Positions 1 to 64,000 of a DNA stretch of 64,000 nt are shown piece after piece. This stretch comes from Trissonchulus latispiculum. Lineage: Eukaryota > Nematoda > Enoplea > Enoplida > Ironidae. The stretch covers positions 47,437 to 111,436 of the forward strand of contig JASAND010030675.1 of NCBI GenBank assembly GCA_030248195.1, written 5' to 3'. Under the pieces are notes generated by a model. It was given only the letters and a program-made list of their open reading frames with translations. It ran no database searches and was not told where the DNA came from. Each line of letters opens with the position of its first letter. Positions within the stretch are counted from its first letter, which is position 1. A program made the translations under genes and the position numbers.

Positions 1-2
1 AA

Positions 3-413
3 AGTCGCAAGCAGTACAAATGGCCATTGATTCTGTTCGAAGACAACACTGCCAGGATAATCCTGCAATTATATAGAGATGATATTAGTGTCAAAGTTTT
101 ACCAAGAATGTATGTGGACAAATTATTCTTTTCGTATGTGCGATTAGGTAGAAAAACCGAAGAACTGATTGCTAGTGTGTTCGCTGCCGGCTCAGTTGAA
201 GACCTGTTTCATCGCTATGTTGCTAAGTTTGAACGTAATTATCACAATTCATTGCCTGCCTATTCATCGAAGGATCAAATATCTAGATTCAAACTAAAAG
301 GTCTAACGCTAATTCAATTGCAAGACATACTTTTTGTCGGCGTCGCTGCTCTGGGGCTGGCAGCTGGGTTGCTTGCTATCGAAATATTTTATTACCAACG
401 GCACAATGCATAA
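3..413 (+). CDS. Ionotropic receptor (IR/iGluR-like), C-terminal exon, partial
   Basis: The frame is open from the window edge to TAA at 411-413 (136 codons), so the 5' part of the gene lies outside. The fragment ends with a strongly hydrophobic segment (about codons 108-130, core FVGVAALGLAAGLLAIEIF) followed by a short polar tail. It is preceded by a polar stretch containing an L-K-G-L-x-L-x-Q-L-Q type lead-in. This matches the end of the ligand-binding S2 lobe, the last membrane helix and the short cytosolic tail of ionotropic glutamate receptors and the divergent protostome IR family, which are ligand-gated cation channels used in chemosensation. The call rests on this pattern only; the pore and ligand residues are not in the window. 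The first in-frame ATG is internal, so this is an exon and not a complete gene. Alternative: another multi-pass receptor. Confidence 0.55.
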   Translation, partial: SRKQYKWPLILFEDNTARIILQLYRDDISVKVLPRMYVDKLFFSYVRLGRKTEELIASVFAAGSVEDLFHRYVAKFERNYHNSLPAYSSKDQISRFKLKGLTLIQLQDILFVGVAALGLAAGLLAIEIFYYQRHNA

Positions 414-431
414 ACCGTACCATTCCGCAAT

Positions 432-437
432 AATAAA
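432..437 (+). terminator. Polyadenylation signal of the receptor gene
   Basis: AATAAA lies 18 bases after the receptor stop codon, a plausible position for the 3' end signal. In AT-rich DNA such a hexamer is common, so confidence is modest. Confidence 0.35.
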
Positions 438-515
438 TTATTATTCTGCGTACAGTAAGATATGGAAGAGTGTGGGGTTCCGGTCGATCATCCTCAAGGC
501 CGGATGATATCCTGG

Positions 516-785
516 TTAAATAAATCAAGAGTATATAATAGATAAGAGTGTGACAGCAGGCAAGCTCCCTGTTATCAGCAGCTGAGCCATGCTCTGCACG
601 CTAACGGCCCACCCACCCCCCCCGCAATTGCGTACCTAGTGGACCACCCACAAATCAGTACCTAGTACGAAATTGCGTATGCTAACTGTTTTCTACAATA
701 AGCATTCTATCGGAACCCCCCGCAAATGTGACCTATCATTTATCAATCTCGAATGGCTCAGCTGCTGATACAGCCATGCTGTTAT
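516..785. repeat. Fragment of an AAGAGTAYATAATA-type MITE
   Basis: The left end (AATCAAGAGTATATAATAGATAAGAGTGTGACA family) and an internal piece reading CTCTGCACGCTAACGGC resemble the termini of the MITEs at 1065-1419 and 34805-35160. A matching right arm is not evident, so this is a truncated or rearranged copy. Confidence 0.35.
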
Positions 786-1064
786 TTGAAGGGAAGGAAA
801 ATGAAAGAAAATGAGAAATTTTCTTTAAATAAACAAAAAGAAAATGTTTCTTGATTTGCATAACTTGATTTATGGCTTCATGGTCTGCGAAGTCTAAACT
901 ATTGGCAACCTTGCACTTTACAACTATGCTTAGTGCACATATTTTCGCCTTTAAACATATTGTTTATATCACTGACACTGACAGCTGTCAAATCTTAACT
1001 TGCGCTATTGAAATTTTCTTCTTTCCCAAGAAAAAGAAAATGAAAGAAAATTTAAAGAAAATAA

Positions 1065-1419
1065 TATCAGAGTACATAATAACTAAGAGAGTGACGAGCG
1101 TAACACTCTTAGTTATCAAGCAAAAAACATCATCTGCACAATAACGGCTGGCCCCCCCACAACTGAGTATGTGCACTTCAAACAAATTTGCACGCTATGC
1201 CTGCGTTCTAAAGCTAACAGCAGACGCACATTGAACCAACTGACTATTTTAGTTGTGTTTTTGAGCTTTATAACGTAGGCATAGCGTGCAAATTTCTTTG
1301 AAGTGCACATACTCAGTTGTGGGGGGGAGGTCAGCCGTTATTGTGCAGAATGATGTTATTTGCTTGATAACTAATAGTGTGACGCTTGTCACACTCTTAT
1401 TTATTATGTACTCTTGATA
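1065..1419. mobile_element. MITE with long terminal inverted repeats
   Basis: The left arm (1065-1210) and right arm (about 1262-1419) are inverted copies of each other over roughly 150 bp. They share the end GAGTACATAATA, the block AGTTATCAAGCAAA, the block GCACAATAACGGCTG, a C-run or G-run, and the block ACAACTGAGTATGTGCACTT. About 50 bp of unique loop separates the arms. No coding capacity is present. A clear target-site duplication was not found. It is a non-autonomous DNA transposon by structure; the superfamily is not assignable. Confidence 0.7.
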
Positions 1420-3171
1420 ATATGTGGTGGTTTGCTTAGCTTTCAGTTTTGTATACTTCCTTTGTCCTTACAGTTTACTTGTTCGTTTCTTACTCTTTCG
1501 TTGAGCCACCACGTAATTTCACCAATCTAAATCCAATCTTTCACCACCATTCACCTTCCTCTAATTTAAATAATCACTTACGCGACAGAAGCAACAAGCA
1601 AGAGCTTTGTGCAAAATGAGCCAGCTGTGACAATATTTATCGTAAATATAGTCCTGCTGCGAGCACAAAATCATTATTTTGGTACATGTATCTATGCAGC
1701 CGTTCCTCTGGTGCTGCTGGTCATAGCAAAACTTACACCCATCAGAACTTAAGTTCACATAAAATACCCTCCGCTGTGTTTGAAGACTTAAGGCAGTTTA
1801 TGTGTTAATAATGCCTACTAGATTTCTTATTCAAAGTTGGACTTTGGACAAAGCGACAATTGTACGATAATTCAGGTCTTAATCAGAGAAGATTCATTGC
1901 CGAATTTCAGTTAAACTCTTCCACCACAATTCAACTACGTATATTACTTCACTTCTAAAACTCAGTCAGAGAACTATTTCACTATGCACACGAGAACTGC
2001 TCTAGACACTATTATTAACAGTCATAAGAGTCTAATAATTTTTGAATTGAATTGAAATTGAATTTTAATTACAGTCCATGTATGTATTCATAGTTTTGGT
2101 TAGATTTATAAATTCTTCAAGGAGTGATCATTTTGATTACCGTTGTTAGAACCGAACCTCGTCAATCAGACTATTTAAAGGTCATGAACAGATTACAAGT
2201 CCCAAATTTTACCTGAATGAAGCTGCCAAGTTATGTTCCACCATGCAACGTGGGTCACATTAAATTTCTTGATTGGAAATCTCTGTTGTTAGCAACATTG
2301 ACAGCAAAGGCAAAGATTAAGTTTAAACGAAATAAACGCAAAACTGGTTTTGCGAACGTTTATTCTAAGTTCGAAATCTGAATGCTTGCTTATTCAGTAG
2401 AAGCATTATTAATACACAGTTTTATACTCTGCTATATCATTAACTGTGTAAATGTGTGCAAAACATACTCTTAAAACCGGTTATAGTAGACCTGCTGCGT
2501 CGTGACGCAGCAGGAAAAACAAAACAGGAACAACTTTCTGTAGCTATAGCAGCAACTTACTGGCAATGAAGTTTTCTTATTCGTTGTAAGAAATCATCTA
2601 AAGTACATTCGTATCTAATATGGGTACTGATTAAAACAAGGTGCAGAAAGAAGAACCGAAACAGGTCTAAAACCAGTAATTGTGTCTCACGATACAAAGT
2701 AGTCTCGCTGAGGCACAGAGTGGTCTCATGGAGGTACAAAATTTACGATAAAATTTGAAGTCTCGCTAAGGCAGAATTAGTAGAGCCACTTCCATCATAA
2801 TGATAATATAGAACAAGAAACTTTTGGCACTAGGTAACCAATAAGTAACAATAACAATACTTTTGGCAATAACGTAATAATCATTTTCGGAACTATGTGT
2901 AGTTTCTGTAAGATCTCAAAGCGCTTACACAAGACAACTGCGGTTTTCTGTTTCAAAATGGATCTAACAAAATCCGAAATTTAAATTCGATTAGAACACA
3001 ATTTTGAATTAAAGACTGGAATTTAAATTGGAAACCGTTTTCTTATTTCTTAATACCGTGGTTTGAAACATTTTCTGTCTACCCGATTCTCCAATTTAGG
3101 TTTTCTCAGAAATTAAAAATAGCTGCGTTAAAATGTAAGTGTAATAACCAAAGTTCTGACGCTTTTCCATT
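1420..3171. other. Spacer without recognisable gene
   Basis: AT-rich sequence between the MITE and the gypsy LTR. Only short open frames occur, none with a recognisable motif. No RNA gene or repeat array was seen. Confidence 0.4.
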
Positions 3172-3530
3172 TGTTAAATTCAGGCCTACTGCCTGGACTA
3201 GACCTGAATTATGGATGGCGGGACGATTGCAGGTAGTATTGCGAAGCCGTGGCCTAATCCAAGAGTCGCCGTGAATCTTACCTAACTAATAATAAAGACT
3301 AACCATCGTTCCACAGGAATGATCCATCTAACCAACTATGACGAGTGGGTGGCGTACAAAGCAATTTAATAAAGAGACGAAATATACCCAACCGGTTACG
3401 ACAATGGAATCAAGCAATACTGATTTAGATTCATTTTACAGATCAAGTTAGCTAGCTAGACCGATGAACTTACACACAAGGGTGTTTTACATTGACTGTT
3501 TGCACGCCTTAATTTTGGTGATACTTCACA
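3172..3530 (-). repeat. 3' LTR of the gypsy element
   Basis: Direct copy of 15566-15924 at an offset of 12,394 bp. On the element strand it follows the polypurine tract and runs from TGTGAAGTATCACC to GAATTTAACA. Confidence 0.95.
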
Positions 3531-3541
3531 TCTTCCCCCGG
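3531..3541 (-). promoter_or_regulatory. Polypurine tract of the gypsy element
   Basis: On the minus strand CGGGGGAAGA sits directly against the first base of the 3' LTR. This is the expected primer site for plus-strand DNA synthesis in LTR retroelements. Confidence 0.75.
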
Positions 3542-6530
3542 TGAAGAAAATTTTAGCGCCTGCTAAAAAGCAGTGAGAGGGAAGAGAATGCTACCAATAA
3601 TGTTTTCAAAAGTAACATCCCATGTGACCAGTTATGTGCGTATCCTGGCACTTTTAAGTCCATGGTAATAAAAATCGTAACAAGAATAAATAGAAATTGC
3701 TGATATAGAAAATGGTAGCATAATAGTCTTTAAATGCAGGCAAATACCGAAATTGGGGTATATGTACTAAAAAGTACTCATAAACGAAAATAGTACCATA
3801 AGAGTGATACAATTCAATCAAGACTATTAAATAAAAGAACTCAAAAACTGGACTCAATAGGATTGATAAATTCGAAACAATAAATCACAGCATATATATA
3901 AAACCGCAAACAGAAGAAATACAATAAGCAATCATCTACAAGCATTGGCCAGGCACATTCACACACACAATCACACAAGATCGCACACATACATTTCACC
4001 AATATAAGATTTACATGAAGCAATTAACTACTGTACAGAATCCTAACTACAGCAATGGTACAAAAACGAACAAAACAAATTCCTATCTAAACATCTACAC
4101 CGTACACGAGCAAAAATAAGTGTCCTAGCTAAGCAATTCATACCAGTAAAGACGAAATATTTTTAGCTAAGCTATACACAGTACAAAACAAAGAATATCC
4201 TAACAAATACACTTACGTACATTATTCTCATTCAAAAGACAACAAACAAATTAGGCTAAATTTTCATTCGAAACCCTTGATATCGTTAGATACCATCTGG
4301 CGAAAACTGAACCTAATTAATTATAGATACACAAAAAATACATTATACATGAGTAATAATACCTACGTAACCTACAGAATTAATTTTCATTGGATTTCAA
4401 AGTAATTTTTGAACGTTGACAGCCTATTCCTCCGCCGCAGAAAAAATAAGATCACCTGATCGAATAGCAAAGAAAACAGACACAAAAACAACGCATATAC
4501 AAAGTCAATTACAGAAATGAAGAATAAGAGAGGGGTATTTACAAAGAAAGGGAGTTACACGAAAACAAACAACACACAATCGAATAATACAAACAATAAT
4601 AGAGGTCGACTAATACGTAACAAACCGTACATGCCTAACATAATACAAAACAATCATATAGTACAAAATCATGCACATAAAAGACAAAAGTTAGAAAAAA
4701 CATCACCACAGGGGGTTAGTCACTGCATATTTACGAATTAGTAACTAGACAAAGGCAAAGATATATACAACACGAATAAGGAATGCAAATATATATATAT
4801 ATATATATATACAACACAAATAATAAATATCTCTAATATAGTAATCGAAATTTATATATTGACTTTCATAAGGGGATCAGGAGGAATTTATGTAAATCTT
4901 CATTGGGAGGAGTTCACAACCGTGAGCTCTCTAGAGTTCGAAAACCGTAACTCTATATTCAGGATCGGAGCTGAGCACTAATGCAAATCATCTCTCGGTT
5001 GTTGTATCCGTAGTTATATCCGTAGTCGCTGTCAATAGAGAAACAGTACACAAAGGACTACGCGGAGTCCACAAACTGTACAAACAACAGATAACCTAGG
5101 GAAAAGTTATGCAAAAGGGACAAGAGGTTAAATTTTCATGCAAATGAAGAAAAAGGTATTTTTACGAAATGGAAATCCTGTAGAAAAACAAATACCGACG
5201 AAAGGAAAAATACTAGAGTATTAAGCGCTCCGAGCTGCTCAGGTTAAGGAAATATCAACACACATCTATACAGTATGAATATGATACAACACAATTGAGA
5301 ACAAACAACAAAATAACTAACAAAGCTTGTTTTTTTAAGTTTTCAGTCATATATATTGCTTTTTAGGCATTTCTTGGTACCATACTGAATGAACAAAGAA
5401 AAAGTATATACAATCCGGATAAAAAATGCGCATATTCAAAAATCCACATCAAGATGCATCACCTATGTCGACAAGTCAGATAAATGCAATTGCTGAACGC
5501 TACATAACCAGACTATATTCAGAGCAGCACGAAGAAAAAAAAACGAAGATACCCAGAAATAAAATAAAATAAAAAATTCACGAGGCTGTCTTGTAAGCTG
5601 ACGAATTGCACATTATATTAGCCTCTTAAATGCCGCTTATCCGTTTAGAAAAACATCCAAGGAAACGCAAACTTTGAAATTTCATCGTATTTCATCAAGT
5701 AATTAGCCTTTTAAGAAAATACTGGAAAATCAACTTTCGGCATTAAAACAAGTAGATGGAATGAACTATAGTTTGTACAACCTACCGACCTACAGGTCAA
5801 TACCTTATAAAACCAATAGTCCCGTCGTACCTACGATCCTCTAGGATCATACGTCAACATAGGGAAGGAAACACAGACCGATGGTATCCAGAAATGATGA
5901 TGGAATCAATGAATGAATCAGAAGAAGCTTCGATGCTTCGATGCTGAATCAGAATGCTGTCAGTGAAAGATAGAGGCCATAGCTGAAATTCAAGCTTTGA
6001 CTCCATGCAGGTCTAGCATGTCGTGGCATTGAAGTGCCCACTGAAGAAACTAAACTAGAAAGCATACAATACGTCATTGAATATTTGAAAAAACGTGAAT
6101 AGTTAACCAAAACGAAATTAAGTCAAGCCAATACTATCACCAAGACTTGTCCACGTTAAAGGCAAATGATAGAAAACGTTATGAAGGGATGTAGTCAAAC
6201 ATTACCAACAGTCATATTTATCCGCTGATTAAGGTGCTCGATTGCAGTTACCATTGCCTGAGCTATCTACGTTCCTGTTTATCATGACATACAGCATGGA
6301 GGATTCTACAAACTGGACATCGAAATTCCAAGTCGACATGACTACCACGTGAAAAAAAAATCCTCAGGAAAATCAGATAGAACCAATCAGAATATTTGTC
6401 TAAGAAAAAATTAAACGAAAGTGCAAGAATATTGTGCAAGAATCACTATTTGGTGATGGGTGATTGGCAAAAAAAAAATTCCGAAATTTTAAATAAATGT
6501 CAGAAATGATTACGCGAGTAAAAAAAATTT
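3542..6530 (-). other. 3-kb non-coding 3' segment of the gypsy element
   Basis: Between the Gag-Pol stop and the polypurine tract there is no frame longer than about 75 codons on either strand and no signal peptide or transmembrane pattern suggesting an env gene. The stretch is A-rich, with a short AT dinucleotide run near 4790-4811. Its function is unknown. It could be a decayed third gene or a long 3' untranslated region. Confidence 0.6.
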
Positions 6531-9500
6531 TTAGGAAAAGTACCTATAAAGTTGCAAGCATCGTAGCATTGACGTATCGAATAGTGCATTCTGTGCAGGT
6601 GCAATGGGCAGTGATGCTTCCTTGTCTGATGTTAAGTTATTGACGACTACAGCAAGTTCTTGACTAGCAACAGATTCTGTTTCGTGTGCATTTGCTTCTT
6701 CATTATCATTTAGGACCTGAATAGTGACCCGATTTGTGGAATTGTCACTCAGTTCATCTAAAACCACCCTGCTATTCAACGCCGTATCCTCTGGCGTATT
6801 TTGTTCTAAGTCTTCAAATTGTTCTACTGAATCTTCAGTGAATTGAGGATGTACATCTGGTAACTTCTTTAACCTGTTCACATGGATAGGGTTACTTACC
6901 TTTCCCGTCTGTAAACAACGTAACCGGACGTTTTGCTCCGACATCTTCTCAATGATTCTGTATGGACCGTCGTACTTTGGAGCTAATTTAGCCATATGAC
7001 CAGTAGGAACAGGAACTTGAGAAATATTGCGCATAACTAGCTGTCCTACGTCAAAGTTCTTAATACGTACATTCTTATCGTAACGTTGCTTAACCAAGTC
7101 CGTTTTATCCTTTATAATTTGAGAAGTCACACGCCAGTTTTCCGTTAATTCTTTCATCGCGGAAATTTTATACGAATTCAAAGATGTTACCGGCTTGTCC
7201 AATTTTTCAAACAACAAATCCTCTGGGACTTGACAATCTCTACCAAATAACAAAAAGTACGGAGTATCCTGGATGGTAGAATGAAAAGAAGTTCGATACG
7301 CGTGCATCGCAAAAGCCAGTTTTACATCCCAATCCCGTTGAGACGTATCTACGTACTTCTTAATTATTTCTCGAATTGTACCATTAACACGTTCTACAAG
7401 CCCATTAGACTGAGGATGATAAGCTGTCGTACGTAGCTTTTTAGTACCTAGTAGCTTAAAGAAAGTCGTAGTAACTTCAGATTGAAAGTTAGGGCCTTGG
7501 TCCGTAACTACTTCATTAGGTACACCATACCGTAGAATAAAGTCATACAAAAGCGTACGTATCAAAGTTTCAGATTTTTCATTACGTAGGGGCCATGCTT
7601 CTGCCCAACGAGTTAACTGATCTATTAGAACTAGAATACAAACCTTTTGCTTCTTACTTGTTGGAAAATGACACACGTCTAGGTAGACACGCTCAAACGG
7701 CTTAGTTACCGGTGGATACGGTTTCATTGGTGCTTGTGGTTGCTTAGGTCCGATAGTAAATTTAGCACAAACTATACAATTACGTACGTATGTTCTAACA
7801 TCCTTTGACAATGTTGGCCAATAGTATTTCGTAGCTATCTTATATAAAGTTTGAGGTACGCCTTGATGTCCACCCGTATCCATTGCACTATGATATTGAT
7901 GTAGAATATAATTCCTAAACTTTGTAGGTACACACACTAATCGAGGCAATGCTTGCCGCCGTCGTCCATGAATATCTACGTGGTACCGATACAAAATTCC
8001 ATTTTCCAAATCAAAATCCGATTCAAAACGAATTAAACGCCAAACGTTTTCATCTGTCGTTAGACGACCAGTTGCCATATAGTCTTTCAATGGACCAAAT
8101 TCCGGATCTTCGTCTAAAGCTTGACTCCAAGATTCATCTGAAAATTTTTCAATAGTGCACACCGGTGGATACATATCTGCAGTTACATCAAACTCTTGCT
8201 CGTTATCCGATTGATCTTCCGTACGTACTTGCTTAGCACTGCACGAATCCTTCGACAAACTGTTATCCTGAAGGGTAGCACTCCACTTAGGATTCCGTGA
8301 CAACGCATCCGCTACAGGATTATCTACTCCCTTACGATGTAATGCTTTGAACTTGTATTCCTGTAATGCAATGTGCCATTTTGCTAACCTACTATTGCCT
8401 TGGCGTTTAGGACAAGTGAAAATGTACTTTAGAGCTTCATTATCTGTATATAAGGTGAACTGTCTGTGTCTAAGGTAATGCTGAAAATGCTTACACGCCC
8501 ACACTACTGCTAAACCTTCGAGTTCATAGATTTCGTATTTACGTTCTGCACCTACCAATGATCTACTAGCATAAGCTATTGGCTTTGGTTTTGATTCACC
8601 GTCTTGATCTTGTTCGAGCACTGCACCAAGACCTTGAATACTAGCATCTGTTGTTAACAAAAACGGTTTATCCCAGTTCGGATATGCCAAAACAGGAGCA
8701 TTGGTCAATGCCGTTTTCAAAGCATCAAAGGCTGTTTGGCATTCTTCTGTCCAATGAAAACATTCAAGTTTCTTCAATAGATTATTCAAAGGTCCTGCTA
8801 TAGTACTGAAGTTTTGTATGAATCTCCTATAGTAACCTGCCATACCTAAAAATCCGCGTAGCTGCTTAAGTGTTCTAGGTACTGGGAAATCACGTACTGC
8901 ACTTACTTTGCGTGAGTCAGTTTCAATGCCTTTCTCCGAAATAAAATGTCCAAGATATTCAACACGTTTACGAAAGAAACAACACTTTTTCATTTTCAAA
9001 CGAAGACCATGGTCAGTAAGCTTTTGAAAAACAATTTCAAGCATTTTGAGATGATGGTCTTCATCATTGGAAGGTATTAGCAAATCGTCGATGTAAACGG
9101 GAAGTTCTGTAAAAATACGCTCCATAATGCGCTGAAATGTTGCGGGAGCATTGGTTAGTCCAAAAGGCATGACATTGAAATGAAATAGTCCCATATGCGA
9201 AATAAATGCAGTCTTTTCTTTGTGAGGTGGAAACATTTCAATCTGCCAGTATCCACTATTGAGATCTAATGTTGAAAAGAATTTTCCTTTACTAAACATA
9301 TCTAAAATCTCATCAATCTTAGGTAGTGGATAGCGATCCTTTCTTGTGATTTTATTGAGATTCCGATAGTCTATAACAAACCTTGTTGTTCCATCTTTCT
9401 TTCCAACCAGCATACATGGACTTGACCATTGGCTATCCGACGGAGAACAAATGCCTTGTTCCAGCATATTCTTTATATGTTCTTCGATCTTTAACCGTTC

Positions 9501-12500
9501 ATGTGGATTTACCCTATAGGCCTTAGCTGTTACTGGTCCACCCATCCCTGTATCTATTAGATGTTGACCCGTAGTACATTTTCCCAAATTAGTTGGTGTT
9601 GCAAACACGTGTACGTACTTACGTAACAATTCCTTGAACTTGTCCTTAGACTTTTCTGAACACTCAAACTTATCTAGTTGGGCTTCCTTTAGAAATTGTT
9701 CGTACTGTTCTTCTTGAGTTAATGGTTTTTGCTCTTTAGATGGTTGAGCTTCCTGTTTTACAGTTTCCTTAATGTTGGAATTATGAATAGCTGAGCCAAC
9801 TAGAGGTTTGTCATCTGATAACAGATCAGACTCACATACGTATTCCTTCTCAAACCAGTTATCTCCGAGATGCAAAAATGCTTCCTTGCCTTTTTGGTTC
9901 TTTAGTGCAACCAGATCATCAGCATATGCTAGTGTCATTCCTGGTCGTAAATCCAAGGCTTCAGAGCCAAGGTTCCATACTTTTATATATTGAGATTGAT
10001 TTGCTGAAGACACAATACCAGGAACCACATAGCAATTATACTTCTCCAGTATTTGCATAGAATTTCGAATCATTTTTGGCGAATCGTCAAACCGCGAAGG
10101 CCAAGGAGCTGATTTGGTTTGCACCTTCGATGCTTGAATACGTATGAAGCCCAAATCTCCATCAGAATCATCTTGTTCTTGCTGTTGTGATGTTGATTGA
10201 CAAGAAATTGGAACCCAAGTTTCCGCATTAGGTGGAACAGAAACACCAACTCGTAAAAGAATGTTTGAAACTTTTGGGGTTTCTTTACCCACAACTTGTA
10301 AAATACTATTCAACTGTGGTGCACCTAAAAGAGGTACTTCCTTGAAAAGAGGATGGTAGATGGAATGTCTTCCCATTAGCATGGACCAATTGTAATTTGA
10401 GAGAAAATCTGTACCAAGTAAGATATCATACGGGCAATAGTCACTAATGAAAAACTCATGAGGCCATAGGTATCCTTGAAAAGAAAGATTCAACTTAACA
10501 GAACCGGAAAAATCAATGGCTGAACCGTTTGCAGCCGTCGCAGATGTAAGTTTTAGTTCTCCGGGAGATAAACATTCAGGAGATTTCTTTCGCAAATGAT
10601 CTACAAAGCTTTTAGAAATGACTGAAATATTGGCACCAGTATCAATCAATGCTAAGGTATTAGAACCAGAAACAGAAACTACTACTACAGGCGAATGAAT
10701 TGGAGGGATTTTCGTTTGAGCACCAACGAAATATTCATTTTGATTCACAAATGCCATCAAATAATTCCGATTATTAAAAATAGGATCATCTTTAGATGCC
10801 TTTTGTGGCTTAAGATGAGAAACCTTTGGTTTTTCTTCAGAATTGTCCGACTCCGAGTCTGAATTTTCCGTGGAGCTTTCTTCTGTTAACGTACTTTCAG
10901 AAGTTTGAGACAAAAGGTCTTCAAAAAGAAACTTATCTGGGAAATCTGGGTCCGCAATCTTGTTCTTTTTGGTTGTTCTTGACTTCTTTTTCTGCGTACG
11001 TATATGCTTACTAGTAGATGGTTTTTCTCCCTTGTTCCTGCTAAGTTCTTCCTTAGCTTTCGTAGTATTAGTAGCTAGCTTCGTTGTATAGTGCTTACTG
11101 GATGCCTCATCTATTGTTCTGAGTTGTTGTAAGCGTTCCTTATATTGTTCTAATTCAGCTTCCTGTTCTCCTATGAATGGCTGAGGCGCGTACTTATTAT
11201 TAGGATTAACAGAGGCACCCAGAGATATTTGTTCTGGTTCACCGTTATGCTTGATACGTTCCTGGTTGTAATCCTGAAGGGTCGCAGCTGGAAGTATCCC
11301 TTGACTGAATGAACCAGAGGTGCTTGTCCCTAAATTGCGTGGATTACTATTCGCAGATGAGAAAATAACGCGAGGCGCGAAAGGAAACGCATTAAATTTG
11401 CCATTACCGGGCACTGCTGGTACACTAGTTCGCACATTATATCCTTGAGAAAAAGTTCTCGGCGCATTAAAAAACCTAGGCTGTCGAAATCGTTGCTGAG
11501 GAGCAGGAGTGTACCTGAAGTTTGGAAGTGAAAATCGCGGAGGTTGAGACCTAAAAGGTTGAGCACGCAAATTCTGTTTATAAGCGCGAGGATGCTGAAA
11601 AACTCTGCCATTATTGCCGAAAACAGGTCGAAACTTCGTTTGAACCGGTACCCTAGAAACATTTTGGGCTTGACTGATAGATGAGATCGTACGAACGTTG
11701 CGCAAATCTACCTTACTGCTATCGATTGGTACCAACTTAACCCAACGTTGTTCATCGGGCAAGAAAAAATCAAATGCTTGAGTCTTGCTTGCATTAGTCA
11801 CAGAATTTCCAGAAAAACCATTCGAAGCGTGAGGAGTTGGGAAAGACGTACGTGCATACGTACTTGAAAAACTCTGAAAACGAGGGGGGTCGGGCAAATT
11901 TGTACGACCAAAACTGTGATTTGGTGGAAGGTTGGACTTAACAACTCCAGCATACGTAGAGAACACCGAACAAATCTGATTACACGTAATTGTTTTCTGA
12001 GCTGGATACGTTCTCATCAAACTTTCCACGATGTTTTCCGAATTCGCAATCAATGAACAAACTTTTGGATCAGAATTGGAAACACATTTTGGAATGGGGG
12101 TAGAATTTTCTTCAGTTAGAGGCAACTTAACTGTGGGGGCAAGGGGTGCTACACCACCCACATCCCGAAAATTCTGACTATTGCCATTCAAAGGTACAAT
12201 ATAAGAAACCTGAGGTTGCGCCTGTTGTTGCTGATCATAGGACAAATGCTGTAAGCTTTGATCGTTAGAGTCTACCAAACTTTGTGAACTTCTACCACTC
12301 CTTGTAACGTTATTGTCGCCTCTGCGCCTGTACCGATAATTTGAGTTGCTGTATTGACTTCGCATCGCGCAGTTTGGAGAGATATGGCCAAAATTACCGC
12401 AAGTAAAACAAGTCACACCACTTAAATCGCGTGAAGTCTGCTGCGCCTCTTGATAGCAAAATTGCTGCTGTGAAGGCGTTTTCTGCGCTGGGTTTGCATG

Positions 12501-13316
12501 CATTGTTTGAGCTGCAGCAAGAGTAAAAACATTTCTAGATGTTGATGCTGCAACTGCGTGTTGAGCTTCAGATATTGTTTTGCTCGACCTAGCAGCTTCT
12601 AATTCCCGTTTCAATTGCGCATGTTTGCGTAATACTTCAGAAAGTTGCGCTTCAAGTTTGACTAAAACATCATCAGTGTCAGTCCTAACATTGGCAGAAA
12701 CACTGAACACCGCAGCTTTGTTTCTCATTTCATTTGCAGAAGCGGGTGGGGAGGTAGACTGATCCATTTCCTTTTCCTCCTCCAACCTTGAAAGCTGAAT
12801 CACTATTTTGTGCAACTTCTCCATGCTTTGTCCCCAGCCTTCTAAATCTGCCAAAAGGGAAACACCCAATGTTTTGAGATCAGGTCTTAAACCTTTACGC
12901 AACTGTTCAAAAATATTGGTGGCTTTGCCTTTTTCAGTCTCATTAGGGAAAGCTTTCCGAGCGAGAACTTCCAATTCAGCGGCATAATCCTGCACTTTTT
13001 CATTCTCCTTTTGCATACGTACATAAAAATCCCGAGAATGTTCCGCCGCAGTTCTCGTAACCGGATCATAAAGAAATTTCAACCGTTGAACCAATTCTTC
13101 ATACGTATTAGGCAAACCCAAGGAGGAAATCTTATGAAGGACACTCTCACTAAGTTTCGACAAAAGAAGAGCCCGCATTTTGTCCTCAGGGATTGCAAAA
13201 GCTTGGACAATTGCCTCAAAACTAGTGATCCATTCACCAGGTGTAAGAGCAGTATCTCTGCCATTGTAGGGACTGAGGCTTTTCAAAAGAACCATATACG
13301 TTTTAAACTCAGCCAT
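6531..13316 (-). CDS. Gag-Pol polyprotein of Ty3/gypsy retrotransposon
   Basis: A single uninterrupted 2261-codon frame carries Gag and Pol without a frameshift or stop between them. In order: a retrotransposon Gag capsid-like region (about 20-180); one CCHC zinc knuckle, CFTCGNFGHISPNC (about 300-318); long Gln/Asn/Arg-rich and then Glu/Ser-rich linkers; an aspartic protease with LIDTGA (about 890); reverse transcriptase with YIDDLL (about 1408); RNase H beginning TTDAS (about 1555); an integrase with an HHCC zinc-binding region (about 1810-1852) and the D, D, E catalytic residues in YLDVCH, TDQGPNF and NGLVERVNG (about 1877-1973); and a GPY/F module ending in KYDGPYRI. No chromodomain is seen. 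All visible catalytic residues are present, so the protein looks functional. It would make virus-like particles, reverse transcribe the RNA and integrate the cDNA. Start chosen as the first ATG of the frame, just ahead of the Gag fold. Confidence 0.95.
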   Translation of the reverse strand: MAEFKTYMVLLKSLSPYNGRDTALTPGEWITSFEAIVQAFAIPEDKMRALLLSKLSESVLHKISSLGLPNTYEELVQRLKFLYDPVTRTAAEHSRDFYVRMQKENEKVQDYAAELEVLARKAFPNETEKGKATNIFEQLRKGLRPDLKTLGVSLLADLEGWGQSMEKLHKIVIQLSRLEEEKEMDQSTSPPASANEMRNKAAVFSVSANVRTDTDDVLVKLEAQLSEVLRKHAQLKRELEAARSSKTISEAQHAVAASTSRNVFTLAAAQTMHANPAQKTPSQQQFCYQEAQQTSRDLSGVTCFTCGNFGHISPNCAMRSQYSNSNYRYRRRGDNNVTRSGRSSQSLVDSNDQSLQHLSYDQQQQAQPQVSYIVPLNGNSQNFRDVGGVAPLAPTVKLPLTEENSTPIPKCVSNSDPKVCSLIANSENIVESLMRTYPAQKTITCNQICSVFSTYAGVVKSNLPPNHSFGRTNLPDPPRFQSFSSTYARTSFPTPHASNGFSGNSVTNASKTQAFDFFLPDEQRWVKLVPIDSSKVDLRNVRTISSISQAQNVSRVPVQTKFRPVFGNNGRVFQHPRAYKQNLRAQPFRSQPPRFSLPNFRYTPAPQQRFRQPRFFNAPRTFSQGYNVRTSVPAVPGNGKFNAFPFAPRVIFSSANSNPRNLGTSTSGSFSQGILPAATLQDYNQERIKHNGEPEQISLGASVNPNNKYAPQPFIGEQEAELEQYKERLQQLRTIDEASSKHYTTKLATNTTKAKEELSRNKGEKPSTSKHIRTQKKKSRTTKKNKIADPDFPDKFLFEDLLSQTSESTLTEESSTENSDSESDNSEEKPKVSHLKPQKASKDDPIFNNRNYLMAFVNQNEYFVGAQTKIPPIHSPVVVVSVSGSNTLALIDTGANISVISKSFVDHLRKKSPECLSPGELKLTSATAANGSAIDFSGSVKLNLSFQGYLWPHEFFISDYCPYDILLGTDFLSNYNWSMLMGRHSIYHPLFKEVPLLGAPQLNSILQVVGKETPKVSNILLRVGVSVPPNAETWVPISCQSTSQQQEQDDSDGDLGFIRIQASKVQTKSAPWPSRFDDSPKMIRNSMQILEKYNCYVVPGIVSSANQSQYIKVWNLGSEALDLRPGMTLAYADDLVALKNQKGKEAFLHLGDNWFEKEYVCESDLLSDDKPLVGSAIHNSNIKETVKQEAQPSKEQKPLTQEEQYEQFLKEAQLDKFECSEKSKDKFKELLRKYVHVFATPTNLGKCTTGQHLIDTGMGGPVTAKAYRVNPHERLKIEEHIKNMLEQGICSPSDSQWSSPCMLVGKKDGTTRFVIDYRNLNKITRKDRYPLPKIDEILDMFSKGKFFSTLDLNSGYWQIEMFPPHKEKTAFISHMGLFHFNVMPFGLTNAPATFQRIMERIFTELPVYIDDLLIPSNDEDHHLKMLEIVFQKLTDHGLRLKMKKCCFFRKRVEYLGHFISEKGIETDSRKVSAVRDFPVPRTLKQLRGFLGMAGYYRRFIQNFSTIAGPLNNLLKKLECFHWTEECQTAFDALKTALTNAPVLAYPNWDKPFLLTTDASIQGLGAVLEQDQDGESKPKPIAYASRSLVGAERKYEIYELEGLAVVWACKHFQHYLRHRQFTLYTDNEALKYIFTCPKRQGNSRLAKWHIALQEYKFKALHRKGVDNPVADALSRNPKWSATLQDNSLSKDSCSAKQVRTEDQSDNEQEFDVTADMYPPVCTIEKFSDESWSQALDEDPEFGPLKDYMATGRLTTDENVWRLIRFESDFDLENGILYRYHVDIHGRRRQALPRLVCVPTKFRNYILHQYHSAMDTGGHQGVPQTLYKIATKYYWPTLSKDVRTYVRNCIVCAKFTIGPKQPQAPMKPYPPVTKPFERVYLDVCHFPTSKKQKVCILVLIDQLTRWAEAWPLRNEKSETLIRTLLYDFILRYGVPNEVVTDQGPNFQSEVTTTFFKLLGTKKLRTTAYHPQSNGLVERVNGTIREIIKKYVDTSQRDWDVKLAFAMHAYRTSFHSTIQDTPYFLLFGRDCQVPEDLLFEKLDKPVTSLNSYKISAMKELTENWRVTSQIIKDKTDLVKQRYDKNVRIKNFDVGQLVMRNISQVPVPTGHMAKLAPKYDGPYRIIEKMSEQNVRLRCLQTGKVSNPIHVNRLKKLPDVHPQFTEDSVEQFEDLEQNTPEDTALNSRVVLDELSDNSTNRVTIQVLNDNEEANAHETESVASQELAVVVNNLTSDKEASLPIAPAQNALFDTSMLRCLQLYRYFS

Positions 13317-15548
13317 CTTGCGTTTGAACCCTTAGAATATTGCGCTGTGAGTTGATGCACAAAAGTCGCAAAAAAATCGCAAAAACAGAGTTCGCTGCGC
13401 TATACGTACATACTCGTGGGAAAAAAATGTTCGCTGCAGTTGGCTAAATTGAGTCAAATATAAAGAGAACTGTCCCAAATCGTTACAAATTATACGTATA
13501 GAAAATCTACACCTTTTGTTTTAGTAGTAGATTGATCAAACACAAAAATTAACTTCAAATTGGGCCAAAATCGTCGAAAATCGCAAAAAAACACACTACG
13601 TACAAAAAAAATCCGAGCAAAACTACGAAAAACTACACCAAATCGTGGCAAATCATTCAGCGAAGTGATCTACGACCGTGCTTTTAGTCGTAGATAAACC
13701 AAAACACAAAAAGAACCAAGTCGGAGAAAAACACATTATGGGAGGCACACGGTCTAATACCGGAAAAAAACACACTTGGGGCGAAAATCCACGAACCTAC
13801 GGTTATGACTACTAAATCTGCAATAATAATGGTCTACGGTCGTGCTTTTGACCGTAGAATGAACCCAAACCAAAAAGAAAAACCCGAATTACAAAAATCC
13901 TTAGGGGGGGCACCGCGACAAAAAACCCGAAAAATCGAAAAATGACCGATCTAGACCAAAAATTTTGGAAAATCCAGCGAAATCACTGAATAATAGGACG
14001 TACCACACGTACCGATGCTGTTAAAAATATTCCTGACCGAAAAATAAGCTCACTTTGGGGGGTATTCGAAAAATACACTATGTCTAAAACTCAAAAATAA
14101 AATTTGTCAGAGGGGTTTTTTAGAAAAACGGTTATTTTCCGCCAAAACCTCGCTGTACTGGTCCGTTATGGCTCACCAAACGTGAAATAAACCTTGGTTG
14201 GGCTAGAAATACCGTTGATCTCCCAAAAATTGGAAAAATGGGGGGATTTTAGGTCAAAAATGGGCACTAGAGGTATGTAACAAAAAACGCAATTTCTGGA
14301 AAATTCCGACTTCAAGGAGGGAGGGCACTATTTTTCCGAGAATCTACGTATATTTTCTGGCCTAAAAATGCTAATGCTCGATTATTTTAGGTGAAATTTT
14401 TATTTTTCCACCTAAATTGAAAAATTGCCAAAAATCACCAAAAATCACGAAAATGGGGGTCCTAGAAAATTTTTCACCGATTGAAAAATTAAAAATAGCT
14501 ACTGGGGAGGTTCAGAAAATGATGGAGAATTCATTTCTGAACAGTATGACCAATCTTATGGGGGGGGGTCCAAAAATTTTCTAAGTTTTTGGCTCAAAAA
14601 AAAATTTTCGAAATGGGGTCCTTTAGAAATGACTCAATTTCCGCCAAAAATCGTCAAACCTAGCAAAATTAAATTTTGCGAGCATGGGGGGACGCTGCTT
14701 GGCATGCTGTTCGAGTGCCCAGGCCATTATACTACTATAATACACCTAAAACAAAAAATTAAAATTTAAACCCCTAATTTATAATAAAGAATATCCTTTT
14801 AAAAAGGCAATTCTGGGAGTTAGCCAGAAAGCCTTACTACGCTAGATAATTAACTAAAATTATTAATTTACCTATCCGAAAGTTTGGCTGGCAACCGTTC
14901 CCCTAAAGGAGAGCGCCCACCCTCAACTTAGTTACACCCCAGATGATGATTTCTTCGTGGCAAATTCCCGGGGGGGGGGGGGGGGGGGTGAAAATTTGAG
15001 GGGGGGGTACGCTCACAAGGCTGCCCTAAAGGTTCCCTTTCGCTCCCCTACCCTTTTCCCAGGGGGGAGGGACGGCTTCTTTGAACCCGGGGGGGTTACA
15101 CCTACACCTGTGGTTGGGGGAGATTCCCCCCGACCAACGTGACGGGCTTGAACTTTGAAATAGACTGAATTTGGTTCATAATTGCTTGGCTTATCACAAT
15201 TATTTTCGAAAGTTGTCAAAATCAACAAAAAACAACTGAAATAGCTAAATTTAATCAAATTTAATTCAAACTAACAGTTTTAAACAAAAACTAACCGTTA
15301 TTTTGTCGAAAATCCAAACTTCGAAAATGCAATGTTTTCGTCACAAAATGGCTGCTGTTTACAGCTTAAAATCTGACGTGCAGGAACAAAGCTCAATCAA
15401 ATCAATAAAATTTCATCAAAACTAGACCAAATGAAGTAAAATAACTAATCAAAGTCGAGAAAATCGCAAAAATCAGAAAAATCGCAAAATCGTCAAAAAT
15501 GAAAAATTCAAAATTTTCAAAATTTTGAATGACGCCAGACAGAGTCAA
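13317..15548 (-). other. Long 5' leader of the gypsy element
   Basis: About 2.2 kb separates the primer-binding site from the Gag start. On the plus strand it is rich in A-runs and G-runs, including an 18-base G tract near 14971-14988. No convincing frame is present. It contains the hairpin-bearing tandem repeat listed separately. Confidence 0.7.
13480..13870 (-). repeat. Degenerate 164-bp tandem repeat with conserved hairpin
   Basis: Three diverged units, spaced 164-165 bp apart, each carry a hairpin. The stems are 13504-13510 with 13527-13533 (AATCTAC/GTAGATT), 13668-13676 with 13687-13695 (ATCTACGAC/GTCGTAGAT), and 13833-13841 with 13850-13858 (TCTACGGTC/GACCGTAGA). Stem bases differ between units yet pairing is kept, which suggests selection for RNA structure in the leader. 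Sequence around the stems (CAAATCGT plus a CAAAT block, and AAACACAAAAA after the stem) is also shared between units one and two. Confidence 0.6.
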
Positions 15549-15563
15549 CTGTCACGGTCGCCA
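15549..15563 (-). promoter_or_regulatory. tRNA primer-binding site of the gypsy element
   Basis: On the minus strand TGGCGACCGTGACAG begins two bases after the 5' LTR. TGG pairs with the CCA tail, and the following bases fit the 3' end of an arginine tRNA whose acceptor starts GACCGTG. The assignment to tRNA-Arg comes from that match and not from a search. Confidence 0.8.
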
Positions 15564-15565
15564 TT

Positions 15566-15924
15566 TGTTAAATTCAGGCCTACTGCCTGGACTAGACCTG
15601 AATTATGGATGGCGGGACGATTGCAGGTAGTATTGCGAAGCCGTGGCCTAATCCAAGAGTCGCCGTGAATCTTACCTAACTAATAATAAAGACTAACCAT
15701 CGTTCCACAGGAATGATCCATCTAACCAACTATGACGAGTGGGTGGCGTACAAAGCAATTTAATAAAGAGACGAAATATACCCAACCGGTTACGACAATG
15801 GAATCAAGCAATACTGATTTAGATTCATTTTACAGATCAAGTTAGCTAGCTAGACCGATGAACTTACACACAAGGGTGTTTTACATTGACTGTTTGCACG
15901 CCTTAATTTTGGTGATACTTCACA
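15566..15924 (-). repeat. 5' LTR of the gypsy element
   Basis: Direct copy of 3172-3530 with no difference seen by eye. It is followed, on the element strand, by the primer-binding site. Confidence 0.95.
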
Positions 15925-17419
15925 GAAAGGTATGTATCTAAGATTTGTTCCTAAACTGGTTTTTAATAACGTGTTTTTGTTCAGCCGCTAGGCGGCGCTT
16001 TCGAGTAGCAAAGCTAGATAGGAACCTCCATCCAATGAAAACTTTCCAGGCTGTTCTCAAAAATCAATACTTTTATCTGATTGGCTACTTAGGGGGTGGT
16101 CCGACGCAAGAATGAAAAATAGTGAGTTATAAGTTTTTCTTTGGTGACGAGTGGTCGGGCTTGAGTGAACTTCTATAGACACGTACTTTTTATACGCAAG
16201 TTTTCCCCCCCTTAGTTTCTTTTGCTGTGGCCCCGTTTGTCTAGGATCCCTAGTCCCTGTTTATGTTTGCTGCCTGCCTTTGTACTGTTTTGGATTTCCC
16301 CCTGTCTTTATATATAACCGTCCCCCGATCTGGTCGTTCCGGCCAGATCAGTCCTTCTTTCTATTCGTGTTATTTATGTGGACTGGATTTTATGGAAATT
16401 TCATGATCGTCTTTTGTTTCTCTTATTTGGTCGAAAGTGGTAATTAGTAAGTCGTGATACCAGAAATTTGTTAGTGTGTAATTTATGTGTTTGCTTAGAT
16501 AACTTTTGATATCCTTGTGACCTTTTGTTTCGTATGTATAATTTTGCTTAGTTAGGTCTAAAAATTAAACAAGGTCTCCAAACATTTGTAGATTAGGCCA
16601 TAGTATTTATTGTTCGGTAGGCAGTTAGGTAGTTAGAAATCTGGCAGTCTGAGATTAGGTTGAGCGTATTTTTGTGGTATTGTTTTGTATCTATTTCTGA
16701 GTTAGGGCCACCGTTGTTCCAGTAGTTTTGGCGAGGTTGTTGCTACAGGTCGACTGGAACAACATCTCCTTCAGGTCTGTCGTATCCTTGTGCGCAGTAC
16801 CCCTCCCGTAGTGCTTAGTAGTCAGGTTGCCTTCTACTAGCATTACATTAGGCTGCCAGTCCCGACCTCCCAACTATTTTTGTAAAATTTTTTCCTGTTT
16901 TTCCACCGTTTTCTTGGGGGATTGTACGTATTGTGGGGGACCAATTTTTGTGAATTTGTGTACGTATTCTGTGATTTTTTGTGGGTTTTCCGGTACTATT
17001 ATTGGGGGTGTAACTGTGATTTTCGTGTATTTTATGCGGGTTTATTGCGCCTATTATCTGCGCTTTGACCCACCCTACGTATTTTTCTAGTATATTTGTC
17101 TGGGATTTTGTGTGTTTTTCTGTATTTTGTGGCGCCCTTTTGCGCGGTTTATTTTTTCTAATCAGGGTATTTCGTGTATTTTTTCTTGTATAATTCTCTC
17201 GTGGTTGTGTTCTTTTAACCAGTTATTTTAGTATTAGTCGTTGAACATAATTTTAATCTCACGTGCATTTCGTTTGTATAATTGGCTAACCCCCTTATTT
17301 TTAGGCTTAATTATAAAATTTCTTTTAGGGACCCGTGCCATTATTTGACGTAAGGTACTTTTTCCTCTGTATACGTATATAATTTCCCCTGTTTTTCTTG
17401 ATCTCAAATATTCTCAGAT
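15925..17419 (+). other. Leader or promoter region of the second retroelement
   Basis: About 1.5 kb of T-rich, pyrimidine-rich DNA ahead of the Gag frames, with no coding signal. It probably contains the 5' LTR and leader of the Gag-only element. No second LTR copy lies within reach to set the boundaries, and no clear primer-binding site was identified. Confidence 0.4.
16308..16352 (+). promoter_or_regulatory. Candidate TATA promoter with initiator
   Basis: TTTATATATAACCG is followed about 40 bases later by ATCAGTCC, which resembles an arthropod-type TCAGT initiator. A GATCTGG/CCAGATC hairpin lies between them. The position upstream of the Gag frames fits an LTR promoter, but the spacing is longer than usual and no experiment supports it. 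Confidence 0.3.
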
Positions 17420-19507
17420 ATGCCGAAACCGCCCGAAAATCCCGAGGATCCCACCAAAAAGGGGACGTCGTCTGCTGAAACCAGGCGAACCCGCCTGGTG
17501 TCGACCACCAGTGCCGGGAGGGGAGCGTCAAGTCAAGGCCCTGCCGTGAATCCAGGTGGCTACCGACCTCCGGTCACTAGATCAAAGGACCCTAAACCAG
17601 CGGATACAGCACCAGCGGAGGAAGAAGAGGAGGAACCCTCCAAAATCGGGGGCGCATCGAAATCGTCGGACGTAATTGGAGCTGGGACTGAGCCTCAAGG
17701 GGGACAGAAGGAGCCTGTTCCTCTAGGTACCCTGGAGGCACAGACTAAGGACCAGTTGGAAGCTTTAAAAGCCCAGCTACAGCATATTGGACATGGGCTG
17801 GCAAGCCACCTGCACCAGCAAAACCGAGGACCGCCCCCGATTTCTGAATTCTCCGACTGGCGAGGGCTGAAGCAAATTGTAGATGACATAGAACAGGGCC
17901 TTCAGCAGGAATATCAACGGCCTCGACTGGGATCGGATAGTAGCCTTCTTCGGAGGCGCCAAAGTCAACACTGGTCCCAGTCCCCCTCTGGTGGGTTGTT
18001 GTGGGATGACGAAGGGACATTTTTCATGGACAAGCCGGTTCGCCGGGACCCGGAACCGACTACCCCACCGCGACGGACTCATAGAAGCACGGTACAGATT
18101 AACCTGATTAGCCCAACAGCTAATCAGGAGAGTGCTAAAGGAGGGTCCAAAGCAAAAGAGGCCCGCAAAGCACGGGGGCCAATGGACAAATGGGTGGTTC
18201 CCTTGGCTAACCCACCGGCGATACCCTCTCCGAGGGCCAACCCATTGCAGGATATGGTGCAACCAGCCCACCCGAGGCGGTTTACAGAGCCGGAATATTA
18301 TGCCATCAGGGATTTGCTCACACAGTGGCTGGCGGAACTCCCGGCAGTCACGTGGCAGGCACTGGAGGAAAATTTCCCAAGGGTTTGCAGGGAAATGTTG
18401 GCACTTTGGCCTACTTCACGGGATGACCCAGATGCTGGGCCTCCCCCTTATCAGATGGGTAGACGACGGACTAACCGTACGTTTAGCTCCAGCACCGCTC
18501 CGCCTCCACGACCGCAGAGGCAACCAGAAGAGGCCCCACTTATTGACCTGGACGACTCTTTGGAATCCCCACCTCCGGCCCGGCCTAAGCATAAAACATA
18601 AAACAGCATAAAACTTTCAAGTTGGTTAGCTAATTTCGAGGCGACGGTGAAGGTTTATGAGGTTCCCTCAACCTTCAAGTACAGGATCCTCTGGACGCTG
18701 CTTGACGAAAAGGTTAAGGAGGCAATGAGCCCTTGCCCTCCGGACAACTTCGATAGCTTGGTGGCCCTGTTGCGGCAGCTCTATGAACCACTCCCTGTCA
18801 CAACAGAACAATACGCGGAGCAGTTCTACGGACGTTACCAGCAGACCAACGAACAGGCGCATGATTTCGTGGCTGCCTTACGCGTTTTGACCGTGAAGGC
18901 ATTCCCCCATGAACCGGTCATGGACAGGGAAAAGAAACTGGTTGCCCAGTTTCGAAGGGGGCTTCGACCAGAGCTGCGAGCCAGACTGGCGGCCTCTTTG
19001 GCCGAAGTCCAGTTTTGGCCACATGTCCGGGAAAACGATCTGATCACGAGGGCACTGCATATAGTGGAAACAGTCCAGGGGGAGATGGAAAAGGAACAGC
19101 CAGCAGTGGCCTACGCAGCCCAAGCGGGGACCCAGGAATGCTGTGCTGTGAACCAGGGCCGCGTTCCGTCCCAATATCCACGACAAGGTGCACAGGCTCA
19201 GCCCAATGAGCGACAACCGGGACAAAGGCAGGAAGCCCAGGGGGATTCCAATCGGTGCTGGACTTGCCACCAAATAGGACATCGCCAACGTCAGTGCCCG
19301 GAGCACCTCCGAGCTCTGCGACAGCAGGGACCGGCCCCTCAACAGGCCCCACGACAGCGCCAAGAGGGTAACCCTCAAGGACAGGGACACGCCAATCAGG
19401 ACCAGCAACAGCCACGACCTCGCCGATGGGGGCGTGGTATCATTGGACCCTTACGGTATCATGGTTTCCCACCCCAGGGAAACGAGAATCCGGGGCGCGG
19501 GCAGTAG
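17420..19507 (+). pseudogene. Gag of a second Ty3/gypsy-like element, one in-frame stop
   Basis: An ATG at 17420 opens a frame that meets TAA at 18599-18601 and continues in the same frame to 19507. The first part (393 codons) is Pro/Glu/Arg-rich with low complexity. The second (about 300 codons) is a retrotransposon Gag capsid region whose motifs (an F-E-A-x-V start, an R-x-L-Y box and RRGLRPEL) parallel the gypsy Gag at 6531-13316. It ends with a CCHC knuckle, CWTCHQIGHRQRQC, and a Gln/Arg-rich tail. The stop lies in a CATAAAA-type repeated stretch and could reflect slippage, translational readthrough, or plain decay. The coding sequence is much richer in G and C than its surroundings. No protease, reverse transcriptase or integrase follows. 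Confidence 0.7.
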
Positions 19508-19601
19508 ACCCGAACCCGTGTCCCGTCCCAGCTGCCCCTTCTGGTAATGTTGTGATGTCAATTCAGTCTTTTAATACTAACGTAACTTCTACTGACGATG
19601 A

Positions 19602-21245
19602 ACCCATTACAATCGTGGCGGTTTTTGGAGCAGTGATTCAGATAGTGATTTGGCTGACAACGAGGAAACCTCGGAGGTCAACCCGATCCCCCATATGGAA
19701 TTTACCCCAACCCCAAGGGGGATTAAACGTCACCCAGATCCTACACCTCCCCTTGACTGTAAGTGCAAATCCTGCAAGCAAAAGCGAAGAAGGGCAGAAT
19801 GGTTTCCCCCTCATCATTTGATCATGGAGAACGGGGGTTATCCGGATGGCGGGGATATCTATTATGACGGTTATGGTAAGCAGCGTCCTTACAAATTTTG
19901 GAACCGTTGGCGTCGGGATGTGAAGCCTTTTGGTGATGGCGGTTCGACGGCTGCTAGGTACAATGTGCCATTCCGGAAGCGGTGGAAGAAGGCCCCTGGT
20001 ACCCAGTGGGACCAGCTTCCGATTGTGAAGCAAGCGATGGCAGCACAGGAGGCGAATGCAGCTATGGCTGCACAAACTCGAGCGAATCAGGCTAAACAGG
20101 CGGCATCCCGCCGACAAAGGAAAAGCTCTACCTCCGTCGAAGTCCAAACGGATCCAATTCGGGTTATTACGCCATTGCACCGCCTGCTAATACGCACGAC
20201 TACTCCGGAGCCAGTGACTGGGGCTGATCGCATAAGCCCTGGGGAGGACCAGGACCCTGCAAATGGGCTTCCAGCTGTAAGCACTGGGGACAACCAGGGG
20301 CTTTCAGCTGTAAGCACTGGGGACACCCAGGCACCTGGGGTCACCGGTAAGCGATCTACTCGGAGGCGACCTCGAGTTAGCAATGGCGATGACTGGCAGG
20401 CGGTGTCGGAATCTTCGGATACAGACGACCCACCCCGGTTGGCGGGTGACCCACCAACCATAGTGGTTACCCGAGCTTCACCTCCAGGCAAGGAGAAGCA
20501 CCTCAATCCATGGCCAACTAGACGGGAATTGACCGAACCACAGCTTACATCGGATGAGGAGGATGAAGGCTCGGGGCCTATTCAGGTGACCGTGGACGTT
20601 CACCCACAGCCCCCACTGTCTGAGGATGAGGACGGGTGGTGCACAGCGGATGAAGGTCCAGGCCCAGAACGGACAAAGGAGGCTGGACAACAACATTCAG
20701 AGCTCACGGTGCCACCGCTAAAACTGCGTAAGAACAAAGCGGTTACATGGGACCAAGTACGGAAACCAGCCAAGGCCCAACCTAACACGGCGACGGCTCC
20801 CGTCCCGACCCAGAACAGGTATACCCTGTTAGGGGAAGTCGAATATCTAGGGGTCCAATGTGGTTGGTCTGACTTATGCCATACCGTAGAATTGGCCCAA
20901 AACGAGACCTCCGCTACTGTCGAACAAGTGAATGAATTGGGCAAGCATATGCAGGTCATCGTGGACAAGGTACATCAAGCGGTCGACAATTTCGATGACC
21001 TGCTGGGCGAATTTATTCAGAAGGACTATACCAGGATTCTCGAGTTGGAGAAAACAGGTAGCTTGCGGGAACCGCAGCAACCTATTTGGAGCGAAGACCC
21101 TCCTCAAAAGCAGCGTAAGCGTAGAGGAGAGCGCCTGAACGACCCAAATGAAATCATAGTCCTTGATCCGGAATCGCGTGAGGAGCCTGATTTCTCACTC
21201 ATAGAAGAGCAGACGGCAGCCGTTTTGAGACCCATCAGTAGTTAG
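19602..21245 (+). CDS. Gag-associated third frame, unknown function
   Basis: The frame is open from 19602, just after a TGA, to TAG at 21243-21245. No ATG lies close to its start; the likely opening is an acidic Ser/Asp run near codon 10. Visible features are a Cys/Lys/Arg patch (CKCKSCKQKRRR), an Ala/Gln-rich helix-prone segment, a duplicated AVSTGD motif, a long acidic Pro/Ser/Thr-rich middle, and a helical segment near the end. Gene order suggests the Gag-Pol linker region of a gypsy-like element, reached from Gag by frameshifting, with pol missing. It has the same GC-rich composition as the Gag frame. I do not recognise a domain, and a captured host gene is also possible. Confidence 0.45.
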   Translation, partial: THYNRGGFWSSDSDSDLADNEETSEVNPIPHMEFTPTPRGIKRHPDPTPPLDCKCKSCKQKRRRAEWFPPHHLIMENGGYPDGGDIYYDGYGKQRPYKFWNRWRRDVKPFGDGGSTAARYNVPFRKRWKKAPGTQWDQLPIVKQAMAAQEANAAMAAQTRANQAKQAASRRQRKSSTSVEVQTDPIRVITPLHRLLIRTTTPEPVTGADRISPGEDQDPANGLPAVSTGDNQGLSAVSTGDTQAPGVTGKRSTRRRPRVSNGDDWQAVSESSDTDDPPRLAGDPPTIVVTRASPPGKEKHLNPWPTRRELTEPQLTSDEEDEGSGPIQVTVDVHPQPPLSEDEDGWCTADEGPGPERTKEAGQQHSELTVPPLKLRKNKAVTWDQVRKPAKAQPNTATAPVPTQNRYTLLGEVEYLGVQCGWSDLCHTVELAQNETSATVEQVNELGKHMQVIVDKVHQAVDNFDDLLGEFIQKDYTRILELEKTGSLREPQQPIWSEDPPQKQRKRRGERLNDPNEIIVLDPESREEPDFSLIEEQTAAVLRPISS

Positions 21246-21564
21246 AAAAGGGGGGTTCTGGAACAACGATCATCTGATATGGTGTTTGCAACTAGAGAAT
21301 GAAAGAGTTCCTGGATTAATGATCGTCTGACAAGGAGTTTGTCATATTCAAAATTTTATTTGATAAATGATCGTCACATAAGCATATTGCACTCTGAGAG
21401 TGTAAGAAATCACAGGTTACAAATCTTTGAGATTAACAGATAACGATATTGAATCATGCTTTGTAAAGGGTTATGTTCTGTGGAATTGTAGTTCTGAAAG
21501 CTACACTTTAATTGTTTATTACATGCCATGCCATAATATCTTGATATTTCAAATCAAATACAAT
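21246..21564. other. Polypurine-like tract and spacer
   Basis: AAAAGGGGGG directly after the stop codon looks like a polypurine tract ahead of a lost 3' LTR. The following 100 bp contains three partial repeats of ATGATCGTC. Nothing else is seen. Confidence 0.3.
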
Positions 21565-24500
21565 TTAGTTATTTATCGAGAAATGACCGTATGCTTTTGT
21601 TTCTATCCCATCATCAGCTATATATCGTTTATCATCAAAAGCGGAAAGTGATCGTTTGTTGACTTCCATGGAATAAACTTGATGTAGATGACTTCGAATG
21701 TTTGTCATCTTATGGTATTGAACACTCGGATGGAACAGTGCCTCCTTGTAGTCTTCATGGCGGATGTTTCGTTTCACTACTGCCTTGGAAATACCCTTTG
21801 CCCGCTTCTTGCATTCTTCACCATATGTAAAGCTGTACATTTTTGAGCGCAGGCCAACGAATTCAGAAACGGGCATTCCTGACGTTTCGTCTTTCATCTT
21901 CCCCATGACTTTCTTATTATTTGTGCTGAATAAGAAGTGATCTGAAGGATAGTCACTAGTATCATACCAATCAGAGTGCTTTAGCAAATCCTTGTAGATG
22001 TTTTTCGTCTTTACAAGATAACAGAGTGAGTCCGTGTCTGTAAAGAGCAGTTTGCAGTAAGATCCATATCTTTTCTTGAACTTGTTATAGTGAAAATCGT
22101 ACATCAGAAGTTTTGACAAGTCAAGCACCGTGAAGCCAACATAGATTGGTTTGTTCAGGATGGTACGAGTTCTTCGCATCTTGACGGCAACTAGATCATT
22201 TCCAAAATCGATGTTTTCTTCGTAGCGAGGACTTGCAACGAGTTTGCGAAATCTCTTGGTTGACGTGACCAATTCAATATTGACGTATGCTCTGACATTT
22301 TCCATGCTCTTTCCAAACACTGCATTGTTGAGAAGTTTGAACAGATCCTTTTCGAAATTGCTTGTAGCTTGCTTGCGCATGTTTGCGTTGAATTCGATGT
22401 AAGGTTTCATCCACGCTGACTGCTTGAATGCTAGCACTCGATGAACTTTGACAACCAGCAGTCCAAGTTTCATGTACAATTGAAGATTGCGAAGATGAAT
22501 GATGTAATGTTGCTTGTTACGCAAAGTGGGTGTCAATTTTTCGGTTTCGGTGTGGTTTAGTTTCTGGACGGCTAGTACATTCCTACAGTATGGAGACAAC
22601 ATTTCATCGGTGATTGTTAACTTCTCGACAGCCAGCGGATAGTCGTTGTGATCATTGTGAAGGTCCGGAGGATATTCAAGATCTACTTCGAGGACATATC
22701 CGACGTCACCGTCTGGATCTACTTCTAACGGACAAAATTGATGAGCTCGTTCTTCATCAAGCCATTGAAAATCAGCTTCTGGCAATTTTTGCGTCATCGT
22801 CCACCCATATAGGTTATTTGCGTCTAGATAGATTATCCAAGACTGATCTTCAGCATGCTCTTCAATGTTACGAGATGTAAGAAAATTTTCAGCTTGAGCA
22901 TGTCGATGCATAATCGAGCTGACACCGCCTCTAATCCCAGTTTCAAAGAAAGTGTACATGTCGACATCGGTTAAGAGCTCTAGTCTCACTTTAGTTAACT
23001 TGAGGCATGCAGACCAGGCAAACGAAGGCAAGGTGTAGTAGTGAACTGGATCTATGCTGAAGTGAGCGAGCGAAAATTTTCGAAAGTTTTCGAATATATC
23101 ACACAGCAGTAGAACGTCACATTTCAAATAGAGGTCATGATAGTCTCCCAGCGTTTTCATATTAAACGCCTTCCAAACGTTTTCAGCATGAGCAAGGTCT
23201 TCAGTTCCTATGGTCTCCAGGGTAAGCGAGCTATAGAAGTTGTCCAAGCTTGGTAGCCTAGTTTCTTCAAATTTTTCCCACTCGTCCACATATTCATATG
23301 GATAGATTCCTTTACGTAATAAAAGCTTTTGTTGATCCTCAGATGGAAAGAAATGTCGGATGGAAAGAAAATTATGCTTATCGTTTTTTGATAAGGCTTG
23401 AACTAAAGTATCCAGTGAACTAGATAAGAACTGAAAAGAATCCAAGAATTTAATTGAATAGGATATGCTACGTTCATTGTCGCAGGAAATGGGTTGAAAC
23501 TGCAAAGAGAAGGTTATGTAGTCTTCCATTCCCTTTGGAATGCATTTAATGGTGGCATTGCGCTGCTTAGCTGCTGTTCCCAAACGCTGCATAATTAGAT
23601 GACCATCGTAGCGTCTCAAGTTGTGCAACACAACAGCTATGTCCTTGGAAAGCTTATATTCAATGTTGCATTTTCTGTGTGCAGTCCCACGAAAGCTTCC
23701 ACAAAGATGGCAATGATCCTTCACTTTTCCGATGGACTCGCAAGAGAAGCAGTAGGTAGCAGACGGAGATTGCTGACACTGTTCGCATTGTTGAAATGGT
23801 TCAGTACAGATGTGACAGAGAGAAGTCTGTTGAAATGTTCGAAGATCCTCACTGCTAAGGCAATGCTTTCTTTGCCTCGTGCTAAGACGATTTTGGTGAT
23901 TCACTGATAGCTCTAAGAAGAAACCGCTCGACGCAGTCATCACCCCTATAAGTCAATGGATTCCCGAATTGGACTGATGATTTTTCACAGCAATGATATA
24001 GGTCTAGGAGTCCAAAGCTGCACGGTACATGGTTGGCTTTCTTTATAGTATAGGAGTTATTAGGATTAGGATCAGCTGCTTGGACACCCCTCACAAAACA
24101 TTCGAAGTCTGCGTAAATAACATATGGCATTCTGTGTGCATTTTTCCACTGAGTGAATTCAAGCAGAGGTTTTCGTGATTCGCTACATTCAGGCATCTGA
24201 ATGCATTCTGTAGCAGTACATCGACGTTCATGAGATGCCAATGTTTCTTCGGAGGAATAGGGCACCAAACATCTGAAGCAGAAGTATTTTCTACATCGAT
24301 GTTGTGTATGGCTATACAACAAACGGTTTAAATCTTTTATAAGACAGTAGTGCCAGTTATCCCCATTTTACCTTACATCTTGGCATGTTTGTCAATTTCG
24401 AAAGGTATACTTACTGGAAAAATATGGTCTTCGTAACTGTAGACATTAACGGCTATAGCATTTTGATTCTCAAACTTCGGAATCTGTGAAAGTGGCAGGA

Positions 24501-25016
24501 GAAACGACAGTCCTTTCAACTTGGGAGAATCTTTGAATGATTGGTAATGAGATATACGTTGAGGATTGTCCCGCTGCGGATAAAGGAACGCTAGGATGCT
24601 CCAAACAAAGCAGTGATTGTCAGTATAATTTTGAGGGTTGATTATTGCCTTTTTCGCTGATAACTGTGACGGCAGAGGAATGAAGGAAGCTGCTTGAAGA
24701 GGAACATATCGAGCTACGTGAATGTCTAAGAAATCAATGCTGCCTACAACCCAGCCCGAACCCCTTTTTTGGAACTCATCAACTTTCTTTTGCAATTCAG
24801 AGGCAGCCGCCTGCATAAGACTTCCCGGATCGTCAGCTAACAAAACAGTTTTAATGGCTGTTGAAATAAGCTTCTAACTTCGCTGTGTAGTCTGTAATTT
24901 TGTGGAAAGTAACTTGTAGTCGCAACTGAACTTTTATGGCATTCAGCTCAGTTTGCAGTCTCCTGATTAGGAATTTTAGCAACTGCTTTGTGTCACCAAT
25001 ATACGATGACAAATCA
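21565..25016 (-). pseudogene. Polinton/Maverick-like protein-primed DNA polymerase B relic
   Basis: Minus-strand pieces in different frames together resemble the long PolB of Polinton-type elements. The most upstream piece ends at a TAA at 24851-24853. The next (24843-24373) carries the conserved N-terminal region with SFIPLPSQL and KKAIIN. The next (24322-23882) has a CxxC zinc-like motif and exonuclease motif I in YADFECF. The last (23943-21565, 792 codons) holds a DHCHLCG zinc/endonuclease-like motif, Exo II YDGHL, Exo III YLKCD, palm motif A DANNLYG, motif B NNAVFGKSMENV and motif C TDTDSL, and a normal C-terminal end. All visible catalytic residues survive, but at least three frame breaks make it a relic. 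No terminal inverted repeats, integrase, ATPase or capsid genes were found nearby, so only the polymerase segment remains. Confidence 0.82.
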
Positions 25017-25531
25017 CAATACGTTGCAGAAGAGCTTAGTCGATATCGTCAAAGATAACCTCGGAGTGGCTGCGCAATCGTTTGGAGATCAAAGGTTTCT
25101 GCCATTTCAATCTGAATTAAATCAAAACAACAACATTTAGTGTAGGATGGGGTGTTGTAGTCAGAGTAGAAGACATGCAACTGTAAAGTGACTCCAAGAT
25201 TTAGAATCAGTTTCAGCAAGATGTCATAATTTTACGATTACATAGAGCAAACCGCTTATCTTCTTGATATCATTCTGTTATGATATTCTGATCAGAGCTT
25301 GTGATGGGTGTAGACAACAACCAATTACAGCCAATTACAGCCGAAGCAGCCTCTCTAACAAAATTTGATTTGGTGTTGATAACGTTGAAGAATTGAAGAA
25401 TTTGGCGCCAAATTTGAATCGCAAAATTACTCCTAATTCGTCTGGACGACGCCATCTAAAACTAGGCGCAGCAACTAGGAGACTGTCTGTTAATTTGGGT
25501 CTCGCTTTGCAACTAATGAAAGAAAAGAAAG
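25017..25531. other. Spacer
   Basis: No recognisable frame, repeat or RNA gene between the polymerase relic and the next MITE. Confidence 0.4.
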
Positions 25532-25694
25532 CAGGGCCCTGTTGCACCAACTTTTAATCAGTAATCAGCGATCAGTAATCAGTAATCAGTAAGTTATTTT
25601 CAGTAATCAGTAAGTTACAAGACTACTGATTATTGATTGCTGATTACTGATTACTGATTAATCAGTAATCAGTGGTTGGCGTAACAGGGCCCTG
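25532..25694. mobile_element. Short MITE with internal ATCAGTA repeats
   Basis: The ends CAGGGCCCTGTTG and AACAGGGCCCTG are inverted copies, continued by a CCAAC/GTTGG block. The interior consists of about ten ATCAGTA-type units, running one way on the left and the other way on the right, so the whole 163 bp can fold back on itself. No target duplication was confirmed. Confidence 0.55.
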
Positions 25695-25875
25695 GCGTTG
25701 ATACCTGCCAATCAAAGCTAACAATGAGCAAGAAATTTTCTCAGAATACAAATAGCAAATACATTGAAATATATCTATCCAGCCATACTAGCATGCAAAG
25801 AATGAACTTGAAATGGTGACAATATCAACATGGATAAGCAAAATCTCACGTAGTCACACATATGCTTTTTCAATG

Positions 25876-26002
<127 letters not shown>

Positions 26003-26019
26003 TAGCGCTACAGCAAGAA

Positions 26020-27500
26020 TGTGTTGCCCACAACACGGCCCTTTGGAGTTAAAACTAGTTTTTCGTACATTTTCATGCCTTGGCTCTATTACAGCTTTTT
26101 CTTAGCTCGTTGAGAGCTTTCGAATGATACCAAAATCAACAGTATACGACAACTTTGATTTTTGACCGATTTTGAAAAATGGTTGCCCATAAAAGGTCAG
26201 TTGGGATAAGGGATTTTTGATAATTATTGCTGAAAGGTATTTGATACTGCTTCTTAAAAGGTATCCTAGTAAATCCACCAGCTCAACTTGACTAACAAGT
26301 TCAAAATCTCTTATATCAAGAGTTTCTGGCCAGTTTGCTCACTTTTGCGGTCTCCAACAGTGTAGCTTTCGTCATATCTCGAGATACATAAGGGTTAGAA
26401 AAATTTCGATTGCAGATTTGGAATCTACGTCCCCGAGTTACCCTATGACCAACTTTTGAGTGAAATCGGAGACAAAAAATTTTTGACCAAATTTTGGATT
26501 TTTGAAATTTCGCCTTGGTCCCCCCTTACCATTCGAAAAAATCGGAATTTTCAAAACCCGGAATTTCGGAACCATCTTACTTCCGGGAGATGTCCTCGTC
26601 AAGGGCTTCAAAATAAGGTATCAACCACCCCTGTACCCCTTCCCAATCTCGAGATCTAGGGGGGGGACAGACGGATAATAATAATAATAAGTCAAAAGGC
26701 ATCAAGTGGTTCCCGCCCGACATTTTTCCGTTTATAGAATGAGTTTATAATATTCGGGGTCCCATAACTCATTTGTCCTACATTTGGACGCCTTAGCCCT
26801 ATTACAACTTTTTACCTACGCAACGAGAGCTTTCGAATGATTCCCATATTGGGGGGTTTCCGTCACTTTCAATTTTGACCATTTGCAGCATCACCGTATC
26901 GAGTAATTGCTAATTGCCTGACACTATGGAACCCAGGTGCCCGGAGGGCCTTCCCGCATCGGGTGCCACCCTACACGCCAAATTTCAGGCCAACTAGTTG
27001 ACTCTAGCTCGAGATAAAGGCGGAAAACCCCTTCAAACGGCCGTTTTGGCCGTTTTTGGCCATTTTTGACCCTTTTTCGCCTCATAACTCAAAATGAGTA
27101 CATTTTCAGGCCTTGACCCAATTACAACTTTTTCATGGCTCGACGAGAGCTTTCGAATGATACCAAAATTAGCTCATTTGGACAACTTTTTTATTTTACT
27201 CATTTTTACTCACGGGGGTGCTCCGGGAGCACCTCTGCTCCCCCGGGGCTCCCCGCGCTTCCGGGAGCAGTTCAAGTCAAGACCTTCAAAATGAGGTATC
27301 AACCACCTCTCTACCCCTTCCCAATCTCGAGATAGAGGGGGGGCACGAAATTGTGGACAATAATAATAATAATAATAATAAGAATAATAATAAACATGTC
27401 CAGAACATAGGGTTCCAAAACCTTTGGAAAAGGGCGGGAACCCAATAAGCACAGACCAATAACAAGGTGTTGCCCTTCCTTTGGAAAAGTGGGCAACACA
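26020..27500. repeat. Module bounded by a 12-bp inverted repeat, with internal duplication
   Basis: TGTGTTGCCCAC at 26020-26031 and its exact inverse at 27489-27500 bound about 1.48 kb. Inside, a block ending GAGAGCTTTCGAATGAT recurs near 26110, 26830 and 27145. A block reading CCCTTCCCAATCTCGAGAT followed by a G-run and (AAT)n recurs near 26640 and 27315. It is probably a non-autonomous element, or tandem retroposon copies with AAT tails. No coding capacity is seen. Confidence 0.45.
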
Positions 27501-29387
27501 ATAATAGCAATAATAATATGAATTAGTGGGCACCATGATCAAACTTTTTCGTTAACTTTGCAGCATGTTTTGTGCTCTTTTTAACCATAATAAAATTATT
27601 GCAGTTCACCGAGCCGTATGCTCAGGAAATATTTTTCAAACATTTCAATTTTGATATCATTTTAAAGCATGAAAAATTAAATTTCAATTTAAATGTCGCT
27701 AGCACTGCGCGATCCCCCTGATTTTGCTTGCGCACTACGCGGTCCCTCCAGAAATCAGGGTGTACCTGGTACACCCTCAGTACACCCCTTGCGCATGTAT
27801 GATTGGCATAAACTTTATATACACGTTGGCATTATTGTCAGCCTATTAGCACGCCAAAATTTTATTGACATACCTTAAGATTTGGCTGACTTTTAAAGCA
27901 GTAAACATTAAATTCTCGAAAAATGACGATTTTTGAGGAAAAATGGAATTTCTGCTACCAAAACTGTGAGCTACTGAAAAGCCCTGATAGGGATTGACTA
28001 TATGCAAAATCAAGCTCTAGCAATATACTATGCTAATATCTAAACGCTAAGTTTCTACACCAAAGGGCTAGTTCAGGACAGGACAAAACGTTCACTGCCT
28101 ATACATTTGCAGAGCGATTTTGAGCAAAAATCGATTTCCCCGGAGTTTGAAAATATGTATAAAATCAACGGCCCTACGGGAAATAACCTTGTATAGATAT
28201 TGGCAATTTACCTAGTCCAAATTAGGTTTACAGCAAAGCCGATTTGCGCTCAAACTTTTGGTAGCAGAAACATTTTGCTAACTTATTCATTTTCCTATAT
28301 TTAACACATGTCGGGGTCACATTTGGAGGGCTGTTGTGAATGATAGGAAAAGTTTTGCAACAAACGCATTTGTCATGTTTTGCGGACCCATGAGGACTAC
28401 AAAATGTGTGAAAATGAGAAAACTCGGAAATGGTCGAAAAATCGCGACCCCCCTTAACAGAGCCTCAGTATAAGGTGAATACCCTACCACGTTTGCCTGA
28501 GAATCTACCTAAATTTTCTCGGAGACAGGCATCTGCCATGCCTTTGTGATATCCACAAGAAGAGGGCAATGGTCACATCCCATCGGCTGAGAGGTCCTGA
28601 CAGAGGCATCAGGAACCAGGTCATCAGTAATTCTTATTTATATTTTCATCCAACTATTGTTTTCGTCGTTGTCGCTGATGTATTTGGGCAGCAAGAATAT
28701 TTTCAAAACGATACAGAAGTTGATAAACGGTGACAAAACATTAAGATAGTGATGTGAAATATTATTAACTTTAAAGCTGAGCAACAGGTGGTTGATATTT
28801 TATCAGATAAACCTTGCACTAAAATGGTTATAATAAGTATCGGTAATAAATTGAAATAACAAAATGACTCTGCTGAAATACTTATTGTGTAAGTTTTTGT
28901 GTGCTTGCTGGGATTATAGAGGGAGTGAGAGCAAATAGCCAATGGCCTTCAAAAGCCATACATCTGCACTTGTTTTACGTTTACTTAGACACACAGTGTC
29001 TAAATTGAGAAATAACGATACCCCAATAAGTAATTAAACAAATACGAGATATTGTCTTTTTTCTTGGCTTAAAATTTGGCAGTTTGTCCCAGCAATGTTC
29101 ATTGGACTAATTTGTGTGCCCAGCAAAAAATTTTGAGTCCACCATTATAGTGAGATTCTGAAGATTCCGATTTTCAAGGTACAGTGCCGCACATTGCCAA
29201 CTTCCCGCGCTCTATGACAGCACGCGGCCTGCAAATCTGTCAGTTAGAATTACTTTTAGAAAGTTTTAAGAAAGAGAAGAAACTAAAGTATTACTTGGAA
29301 TTAACAAGTAGGCTCCTAAAAGTAGCAGCATTCAGGTCTTCATTGATATTTTCTATACATTTTCGAACATCAGGTTTCTCGATATTG
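27501..29387. other. Spacer without recognisable gene
   Basis: Only short, motif-free frames are present. No repeat array or RNA gene was recognised. Confidence 0.4.
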
Positions 29388-30011
29388 CCAAGAATTTATC
29401 ATAGGAAGAGTAAGACACTGCACGTGCCCTAATAAAATAAATGAGCAATATGCTCGAAATATTAAGCTCGAAATCCGGGGGGGGGGGGTTCTCAGCGTGT
29501 AAACATACAATACTCTCATTTTCGACAAATTAATTGCTATTAAATAAATGCTATATAAATTAAGACAGTCGTACTGAATTACTTTTTATATCACTGTGTT
29601 GCAGAAAACGAGCTTAATTTATTTAACTATAATATTATCTAGTTCCGCTCGGGCAAGCTCTTGTAAACCGGGCAGCAAGGTACACTTCCAAAGATAATGA
29701 TTTCATATATTTTGCAAAATACTTTTGTTGTAGCCAGGTTTACAAGAATTTGCCTGGACGGAACTATAAACTATTTATATGGTTAAAGAGAGTTTCTCGC
29801 AACATAGCGATGCAAAAATTGTACGATTTTCTAACTCAACTTATTGTATTTAATTTGTCAAAAACGTTTGCAGTTTGCAAAATGTCAGGGTTGTATATTG
29901 ACATGCTGAGAAGTCCTCCTCAGAGATATCGACTTTAATGTTTGGAGCATATTACAAGCTTAGTACAGTAGGAAGCGTTCAGTGGCTTATTCTTCCCATC
30001 ATAAACGCTGG
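29388..30011. mobile_element. Diverged copy of the CCAAGAGTTTATAATA MITE family
   Basis: The left arm starts CCAAGAATTTATCATAGG and the right arm, inverted, CCAGCGTTTATGATGGG. Both continue into the same blocks found in the better copy at 35370-36200 (AGTAAGACAC, then a GCTCGAAA or GTTTGGAGC block, then the CAGCGTGTAAACATACAA block). Divergence is substantial and no target duplication was found. Confidence 0.6.
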
Positions 30012-30124
30012 AAATTACTTTGTTCACATGAACTAAAATGGTGTAATCTTTTGGGAATAGGGTGATTGACAATGATCGAATTGGTCTGACCATCAGTTCC
30101 TTCAGAACATTTTTTGAATACATA

Positions 30125-30746
<622 letters not shown>

Positions 30747-31026
30747 GTAAGGGAAGCAGGCATAGGAAAGATTGATAAGCCTGATATGGGAGTTCAGCGG
30801 CCCTGTGGTGTAGCGGTAGCATGTCTGTTTCCGGATCAGAAGGGCCGTGGTTCGATCCCTGGCTGGGCCAATTCTTCACTTTCAACGGTGAGTGAAAAGC
30901 TGAACCTCCCTCTTCCCTTCTCTCTTCTAGGTCCTGGTTTCGTGGGTACAATGGTGCCTGACGCCTCCCGTTTGGGCTTGTCCTTGGTTTCGTCTTGGTC
31001 CACCAGCCCTGGTAGAAGCGCTACAA
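30747..31026 (+). mobile_element. tRNA-derived SINE, longest copy
   Basis: A 52-bp head (GTAAGGGAAGCAGGCATAGG onward) leads into a tRNA-like 72-mer at 30799-30870. This has a Pol III A box TGGTGTAGCGG (30806-30816) and a B box GGTTCGATCCC (30849-30859). A non-tRNA tail containing GGTGCCTGACGCCTCCCGT and CCAGCCCTGGTAGAAGCGCT follows. The acceptor and T stems contain mismatches, so it is a SINE and not a working tRNA gene. Other copies lie at 44560-44660 (minus), 55538-55650 and 56183-56380. Confidence 0.75.
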
Positions 31027-31536
31027 CAATGTTAAACATAAGGTGTAAAGTTCAGTGTTGAAGATATTCAGTTCACTTTGAGCCAGAAACAAAAATAGTT
31101 ATATATCTCGCCCTTAGGCGAAGGCGAGATGAAAAATAGGAAGCAAGTGCTTGAAAAAATGAATTTAGCTACTTGGATTTCGTTTGTTAAATCTACGGAG
31201 TCTCGGTATAACGGTGTACTCAAAATGTTCTGATAGACGCCTTGGGGGAGGCGAGTAGCTAGGTTTGCAGCTGACAGTGTCACATTTATTGATTTATATA
31301 ACTTTAGTAAGTTTAAGGCCAGTAACAATCACCGAGTCCGCCACCATTATACATTAAACATCAACCAATTAAAATCTCATCAAAAATTTGATATCCACTA
31401 TTACCAATCCGTACAAGGAATTTGTACAAATTTGTTTTATATTTTTAAAGTCGCCCCCCCATTGATTTTGTTGTGTGCATTTACTGTTGTGAATTGTGAT
31501 CGTAGCAATATTGCTTATTATATTTCCAAATTTTAG

Positions 31537-33661
31537 TTGCCGTCCTGGTTGCAGTTTGCGCCAATGGTGACGGTTCGAACGTGACGAAATGCGATAAAGC
31601 GAAATTGCTGAAATGTGGAAAGGTTTTCGGTGATGATATCGGCAAATATTTTCATGGAGTTATCCGACCAACCCCCAGTGCAGCTGAGTTTGGCATTATG
31701 TTAATTAAGGCCATCGGTATTGTTGGCAAGGATGGATTTGCTGATTGGTGCAAGTAAGTGATCTATTACTTCACTGCCGAAGCCTAAATCACTTTCGACC
31801 TAGAACTAATAGCTATTTGACATTTTCATTTCAAACCTGGTTGAAAATTGTAATCAGCCATTGGGTATTCTTTATTTCCATTTTGATTCATTAAATAGAA
31901 AATAATTTATTGTTTGTAATATTCATGTTATGTTCACTGCTTCGGTTCTGCAGTAACATAATCTGAGCCTACCTAAAGGTGGCTATATCTGAATGGACTT
32001 CAAAAGTTTTTTCTGCTAGATCGGAACCTAAACAACTAACTGTTTCTCAGAAGTAAAGTACAGCTTCATCAATTTACTGCCAAACAGTAAGGTCAGTACT
32101 GCTATAATTAACATCTACTCAATTTCGATTTAGGTTGCTCACAGCCTTGAGCACATGTTTGGGTGATCAGAAAACAGTCTGTCTAAAAGCTGATGCTCTG
32201 GTTGAAGCATATGGCCTCTCCGAAAGTGATGCCATTGGTTATGAAGTCGCTTACAGGGATTGGTTTCAAGGTTGCAAGACTGAGCGTAAGTAAAGATACA
32301 AGATAATGGACGAAAGAAAGAAAGTTGTCACTACAGCACCACAGACCCGAAAAATTCGGGCCTGAGGTGGGGCTCGAACCCACAACCTTCGGTTAACTAG
32401 ACCGACGCTAAAACCGACCGACCGTAAAACCTAAAGCTAGTGACCATTGACTTTTGCAGGGAACACGAGAGGCTTAAAGTCCTTAGTCTCACCGGAAATA
32501 GGATCAGTAGGACTGACCTGAGCTTTATTTAATCGAAGCGATGAATTAGCATGCCCTTGCTAATCTGATTAAAATGTATTCGAAGTGAGAAATTTGGCCT
32601 TAGTCTGGTTGGAGGTAAGCTCGATTATTCGATAAATTGATTGAATTTAGTTTAAGGTTATGCACAAGGACAGCGCCCGTAGTGAATCAAAAGTGATTTT
32701 TACCATGGACTAAAGTAACCTACGTCGACTTCAAATTTTATTGGCTATGCTTGTGCATAGTGTTACCGTATTCTACTAGTGCTTATGCTTGTGCCCATGC
32801 ATGTACGATATTGTGAACCGACCTTAAGGTTCACCGAAAATATCCAACATCAAACGAACGAACGCACCTAATGAATATACAATTTTTTGTTCATATTATG
32901 ATTACTATTATGACAATTAAAATAACTAATTATTATTTTATTTATTAATTCACTGATTTATTTTCCAGCACCTGAAGCAATGGCAACTTGTCTTGCAAAT
33001 TTGTACAAAAACAACTTTTGGTCATTTGTCAGTTGTATTGCTGATTACATGAGGGACATGCAGTACCATCCGGACCAAGCTTGCCAGTAATAAATTTTCG
33101 TACATGATAAATTAAGGAATTTATTGCATTGAAGACTAAAAATTTAATTATTACCTGTTTTCAAGTTCAATCGTAACTCGATAATCTGTTGGAAGAACAA
33201 TATCTGCGATATGGTTATCTATATATGGTCAATTTATATACGATTTATATAGCACTAGGGTCGCCTGCAGAGATCTGTCATGCACAGTAATAGTTCGTAG
33301 CCTATGTTTTCAGTTACAGTTAACTGAATAAGCAAATGAAATTGTTAACATTTTCGCCTTTTCCGAGCCCAGTCTTTCACCTACCACTCTAACTAAACAG
33401 GTCTCAAGAGACCGCGCAAACACTTAGGTGAAGAACATTAGTTTTAAAAGTTGTTGCTTGAATTGTTTGTTTGTTTGTTTGTTTGTTTGTTTGTTTGTTT
33501 GTTTGTTTGTTTGTTTGTTTGTTTGCAGTTTAACTCAAAGCTATGCCGACTGCCTGGGCAATTTTCTAGTCGCCTGTGGGCAGGATTTGAGGAAAGCCAC
33601 ATGTGACTTGGTTCAGTACGGAATTGCGGAAAGAATGCCGACATGCACCTTGCAATGCTAG
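31537..33661 (+). CDS. Small cysteine-rich secreted-type protein, spliced, first exon not found
   Basis: Four exons join in frame: 31537-31753, 32134-32285, 32969-33086 and 33529-33661. The donors at exon ends one and two are GTAAGT-type, and the acceptors end TTTTAG, TTTAG, TTCCAG and TTTGCAG. The visible product, about 206 residues, opens with a hydrophobic AVLVAVCANG stretch that looks like the end of a signal peptide, so exon 1 with the ATG lies upstream. After it come roughly 15 cysteines at irregular spacing in a helix-prone, mixed-charge protein. This style recalls small invertebrate secreted families such as DUF19 or the 27-kDa haemolymph protein, but I cannot assign it. The third donor is weak (GTAATA). 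If that intron is retained, TAA ends the protein one codon after the donor, giving a form that lacks the last 44 residues. No function is proposed. Confidence 0.7.
32336..32424 (-). mobile_element. tRNA-derived SINE fragment of a different family, in an intron
   Basis: The minus strand carries a T-arm/B-box block GGGTTCGAGCCCC preceded by GTCTAGTTAACCGAAGG and followed by GGCCCGAA. This is a tRNA-like head lying in the third intron of the cysteine-rich gene. Its sequence differs from the SINE at 30747. Confidence 0.5.
33465..33525 (+). repeat. (GTTT)n microsatellite at a splice acceptor
   Basis: About 15 GTTT units end in GCAG, the acceptor of the last exon of the cysteine-rich gene. The microsatellite therefore supplies the pyrimidine-rich tract of that acceptor. 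Confidence 0.9.
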
Positions 33662-34804
33662 ACTTACCTTACATGAACCTCTTAGTGTGATAATAAGTAG
33701 AGATAGACAGAAATTAATGAAACTGATAATTAAAGATATTATTGTAGTTGATAGTTAATTATCTTTTAGGTCCTAAGCCGAGGACTCGTATTTTGGAAAT
33801 ATGGTGTTATATACAGATAGAGCGAATACATGCTAATTTTTTCAAAAGCTTTGAAAATCCGAAGGTGGTGTTTAAAAGATGGAGCCAAACCAGTAAAACA
33901 TAGTGACTAATTACAAATCTAAGGTAAGCCAAAACCCCAATCTATCTGAAATCCGAGCAACCTGTCTGCATCTGACAAAGAAATAAATTTTATTGGAAAG
34001 CAATTCCTATACAAAGAATATTACCCGAAACATGGCAAGCAAATAAGAAAACAGTTGTACCCTATTACATGTTAAATACGTTGTTGCATTACATTACAAT
34101 TACAATAATGGTTGCAAGGCAAAGCATAAACAGTAATCAGATTGTATGGTTTTACAGAATCGTTGCACCAAGAGAAAGTTTATTGTTATATATTTTCAAA
34201 AGTTTTACGCTAAAATAAAACGTTTCGTTCCGTTTTATGACGATTAAAAGAAGGTTCAAAAGTAGGAGAGATGAGAAAGTACTAAAACTTAAATTAAGTT
34301 TTAATTTACTTTATTTTTTAAGATCCGTCAATGAAAGCAAATCGGTATTCATTTTTCAAAATAATTTTGAGAATTTCAATAGTGGCAGTATTTTGTTTTT
34401 TCTTTTTAATATTATACAAATTAGTTTTATTAAATAGTTTCAGTAACAGACTGCATTAATCAAGTGCACGCTAAACTTGCTTATTTCAGATATAACCTGA
34501 AAAACTGGATATTTATACACAAATGCCAGTTGTGGCATGAGTTTTTACTTGATTTCAACAGGATCTGTTTCAAAAACATATCATGTTTTCGTAAGAATCA
34601 TCTCAAAATGCAACCTTTACAGAAAGTCTAAACTAGAAAGATAATATAATAGTAACGTCTGGATTGAGCTTTAGCACAAACCAACACACACGCTCATAAT
34701 TATAGCAGTCAATGACAACAGCATGTAAAACAAAATAGCAACATTACAAACAATTTACAGAGTTTACAGCCTGCATTGATTGGAATCACTATACATTTCT
34801 AATA
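33662..34804. other. Spacer with 3' region of the cysteine-rich gene
   Basis: No further gene is seen. AATAAA hexamers occur (for example near 33981) and could end the transcript. Confidence 0.4.
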
Positions 34805-35160
34805 CCAAGAGTATACTAAACATTACAATGTATACAATACAAGAAGAGTATTACAGCTAGCATACTCGATGCATTATAAGCGTGACACATCTTCTGTACG
34901 CTAACGGCTGACCCTACCGCAAATTGAACCCCAGTGAGACCCCCCTTCCGCAAATAGGTCGAAACGGGACTATGTCGAGTCGCGGATGATTGTGTGCTAA
35001 AACTCGAAAACACAAAGCAGTACGCGCGCGAATTTTGCGTCTGTTTCGAGCTTTGATTGAGCTTTATTGGGAGGATCAGCCGTATGCAGAGGATATGTCA
35101 GGCTTATAAATACACAGTTTATGCCAGCTACCATACTCTTATGTATTATGTACTTTTGCC
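34805..35160. mobile_element. Diverged AAGAGTAYATAATA-type MITE
   Basis: The left arm (CCAAGAGTATAC, then AGAGTATTACAGCTAGCAT, then CTGTACGCTAACGGCTGA) and the inverted right arm (GGCAAAAGTACATAATACA, then AGAGTATGGTAGCTGGCAT, then CTGCATACGGCTGA) match with gaps. AATA lies at both outer edges and may be the target duplication. The family is the same as at 1065-1419. Confidence 0.55.
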
Positions 35161-35369
35161 AATACCTATACATTTGACTGCGACCTGATACAGTTAGTCA
35201 TAAACTTACAAAACCAGTCATTCATAGCGTGGCAGTAAATGAACACAAAAAATCCAATGGTATTGCGTGGATCTTTTCAAGAAGGGATAGAGAAGTTAAA
35301 TTAGTTAAAATTAACTCTCGATCTATTTCATGAAGGAGTTAAAGGAGGAAAAATGAAGCTTCAGCGGAA

Positions 35370-36200
35370 CCAAGAGTTTATAATAGCAAGTGTAAGACAC
35401 TCAGCTCTTCCTAATAGAATAAGCTTGCAAGATGCTCGAAACATTAAGGCAAAAATTAAGGCAAATATCTTCTCAGCGTGTAAACATACAACGCTGACAT
35501 TTTTAAAAACGGGTGTTTTCGACAAATTAAATACTATAACTTGAGCTAGAAAAATCGTACAGCAATAATTTTAATTTTAAATCATTATGTTGCGTAGAAG
35601 GAGATCTTTTTAACGATATATTATTATCATCGAATCTCGATGTCTAGTCCAAGAAGGTATCCAAGAAGGTATATAAAAATTATATAGTTAGGTTTAGGCA
35701 ATCCCTCATAAATTTAGCAACAACGTAAGGCATTTCTAAGAAATGATGAAATTCCCAGAATTTTCGTGGCAGAGGATGCTTTATTGCCGATTTTGTAAGA
35801 GATTACCTAAATCGAACTATGTAATTTTCATATCGTTAAAAAGATCTCATTCTGCGCAAAATAATGATATAAAATTATTGTTGTAAGATTTTCCTAGCTC
35901 AAGTTATAGTATTTAATTTATCGAAAACGCCCGTTTTTAAAAAATGTCAGCGTTGTATGTTTATGTGGTATAACAGAATATATAAAAGATAAAGAGAGAT
36001 AAGATCCATCAGGAGGAGTGTTGTTAGTATTGTTGTTAAGAGTAAAGGTGACGTACATATTGCTAGCATTTAAGTACAGTTTACATGCTGAGAAGCCCCC
36101 CGCCCCCCCCGAGATTTCGGCCTTAACGTTTCGAGCATCTTGCAAACTTATTCTATTAGGAAGAGCTGAGTGTCTTACTCTTGGTATTATAAACTCTTGG
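35370..36200. mobile_element. MITE with ~250-bp inverted repeats and 5-bp target duplication
   Basis: The outer ends CCAAGAGTTTATAATA are perfect inverted copies. The arms stay similar inward through AAGACACTCAGCTCTTCC, GCAAGATGCTCGAAAC and TATCGTTAAAAAGATCT-type blocks. CGGAA flanks both sides (35365-35369 and 36201-36205), a clear target duplication. There is no coding capacity. Relatives lie at 29388-30011 and 48254-48356. Confidence 0.85.
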
Positions 36201-36437
36201 CGGAACTAAACGAGTTGAAAGAGTTCATTTTAGCTCTACTTTACTCCACTATACTCTACCCTTACTTGAAAAGTCCCCGTGATGGGACAAAAGCACCGTC
36301 TTGTTACAAAGATGCAGTTCTGGCTCTCAGTGACTAACGTCATTGGTACTATTAAAGATTTTAATGTTCAAATCAAACTGTTAAATTTCAACATTTCACG
36401 TGAACTCCGAATGGTTGAAAATACCGTTATCGACTAG

Positions 36438-36560
36438 TCTATCACTATCTGCCCCGGGACGTGTTCCGCTCACAAACAAAAGCTCGGTGGTCGATCCTCG
36501 ACCTGGACACTTTACTTCACAACTTTCAATCCTGATGCCAAGCTTCCACAAAACTAATTG
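36438..36560 (+). mobile_element. Diverged SINE-like fragment
   Basis: A B-box-like GGTCGATCCTCGACC is followed by ACTTTACTTCACAACTTTCAATC, the same order as in the SINE at 30747. An A box is not clear. Confidence 0.3.
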
Positions 36561-37658
36561 AAAACCGCCCGACTTAAAATTTCTATTGCTGAACTAATTT
36601 TCGTTATCTTTCAAATCTCACAGCCAGAAAACTTTCACTAGACTTCTTTAGCAAAGTTTCCTGACCTGCGGCATTACCCTTGGACAGAGTGCTGGAAGTG
36701 GGTCAACAATTTTTGCCCACACCCAACCCGTAACCCGCGAGTCCTTGACCCTACCCACTTGACCCATACTCGTGATCCGCATGTAATAATTTGATCCAAA
36801 CGAGCAACTTTTGCCTATTGCTGCGATAAGGACAAGTTTCGTCTAGAAAATATCAATAGATTACTTTAAGTATACCTATATTTAACTGAGTTGAGTTTAA
36901 GTGAGAGTGTAGTGAGAGGGTATCAATATTGGGTTTTAGAATAAATTAAAGTCAAAATGGTAGCAATAACGGAAATATGTGTGAGTAGGTTAACAGACGG
37001 TCCATTGTCCTGAAAATTTTACGAGATATTTTTGCTGGTATGGCAAAATTTCGTTACTGATCCCAAAGCTCTGCCATTTATATTGCTTACGAAAATCATG
37101 CAAATATGCAAATAAGCGTTGCAATTTTTGAATATAAAATGTTTATAAACTATAAACATTATATAAACTCTTATAAATATATGAAAGCAATAATAATTTT
37201 GGTCAGAATTTATGGAAAAATGTCAGCATTAAATCTGGAAAGCTTAAAATTGTTTAAAATTTTAGTAGTAAATTTAATTTTTCTAGCCTTGCCGGCTCAT
37301 TTTCACCCAAGTTCGACCCACCATGGACCGGCTGGTATCCGCATGTACCCATGACCCACTTCCATCTCTGACTTTGCAATAATTATTGGACCTGCCAAAT
37401 CGAAAGCTTTTGCCTTAACCGTGGCCTAACAAGAATTTGAAAATTAATTCGTATTTTAAAATTAACTTAATGTTAATAGCCAGTTCACATTAAGAAGTTC
37501 TGGTGACTCTTTCGAATGCAGTCGAGAGCCAGCTACATTTGATTTTCATATCAAAATCCATTAGGGCCAATTTGAAAAATCAAAAACCATTTAAAATAAA
37601 TGAATTAAATTTAAAATTTAAAATTTAAATTCATACGAAAGACATTAGACGGAGAAGC
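36561..37658. other. Spacer, 3' flank of the channel gene
   Basis: AT-rich, with no recognisable frame or repeat. Confidence 0.4.
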
Positions 37659-40600
37659 CTAGCTACTCAAGTGGAATGAAATTGCGTTTGATTCCGGGTC
37701 AACCACAGTCTGTACTTTATCACCGGGAATTCTGACTTCCGTTTCCGGTAGGTCATCCTTATCAGGACTTTGGGTTTGATTTCTCCGCTGTTTCACTTCG
37801 GTTCCGTTCTCTGCAATCGAGCTGTTCTCCGGTATTTTTTCTTCATTTCCTGCTTCTCTTTCCTTGTGTTCTTTTACAGCTAAAATAAAAAAACTTACAA
37901 AAAACTGCTCGTCTTATAAATGGAAACGAAAATACGAAATATCAAAAAGGTAGCTTTGTACCATGTTTGGTTGAAATATGAAGTTTTCTATTAATTAATA
38001 CAAGCATACTAATAGGCTTTGAAGTCAATTTGAAAATGTTCCCTGAACAGACTTGAAAATCCTTCATTATTGATTATTGATTATTGATTATTGATTTTAG
38101 ACAGAGTTCGACGGGTAATAATTCCGTATATGAACACCTGTATTTAAACTAGGGAAAACTTGAACAAGACTTTGTATGGGCACATTTTAGCACTTTTTTG
38201 ATTGACGTCTACCGGAAACTTTTAATTTTGAAAAATTAAATTTTTCTGGTTTTGCAACAGGTTTTGCATTTAAAAATATTAAATTTTTTGGTTAGAAATG
38301 TGACTAAATACGCCAATGCGAAATTCGAGCTCGATTGGTTCCAATGTGCAATACAGGTGTTTTTATACGGAATTACGACCTCCAAAAGTAAACAAAATGC
38401 ACGGACGAAATAAAAATTTGCTCTGGATCTATCTTGCAGAGCAGAAAGGTATGCGGCTTATTTTGTAAACACCCCATTCAATTCTGTACTTTTGGAGGTT
38501 GCTTCTGCTTTTCAATCATATTTTAATTTAAGACTGCTTGCTTGCTGCTGAAGCTTTCTTCTACGCAGAAACGTTTCATTTATGTGTTGATCTGAAAGTT
38601 TAAACGTAAACAGCATAAAATAAAATGTACATATATATAAAAAGAAATCATGCTGCAAGCAAAAAAGTTTCATTTATCTGTATTGTCAGGTCTTAAGAAC
38701 TTTAATGTGAAAAATACATAAAATAAAATGTACATATATGTAAATGAAAATAAAAAATTGAAAAAGGAAAAGGAAAATACGAAAGTTGGTACTTACGTAA
38801 CCTAACTTGTTCTTATAATCATGCCTAATGCTTACACTTTTTAACAGCTCTCTGTAGCTTAGACTTAAGATCCTGCTTAATCTCATCCTCTGTAGGTTCC
38901 AGTATAATCGGGGAGCTGGGCTGGCTGGGGACCGTATCCTCATTTTCATTTTCACTTTCCTTTCTGGCCAGGAGAAGGTCCCCGAAGAACCAGACCAAGT
39001 GAGCAAAAGAGACACAGGAAACGCCAACATAGAGACCCCAAATTCCGCCCACATCAGAAAGAAATCCTTCCAGAGTTTTCATCAACTTCTCTGTCACGAA
39101 AATTATCTCCTCAGGCGGTATCATGCGAACAAAATAGGTTGTTACCTAAACAGGGAAATTAGATAAACAATATTACAAATTTGTTGATTATAAATTTGTT
39201 AATTTGAAAAATGAGGTTCTTTATGATTAATTTGAAAAATCGTCAGGCAAACAAATAAAAACTTGACAGGTTTGGAATCATGAAAAATTCTCCTGAGAAG
39301 CTTTTGTATTTTCTGAATGACCAGATTAGGCAGAAACAAAATGAATTAGAGTAAACTAAGGCCACTCCGAAAGCCGATCTATATATTGTCAAGTGACTGG
39401 TTGTATTTGCGCTATATCATTTATAGTAAACTAAAATTATGCCAAAGCAATTTTGCATCTCTCCGTTAATTGCTCAATAATTAGCTGGTTTTATTGCTGG
39501 ACATCTCCACAAATTCAAACCCAGAAGTTTTAAATAAATACCAATTGGGAATTAAAATACCTACATCCGGTATCTCAGATTCTTGAGTGAGCTGCCAGGA
39601 CGTTAGGTTATACTGTTCTCGAATTCTCACATACTGGGTGATCGAATAGCCATTACAATAGATCAGTTCTGAGCACTCGTGTACACAGGATTCCCACCGA
39701 CACCTGGGGACCCTCTCAAACCAGAGCGGTTTCTGTTCCCAGCGCTGACAAGGGGCTGTCTCCATAGCTATCGACTGATTGTACTCCGCCTTATAGGAAC
39801 AGTTGCCGTAGATTATGGCTCGCCATTCCTCACAGTCGCAGTTCCTTATTTTCAGCCAGGTGGGCAGAACCCATCCGTAGCCGGGATCATAGCAAGGCCG
39901 GGCCCGTTTGTTGACAAAGGTATAGTTAACGGCCTCCAGGTTTTGAGTTAGGGCAAAGTACCGAGGCTCCTTGGCATCTTCCGGAGTAACAATGAAGGGT
40001 TCCAGCTCCACCAAGCCGTGTCGGTCCTGAAATAGTCTCCGGGCGATATCCAAACTGAGGCTGTGGTAGGGCGAGATGAACAGGGAGTAGACCTTAGATC
40101 CCGGGACACTTAGGAATAGGTCCCAGTCGATGTGAAGCTGCAGATTGAAGGCACATCCGCCGGTAGCGGTGCAGGACTGGCTTTCCATCACTCGGCAGAC
40201 CAGCGGCCCGCCATCGCCATCGAACGACGTATAGAAGGGATCACTGGCGAAGCTGACTCCTTCCTGGCCGGTGATGCCCCAGAGCAGAGCGTCATACTCT
40301 GACCTGGTGTTGAGGCCAAGCCGGACCATATCCTCTTTGACGGCGTTTTCGAAGTAGTCCAAATCCACCTTGGTGGGATCGACAAATCCCGCCACATAGT
40401 TCTTCAGTCCATCCATAGTGTCGTAGTTGAGGTCTCCGAAGGGGGATTGGGCCCGGGCCCAACCTCCATAGGCTTTGGCACAGACCGTCAGTTTGGCGAA
40501 GGTGGTATCACTTTCGTCCCGTAGAACGGTACTGACATCTGTGACCGTGGCTTCGCCGTAGAACTGCAGGATTAGGGCATAGGTTTGTTGGCACATCAGG

Positions 40601-42857
40601 TAGACAAAGGGTAGAAACAGGAGCAGCCAGATGATCAGGGAAGTCTTGGATCGGGCCGACACGATTTCCTTCAACCCGCCGATGGACGTTTCGTTGCAGA
40701 ACTCCTTGAGACTGGTGGCAACTCGTTGTCGGTATGCGATTTCGGCCACGGTTGCGAAACCCAGGTCTCCTTCCGCTCGAGCCCGCTCGATTTCTCGATT
40801 TAACTGGGCTGCTCTTTCGGCTCTCTCCGCTTCCCTGGCAACTCGATTGTTCTTCTTGATCAGGCAGCACAGATAGATCAGAAATCCGGTGGCCAGAAGG
40901 ACTCCAAGAATTCCAAAAACGTAGAGGACGATGATTACCCAAACCGGATTTTCCTTCGTGAAATGGCAGGGCATGTGGAATTCGTCGTATTCCGCTTCGC
41001 TCGGAGCCAGCACCCTACAGATGTAGGGATGTCGCTCTTGGCACTCGGCCAAACTCCAAACGGGCGGATGTCCGTCGGAGCTTGGTCGAGTTGTGACGCA
41101 ATCCTTGCTCAGAGATCGCGCCAGGATGTGACCATCGAACGCATGATAGGCTATTTCGCTGCCGTCCGTCCACTGGAGTTGGTTTTCAATGCGTCGATCG
41201 TTCAGACCCAGCCAAACCGGCTCCTGGCCGACCTGCAGGTCGTCCATCAGCTGTGCCAGCTGTTGATTCTCTTCCACGCTCTGCACCGAGACCAGATGGC
41301 CTCTGGCCTCTCCACAGCTGCCTTCAGCCTCTTTCAGAGTAACCTTTTCCGGAAACAGTTTGTAACAATTTTGTCCCAGCAGAACCCAATCCGAGTTGCA
41401 TTTGGGTTTCTGCAGCGGTGTGGCGTAGACGCTTAGAGCGGCTACTCCCCCACAAGCCACCATGGGTTTACCGGGACACGAGGCTTCACAGCCCCGCCCG
41501 AAACCCCGACTACGAGTTGTGGTGATATTGTTACTGCAAAGGCAATGAAATTGCGTGCAGTTTGAGTTGGTGCAAAGATCACCCGCTTGCATGCCGGCAT
41601 ACATATAGCCATCCGCCGAGCATGCCTCGATGCAACTGCTGGTACTGAATTTCCCCTCAATTCCAATTTCTGTTTCCAGCAACGGCTCTGCCAGTTGGTT
41701 TCGAAAACAGCCGATATAGGCGTGGTCGGGATCGGGCCGGCTGTGAAGCCAAATGGCCACCTCGTCCTTATGGAGGATTTCCGCCAACTCCAGCGGAGTT
41801 GCTCCATCCGCTGACTTAGCGTGCAACGATGCGCCTCGGTCGCGCAGTAGTTGCGTGGTCAGCACGCTGTCATTGGTGACCGAAACGTGCATCGGCGTGT
41901 ATTCGGTCACGTCCGTTCTGGCTTCCTTGTTGGCACCGGCGTTGATCAGCAGGTCGGCCATTTGCTGCTGGCGATAGTAGGCCGCCGTATGCAGCGGAGT
42001 ATATCCAGCCAAGTCCGGATAATTTGAAACGAACGATTTCGCCTCCAGATCAACGCCGGCTGCCAGCAAGAGCTTGGCCGATTCCACCTGACCCATTTCG
42101 GCCGCAAAATGCAGCGGAGTTGATCTTAAATCAGTGATCTTGAAGTTGGGATTCCCGCCATGATCCAACAAGATCTTGGTCACCTCGCCAGTCTTATCGT
42201 GGATGGCTGCGTAGTGAAGCGGCGTCCAGTTGTTGTTGGCGCGATAGTTGGGATCGGCGGAGTAGTTTAGGAGCAACTCCACCAGATCGGGCCGACTGGC
42301 CCTCACAGCGTAGAGCAGTGGAGTACTCAGCACCAGGTCAACCTTATCGACACTGGCATTTTTCTCCAGAAATGCTTTAACCAGATCGTAACTCCCGCTC
42401 TGTACCGCTATGCTGAGCGCGGGCCCGTAGTCGAACACAGTGGTATCGGGATCGACCGGGTACTTCAGCAGGAGTAGGGCGGTTTCGATGTTATGCTCGT
42501 AGACAGCCGTATAGAGGGGAGTCCAGCCCTCCGAGCCGGGGATACTGTAGTCAGCCCCCGCCTCAATGAGCAGTCTGCACATTTCGGTGAAGCCGTGCTG
42601 CGCCGCAATGTGCAGACTGGTCCAGGTCGGACTGGTGCCCTGGTTGACGTTGCTGGTGTAGTTGAGGATCAGGGGGATCACGCTGGTTCGATTGTTGTCC
42701 GCTGCCATCGAAAGGATCGAGTATCCCTTGGCGTCAACGTAGTCCGGGTCCAGACCCTGCTCCAGGTAGTACTTCAGAGTCTCATAGTCTCCGTTGGCGG
42801 CTGCCTGAAGCATGGTGAGCTCTTCCCCATCGCCTACGGCGAAGGGTATGAAAAGAC
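37659..42857 (-). CDS. DEG/ENaC channel fused to ankyrin repeats, WSC and C-type lectin domains
   Basis: Exons (minus strand): 42857-39511, 39145-38836 and 37879-37659, plus at least one upstream exon not found. The first join uses a weak GTGGAG donor; the second (GTAAGC donor) is in frame. Numbering from the ATG at 42813: about ten ankyrin repeats (1-360); a WSC carbohydrate-binding domain (364-465, YIGCF to GGVAALSVY); a C-type lectin fold (472-601, WLGLND and WTDGS); a transmembrane helix (624-652); a basic/acidic helical linker; the first ENaC helix (724-748); a cysteine-rich ectodomain (750-1100); then in exon two GFLSDVGGIWGLYVGVS, with the GxS selectivity filter, in the second helix. 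An acidic, lysine-rich cytosolic tail ends at TAG 37659-37661. The residues before the ATG (LFIPFAVG) look like a signal-peptide end, so the ankyrin repeats would be extracellular. It is probably an amiloride-type sodium channel gated or tethered by a ligand-binding ectodomain. I know of no such standard family member. Confidence 0.85.
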
Positions 42858-44559
42858 CTGAAACAAGAAAAGAACTAATTACAGACTATGGTTAGCAAAA
42901 TGTTAAAATTTCAACCACTTTGTGATTCAATAGGGAACAGCTGCCTATCCACCTTTCCGCAATTATTTCGTTAGTGGCGTCGAAAACTGGGGTCAGCTTT
43001 TTACAAATTCTGGGCAAATTTTGTAACAGCTATACCACTATAAAGCTAAGGGCCTTTTCATGAAACAGCTAAGTAGAGTTGAACGGGTTAAAATATAAAT
43101 TTAAAATTTAATTCAACTTGCTCCTTGTCATGAAAGAGTTAAAGGAGGGAAAGTTTGGGTTTAGTGGAGTTATAAAGGAGCCAAAATGGTTAATTTTAAC
43201 GGTGCCGACATTGCTACACGCCTATTGCTGGAATTGAGTTTAGATAACCTTTCAGAGAATAAAACTAAATCACCCAAACCAAATCTTGTAAGAAGAACTG
43301 AATATTTAACATTTATATAGTATTTATAAAGTTCCTTAAAATATTGGGCGCAAAATACGGTGTCATTATGAATTATGAATTATGAATGAACGAATCATTA
43401 CGGTTAGTCTGGAATTTTTGTTAATAATATTTAACGTCCATTGTAAACATAAAAACTTTATCTACCCAGGTTGAAGGAAAAATTTTTTATTTTACTTACC
43501 AAGGGCAATAATTAATAATGTAAAATGATTCCGGAAAAGATATGATATCATTTTTTGGCCTCAATAATCTTTAACTATACATTTCCTATAAGCACAACGA
43601 TTTAACACTTATGGAGCGAAAGAATATACACAATTTAACAGTAGCAAATAACACAAGAGCTTTTAACAGTGACTTAAAAAATTGCCGGCGGCGGTTTAAC
43701 GTTTTTTCCAGAAATTCTTATATCTGCATTTAGACGGTATGATTTTTACAAAAATACAAACTAGTCGCAACTCCTAGCTACCTGTATATTTTGCACTAAC
43801 TTTATATATGTTACATCTAACCATTCTTTATAATATACACTAACTCCAGCGCATTACGTGGGTATACCGTTAGTTAACGTTTCTAATCAGTATATGTTTT
43901 ACGTCAAAGACACAAGCGTTACTTTGTTTTTTCACCGTTAAAATTTATATTAACAGTTATTAAAGAAAGAAATTCAATTATTATGCAACACATAACACAA
44001 TATATAATGTTGCAAACCTATTTTTTGTGTTTTTACAAACGTTTGATTGAACAGAAAAATCAAATAACCAGAGGAAACGAAGAAAACCCTGACAAATGAA
44101 ACATTCTGGAATATTCTAGAAGTCGTCAAGGTTTAGCAAAACTTCGATGCAAATCTACATACTTTGTTTCTAATTTGGATGGCGGCCACTTCAAAGGCAG
44201 ACAAGGAGGGGACGAAAACGGGAAATTCCACCTTGTTTCCAAGAAAGGGTAGGCACTCAAAAATTTTGCACCCACAGAGGATAAGAAATTCGGGTACAAA
44301 TTCGGCAAGCAAATTGTCAAAATTATGACGACTAAAGTTATCAAAGATTTTCTGGCTCTGTGAGAAGAAATCCGAAAAAGGTTAATTTCTATCCTCTTTT
44401 TTTAGAAGGTCAACTCCCCACTTAGTTTCGTTTTCAACAATTGTCTAATGTCAAACAGCTTTCAGTTGCATTGGAAAGCTTCATTTACCTGGTGAGTGGG
44501 TGAGCGAGCGCCGGTCAAACAAGCACTGACATGTAACTAAGAAATTGGCCCTTGCCAAG
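42858..44559. other. Intron or 5' flank of the channel gene
   Basis: A strong acceptor (TTGTTTCAG) abuts 42857, so an intron begins here on the minus strand. A minus-strand frame at 44344-44126 opens with a hydrophobic stretch (MITLVVIILTICL), but no donor in the phase required by exon two was evident. The first exon therefore remains unidentified. Confidence 0.45.
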
Positions 44560-44660
44560 AATGCATTTCAGCTCTTCGGAACTGCAGTCAGACGTGTTTA
44601 GCACTACGCCACAGATTACATATCCGGCTTATCAATCTTTCCTATGCCTGCTTCCCTTAC
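44560..44660 (-). mobile_element. tRNA-derived SINE, 5'-end fragment
   Basis: The inverse complement begins GTAAGGGAAGCAGGCATAGG, as in the copy at 30747, then GATTGATAAGCC and an A box TGGCGTAGTGC. The rest diverges. Confidence 0.6.
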
Positions 44661-46255
44661 AGCTAAGCGATTTCAAGTAGTATTTTCAATGTTACCTTCA
44701 AATTTCTAGGTTTTCAAGGTAACTGCAAATTATTGAGCCATTTGAATTTAACTCAATCCGGCATCGATAAGATTGAATCATTATTCGTTTCAGGAGTACA
44801 TGACATAGTAACCGAAATTCGGTGCAGAATTCAGTAAGAAGCAATCACTAAAATTCATTTCTCAAAATGAAAACATCACTGGAAGTTTTGTTAATTATAA
44901 TGAAGCGAGAAAACTATTTTTTGCTAACTGCGTGATGGTTTTCCAAAATGCAGCCATGAAAAAGAACCTTAACAGCAAAAGGAAAGTTTTTTCTTGAATG
45001 ACGAAATTGTCTAAAAACTGGAACTGCATTCTCTGCAAATACTTATATCTTGTAGGGCGCTGTAAGGCTCAACTAATGATACTGTATGAGGCAAGCCTTT
45101 TAAAGCACCTAATACTACATTAATAAATTTGAGAAGCTCCCCCGCTGGAAACGGCTGAATCCGGATTAAACTAATCCCAACTATCCACATATGTTGATAG
45201 GAATTAACATAGTGGCACGTTGAAAGGTGTCTTCAGGGGCCGATGTTATCAACGTCCAAACCCGGGTTTAGTCTTGGCCCCAGGTGTCTGTCTCTTCAGG
45301 TTGAAAGGTGTCTGTCTTCAAATTACAAATGCTCGTTCCAGTGCTCAGTTTTATGCAACAGACTTGGTGGATTTGGTGGCCGATTTTTTTTCGGATGCTT
45401 CGTGGTGTGCAACTTTCTTTCATTCTTTAGTTAGGAGGGCATTAAGAGAACTTGAAATTTTGGTATTAACAAGAAAATGTACTGGATCCGATCCCACTAA
45501 ACACACTATATTGGTAGGATCGGATACCATAAGGGCTTCTGAGATGCTACGCTTCCGGAACAAGCTAAGATTTGCGAAATCAAGAAGATTTGAACACAGA
45601 AAGGAGCCTAAAAGTAATTAAAATTATGCAACTATACGATTACGGAAGGTTGAAAATAGTCAAATTTCTAAAAAAACGTGAAGAAGAAAGTGTGTAGAAA
45701 ACTATCATTTTTCGCAGAAAAGAAAATGCTTAATTGAGCAAGTTTAGACACGTCTTCTCGAAATAACAACCTTGAAAACTCAAAACCTATTTTCGTCAGA
45801 AAACATAGAAATTGTTGCCAATCCTAAACGATAATGCAAGCAGACTATGCATAATGGGATTTGTTTATTAAAGTTACACCTGCAAAGTTGGAAGCTATAA
45901 AACGTTGAGTAATGTTTGGTTTAAAAAGGCCATCTTTTAAGCTTCAATTTACCCTTTTGACATTTAACCAATCAAACATTTTTACTTGGCTTTGACAAAA
46001 TAGCAGGTTTGTAACGAAGGAGCTATGCTGTAAGAGTTAAACCTAAATAATGGGGTTAGCGTTAGCACTAAGTTTAACGAAAACCTTTTCCCTTTTCGAA
46101 TCCTTAATTCGAATGCTATCAGTTTAAATTTTTATTGAAAACTTCGGGGAGGACCGGCATAAAACAAGCAGACCACTCTGCAAGGAGGCGAATAGACAGT
46201 GCGAATTTTGATTAAAAATTACAGATTCAAATTCAAATATCTATTCAAGCCAACG
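44661..46255. other. Spacer without recognisable gene
   Basis: A 133-codon frame at 45220-45621 has no recognisable motif and no supporting splice or start context. Nothing else is seen. Confidence 0.35.
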
Positions 46256-46386
46256 TTAAAGCCCGGTTCATACTTCGTGTGCTTTGTGCTTTGTGCTTTG
46301 TCCTTTTGTGCTTTTGTGCTTTGTGCTTTTGTGCTTTGTGCTTTGTGTTTCCCTTTTCATACTTTTTGGAAAAGCACAGTGCTTTG

Positions 46387-46569
46387 TATTAGAAAACATA
46401 GTATTCACTTATTGCATGAATGAGATTTGACCAAGTAGCTCAGTATATATGTATAACCGAAGTAGTCGTATTATTAGCGCCTGATTATACGTGTTAGAAG
46501 TTGCTAGTTGCTAGTAATCCTGCAACTGTTTCGCTGGTCCTAAAACATAATTACTGCGCCTGCCCATTA
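46387..46569 (+). repeat. 5' LTR of the copia element
   Basis: 183 bp, from TATTAGAAAACA to CTGCGCCTGCCCATTA, matching 54501-54676 apart from a few changes. The ends are not the usual TG and CA. Confidence 0.85.
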
Positions 46570-46584
46570 GGTTATGGGCCCAGT
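46570..46584 (+). promoter_or_regulatory. Primer-binding site of the copia element
   Basis: GGTTATGGGCCCAGT follows the 5' LTR at once. This is the copia-type site complementary to the anticodon-stem region of initiator methionine tRNA, where copia primes from a half tRNA. Confidence 0.85.
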
Positions 46585-47122
46585 GGATGCTCCCTAAAGT
46601 GACTTTTCGTGCTGGTCTTGGGCTTGTCAATTTTGTCTTACTGGTTCCGGCGGTATTGTCCATATCCGGGGTCAAAATGGCGGAAAAGGCTAAAGGTTTG
46701 ACAATTTACAACTTTGATGTTAATAACTATCCTATCTGGAAATTCAAGATGCGTATGCTTTTAACCGAAAGGGACCTTTGGGGGGTATGTTGAAGGGACT
46801 GAAACTCTTGCGGAAGGTGCCACTCCGGCACAGGTCAGGGATTTTCGAAAGAAGGAAAATAAAGCCTTGGCAACTTTGGTGCTTGGTTTAGAAGATAACC
46901 AGATTTTTCTGGTGAAGTCGGCGAATACGGCGCCAGAAGCTTGGAACAACCTGCAGGCTCACTACGAAAGAAGAACGCTGGTAAACAAACTTTACCTTCG
47001 GCGAAAGTTGTTTCGACTGCAGATGAAGGAAGGCGAAGACATTTTGGCCCACATCAACCAGATCAAAGATTTGGCAGATCAGCTGTCAGCCATTGATGCC
47101 CCAGTCAGTGAGGAAGACCTGG

Positions 47123-50100
47123 GGCCAATTTCATAAAAAACCTGCAACTTGCACTTGCACTTGCACTTGCACTTGCACTTGAACTGCAAGTTCAAGTTGC
47201 CAGTGTTTCATAAAATTTTTCAGCCAACTTGACATTTTTTGGTCAGTTTGCAAGTCAACTTGCGGAACTTGCAACGCAAGTGCAAGTGCAAGTGCAAGTT
47301 GCAAGTTTCAAGTTGCCCGTTCTGTTAATTTTTGATTCAAGTGTGGTATTCGTTTAAACGATTATATATCATGCTATTTTCTATTACTGCTATTAATTAT
47401 TTTATTTTAATTATATTTTTTATTATTCTATTCTTTGATTGATATTCAAAAGATTATCGATATTTGGAAATTGGTGAGGATCCCTCTCCCTCCCCCAAAC
47501 ACAGCTTCTCTCTTCCTCCATCCAAAGCTTAGTTTACCCCGATTTCCAACCTTTTAATCACCTCAACAGCTCCCCTAATCTTCCACAGTCTTTTTTGCGA
47601 TTCATTTTATTGGCCATAGCCTTTTTGTCCATTTATGCATACATACATACATACAAGAAAAAATAGTTTTGTACAATTATAGCAAAAGTATTGGAAGAAC
47701 TTGAACTTTTAAAATTGTTTATAACTTTTTTTCGTTGATGATAATTTTATTCCTCCAACTGGGTAGGAGCAGAGGTGGATTCCACCAAAGATGTTTGCGG
47801 TCGATTTGCAAAAATGGTTGAGCGGGCCTCAAACATTTTTCGCTTACACTTGAATTAGGTAAATTTGGAGATAAAGGAGATAAAAATTGAAAAAATTGTA
47901 CAATTTTGAAAATAATTGATACGCTGTTTTGAATGACATTTTGTATTATTGACAATACTTTTAGGTGAATGCCTTTTGTATAAAAAAATTGAGAATTTAG
48001 TCTGTGCAAGAGTCTATAATAGTGTTGTTAAGCGTGTGTTTATATGCAGTCGAACTGAAATGCACTGATGAGGATTACGGTAGCTAAGTAGTCAATCAAA
48101 TACATTTCAGTTCAATCGCATAGATGCACACGCTGAACATGCGGTACCCCCCCCCCCCCGGAGATCTCGGGGGGGGGTACGCTAATGCACGTAATTTTGA
48201 CATAAGGAAGGCGATTAGCCAATCAGATGCGTTTTAGTTCAAGTTCATGGTAAGTGGGACCCCTCCAAGATTTCGGCCTTAATGTGCCGAGCATCTCGCA
48301 GGCCATTTCCATTAGGAAGGGCCAAGCTTCCCACTCTTGGTATTATAAACTCTTGGTCTGTGAAAAGAGGGCACAGGGCAGAGAGTGGGGACCACACATC
48401 AACAGTCTGAATCTGAGGGTTCTTCCCCTACTTTGCAAAAGGACTATCCCTGAATAATGGTGATGTTTCATGAGAGTTTACGGCACTTAGTAACAAAAGA
48501 TTAATTTATAATAGTTTGTTTTGCCAAAAATGGTAACAACACTGCATTAGAACATCTTTATTGATTTTTAAGCAATTGTTTGTTAAAAAACTGCTCGAAT
48601 TAGTTTACAAATGTGCAAGTTTTGTTAAATATCACTGAGGGGTCTACCCTTTTCTCCTTCTCGCCGAAAGGGCCACCCTTGATCCCTTCTCTTCACATTT
48701 ATACGCTTTTGGCTTTCTGGGATTCTGTACCTCCTCTTCCATGTTCTCGTATGATTGGGGTAGAAAATTTGGTCAGATGGTTTTCAAAATTTTAAAATTT
48801 GGCTATGCGTTCAAAATTTAAATGGTGGGATCGAAAAGTATGTATTAGGGGAGACCCCTCCTCGTCCGAATTCACATGGTCACCATGGTCAAAAATAACC
48901 ACTTCTTTGCAAGATTTCGCTGATGTTTGGACTTGACAGACCTCCAAAAGCATAGATGTAATGGGGATTGGAAGGCCCTCTTCCACCGAAATTTAGAGGG
49001 GCCCTTGTTTTGAGTCCCCCTAACCCCACGACCCACTCCAAGCCTTCCCAAAAAATTGCTATTTATCTGCCAAAAATCGCATTTTCAACCATTGCTAATG
49101 CCAAAAAACATCGAATCTTGGGGCTAGCATTAGACAGGGGTTCCAACTCAAAATCCTGATTGCAAACATGTTTCTAAGTCCAAGACAAGGTCAATATTAA
49201 GTCAGAAAGTCCATAAAGACCGTTAAAACGTGTATTTCTCGCAATAATAAACACTTTAAAGCCAAAGACTTGGACTATTTTGAAAATTTTGTAAAATTTA
49301 CCATAAAATACCCAATAGTTGGCCAATTTTTATGCCTTCGACGCGATCACCTCCCTTCCCCCAGTTCATGGGAAGAGGGGAGGCGGGGCCCCCAAAACTT
49401 TCCGGAAGTGGTTTGGAAAAATGGCTGGGGTGGTTATCCTACAAATCCCCCTCCAATTACAACTATGTCCGAAAAACTGGAGAAGTTCGGGGAAGTGTTT
49501 TGAAACTTAGTCGAAAGCTTTGGAGGACGTGGTGGTCAAAAAGTTTGGCGGCATACTCCCACCCCAAAGGAAACATATAGCATTAGCATGGATTTACTTC
49601 CTTTATTATTAATTATAATTATTATTTATTAATTTCTTTTCCTGCAGATGGATTCACATTTACGAAATCATGATTACAAATGTCAACGATGAAGCTAAGG
49701 CCTAACAGTCAGCAGAAACTTGAAATCAATTATATAACTATCAAAGTCGGAGCCCTAGCCCTCATACATTCGCCCCCATACCCACTCATGTGTCGGTCTC
49801 ACAAATCTGACGAAAAAGTTAGTTTTCGAGGAAAACTTTTTCAATTATATATTACCTCAGTTATGCACCTTTTAGCTTGTCTAAAGCTTGAAAACTGCGA
49901 CATTTTGCATTTTACCGGAAGCTCACCACTTTGAAACCCTAACAATGCCACAAAAGTATATTTTGCATGTAATTTTACGAAAAGCCAAAAAAACCAAGAC
50001 TGTGCAAAATCCAACTCAAATGTATCTTTATACATTTATATACATAGGTAGGTATTAGAGATGAAACCAAGTCACCGGATCAGGAGGTCTGACCCGGTAT

Positions 50101-51029
50101 TTCTGATAGGAAAATTTTTTAGCTGTTTCTCTGCTTAAAAAATCTCCCTACGACATATATATTCTGACCAGAAGCCAAGAATAATTCAACAGAATCTGAG
50201 CTGAGTTAAACCCTCAGCTATACAACCAAAAATATTTTACTAATAAACCCAAAGCTGTTTATGTTATGCTCTATTGTTCTAAACTGATTCAACAAGTTGT
50301 TCAGTTCGCTTCATATCAAGTGTGAAATCGTGCAAATCAGTTTTTATGTTTTTCAGGCTTACTTACACTATTTATGTGCCGTATTTCCAGCGTTACTTTA
50401 AGGAAAACAAAAATTTTGGCCGACTTCATATTTTAGTCGGCAAAAATATCCAAACGATCAAAGTACACCTTTACTCAAAGATCAAAGAATTCTTTACCAC
50501 GAACGAATTGACAACAGTTTGGCTTAAAATAGGCGAAAATAGGCCAAATTAGCAAAAGATCGGGGGAAAAGGGAGTCCTCGAACTTATAGGGAGAAATAG
50601 GTATATATTGGGATATTTGAAGACCTGTCAGTTAAATAACAATAAATGTTAATTACAAAAAACAAGTAGCGCAAAATGCAGTAAACATATGTAGAAGTGT
50701 AATGTGTACATCGCTTACAGAAAATAATACATGTCAAAAGTGGAAAAAACATAAAAATACAACTTGCGGAAAAACGGTCAGTAAAATTTTACTCAACTAC
50801 TTGCAACGCAAGTGCAAGTAGCAAGTGCAAGTACTGACCGTTTTTATGAAACAGATTTAAAGTGCAAGTGTTGTCAGGCAACTTGCAACTTGCGGACTTG
50901 CAACTTGCAGTTTCAGTGCAAGTCCGCAAGTAGCACTACAGTTTTATGAAACAGTTAACTTGTAACTTGCATGTGCAAGTTGCAACTTGCACATGCAAGT
51001 TGCAAGTTTTAAGTTTTATGAAATTGGCC
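47123..51029. mobile_element. Foldback-like DNA transposon inserted in copia gag (inner layer)
   Basis: The ends GGCCAATTTCATAAA and inverse are flanked by a 5-bp duplication CCTGG (47118-47122 and 51030-51034). Taking out the element with one CCTGG restores the copia gag frame exactly. Subterminal arrays of TTGCAC hexamers run in opposite directions at the two ends, with several internal TTTCATAAAA motifs. The 3.4-kb interior is AT-rich and lacks any transposase-like frame, so it is non-autonomous. It contains a fragment of another MITE at 48254-48356 and a C-run/G-run palindrome near 48145-48180. Confidence 0.9.
48254..48356. repeat. MITE end fragment inside the inner foldback element
   Basis: The segment from GATTTCGGCCTTAATG to TTGGTATTATAAACTCTTGG matches the right end of the MITE at 35370-36200. 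Confidence 0.6.
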
Positions 51030-54000
51030 CCTGGTCACCATCCTATTGGCGAGCTTACCGGAGTCCTACGATAATTTGATCACCGCCCTGGACTCACGTT
51101 CAGATGAGCTGACCCTCCCTTTCGTTCAAAGTCGCCTACTCCAAGAAGAAGCTAAACGCAAAGAAAACAGAGAAACCACAGATTCAGCTGCTGAAAAAGC
51201 GCTCTCTGTGGAACCTTGACAGGGGTCCAGCGGGAAAAGTGGGAACTGTTAAACTGCGGAAAATCCGGTCACTTTGCGAGAGAATGCAGACACCGAAAAG
51301 GAGGCCCCCGCCAATATCGCCCTCAAAATCGCTCAAATCGCAAGGCGAATGCAGCTTGAAGTCTACGACGGATTTGGCGGATGAATCTGATCCTGCCGCT
51401 TTTATCGTGGTGGGAGAAAGCCAAAAGGTTCTTCTTACTGAGGATAAAGGCTACGATGCGTCAGCGGCGTGGTTCGTTGATTCTGGTGCAACCCAGCATA
51501 TGTCATTCAGAAAGGACTGGATGCAGAACTATGAATTGCTGGCGAACCCTGAAGATATCACCTTGGGCGATGGCCGACTGGTCCAGGCCATTAGGAAAGG
51601 AGATGTAGCCATGAAAATGCATCTTCCGGAAGGTAATAAAAAGATTTTGTTTAAAAATGTATTCCATGTTCCAAAGCTAACATTGAATCTAGTATCAGTC
51701 AGGGCCATCACCAAAAAGAGAAAAGTGATAAAATTCGCAAAAGACAAGTGTTCTATATTTGGTCATGGTGAACTTCTTGGTGTTGCTGAGCTGGTAGGGA
51801 AGCTGTATAAGCTGAAGTGCAGTTGGTACCGCGGTCAAAGTGCTCAAGTTGCTGCCATTGACCTAGCCACTCTTTGGCACCAACGGCTCGGGCACTTAAG
51901 CGAAGATAATCTAAAGAAACTAGCTGCACAGCAGATTGTAAAGGGTATTCCAAAGATTAAAATGGAAAGATTAAAGTTTTGTAAAGGGTGTGCGGAAGGT
52001 AAACAGCACAGGCAGGTCTTTCCAAAACAAAGTAAAACAACAGCTTGAACTTTGCTTAGTTAGCTTCACTCTGATCTTTGCGGCCCAATGCAAACAACTT
52101 CAATTGGAGGTTCAAGATATTTTTTAACATTCATCGATGAAAAGTCTCATCTCACCTACGTTTACTTCTTGAAGCATAAAAGCGAAGTACTACAGAAGTT
52201 CCGCGAATTTGAAGCTGAAGTTTCAAACTTTACAGGAAAGTGTATAAAAGTTCTGCGCACTGATAACGAAACAGAATATGTAAATGCAGAGTTCCGTTGC
52301 AGTTGCAGTTGCAGAGTGCAGGAAGGGTATCATTCATCAAACTACAGTCCCTCATACCCCGGAGCAGAATGGAACCACTGAACGGATGAATAGGACGCTC
52401 GTCGAAACTGCTCGGTCGATGCTCCACCATGCTGAATTACCTAAGGTTTTTTGGGCCGAGGCAGTTGCGACAGCGGCTTACCTGAGAAACAGATCACCTA
52501 CAAAAGCTGTAGTTGGGATGACTCCATTTGAAAGCTTCTTTGGCACAAAACCCAGTGTAGGCCATACAAAGGTTTTTGGATGCCACGCCTATGCTCATGC
52601 CCCCAAAATGAGAAGACAGAAGTTTGATGCAAAGTCCGTCCATTGTAGATTTGTTGGCTACAGTACCACGACTAAGGGTTACAGGCTGTATGATATGGTA
52701 AAGAAGAAAATTTTCCTATCTCGCGATGTCAGGTTTGACGAAGACTGCTTCAGCAAGGATGATAAAGAGAAGAAAGAAATCGTTGCTGTGGAGTCTGAAT
52801 CAGAACCATCGAAAATCGGAGATTTGAAGCAGAGAGAAGCAGACCCTGAGCCTGAAGAAACAAGAGAGCCTGAGCCTGGGGTTGAAGAAAGAAGATTTCC
52901 TGTCCGCAGAAGGCGTCGTCCATTGCAGTTCCATAAAATCGGTGATTCTCTGAGAGACGCTGCGAAAGGTAAAGCACACTATGCTTGTGTTACAGCACAA
53001 ATTGATGAACCTGCCACGATTGATGAAGCAATGACTGGAGAAAACGCCTCGGAGTGGAAGACTGCCGCTCAAGCTGAAATAGATTCATTACTTGAGAACG
53101 AAACCTGGACATTGGTATCTCTACCGAATGGCAGAACTCCAGTCAAGTGCAAATGGATCTTCAAAGTGCGTGGATTACGAAGAAATCTTTGCCCCGGTCG
53201 TAAAGTTCACGTCTGTCCGGTCACTTCTAGCCATTGCGGCCCAAGAGGAAATGGATGTCCATCAAATGGACGTGACGACAGCCTTTCTCTATGGAAAATT
53301 GGACGAAGAAATCTACATGGAACAACCAGCCGGGTTTGTGAAACAAGGTCAGGAAAATCTGGTCTGCAAACTTCAGAGGAGTCTCTACGGCCTGAAACAG
53401 TCGCCTAGATGTTGGAATCTCACGTTGGACAAATACTTCCGTCGAAATGAATTCCAGAATATTGAATCCGATGCTCTATGTCAAGAAGACAGAAGAAGAC
53501 GTGGTCGTTCTCGCACTTTAACTTTATGTTGATGATCTTCTGGTGGCCACAAAGAATGCCGAGATGATGGAGGAGACAAAGAATATACTGAAGCAGCGGT
53601 TCAAAATGAAAGATTTAGGCAAAGTCCACTATTACCTAGGAGTCCAGATAAAGTATGACAAGGATAAAGGAATCTTCTATATGAATCAGAAAAGATACTT
53701 GGAGAAAGTTCTAGAGAGATTCGGAATGAAAGACTGCAAACCTGTCTCAACCCCAATGGAGCCAGGTCTGAAATTGGAGAAACAAGTTGAACAGGGATTG
53801 GATGAGAGTCAGAAAGCAACCTATCAGGCTATGGTTGGCAGTCTTCTATATGCTGCCATAGCGACTCGTCCAGACCTAGCCGCTTCAGTGGGAGTGGTGT
53901 GCAAATTCATATCAAACCCTGGGCAGCCTCACTGGAAAGCGGTTAAAAGAATACTGCGATACGTAAAAGGGACATTGACTATGGACATAACTTTTGCCCG

Positions 54001-54500
54001 CTCAGAATCTGGGTTGGTCTTATACGGTTACTCTGATTTCGACTGGGCTGGGGATATCATAGATAGAAAGTCCACGACGGGTTTTATCTTCAAACCTGCC
54101 CAAGGACCCGTCAGCTGGATCAACAAGAAGCAACCTACTGTCGCTCTATCCACGGCTGAAGCTGAGTACGTTGCTCTCAGCTTGACCACAAAGGAACTAA
54201 TTTGGTTGTGAACTTTGCTACAAGAATTGGGCTTCAGTCAGCCAGGGCCCACAACCATCTACGAGGACAACCAAAGCACCATTGCTATGGTCAAAAACCC
54301 CGTAAGCCATGCCAGAACGAAGCATATAGAAATGAAGCACCACTTTATACGAGAGACGTTGGCAAACAAAGATTTGTTCGTCGCCTACTGTTCTTCAGAT
54401 GACAACGAAGCAGATCTCCTTACGAAGCCATTAAATAAATTTAAATTCGAGAAGTTGCGTGGTCAAATTGGGGTTCATGCGATAAGCGAATAAGTGGGAG

Positions 54501-54676
54501 TATTAGAAAACAGTATTCACTTATTGCATGAATGAGATACCAAGTAGCTCAGTATATGTATAACCGAAGTAGTCGTATTATTAGCGCCTAATTATACGTG
54601 TTAGAAGTTACTAGTTGCTAGTAATCCTGCAACTGTTTCGCTGGTCCTAAAACATAATTACTGCGCCTGCCCATTA
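54501..54676 (+). repeat. 3' LTR of the copia element
   Basis: 176 bp, matching 46387-46569 with small indels and a few substitutions. It is preceded by a purine tract and followed by the CTTTG duplication. Confidence 0.85.
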
Positions 54677-55349
54677 CTTTGTGCTTTGTGCTTTTCTAAT
54701 TCATACTCCAAAAATGTGCTTTGTGCTTTGTGCTTTTGTGCTTTTGTGCTTTTGGGTGTGCTTTCGAATGTTGAGCCGAGTTCAACATTTTGAGTTGTGC
54801 TTTTGTGCTTAGCCAATCAAATTCCAGTATTTTTGGCGTATCCAATAGAAAGGAGAAGGCGGTGAATCAAAAGAAATTGAATACGGTATTAAGGAAGACA
54901 TTGAAATAAATAAATGATGGAAAAATAGGAAAATTATAAAAAAATTAAAAAGTATATATCAGTATTCAGTATGTGTCTAAACGGTGGGTCATTTAATTTT
55001 AATTACTACATGATTTCATTAGGTATGTTATCCTAACTTAGGTAATTTTTCTAACTATTTTAGCATCACTGGCAGCCTTACATTGTTTTTAAAATTTTTT
55101 AAAACCTGCTTTTCTATTTAATTCGGGCAGAATATGCAGGATACTTTTTGTGTCTCTTTATATGTCAGGTGACTAAATCTCAACTTGTGCTTTACTGTCC
55201 CCACGGGAAGTATGAAAACGTCCTCGTGAGCACAAAGCAGAAAGCACAAAGGACAAAGGACAAAAGCACAAAGGACAAAGCACAAACGACAAAGCACAAA
55301 GCACTCTTAGAAAAGGACAAATGCACAAAAAGTATGAACCGGGCTTAAA

Positions 55350-56182
55350 GAGTTTTTCAAAACAAATATAAAAATCTTTATCGTTTATCTTGCTAGTTCG
55401 TTTGCCAAAATTTGGTTATTTTGATTCCTCATGTTGCGACTGATCACCTCAAAATATCAAACGTCTTAAACGTAGGCTGTGATGGAAGGCGTGCTGGTAG
55501 ATAGATACCTTAAAGTCGGACACCATGCTGTACGATTGTAAGAGAAGTAGACATAGGAAAGATTGATACGCCTGAGATGGCTCAGTGATGTAGTGGTACG
55601 GTAAGTACTAATGTGGATAGGATCGAATCGACAGTTAAAAATTAACTGATTCGTTGCAACGAAATTATTTGTCGATCCGATTAGGCGATCCGAATCGGCT
55701 TTTTCAAGAAGCTAAGTGAACCGGTATTTTAGTCGACTAGTGCATTGCCAAACGCATCTTATGCATACTTGTTTCATTGGAAATTCCACTTTTCATTATT
55801 ACAAAAGACAAAATACACAATTGTACAAAATTATATAATTAAGCAAAAGACACAGAAATTATTAGAACGGTTTAACAGGCGATAACCTTTTCTGCCTAGA
55901 TTGAATTTAAGATATAAAATACAAATTTAACATATCAACTAAACACTAAATTTTGACAATTAATTCCGATAGATTTCGTCATAAATTAACGAAACATTTC
56001 TACAGTTAAATGTATTGAGTAATATTGATACCATAGAATAGAGAAATTATCACACTTTCCACTAATACAAAATTTAGAATAGTTTAGTTTGTTCTTAAAT
56101 TCGCGCAATCGTTTAAACTTAGGCCAAAAATTCACTGAAAAATCAAGCAAAAATTAATTGTCAAAAAATTCCAATTTCAACG
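55350..56182. other. Spacer with one SINE head
   Basis: The only feature is the SINE copy at 55538-55650. The remainder is AT-rich, with no frame. Confidence 0.4.
55538..55650 (+). mobile_element. tRNA-derived SINE, 5' portion
   Basis: GTAAGAGAAGTAGACATAGG followed by AAAGATTGATACGCCTGA matches the SINE head at 30747. An A box (GATGTAGTGGTA) and a degenerate B box (GGATCGAATCG) follow. Confidence 0.6.
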
Positions 56183-56380
56183 ACTGTTCCGGAATCAGAA
56201 GGGCCATGGTTCGAACCTCGGCTGGGCCAATTTTTTACTTTCTATCCTGAATGAAAAGCTGAACCTCCCTCTTCCCTGCTCTCTCCTAGGTTCTGGTTTC
56301 GTGGGTATGAGGGTGCCTGACGCCTCCCGTATGGACTCTCGGCTTCTTCTTGGCCTACCAGCCCTGGTAGAAGCGCTACA
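56183..56380 (+). mobile_element. tRNA-derived SINE, 3' portion
   Basis: Starts inside the tRNA-like part (TTCCGGAATCAGAAGGGCC), carries the B box GGTTCGAACCTC, and runs through the family tail to CCCTGGTAGAAGCGCTACAA. Confidence 0.7.
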
Positions 56381-59162
56381 AATCTCAAAAAATCAAAACA
56401 GAACAGCAGACTTGGTTTAATTAAAACAAAGTCAAGCTTAGTCACAAATATGCGCCCGGTGAACTATGTGATGATGGTGCTAACTAGCCGACTGACTAAA
56501 GCGATCCGATTCGGACCAATTCAGCGGACCTATCAATTCGAGCTGATCAAGATCGCTACTGGTAAGCACGTCGGACAAAAATTCCGAAGACGCGTGGCTC
56601 ACCCTGAGCCAGGTGGATTCCTTAAGGTGAATTCATAGTCGCGAACGCAGAGAGACGCGCGTCGACGCCTCAGATTGTAACATGCCGTTTTAACTGTTTA
56701 AAAATAATTGTAGCATATTCATGCTCACGAACGCATGCAGACGCTTACGTACGCGAGTCTACGCGAGTTTGCTTCTGTCTGGAACTATGAATGCACCTTT
56801 ACTTTCAAGCGGCGCCTGTCTTCGCGAAAATTCTCAGAGGATTCTCAGATTCTCACACTCAGAGGTATTCACTCAGTATCTGACACCTCCCATTTGGACT
56901 CATCTTCAGTCTGTTTGGTGCACCAGTGCACCGATGCGCAGAATAATGATTGTTTGAGTAAAGTGAACAAGTAAAGAACTGTGCGAAATTTGTTGCTATA
57001 AATATTTGACAGTGTGTATCTATATATATACACCTTAAAAGCCTAAAAATTGGAATTACACACATTAGTAAAGAAATGTCAGCTGGTTAATAGCTGGCAA
57101 TGACTTTTAGCTATTAGTGTCGACCTAATAACAGCCAGCTATTATCAGCACAAAACCACCCACATCAAACTTGGACCAATTAGTGTTCCTTAGTGCAAAT
57201 GGTTCCATTTTGTGTCACCTAATGAATTCTAGGTTTGAAGTAGAACCTATGTTGAACACTAATCTTAACCAGTTACGTAGTGGTGACTGAACGAGTATAA
57301 GTTCAAACTCCAATTCTAAAAATTTAGCACACACGTTTGCATAATTTTGAATGAAATCAAGGAAATACTCCACACTTGGGCTTGGGCATCTGAACCAAAA
57401 TAAAAATGCGGCAGGATTAACATTTTGATAGACAAGTAAGACAAATCGGTAGTCTTAGAATTCATAACTATGGGAAAAACCAAAATTTTGCCAAAATCTG
57501 GGATATTAATCTCTTGCACAGTATGAAGAAATTTCCTAATGTACTTTTTGTCACCTTGATACGATCCTTATGGAATTTATCTTTCTTTATTCTTTACTTT
57601 CAATCCTAACCTAATTGATGCAGAACTCCCTAGCTTTCGCTCTATTTTTTCAGTCATGTTTCAACGGTACTCGATTCCAGGAGCCTCCAGGGTTCGGGTT
57701 CTCTTTGGTTTACCAGCACTAGGTTAAGGCATGGAAGTCATATAGCTACCTTTCCTTAAACAGGACCGACTACTGATACCAAAAATTGAGTTATTTTGTG
57801 AACTGGTGATGTTTTCCTTACCACCCATCATACACGAATATTAACTAACTAACCACCGCTTGTTTAAGGATTACCTATTAAGGGTTACAGTATAAACCGA
57901 AGCCAAACTATTACTAATTTCAAAGCTTAATCAACCATCAAATCCAATTACAGAACACACAATTATAGGATGCCAGCTCAGCTCCTAAGCTTCCATCAGC
58001 TGTGCTAATTTTCAACAAACTGAATGACTCCAGATGCAATTAAGACAGACAGTACATAACTGTCACCTTCTTTTCCATCCTTTTTAAATTTGAGATTGAG
58101 TTAAATACTCGAAAGAATTATTAACAAAGAAGAAAAGATACCAAAGCAGAAAGTTATCAGAGATATTAAATGTACACCAATAAACTTGACTTTCTATGAC
58201 TGAGATTATGAGGATTCGCTATCCTCCGCCACTACCCGCGGTCTCAATCCTAATCCGATGGATGATCAGCTTAATCGCTGCAGTCGCCAAGCGGCTGATC
58301 CTTCGCCTGATTTTGTGATAAACATTGTGGGTGATCGGATCAGTGGAAATGCCACTTTGTATGGAAGCCTTAACCTACCTCCATTTGAAACCTAACCCTA
58401 TGGATCCATCAGGCCACCAAAATCGCTCGGATTATGGCTGAAGGCGAGATTATTGCAGAAAACATCCTCTCCCATGGCAGGGACTTATTTTCCTATTCAG
58501 CTGGCCTTTGATCTGACGGGCCAACCCTTGTTGGATATGGTAAGGTAGTCCGTAATCCGCCAAGAAACCGGATTACATCGTGACTGGTGAGAATTGGAAC
58601 CGGTCTTATCGGGTCCGTCAGCTTCTCTGCACTCCATCCCCGGAATTTCGTCCTATAGCGGAAATCCAATCTCTTAAAACGAGGGAGGGGTAGAATGTAG
58701 GAGTTTTGGTTTGATCGGAGACCATCTCGAACAGTCAATCCATCAAGCATTTGGGACAAACAACAATCGTGATCATTTAGAACAGTGACATTTTTATTTG
58801 TACATTTTGTTTTGTAAACAAATCAGATCAATTCTACGAACACAGCTCTTCAGCGCTCAGCATCCGAACGCTGTGAAATTTATTATTGTATGCATGCTTC
58901 TGTGAACTTACAGTAAAGGTGTTTTAGTGACAGTTAAATAACCAGCGAGTTTAGTCGCGTTTAGATGAAATATCAGACAAAGTTTAGTTGTTTGAAAGTT
59001 TGAACAATTTAGTCTGGTTCCAATGTGGCAAACTTGTGCTTGAAAATTATTGTTTGGTTTTGTAGTACTGTGTTAGGCGGGGCAATTCCTCTGGTACCCT
59101 GATGAGATAGCAGTTTGCCGCGTTTTAGTACTGGGTTTATGGGTGTTATAACTAAGGAATGA
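56381..59162. other. Spacer, possible retroelement debris
   Basis: No recognised gene. Around 58210-58490 the plus strand has an open, coding-like stretch, and around 58493-58759 the minus strand has another. Neither shows a known motif, and both could be remains of a retroelement. A weak SINE-tail resemblance lies near 57600-57735. Confidence 0.3.
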
Positions 59163-59256
59163 AAAGTGGCGGAATTCATTAATTACGCCAAGCTGTTCGG
59201 CGTGATTCATTAATCACGCCAAACTTTACGGCGTGATTAATGAATTTAGCCACTTT
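59163..59256. repeat. Nested palindromes upstream of the first 97-bp repeat
   Basis: 59163-59189 and 59230-59256 are inverted copies with three mismatches in 27. Between them GGCGTGATT/AATCACGCC (59199-59220) forms a perfect 9-bp stem. ATTAATYACGCC-type words thus occur four times, in alternating orientation. Confidence 0.8.
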
Positions 59257-59382
59257 GTCCTAGATTTAAGATTGACGTGTTTTTACCACAAAACCAATAC
59301 TTTGTCATTGCTTAATTTAGCTAATTCGTAATTAATTTAGGTTTTGGTATTCCTATTAACCTGTTGTACTCTTTATTAAAAA

Positions 59383-59479
59383 TCTCTTCTTGGCAGTCGG
59401 TCTGCCGACTGCTTCACTTCAAGTCTTCGTTCTGTGCTGGTACAGTCGTTTTTGTCCATTTTCTTGCTCAGCTGGCTAC
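59383..59479 (+). repeat. 97-bp direct repeat, copy A1
   Basis: Matches 62832-62928 at an offset of 3,449 bp with one difference (T at 59446, A at 62895). It begins TCTCTTCTTGGCAGTCGG and contains the palindrome GCAGTCGGTCTGCCGACTGC. Confidence 0.95.
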
Positions 59480-59691
59480 TATACGGCTACTTTGCGATTT
59501 GCTCTCCGCCCTTGACTCCACTGCTCGGATCCAACCTTCTTGAAAAGCTAAGTTTTTGCTTATTTCTTAATTTCTTGTACTCTCACTCCTTCGTTGTTTT
59601 CTGGGTTTTTCTTTTCTGCTCGTGGTTTTTCTGGTACTGCTGTAGTACTGGTGCCCATAAATTTACTCTATTGTCTCTCTTTCTTTTTAGA

Positions 59692-60525
59692 ATGGCGGAG
59701 TCTGATACAGCTGCCCGGCAAGCTCGTCTGGAAGACATTCTCTCTCATTTGGCTAACAGGACCCAGGATGTTCCTGGACCCAGCCGTGATAGTCAGCCCA
59801 CTCCCTCTTCTGCGGTCGGTGGTAAAAAACGGAAGCGCAAGCGTTCCTCTTCCCACTCATCCGGTCATTCTTCTAGCTCTGACTCGTCCTCCTCGACTGC
59901 GGACTCCTCTTCCGCCTGTTCATCTTCGTCACCTAAGCAGCGGAAGGCTCCAAAGCGCAAAAAGTCCAAATCTGTCGCCAAGAAGAAGAAAAAGCTTCCT
60001 AAGTCCTCCGAGGCCAAGCTCACCCACCCTGGCTCTAAAATCCAGTACGAAGTGAATGAAGAAACCCTGAAATTTTTGGACAAAGCCAAGCACTCGTCAT
60101 CCAAGTCCAAGGTTAAGCATTATGTTCGGAAGGCCTTCCGAATCCTTGAAACCCGCCAGCAAACCCTCCTCATCGGTAACGCCTACGGTTGGGATGTTGT
60201 CCAGCTTATGGACAAGAGTAGTGCCTTGGGATCACTTGACCCTGGTATGGCCCGCAGCCGCCTCCAACAAGCAATCAAATCTGTGCACCGTCCGTCGCCC
60301 TCCACGCCCCGCCCACGCCAGCCCTTTCCAGCCCGGGGTGCAGGGACAGCCCCTTCCCTGTTCTCCGGTAACCGCCGCTCCGGGGCCTCCTCCTATGCTC
60401 GCCCCCGCTGCTTCGTCTGCGGCCAAGTCGGGCACCTCCAAACCGCTTGCCCCTATTCCGCCCAATCTGCTCCCTCCAAGCCTCAGTCTGCCTCCCGCCA
60501 AGATGCCGGATTCCAACCTAAATGA
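59692..60525 (+). CDS. Gag-like protein of the DIRS/Ngaro element
   Basis: 277 codons from the ATG at 59692. This start was preferred because the upstream part of the frame runs through the repeat and a hydrophobic, non-conserved stretch, and because a CTCTTTCTTTTTAG acceptor-like sequence sits right before it. The protein has a short helical N-terminus, a Lys/Ser-rich low-complexity region (about 45-105), a helical middle, and one CCHC knuckle, CFVCGQVGHLQTAC, near residue 240. It is expected to package the element RNA. The frame is intact. Confidence 0.75.
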   Translation: MAESDTAARQARLEDILSHLANRTQDVPGPSRDSQPTPSSAVGGKKRKRKRSSSHSSGHSSSSDSSSSTADSSSACSSSSPKQRKAPKRKKSKSVAKKKKKLPKSSEAKLTHPGSKIQYEVNEETLKFLDKAKHSSSKSKVKHYVRKAFRILETRQQTLLIGNAYGWDVVQLMDKSSALGSLDPGMARSRLQQAIKSVHRPSPSTPRPRQPFPARGAGTAPSLFSGNRRSGASSYARPRCFVCGQVGHLQTACPYSAQSAPSKPQSASRQDAGFQPK

Positions 60526-60559
60526 TCAAATTGATGTTATAGAAGGTATTCAAGCTTTT

Positions 60560-62550
60560 TAGCTAATTGTCTAGTTCTTAATAAATTCTGGAAAGTCTCT
60601 GCTGCCTTCTGTGGTAACCTTCGTCGGCAGTCTGTTTTCTGGGATTCACTGCACCCAAACCTTTCGTTCTGAAAACTGTTAAATCAGGACACCTTCTGCC
60701 CTTCGTTCAGGTGCAGCCCGCTTTTCACTTTGAAAATAACAAGTCTGCTCTTGCTCACTCCACGTTTCTAGAAACCGAAATCAGCTCCCTCCTGGCTCAA
60801 GGGGTTATTCAGCGCGTTAGTTCTCCCCCCTTATTGCGTCAACCCTTTAAGTGTGTCATTTAGTTCCAACAAGTTGCGTTTGATACTCGATTGTTCCCAT
60901 CTGAATACCTTTTTTGCTACCGAGCATTTTAAAATGGAAGCCATCCCTGCAGTGTTGCAAACCTTTCGTTCGGGAGATTTTATGGCTAAGTTTGACCTAA
61001 AAAGTGGCTACGACCACGTTGAAATCGACGATGCCCACAAGACTTTTTAGGGTTCTCTATAGGCTCTGGTTGCACACGCCAGTATTTTGTTTATAACTCC
61101 CTGCCGTTCGGTATATCTTCTGCTCCGCGTTGCTTCACGAAATTGCTGCGCCCATTCGTGAAGCGTTGGCGCAGTTTGGGAATTCGAATTGTGTTATATC
61201 TCGATGACGGTATTCTTTTTGCTTCTTCTAAGCGCGACCTCTGGGCCGTTATCCCTCGTGTTGTTTCTGATCTAACTGCTGGGGGTTGGGTTGTTAATTT
61301 TGCCAAATCCATACTTCAACCAACCCAAGTTTTGAGCTTTCTAGGATTCGCACTCAACTCTGGTAGTTTCACTATTTCTGTCGCTCCTCACCGTACAAAC
61401 GCAGCCCTCCCTCTTCTTCGCTCACTCATAGCTTCGTGGCCCCATATTACAGCCCGTCAAGTTCTTATAGCATCTGGGCATCTAGTTTCAATGAAACCGG
61501 TTTATGAAAGCTTAGCACTTATTCGAACCAAACTCTTTTATAAGGCTGTTACGGAGACGTCTGCCTGCTCTGATCGTGATGCCCATTTGCTTCCAAGTTC
61601 TACACTGCCCCCCTTGCTTTCTGAATTTCACTTTTGGTCGAGCAGCTCTCGAGATGCAATCTTCGTTACTTTTCTCCGGCTACACCGTCATTCCGAATGT
61701 CTATCGATGCCAGTAGTGTCGCAGCCGCTGCCATACTTCATTTCAGTTCCGGCGATCAGATCGCCCATGTCAACTTTTCAGCGCAGTTGCGTAGGAGCAG
61801 CTCCTGTTTTCGTGAGTTGTATGCAATAAAACTTGGGCTAGACAGCTTTGCTTTTTTATTCAGACATTCTACTGTGCACGTTTTCACAGACAATCAAGGG
61901 GCCGCCGCCTGCTGTTTACGTGGATCCATGGTCCTCCCGCAGCAAACTTTAGCCACTGAGATATCTGAACTTTGTCTCCGCCGTCACGTCACGTTAAAAG
62001 TTACCTGGTTCCCCCGCAGTCTTAACTCCCGCGCCGACGCTCTCAGCAAATTTGTCGACTGGGACGATTGGGGTGTTTTCCACTCCCTCTTCAATCAGCT
62101 ATGTTCCCATTGGGGGCCGTTTTCTTGTGACTTTTTGCAAACCATCTCAATACAAAACTGCCAACTTTTTTTTCGAAATTTTGGTGCCCTCGCTCTAGCG
62201 GGGCCGACTTTTTTCTTCAGGACTGGTCTGTCCTTTTTGGGTGGGCGGTGCCCCCATTCCGTTTGATCCCAGAATGTATCGCCAAATTTCTCCACAATGG
62301 CAGCCGAATGGTCTTGCTTGTGCCTTTCTGGCCATCTGCGCTTTTCTGGCCCCATCTCTCTTCTCTTCAGCCGTTTATCCGAGACCACTGGGTCATCCCT
62401 AATGCCTCCCGATTTCTCATTCCCGGAACTCAACGACTTTTTGCTTTGTCCAACCGTACTTACAGTTTTTCTTTTTTAGCTCTCTTGGTGGACTCCAGCG
62501 GACCGCCCCAACCAGCCGGAGTCGCTTCCGGCGCTCCTCCTCCACTCTGA
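60560..62550 (+). pseudogene. Reverse transcriptase-RNase H of the DIRS/Ngaro element, frameshifted
   Basis: The domain is spread over several frames: an N-terminal fingers region (about 60660-60850); a palm with FDLKSGYDHVEI ending at a TAG at 61048-61050, where one T appears to be missing from a T-run; then LPFGISSAPRCF and the catalytic YLDDGIL (near 61200); a shift near 61670 into RNase H (SIDASSVAAAA, CFRELYAIKLGL, FTDNQGAA, SRADALSKF); and a further shift near 62200 into the conserved region after RNase H (62248-62550). The catalytic residues remain, but at least three frame breaks inactivate the protein as encoded. Confidence 0.75.
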
Positions 62551-62684
62551 CTTGCTTTTTCGCCTTCGGATTCTGCTGGATCTTTCTGCCGCGTGGTGGC
62601 CTGTTTCCTGGAGGCACTCTGAATTTATCAACTTTAATCATTTTTTCTACCGTGTCTTTGTTTTTTGTTTGCTTTTTGTGCCCT

Positions 62685-62690
62685 AATAAA
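62685..62690 (+). terminator. Polyadenylation signal after the RT-RNase H region
   Basis: AATAAA lies 135 bases after the last RNase H-region frame and before the second palindromic block, which suggests a transcript end here. Confidence 0.35.
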
Positions 62691-62718
62691 CCACTTTGTT
62701 ATTACTTCATCTGCGTCT

Positions 62719-62830
62719 GGGCGTGAAAGCCGCATTATCCCGACAGTATGGTAGGAATAATGTCGGCTTTCGCGCCCGAGCATAGATGTCTACGGCTCAT
62801 TTGCATATTAGATTCACTATGCAAATGAGC
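62719..62830. repeat. Two palindromes upstream of the second 97-bp repeat
   Basis: GGGCGTGAAAGCCG at 62719 pairs with CGGCTTTCGCGCCC ending 62777; CATTATCC/GGAATAATG extends the stem. A second, perfect 13-bp palindrome, GCTCATTTGCATA (62795-62807) with its inverse (62818-62830), contains two ATTTGCAT octamers and ends one base before the repeat. Confidence 0.8.
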
Positions 62831-62831
62831 T

Positions 62832-62928
62832 TCTCTTCTTGGCAGTCGGTCTGCCGACTGCTTCACTTCAAGTCTTCGTTCTGTGCTGGTACAGACGTTT
62901 TTGTCCATTTTCTTGCTCAGCTGGCTAC
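62832..62928 (+). repeat. 97-bp direct repeat, copy A2
   Basis: Second copy of 59383-59479, 96 of 97 bases the same. It lies just upstream of the recombinase frame. Confidence 0.95.
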
Positions 62929-63953
62929 CGCCCCCCCCTCCCTCCCTACTGCACCTAACTGCGTTATTATTTTCAAACCTACTTTATGCCTCTCTGTGGC
63001 TCCATGGCGATCGCAGTCTCTCTGCCTCGCAGGCCGCCGTTCTCGTGCAGTTTGCTCTTGGATCCTTGGCAGCCACCACTCGACGATCCTATCTTCGCAT
63101 CATCCGCCGTTTCTTATCGTACCTGCGCAACACCAGGGGCGTACTCCATCCCTTGCCCGCCTCTCCCTTTGATGTTGCCTCCTTTCTGCTGAGTTCTGTC
63201 CAATCCTCGAGCTCCGTTTCCGTCCTTGAGGTGTCTCTAGCCGCTATTAAATGGGCCCATACCTTTTGCAGCCTTCCCGATCCATGTCATGATCGATTCC
63301 TTTTCCTCGCCGTCTCTGGAATGAAACGCTGCCTGGCCAAGCCTCCTCAACGTAAACTCCCCATCACGCGGACTCACCTGCTCCGGCTGGCCGATGCCGC
63401 GCTCTCTAACCCTCACTCTCTCAAGCAGCTTCGGGATACTACCTTTTGTCTCCTTGCCTATGCTGGCTTCTTTCGTTATTCCGAGCTGGCCGGGATTCGT
63501 TGTCATGATGTGTCTGTCTGTCCTCAAGGCTCTCACCTTATCATTCACCTTCCTATCTCCAAGACTGATCATTTTCGCCAAGGTTCTGATGTCTTTATTG
63601 CGTCTTCTGATTCCAATTTGTGTCCTGTTACCTTTTTTCTCAAATACATTGCCCTCGGCGGTCTTTACCCCTCGGGGGGGCATACGGGTTCAGTATCCTT
63701 TCTTTTTCAGTCTCTTGCTAGACGACCCGTCGTGGGTTGGGGAACCCTTATCTTATGGGGAGGTAGTGCGACTGTTATGGGTATTCCTGCTGACCTTGTC
63801 GGCACGCACAGCTTTCGGGCTGGCGGTGCCACTCAGGCCGCTCGCGAGCGCATTTCCGATCGTCTGATTTCGCTTCATGGTCGCTGGCGTTCGGAATCGA
63901 GTAGAAATCGTTACATAGAAGACTCTCCTGTATCTCGTCTCGCAGTTCTGTAA
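62883..63953 (+). CDS. Tyrosine recombinase of the DIRS/Ngaro element
   Basis: The open frame of 356 codons begins inside the 97-bp repeat. The real start is unclear because no in-frame ATG precedes the core fold; use of an alternative start, frameshifting or splicing is possible. From about residue 45 there is an N-terminal SAM-like helical domain (SASQAAVLVQFALGSLA onward), then the catalytic domain. Visible active-site residues are Arg 198 (GFFRYSELAG), Lys 227 (SKTDH), His 309 and Arg 312 (THSFRAGGAT), His/Arg/Trp 332-335 (HGRWRS) and the nucleophile Tyr 344 (NRYIED). The complete R-K-H-R-H/W-Y set indicates a working enzyme that would insert circular cDNA by site-specific recombination. 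It stands next to a broken reverse transcriptase, so it may be in a younger copy or be kept by chance. Confidence 0.85.
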   Translation: MLVQTFLSIFLLSWLPPPPPSLLHLTALLFSNLLYASLWLHGDRSLSASQAAVLVQFALGSLAATTRRSYLRIIRRFLSYLRNTRGVLHPLPASPFDVASFLLSSVQSSSSVSVLEVSLAAIKWAHTFCSLPDPCHDRFLFLAVSGMKRCLAKPPQRKLPITRTHLLRLADAALSNPHSLKQLRDTTFCLLAYAGFFRYSELAGIRCHDVSVCPQGSHLIIHLPISKTDHFRQGSDVFIASSDSNLCPVTFFLKYIALGGLYPSGGHTGSVSFLFQSLARRPVVGWGTLILWGGSATVMGIPADLVGTHSFRAGGATQAARERISDRLISLHGRWRSESSRNRYIEDSPVSRLAVL

Positions 63954-64000
63954 TGCTATTTTGTGAACTTTTTGTTCTCTTTGTACCCCTTGTGCCAGCA

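Follow-up and report, generated by a model that had tools for sequence, protein, structure and literature searches.

Does a single gene in this nematode genome join ankyrin repeats, a WSC domain, a C-type lectin-like domain (CTLD) and a DEG/ENaC-type channel core, and if so, what kind of protein would such a gene make? The locus lies on the minus strand of the window (the whole 64,000-nucleotide stretch of DNA that was analysed). The initial annotation had read it as one long exon running from ankyrin repeats into the ENaC core, with the GxS filter helix supplied by the next exon.

Gene structure and domain order

The sequence bears out both statements. An open frame of 1134 aa runs unbroken from 42885 to 39481 on the minus strand, and TM2 with its filter lies in the following exon. 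The domain search that had been proposed as a check recovered ankyrin, WSC, Lectin_C and both the start and the end of the ASC domain by Pfam. The features are listed in the direction of reading.

43500..43551, minus strand: exon 1, MISYLFRNHFTLLIIAL; begins the signal peptide, GTAAGT donor, phase 1
39565..42857, minus strand: exon 2, 3293 bp; rest of the signal peptide, ankyrin repeats, WSC, CTLD, TM0, linker, TM1 and most of the ENaC ectodomain
41770..42828, minus strand: ankyrin repeats, about 11 (counted by eye), predicted extracellular; Pfam Ank_2, E 1.1e-81
41446..41718, minus strand: WSC domain; Pfam, residues 390-480, 33.3 bits against a cut-off of 27.8
41014..41346, minus strand: CTLD without canonical EPN/QPD and WND; Pfam Lectin_C, residues 514-624, 46.7 bits
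40852..40953, minus strand: TM0, an additional membrane helix that separates the lectin from the channel core; hydropathy 2.66
40702..40851, minus strand: charged linker to TM1, predicted cytosolic from translation and hydropathy
40474..40701, minus strand: start of the ASC (DEG/ENaC) domain with TM1; Pfam, residues 729-804, 38.2 bits against a cut-off of 23.6
40675..40680, minus strand: Gly-Gly where the conserved His-Gly motif belongs, by alignment
38836..39145, minus strand: exon 3; end of the ectodomain, TM2 and G-V-S filter at 39025-39017; Pfam ASC 418-453, 24.4 bits
37659..37879, minus strand: exon 4, in phase; C-terminal tail, predicted to be cytosolic, and stop codon

Spliced as we infer, the four exons would encode a protein of 1291 aa and the gene would end at 37659. 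The order is signal peptide, ankyrin, WSC, CTLD, TM0, linker, TM1, Cys-rich ectodomain and TM2 with GxS. Exon 1 (43551-43500) joins 42857 in phase 1, and its frame and GTAAGT donor are kept in the second haplotype. Dinucleotide shuffling of the 1 kb upstream gave an equally hydrophobic first-exon candidate in 0 of 2000 trials and any candidate in 28 of 2000. Three phase-0 GT sites lie near the end of exon 2, after 39631, 39565 and 39511, and the donor is taken to be 39565 (followed by GTAGGT). The donor at 39511, chosen in the initial annotation, is in phase and is disfavoured because the frame of the other haplotype stops before that place. The site after 39631 is also in phase and is disfavoured because paralogue sequence runs on past it. 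The last junction, 38836-37879, stands as annotated, being in phase with a GTAAGC donor; exon 4 is identical between haplotypes at 218/218 positions, whereas the preceding intron shows 94.7% identity and 9 gap openings. If exon 4 were not used, the exon 3 reading would run to an in-frame stop at 38825.

Conservation in the second haplotype and in paralogues

The second haplotype keeps the frame, and exon 2 aligns without gaps. The overall dN/dS between haplotypes is 0.03. By part, it is 0.008 for ankyrin, 0.013 for WSC, 0.10 for the CTLD, which is the domain with the least constraint, 0.05 for the linker and 0.008 for the ENaC part. Diverged paralogues in the same genome, 24-43% identical, repeat the domain order wholly or partly. 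A single frame of C13094 (836 aa) spans WSC to TM2, and a single frame of C19295 (1416 aa) spans ankyrin to TM2; the Pfam ASC scores of these two copies are 72.8 and 53.4 bits, each from two stretches within one frame. The ankyrin part of C13094 and C13498 is recognized by its matches to that of the window, and in C11889 it is reduced to a diverged fragment. No convincing first-exon candidate was found for C12296/C12487. The eight Cys of the WSC domain are invariant in an alignment of six copies, and of 13 WSC matches in the genome the 7 full-length ones all belong to this fusion family. In a tree of the ASC domain (49 rows of this genome; no bootstrap), five fusion copies form one clade with an SH-aLRT of 100. 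The evidence so far shows that the locus is coding and conserved, establishes its domain order, and places the ASC parts of five copies in a single clade. Since the same frame is found in the second haplotype and in diverged paralogues, the sequence evidence rules against a chance fusion.

Protein searches, in which 8000, 7999 and 6541 candidates of suitable length with shared exact words were scored, the first two up to a candidate cap, returned no ankyrin-WSC-CTLD-ASC fusion elsewhere. The matches listed numbered 2, 0 and 22; all 24 were annotated with a C-type lectin domain and 0/24 with ASC or WSC. Among the papers listed by literature searches, none showed such a fusion in its title or abstract opening. 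The combination appears new within the reach of these searches.

Topology, lectin part and channel core

With a signal peptide at the start, the ankyrin, WSC and CTLD parts should be extracellular. Three membrane helices (TM0, TM1 and TM2) are predicted in addition to the signal peptide, and the domain order is consistent with this topology, as TM0 would return the chain to the cytosol, where a DEG/ENaC subunit must begin. N-glycosylation sequons in the window ankyrin part number 6 against 2.6 expected (P 0.03), and those in C13094 number 6 against 2.4 (P 0.024). The four other fusion stretches have no enrichment (P 0.21 to 0.31), and one of three control ankyrin frames is enriched more strongly (7 against 2.5, P 0.009); the other two controls, L019 and L020, overlap the same region. 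Because the ankyrin sequons lack clear enrichment, the predicted extracellular location of the repeats is based on the signal peptide and topology. The initial annotation had proposed a DEG/ENaC-type protein of several domains, very much enlarged at its N-terminus. The second haplotype and the paralogues confirm that this protein is real; its start and topology need revision, with a signal-peptide exon upstream, three membrane helices and ankyrin repeats predicted outside the cell.

The lectin part has the CTLD fold of a calcium-dependent C-type lectin CRD. EPN/QPD and WND are the canonical calcium and sugar motifs of C-type lectins, and they are absent in 6/6 aligned copies. The carbohydrate sensing suggested at the outset is not supported for this reason. 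Binding of matrix or protein by the lectin part is possible.

How far is the channel core still that of an ENaC? Pfam matched just the two ends of the ASC domain in the window gene (TM1 at 38.2 bits and TM2 at 24.4 bits, each in its own exon), the ENaC-like sequence being divergent; the third piece scanned had no Pfam match. Four copies with a readable filter position retain G-x-S, as GVS in the window and C12296 and as GCS in C13094 and C11889. The frame of C19295 diverges at this position, and the TM2 exon of C13498 was not located. The His of the His-Gly motif, which we treat as typical of DEG/ENaC channels and not as defining them, is lost in 6/6 aligned fusion copies (GG or AG). The motif is present in 45/48 other ENaC loci examined in this genome; the exceptions are one fragment and two loci with HA. 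Since the His is lost in all six copies, the fusion protein may gate or conduct unlike ENaC. A model of the C13094 copy, of modest confidence (pLDDT 65.3; alignment of 27 rows including 20 ENaC-only), gave a best Foldseek E of 2.8e-16 to ASIC1a with a TM-score of 0.53 by target length, and all 50 matches listed were ASIC, FaNaC or BRTNaC1. Another model, built from the fusion sequences alone, had a pLDDT of 52.2. Matches to the lectin domain took up the whole VIA-align list, which has no bearing on the ENaC part. DEG/ENaC channels have two helices and a short cytosolic N-terminus; because the predicted topology differs, with a signal peptide and three membrane helices, the window gene is filed as a variant of these channels.

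A candidate receptor-channel and comparable proteins

We consider it somewhat probable, at about 55% and by analogy with the WSC and lectin domains of polycystin-1, that the product is a receptor-channel, its pore gated or tethered by the ectodomain. The first part would be a type I receptor, made up of signal peptide, ankyrin, WSC, lectin-like domain and TM0; after a short linker in the cytosol, a DEG/ENaC-type subunit would follow, with TM1, Cys-rich ectodomain and TM2 with GxS filter. DEG/ENaCs are trimers, and a trimer of the fusion protein would carry up to three lectin heads per channel on ankyrin stalks. A head that bound matrix, another cell or the ectodomain of its own channel would then bias gating. 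A more specific and tentative version is a self-contained family of receptor-channels, ENaC-type trimers that carry lectin heads and ankyrin stalks on the outside and whose pore is gated when they touch matrix, cell or microbe or fold back on the channel.

An assembly or gene-model artefact joining neighbours would be conceivable in a fragmented assembly of 21732 contigs, but the receptor-to-TM1 join lies within single open frames on several contigs, which refutes an artefact for that join. With the frames, second haplotype, paralogues and Pfam domains all agreeing, we reject it as having a negligible probability. Ankyrin repeats normally sit in the cytosol, and a protein translated from exon 2, with the signal exon unused, would place them there; an early Met in exon 2 and the sequon counts are compatible with this. 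Such a start, however, would leave not only the Cys-rich WSC and CTLD but also the ENaC ectodomain after them facing the wrong side, and the signal exon is in frame with its donor in the other haplotype and unequalled in the shuffles, so that cytosolic repeats are very improbable.

It is rather unlikely, yet the most serious of the alternatives, that the channel is dead, the protein being an adhesion or recognition receptor that trimerizes and is anchored through its ENaC fold, or else a subunit that regulates other ENaCs. Replacement of His-Gly, divergence of the ENaC core, the weak constraint on the CTLD, as in recognition, and the dozens of other ENaC-like genes in the genome available as partners would all suit such a protein. 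The ENaC part, however, is as constrained as the ankyrin part, and G-x-S is kept in the four copies named above. A precursor cut behind TM0 or within the linker would yield receptor and channel as two chains that remain together, as the polycystin-1 ectodomain does once it has been cleaved. That precedent favours such a reading, as does the meeting of a type I receptor part with a complete ENaC part at a charged linker, but the linker itself is conserved, and we regard cleavage as improbable.

If the more specific version, the self-contained family, is true, it would have converged on the plan of polycystin-1 with a different pore, and its ankyrin repeats would act extracellularly, as a spring or a platform for ligands. 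The six aligned copies, all lacking the His, offer a natural test of the role of that residue in His-Gly, and the fusion offers one of whether ankyrin repeats can work extracellularly. In models of DEG/ENaC mechanosensors, separate proteins tie the channel to the extracellular matrix (PMC10148893); a natural fusion of a possible tether with the channel would make the tether model testable in one polypeptide, through removal or exchange of the ectodomain.

The fusion shares TM1, Cys-rich ectodomain, TM2 and GxS filter with the DEG/ENaC/ASIC/FaNaC channels (Pfam PF00858), and the best Foldseek matches of the C13094 copy include ASIC1a, ASIC5 and FaNaC1. Unlike them, it adds a signal peptide, an ectodomain of about 600 aa and a third membrane helix, and has Gly-Gly or Ala-Gly for His-Gly. 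In polycystin-1 (PKD1), too, a WSC and a C-type lectin domain precede the membrane part that forms the channel, but the pore is TRP-like and not of the ENaC type. No LRR, PKD, REJ, GPS (GPS/GAIN) or PLAT domain is among the Pfam matches of the window exons at E 0.1, the 11 TM of polycystin-1 are likewise lacking, and the NCBIfam polycystin model matched the lectin region alone (17.1 bits, far below cut-off). The polycystin-1 lectin domain is described as activating the PC-1/PC-2 channel complex (PMC7728438, PMC9672506), part of the activation being credited in PMC9672506 to the LRR domain. In sequence databases and the PDB, the top matches of the lectin part include the mannose receptor and LY75; they are tandem C-type lectins that lack a channel, and the canonical sugar motifs are missing from the fusion. 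TRPA1 and NOMPC, which are PDB sequence matches of the ankyrin part, also carry a long ankyrin stack on a cation channel, but their ankyrins lie in the cytosol on a TRP pore, whereas here the repeats are predicted to be extracellular on an ENaC-type pore.

Domain order and exons of the window gene

On the minus strand of the window, the frame 42885-39481 runs for 1134 codons without a stop. A Pfam scan places in it, in this order, ankyrin repeats (about 11, counted by eye), a WSC domain, a C-type lectin-like domain (CTLD) and ASC (DEG/ENaC), matched over the first 75 model positions; the closing stretch of ASC falls in the frame of the next exon, 39145-38825. The domain order agrees with the initial annotation, which had put ankyrin, WSC, lectin, a transmembrane helix and an ENaC/ASIC core in one long unbroken exon, with the GxS filter helix supplied by the next. 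The third piece that it proposed, 37913-37659, gave no match in the Pfam scan.

Features of the window
43551-43500, minus strand, exon 1, starting with ATG and ending at a GTAAGT donor, phase-1 join to 42857
6531-13331, minus strand, Ty3-type retroelement, 2266-aa frame with protease, reverse transcriptase, RNase H and integrase domains
21565-24873, minus strand, protein-primed DNA polymerase-like frames of a Polinton-like element (by eye)
30799-30870, plus strand, tRNA gene match (46.3 bits)
51113-54211, plus strand, Copia-type element broken into several frames, of which the first alone was scanned (Pol_BBD and gag_pre-integrase domains)
59380-63953, plus strand, reverse-transcriptase-like frames (by eye)

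With exon 1 joined, the protein begins with MISYLFRNHFTLLIIALGLFIPFAVG, by its look a putative signal peptide. Among 2000 dinucleotide shuffles of the upstream 1 kb, 28 had any candidate exon of such donor and phase, and 0 of 2000 had one equally hydrophobic. Three phase-0 GT sites lie ahead of TM2, after 39631, 39565 and 39511, and we favour 39565 as the probable donor. The site chosen earlier, 39511, is in phase 0 but disfavoured because the unspliced frame of the other haplotype stops before the equivalent place, and 39631 because paralogue sequence runs on beyond it. The junction proposed from 38836 to 37879 is in phase and leads to a last exon identical between the haplotypes (218 of 218 bases); the intron ahead of that exon shows 94.7% identity and 9 gap openings. 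The predicted product has 1291 aa, or 1221 aa with the stop at 38825, and its only hydrophobic segments (19-residue mean > 1.6) are the signal peptide, TM0 (653-686), an extra helix between lectin and channel core, TM1 (754-781) and TM2 (1155-1175).

Among the other elements, the frames at 59380-63953 suggest a tyrosine-recombinase retroelement, as they also gave a phage-integrase match, though a weak one (19.9 bits against a cut-off of 27.1). The longest frame at 21565-24873, the only one scanned there, had no Pfam match.

Copies in the genome and selection

A protein search of the genome (733.8 Mb, 21732 contigs) identified C8998 as the second haplotype of the window gene (98%) and C12296 as a paralogue (42% over residues 21-1093) with its own second haplotype, C12487. 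Further matches lie on C13094, C19295, C11889 and C13498. A single 836-aa frame of C13094 holds WSC, CTLD, TM0 and the ASC region through TM2, with an ankyrin frame upstream; a single 1416-aa frame of C19295 spans ankyrin through TM2, with an additional ankyrin frame upstream; and two ankyrin frames immediately precede WSC in C13498. No ankyrin frame of at least 75 aa was found on the gene strand of C11889, where tblastn detected diverged ankyrin fragments at 7426-7640 on that strand and, inverted, at 6043-5762. Five paralogue frames were scanned with Pfam, which confirmed all three domains (WSC, lectin, ASC) in four; C19295 had WSC under the cut-off and no lectin reported, yet both align with the other copies. 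From WSC to ASC, the paralogues are 24-43% identical to the window gene, and pairwise identities are 22-43% except for C11889 versus C13498 (83%). Contig C9435 carries an inverted pair of C13498-type ankyrin frames, 6503-7459 (plus) and 13944-14795 (minus), with MLKCIIWLIPVNCLG, signal-peptide-like in look, near the start; the pair may be a palindrome or may have arisen in assembly. Searches of limited reach found no such fusion in protein databases or literature, and we do not claim it as a first.

Selection was measured as dN/dS by the Nei-Gojobori method with our own script. The window gene and its second haplotype gave 0.03 over 1287 codons (dS 0.1545, dN 0.0046), divided into 0.008 for signal peptide and ankyrin, 0.013 for WSC, 0.10 for CTLD, 0.05 for TM0 and linker and 0.008 for the ENaC core. 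Of the 12 amino-acid differences, 7 lie between residues 488 and 630, a stretch made up of the CTLD and the flank on its N-terminal side. For C12296 versus C12487 the ratio was 0.217 overall and 0.418 in the CTLD. Relative to silent changes, replacements are in excess in the CTLD, clearly so in the window pair (Fisher P 0.0008) and not significantly so in C12296/C12487 (P 0.096). The whole single frame of the window gene is thus maintained by selection, and the lectin domain is its least constrained part.

Channel part and proposed role

A quick tree was built from 49 ENaC-like rows of this genome, 5 of them fusion rows and 44 others; it omitted one fusion copy (L016), two haplotypes (L010 and L012) and rows L041, L042, L043 and L062. 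All fusion rows fall together on one side of a branch, on a long stem, with an SH-aLRT of 100 (no bootstrap); the ENaC branch of their origin is not indicated by this tree. The C13094 protein was modelled with AlphaFold2 (pLDDT 65.3, pTM 0.50; alignment of 27 rows, 20 of them ENaC-only), and in a Foldseek search with this model the best 50 rows were all ASIC, FaNaC or BRTNaC1 structures (best E 2.8e-16). The genome has at least 95 ASC matches, haplotypes counted, many as single frames. Many other ENaC frames terminate right after SNLG ahead of TM2, which suggests an intron common to those genes; the fusion genes do not use this place.

G-x-S was found in four fusion copies, with C19295 ambiguous and the site not located in C13498. 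The His-Gly motif of ASIC1 sits in a re-entrant loop at the lower pore (PMC7308080). Of 48 other ENaC loci examined in this genome, 45 keep the motif, and the position is Gly-Gly or Ala-Gly in all six aligned fusion copies. Two ENaC-like genes, L058 and L068 (contigs C1429 and C3928), carry HA instead of HG, and the motif change is therefore not limited to the fusion clade.

Since a DEG/ENaC subunit has its N-terminus in the cytosol, a type I receptor is allowed ahead of it only with an inward-crossing helix of its own. In the proposed arrangement the receptor would precede the subunit and its own helix would carry the chain inside; the helix that this order requires is present in the sequence of the window gene. 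The main rival, which we consider rather unlikely, is a non-conducting receptor or regulatory subunit; what speaks most strongly for it is that His-Gly has been lost. A sensor that would act on, or tether, its own channel is somewhat better than an even bet (about 0.55), and is the reading that we favour. A precedent is polycystin-1, whose lectin domain activates the PC-1/PC-2 channel complex (PMC7728438), an effect credited in part by a review to the LRR domain instead (PMC9672506).
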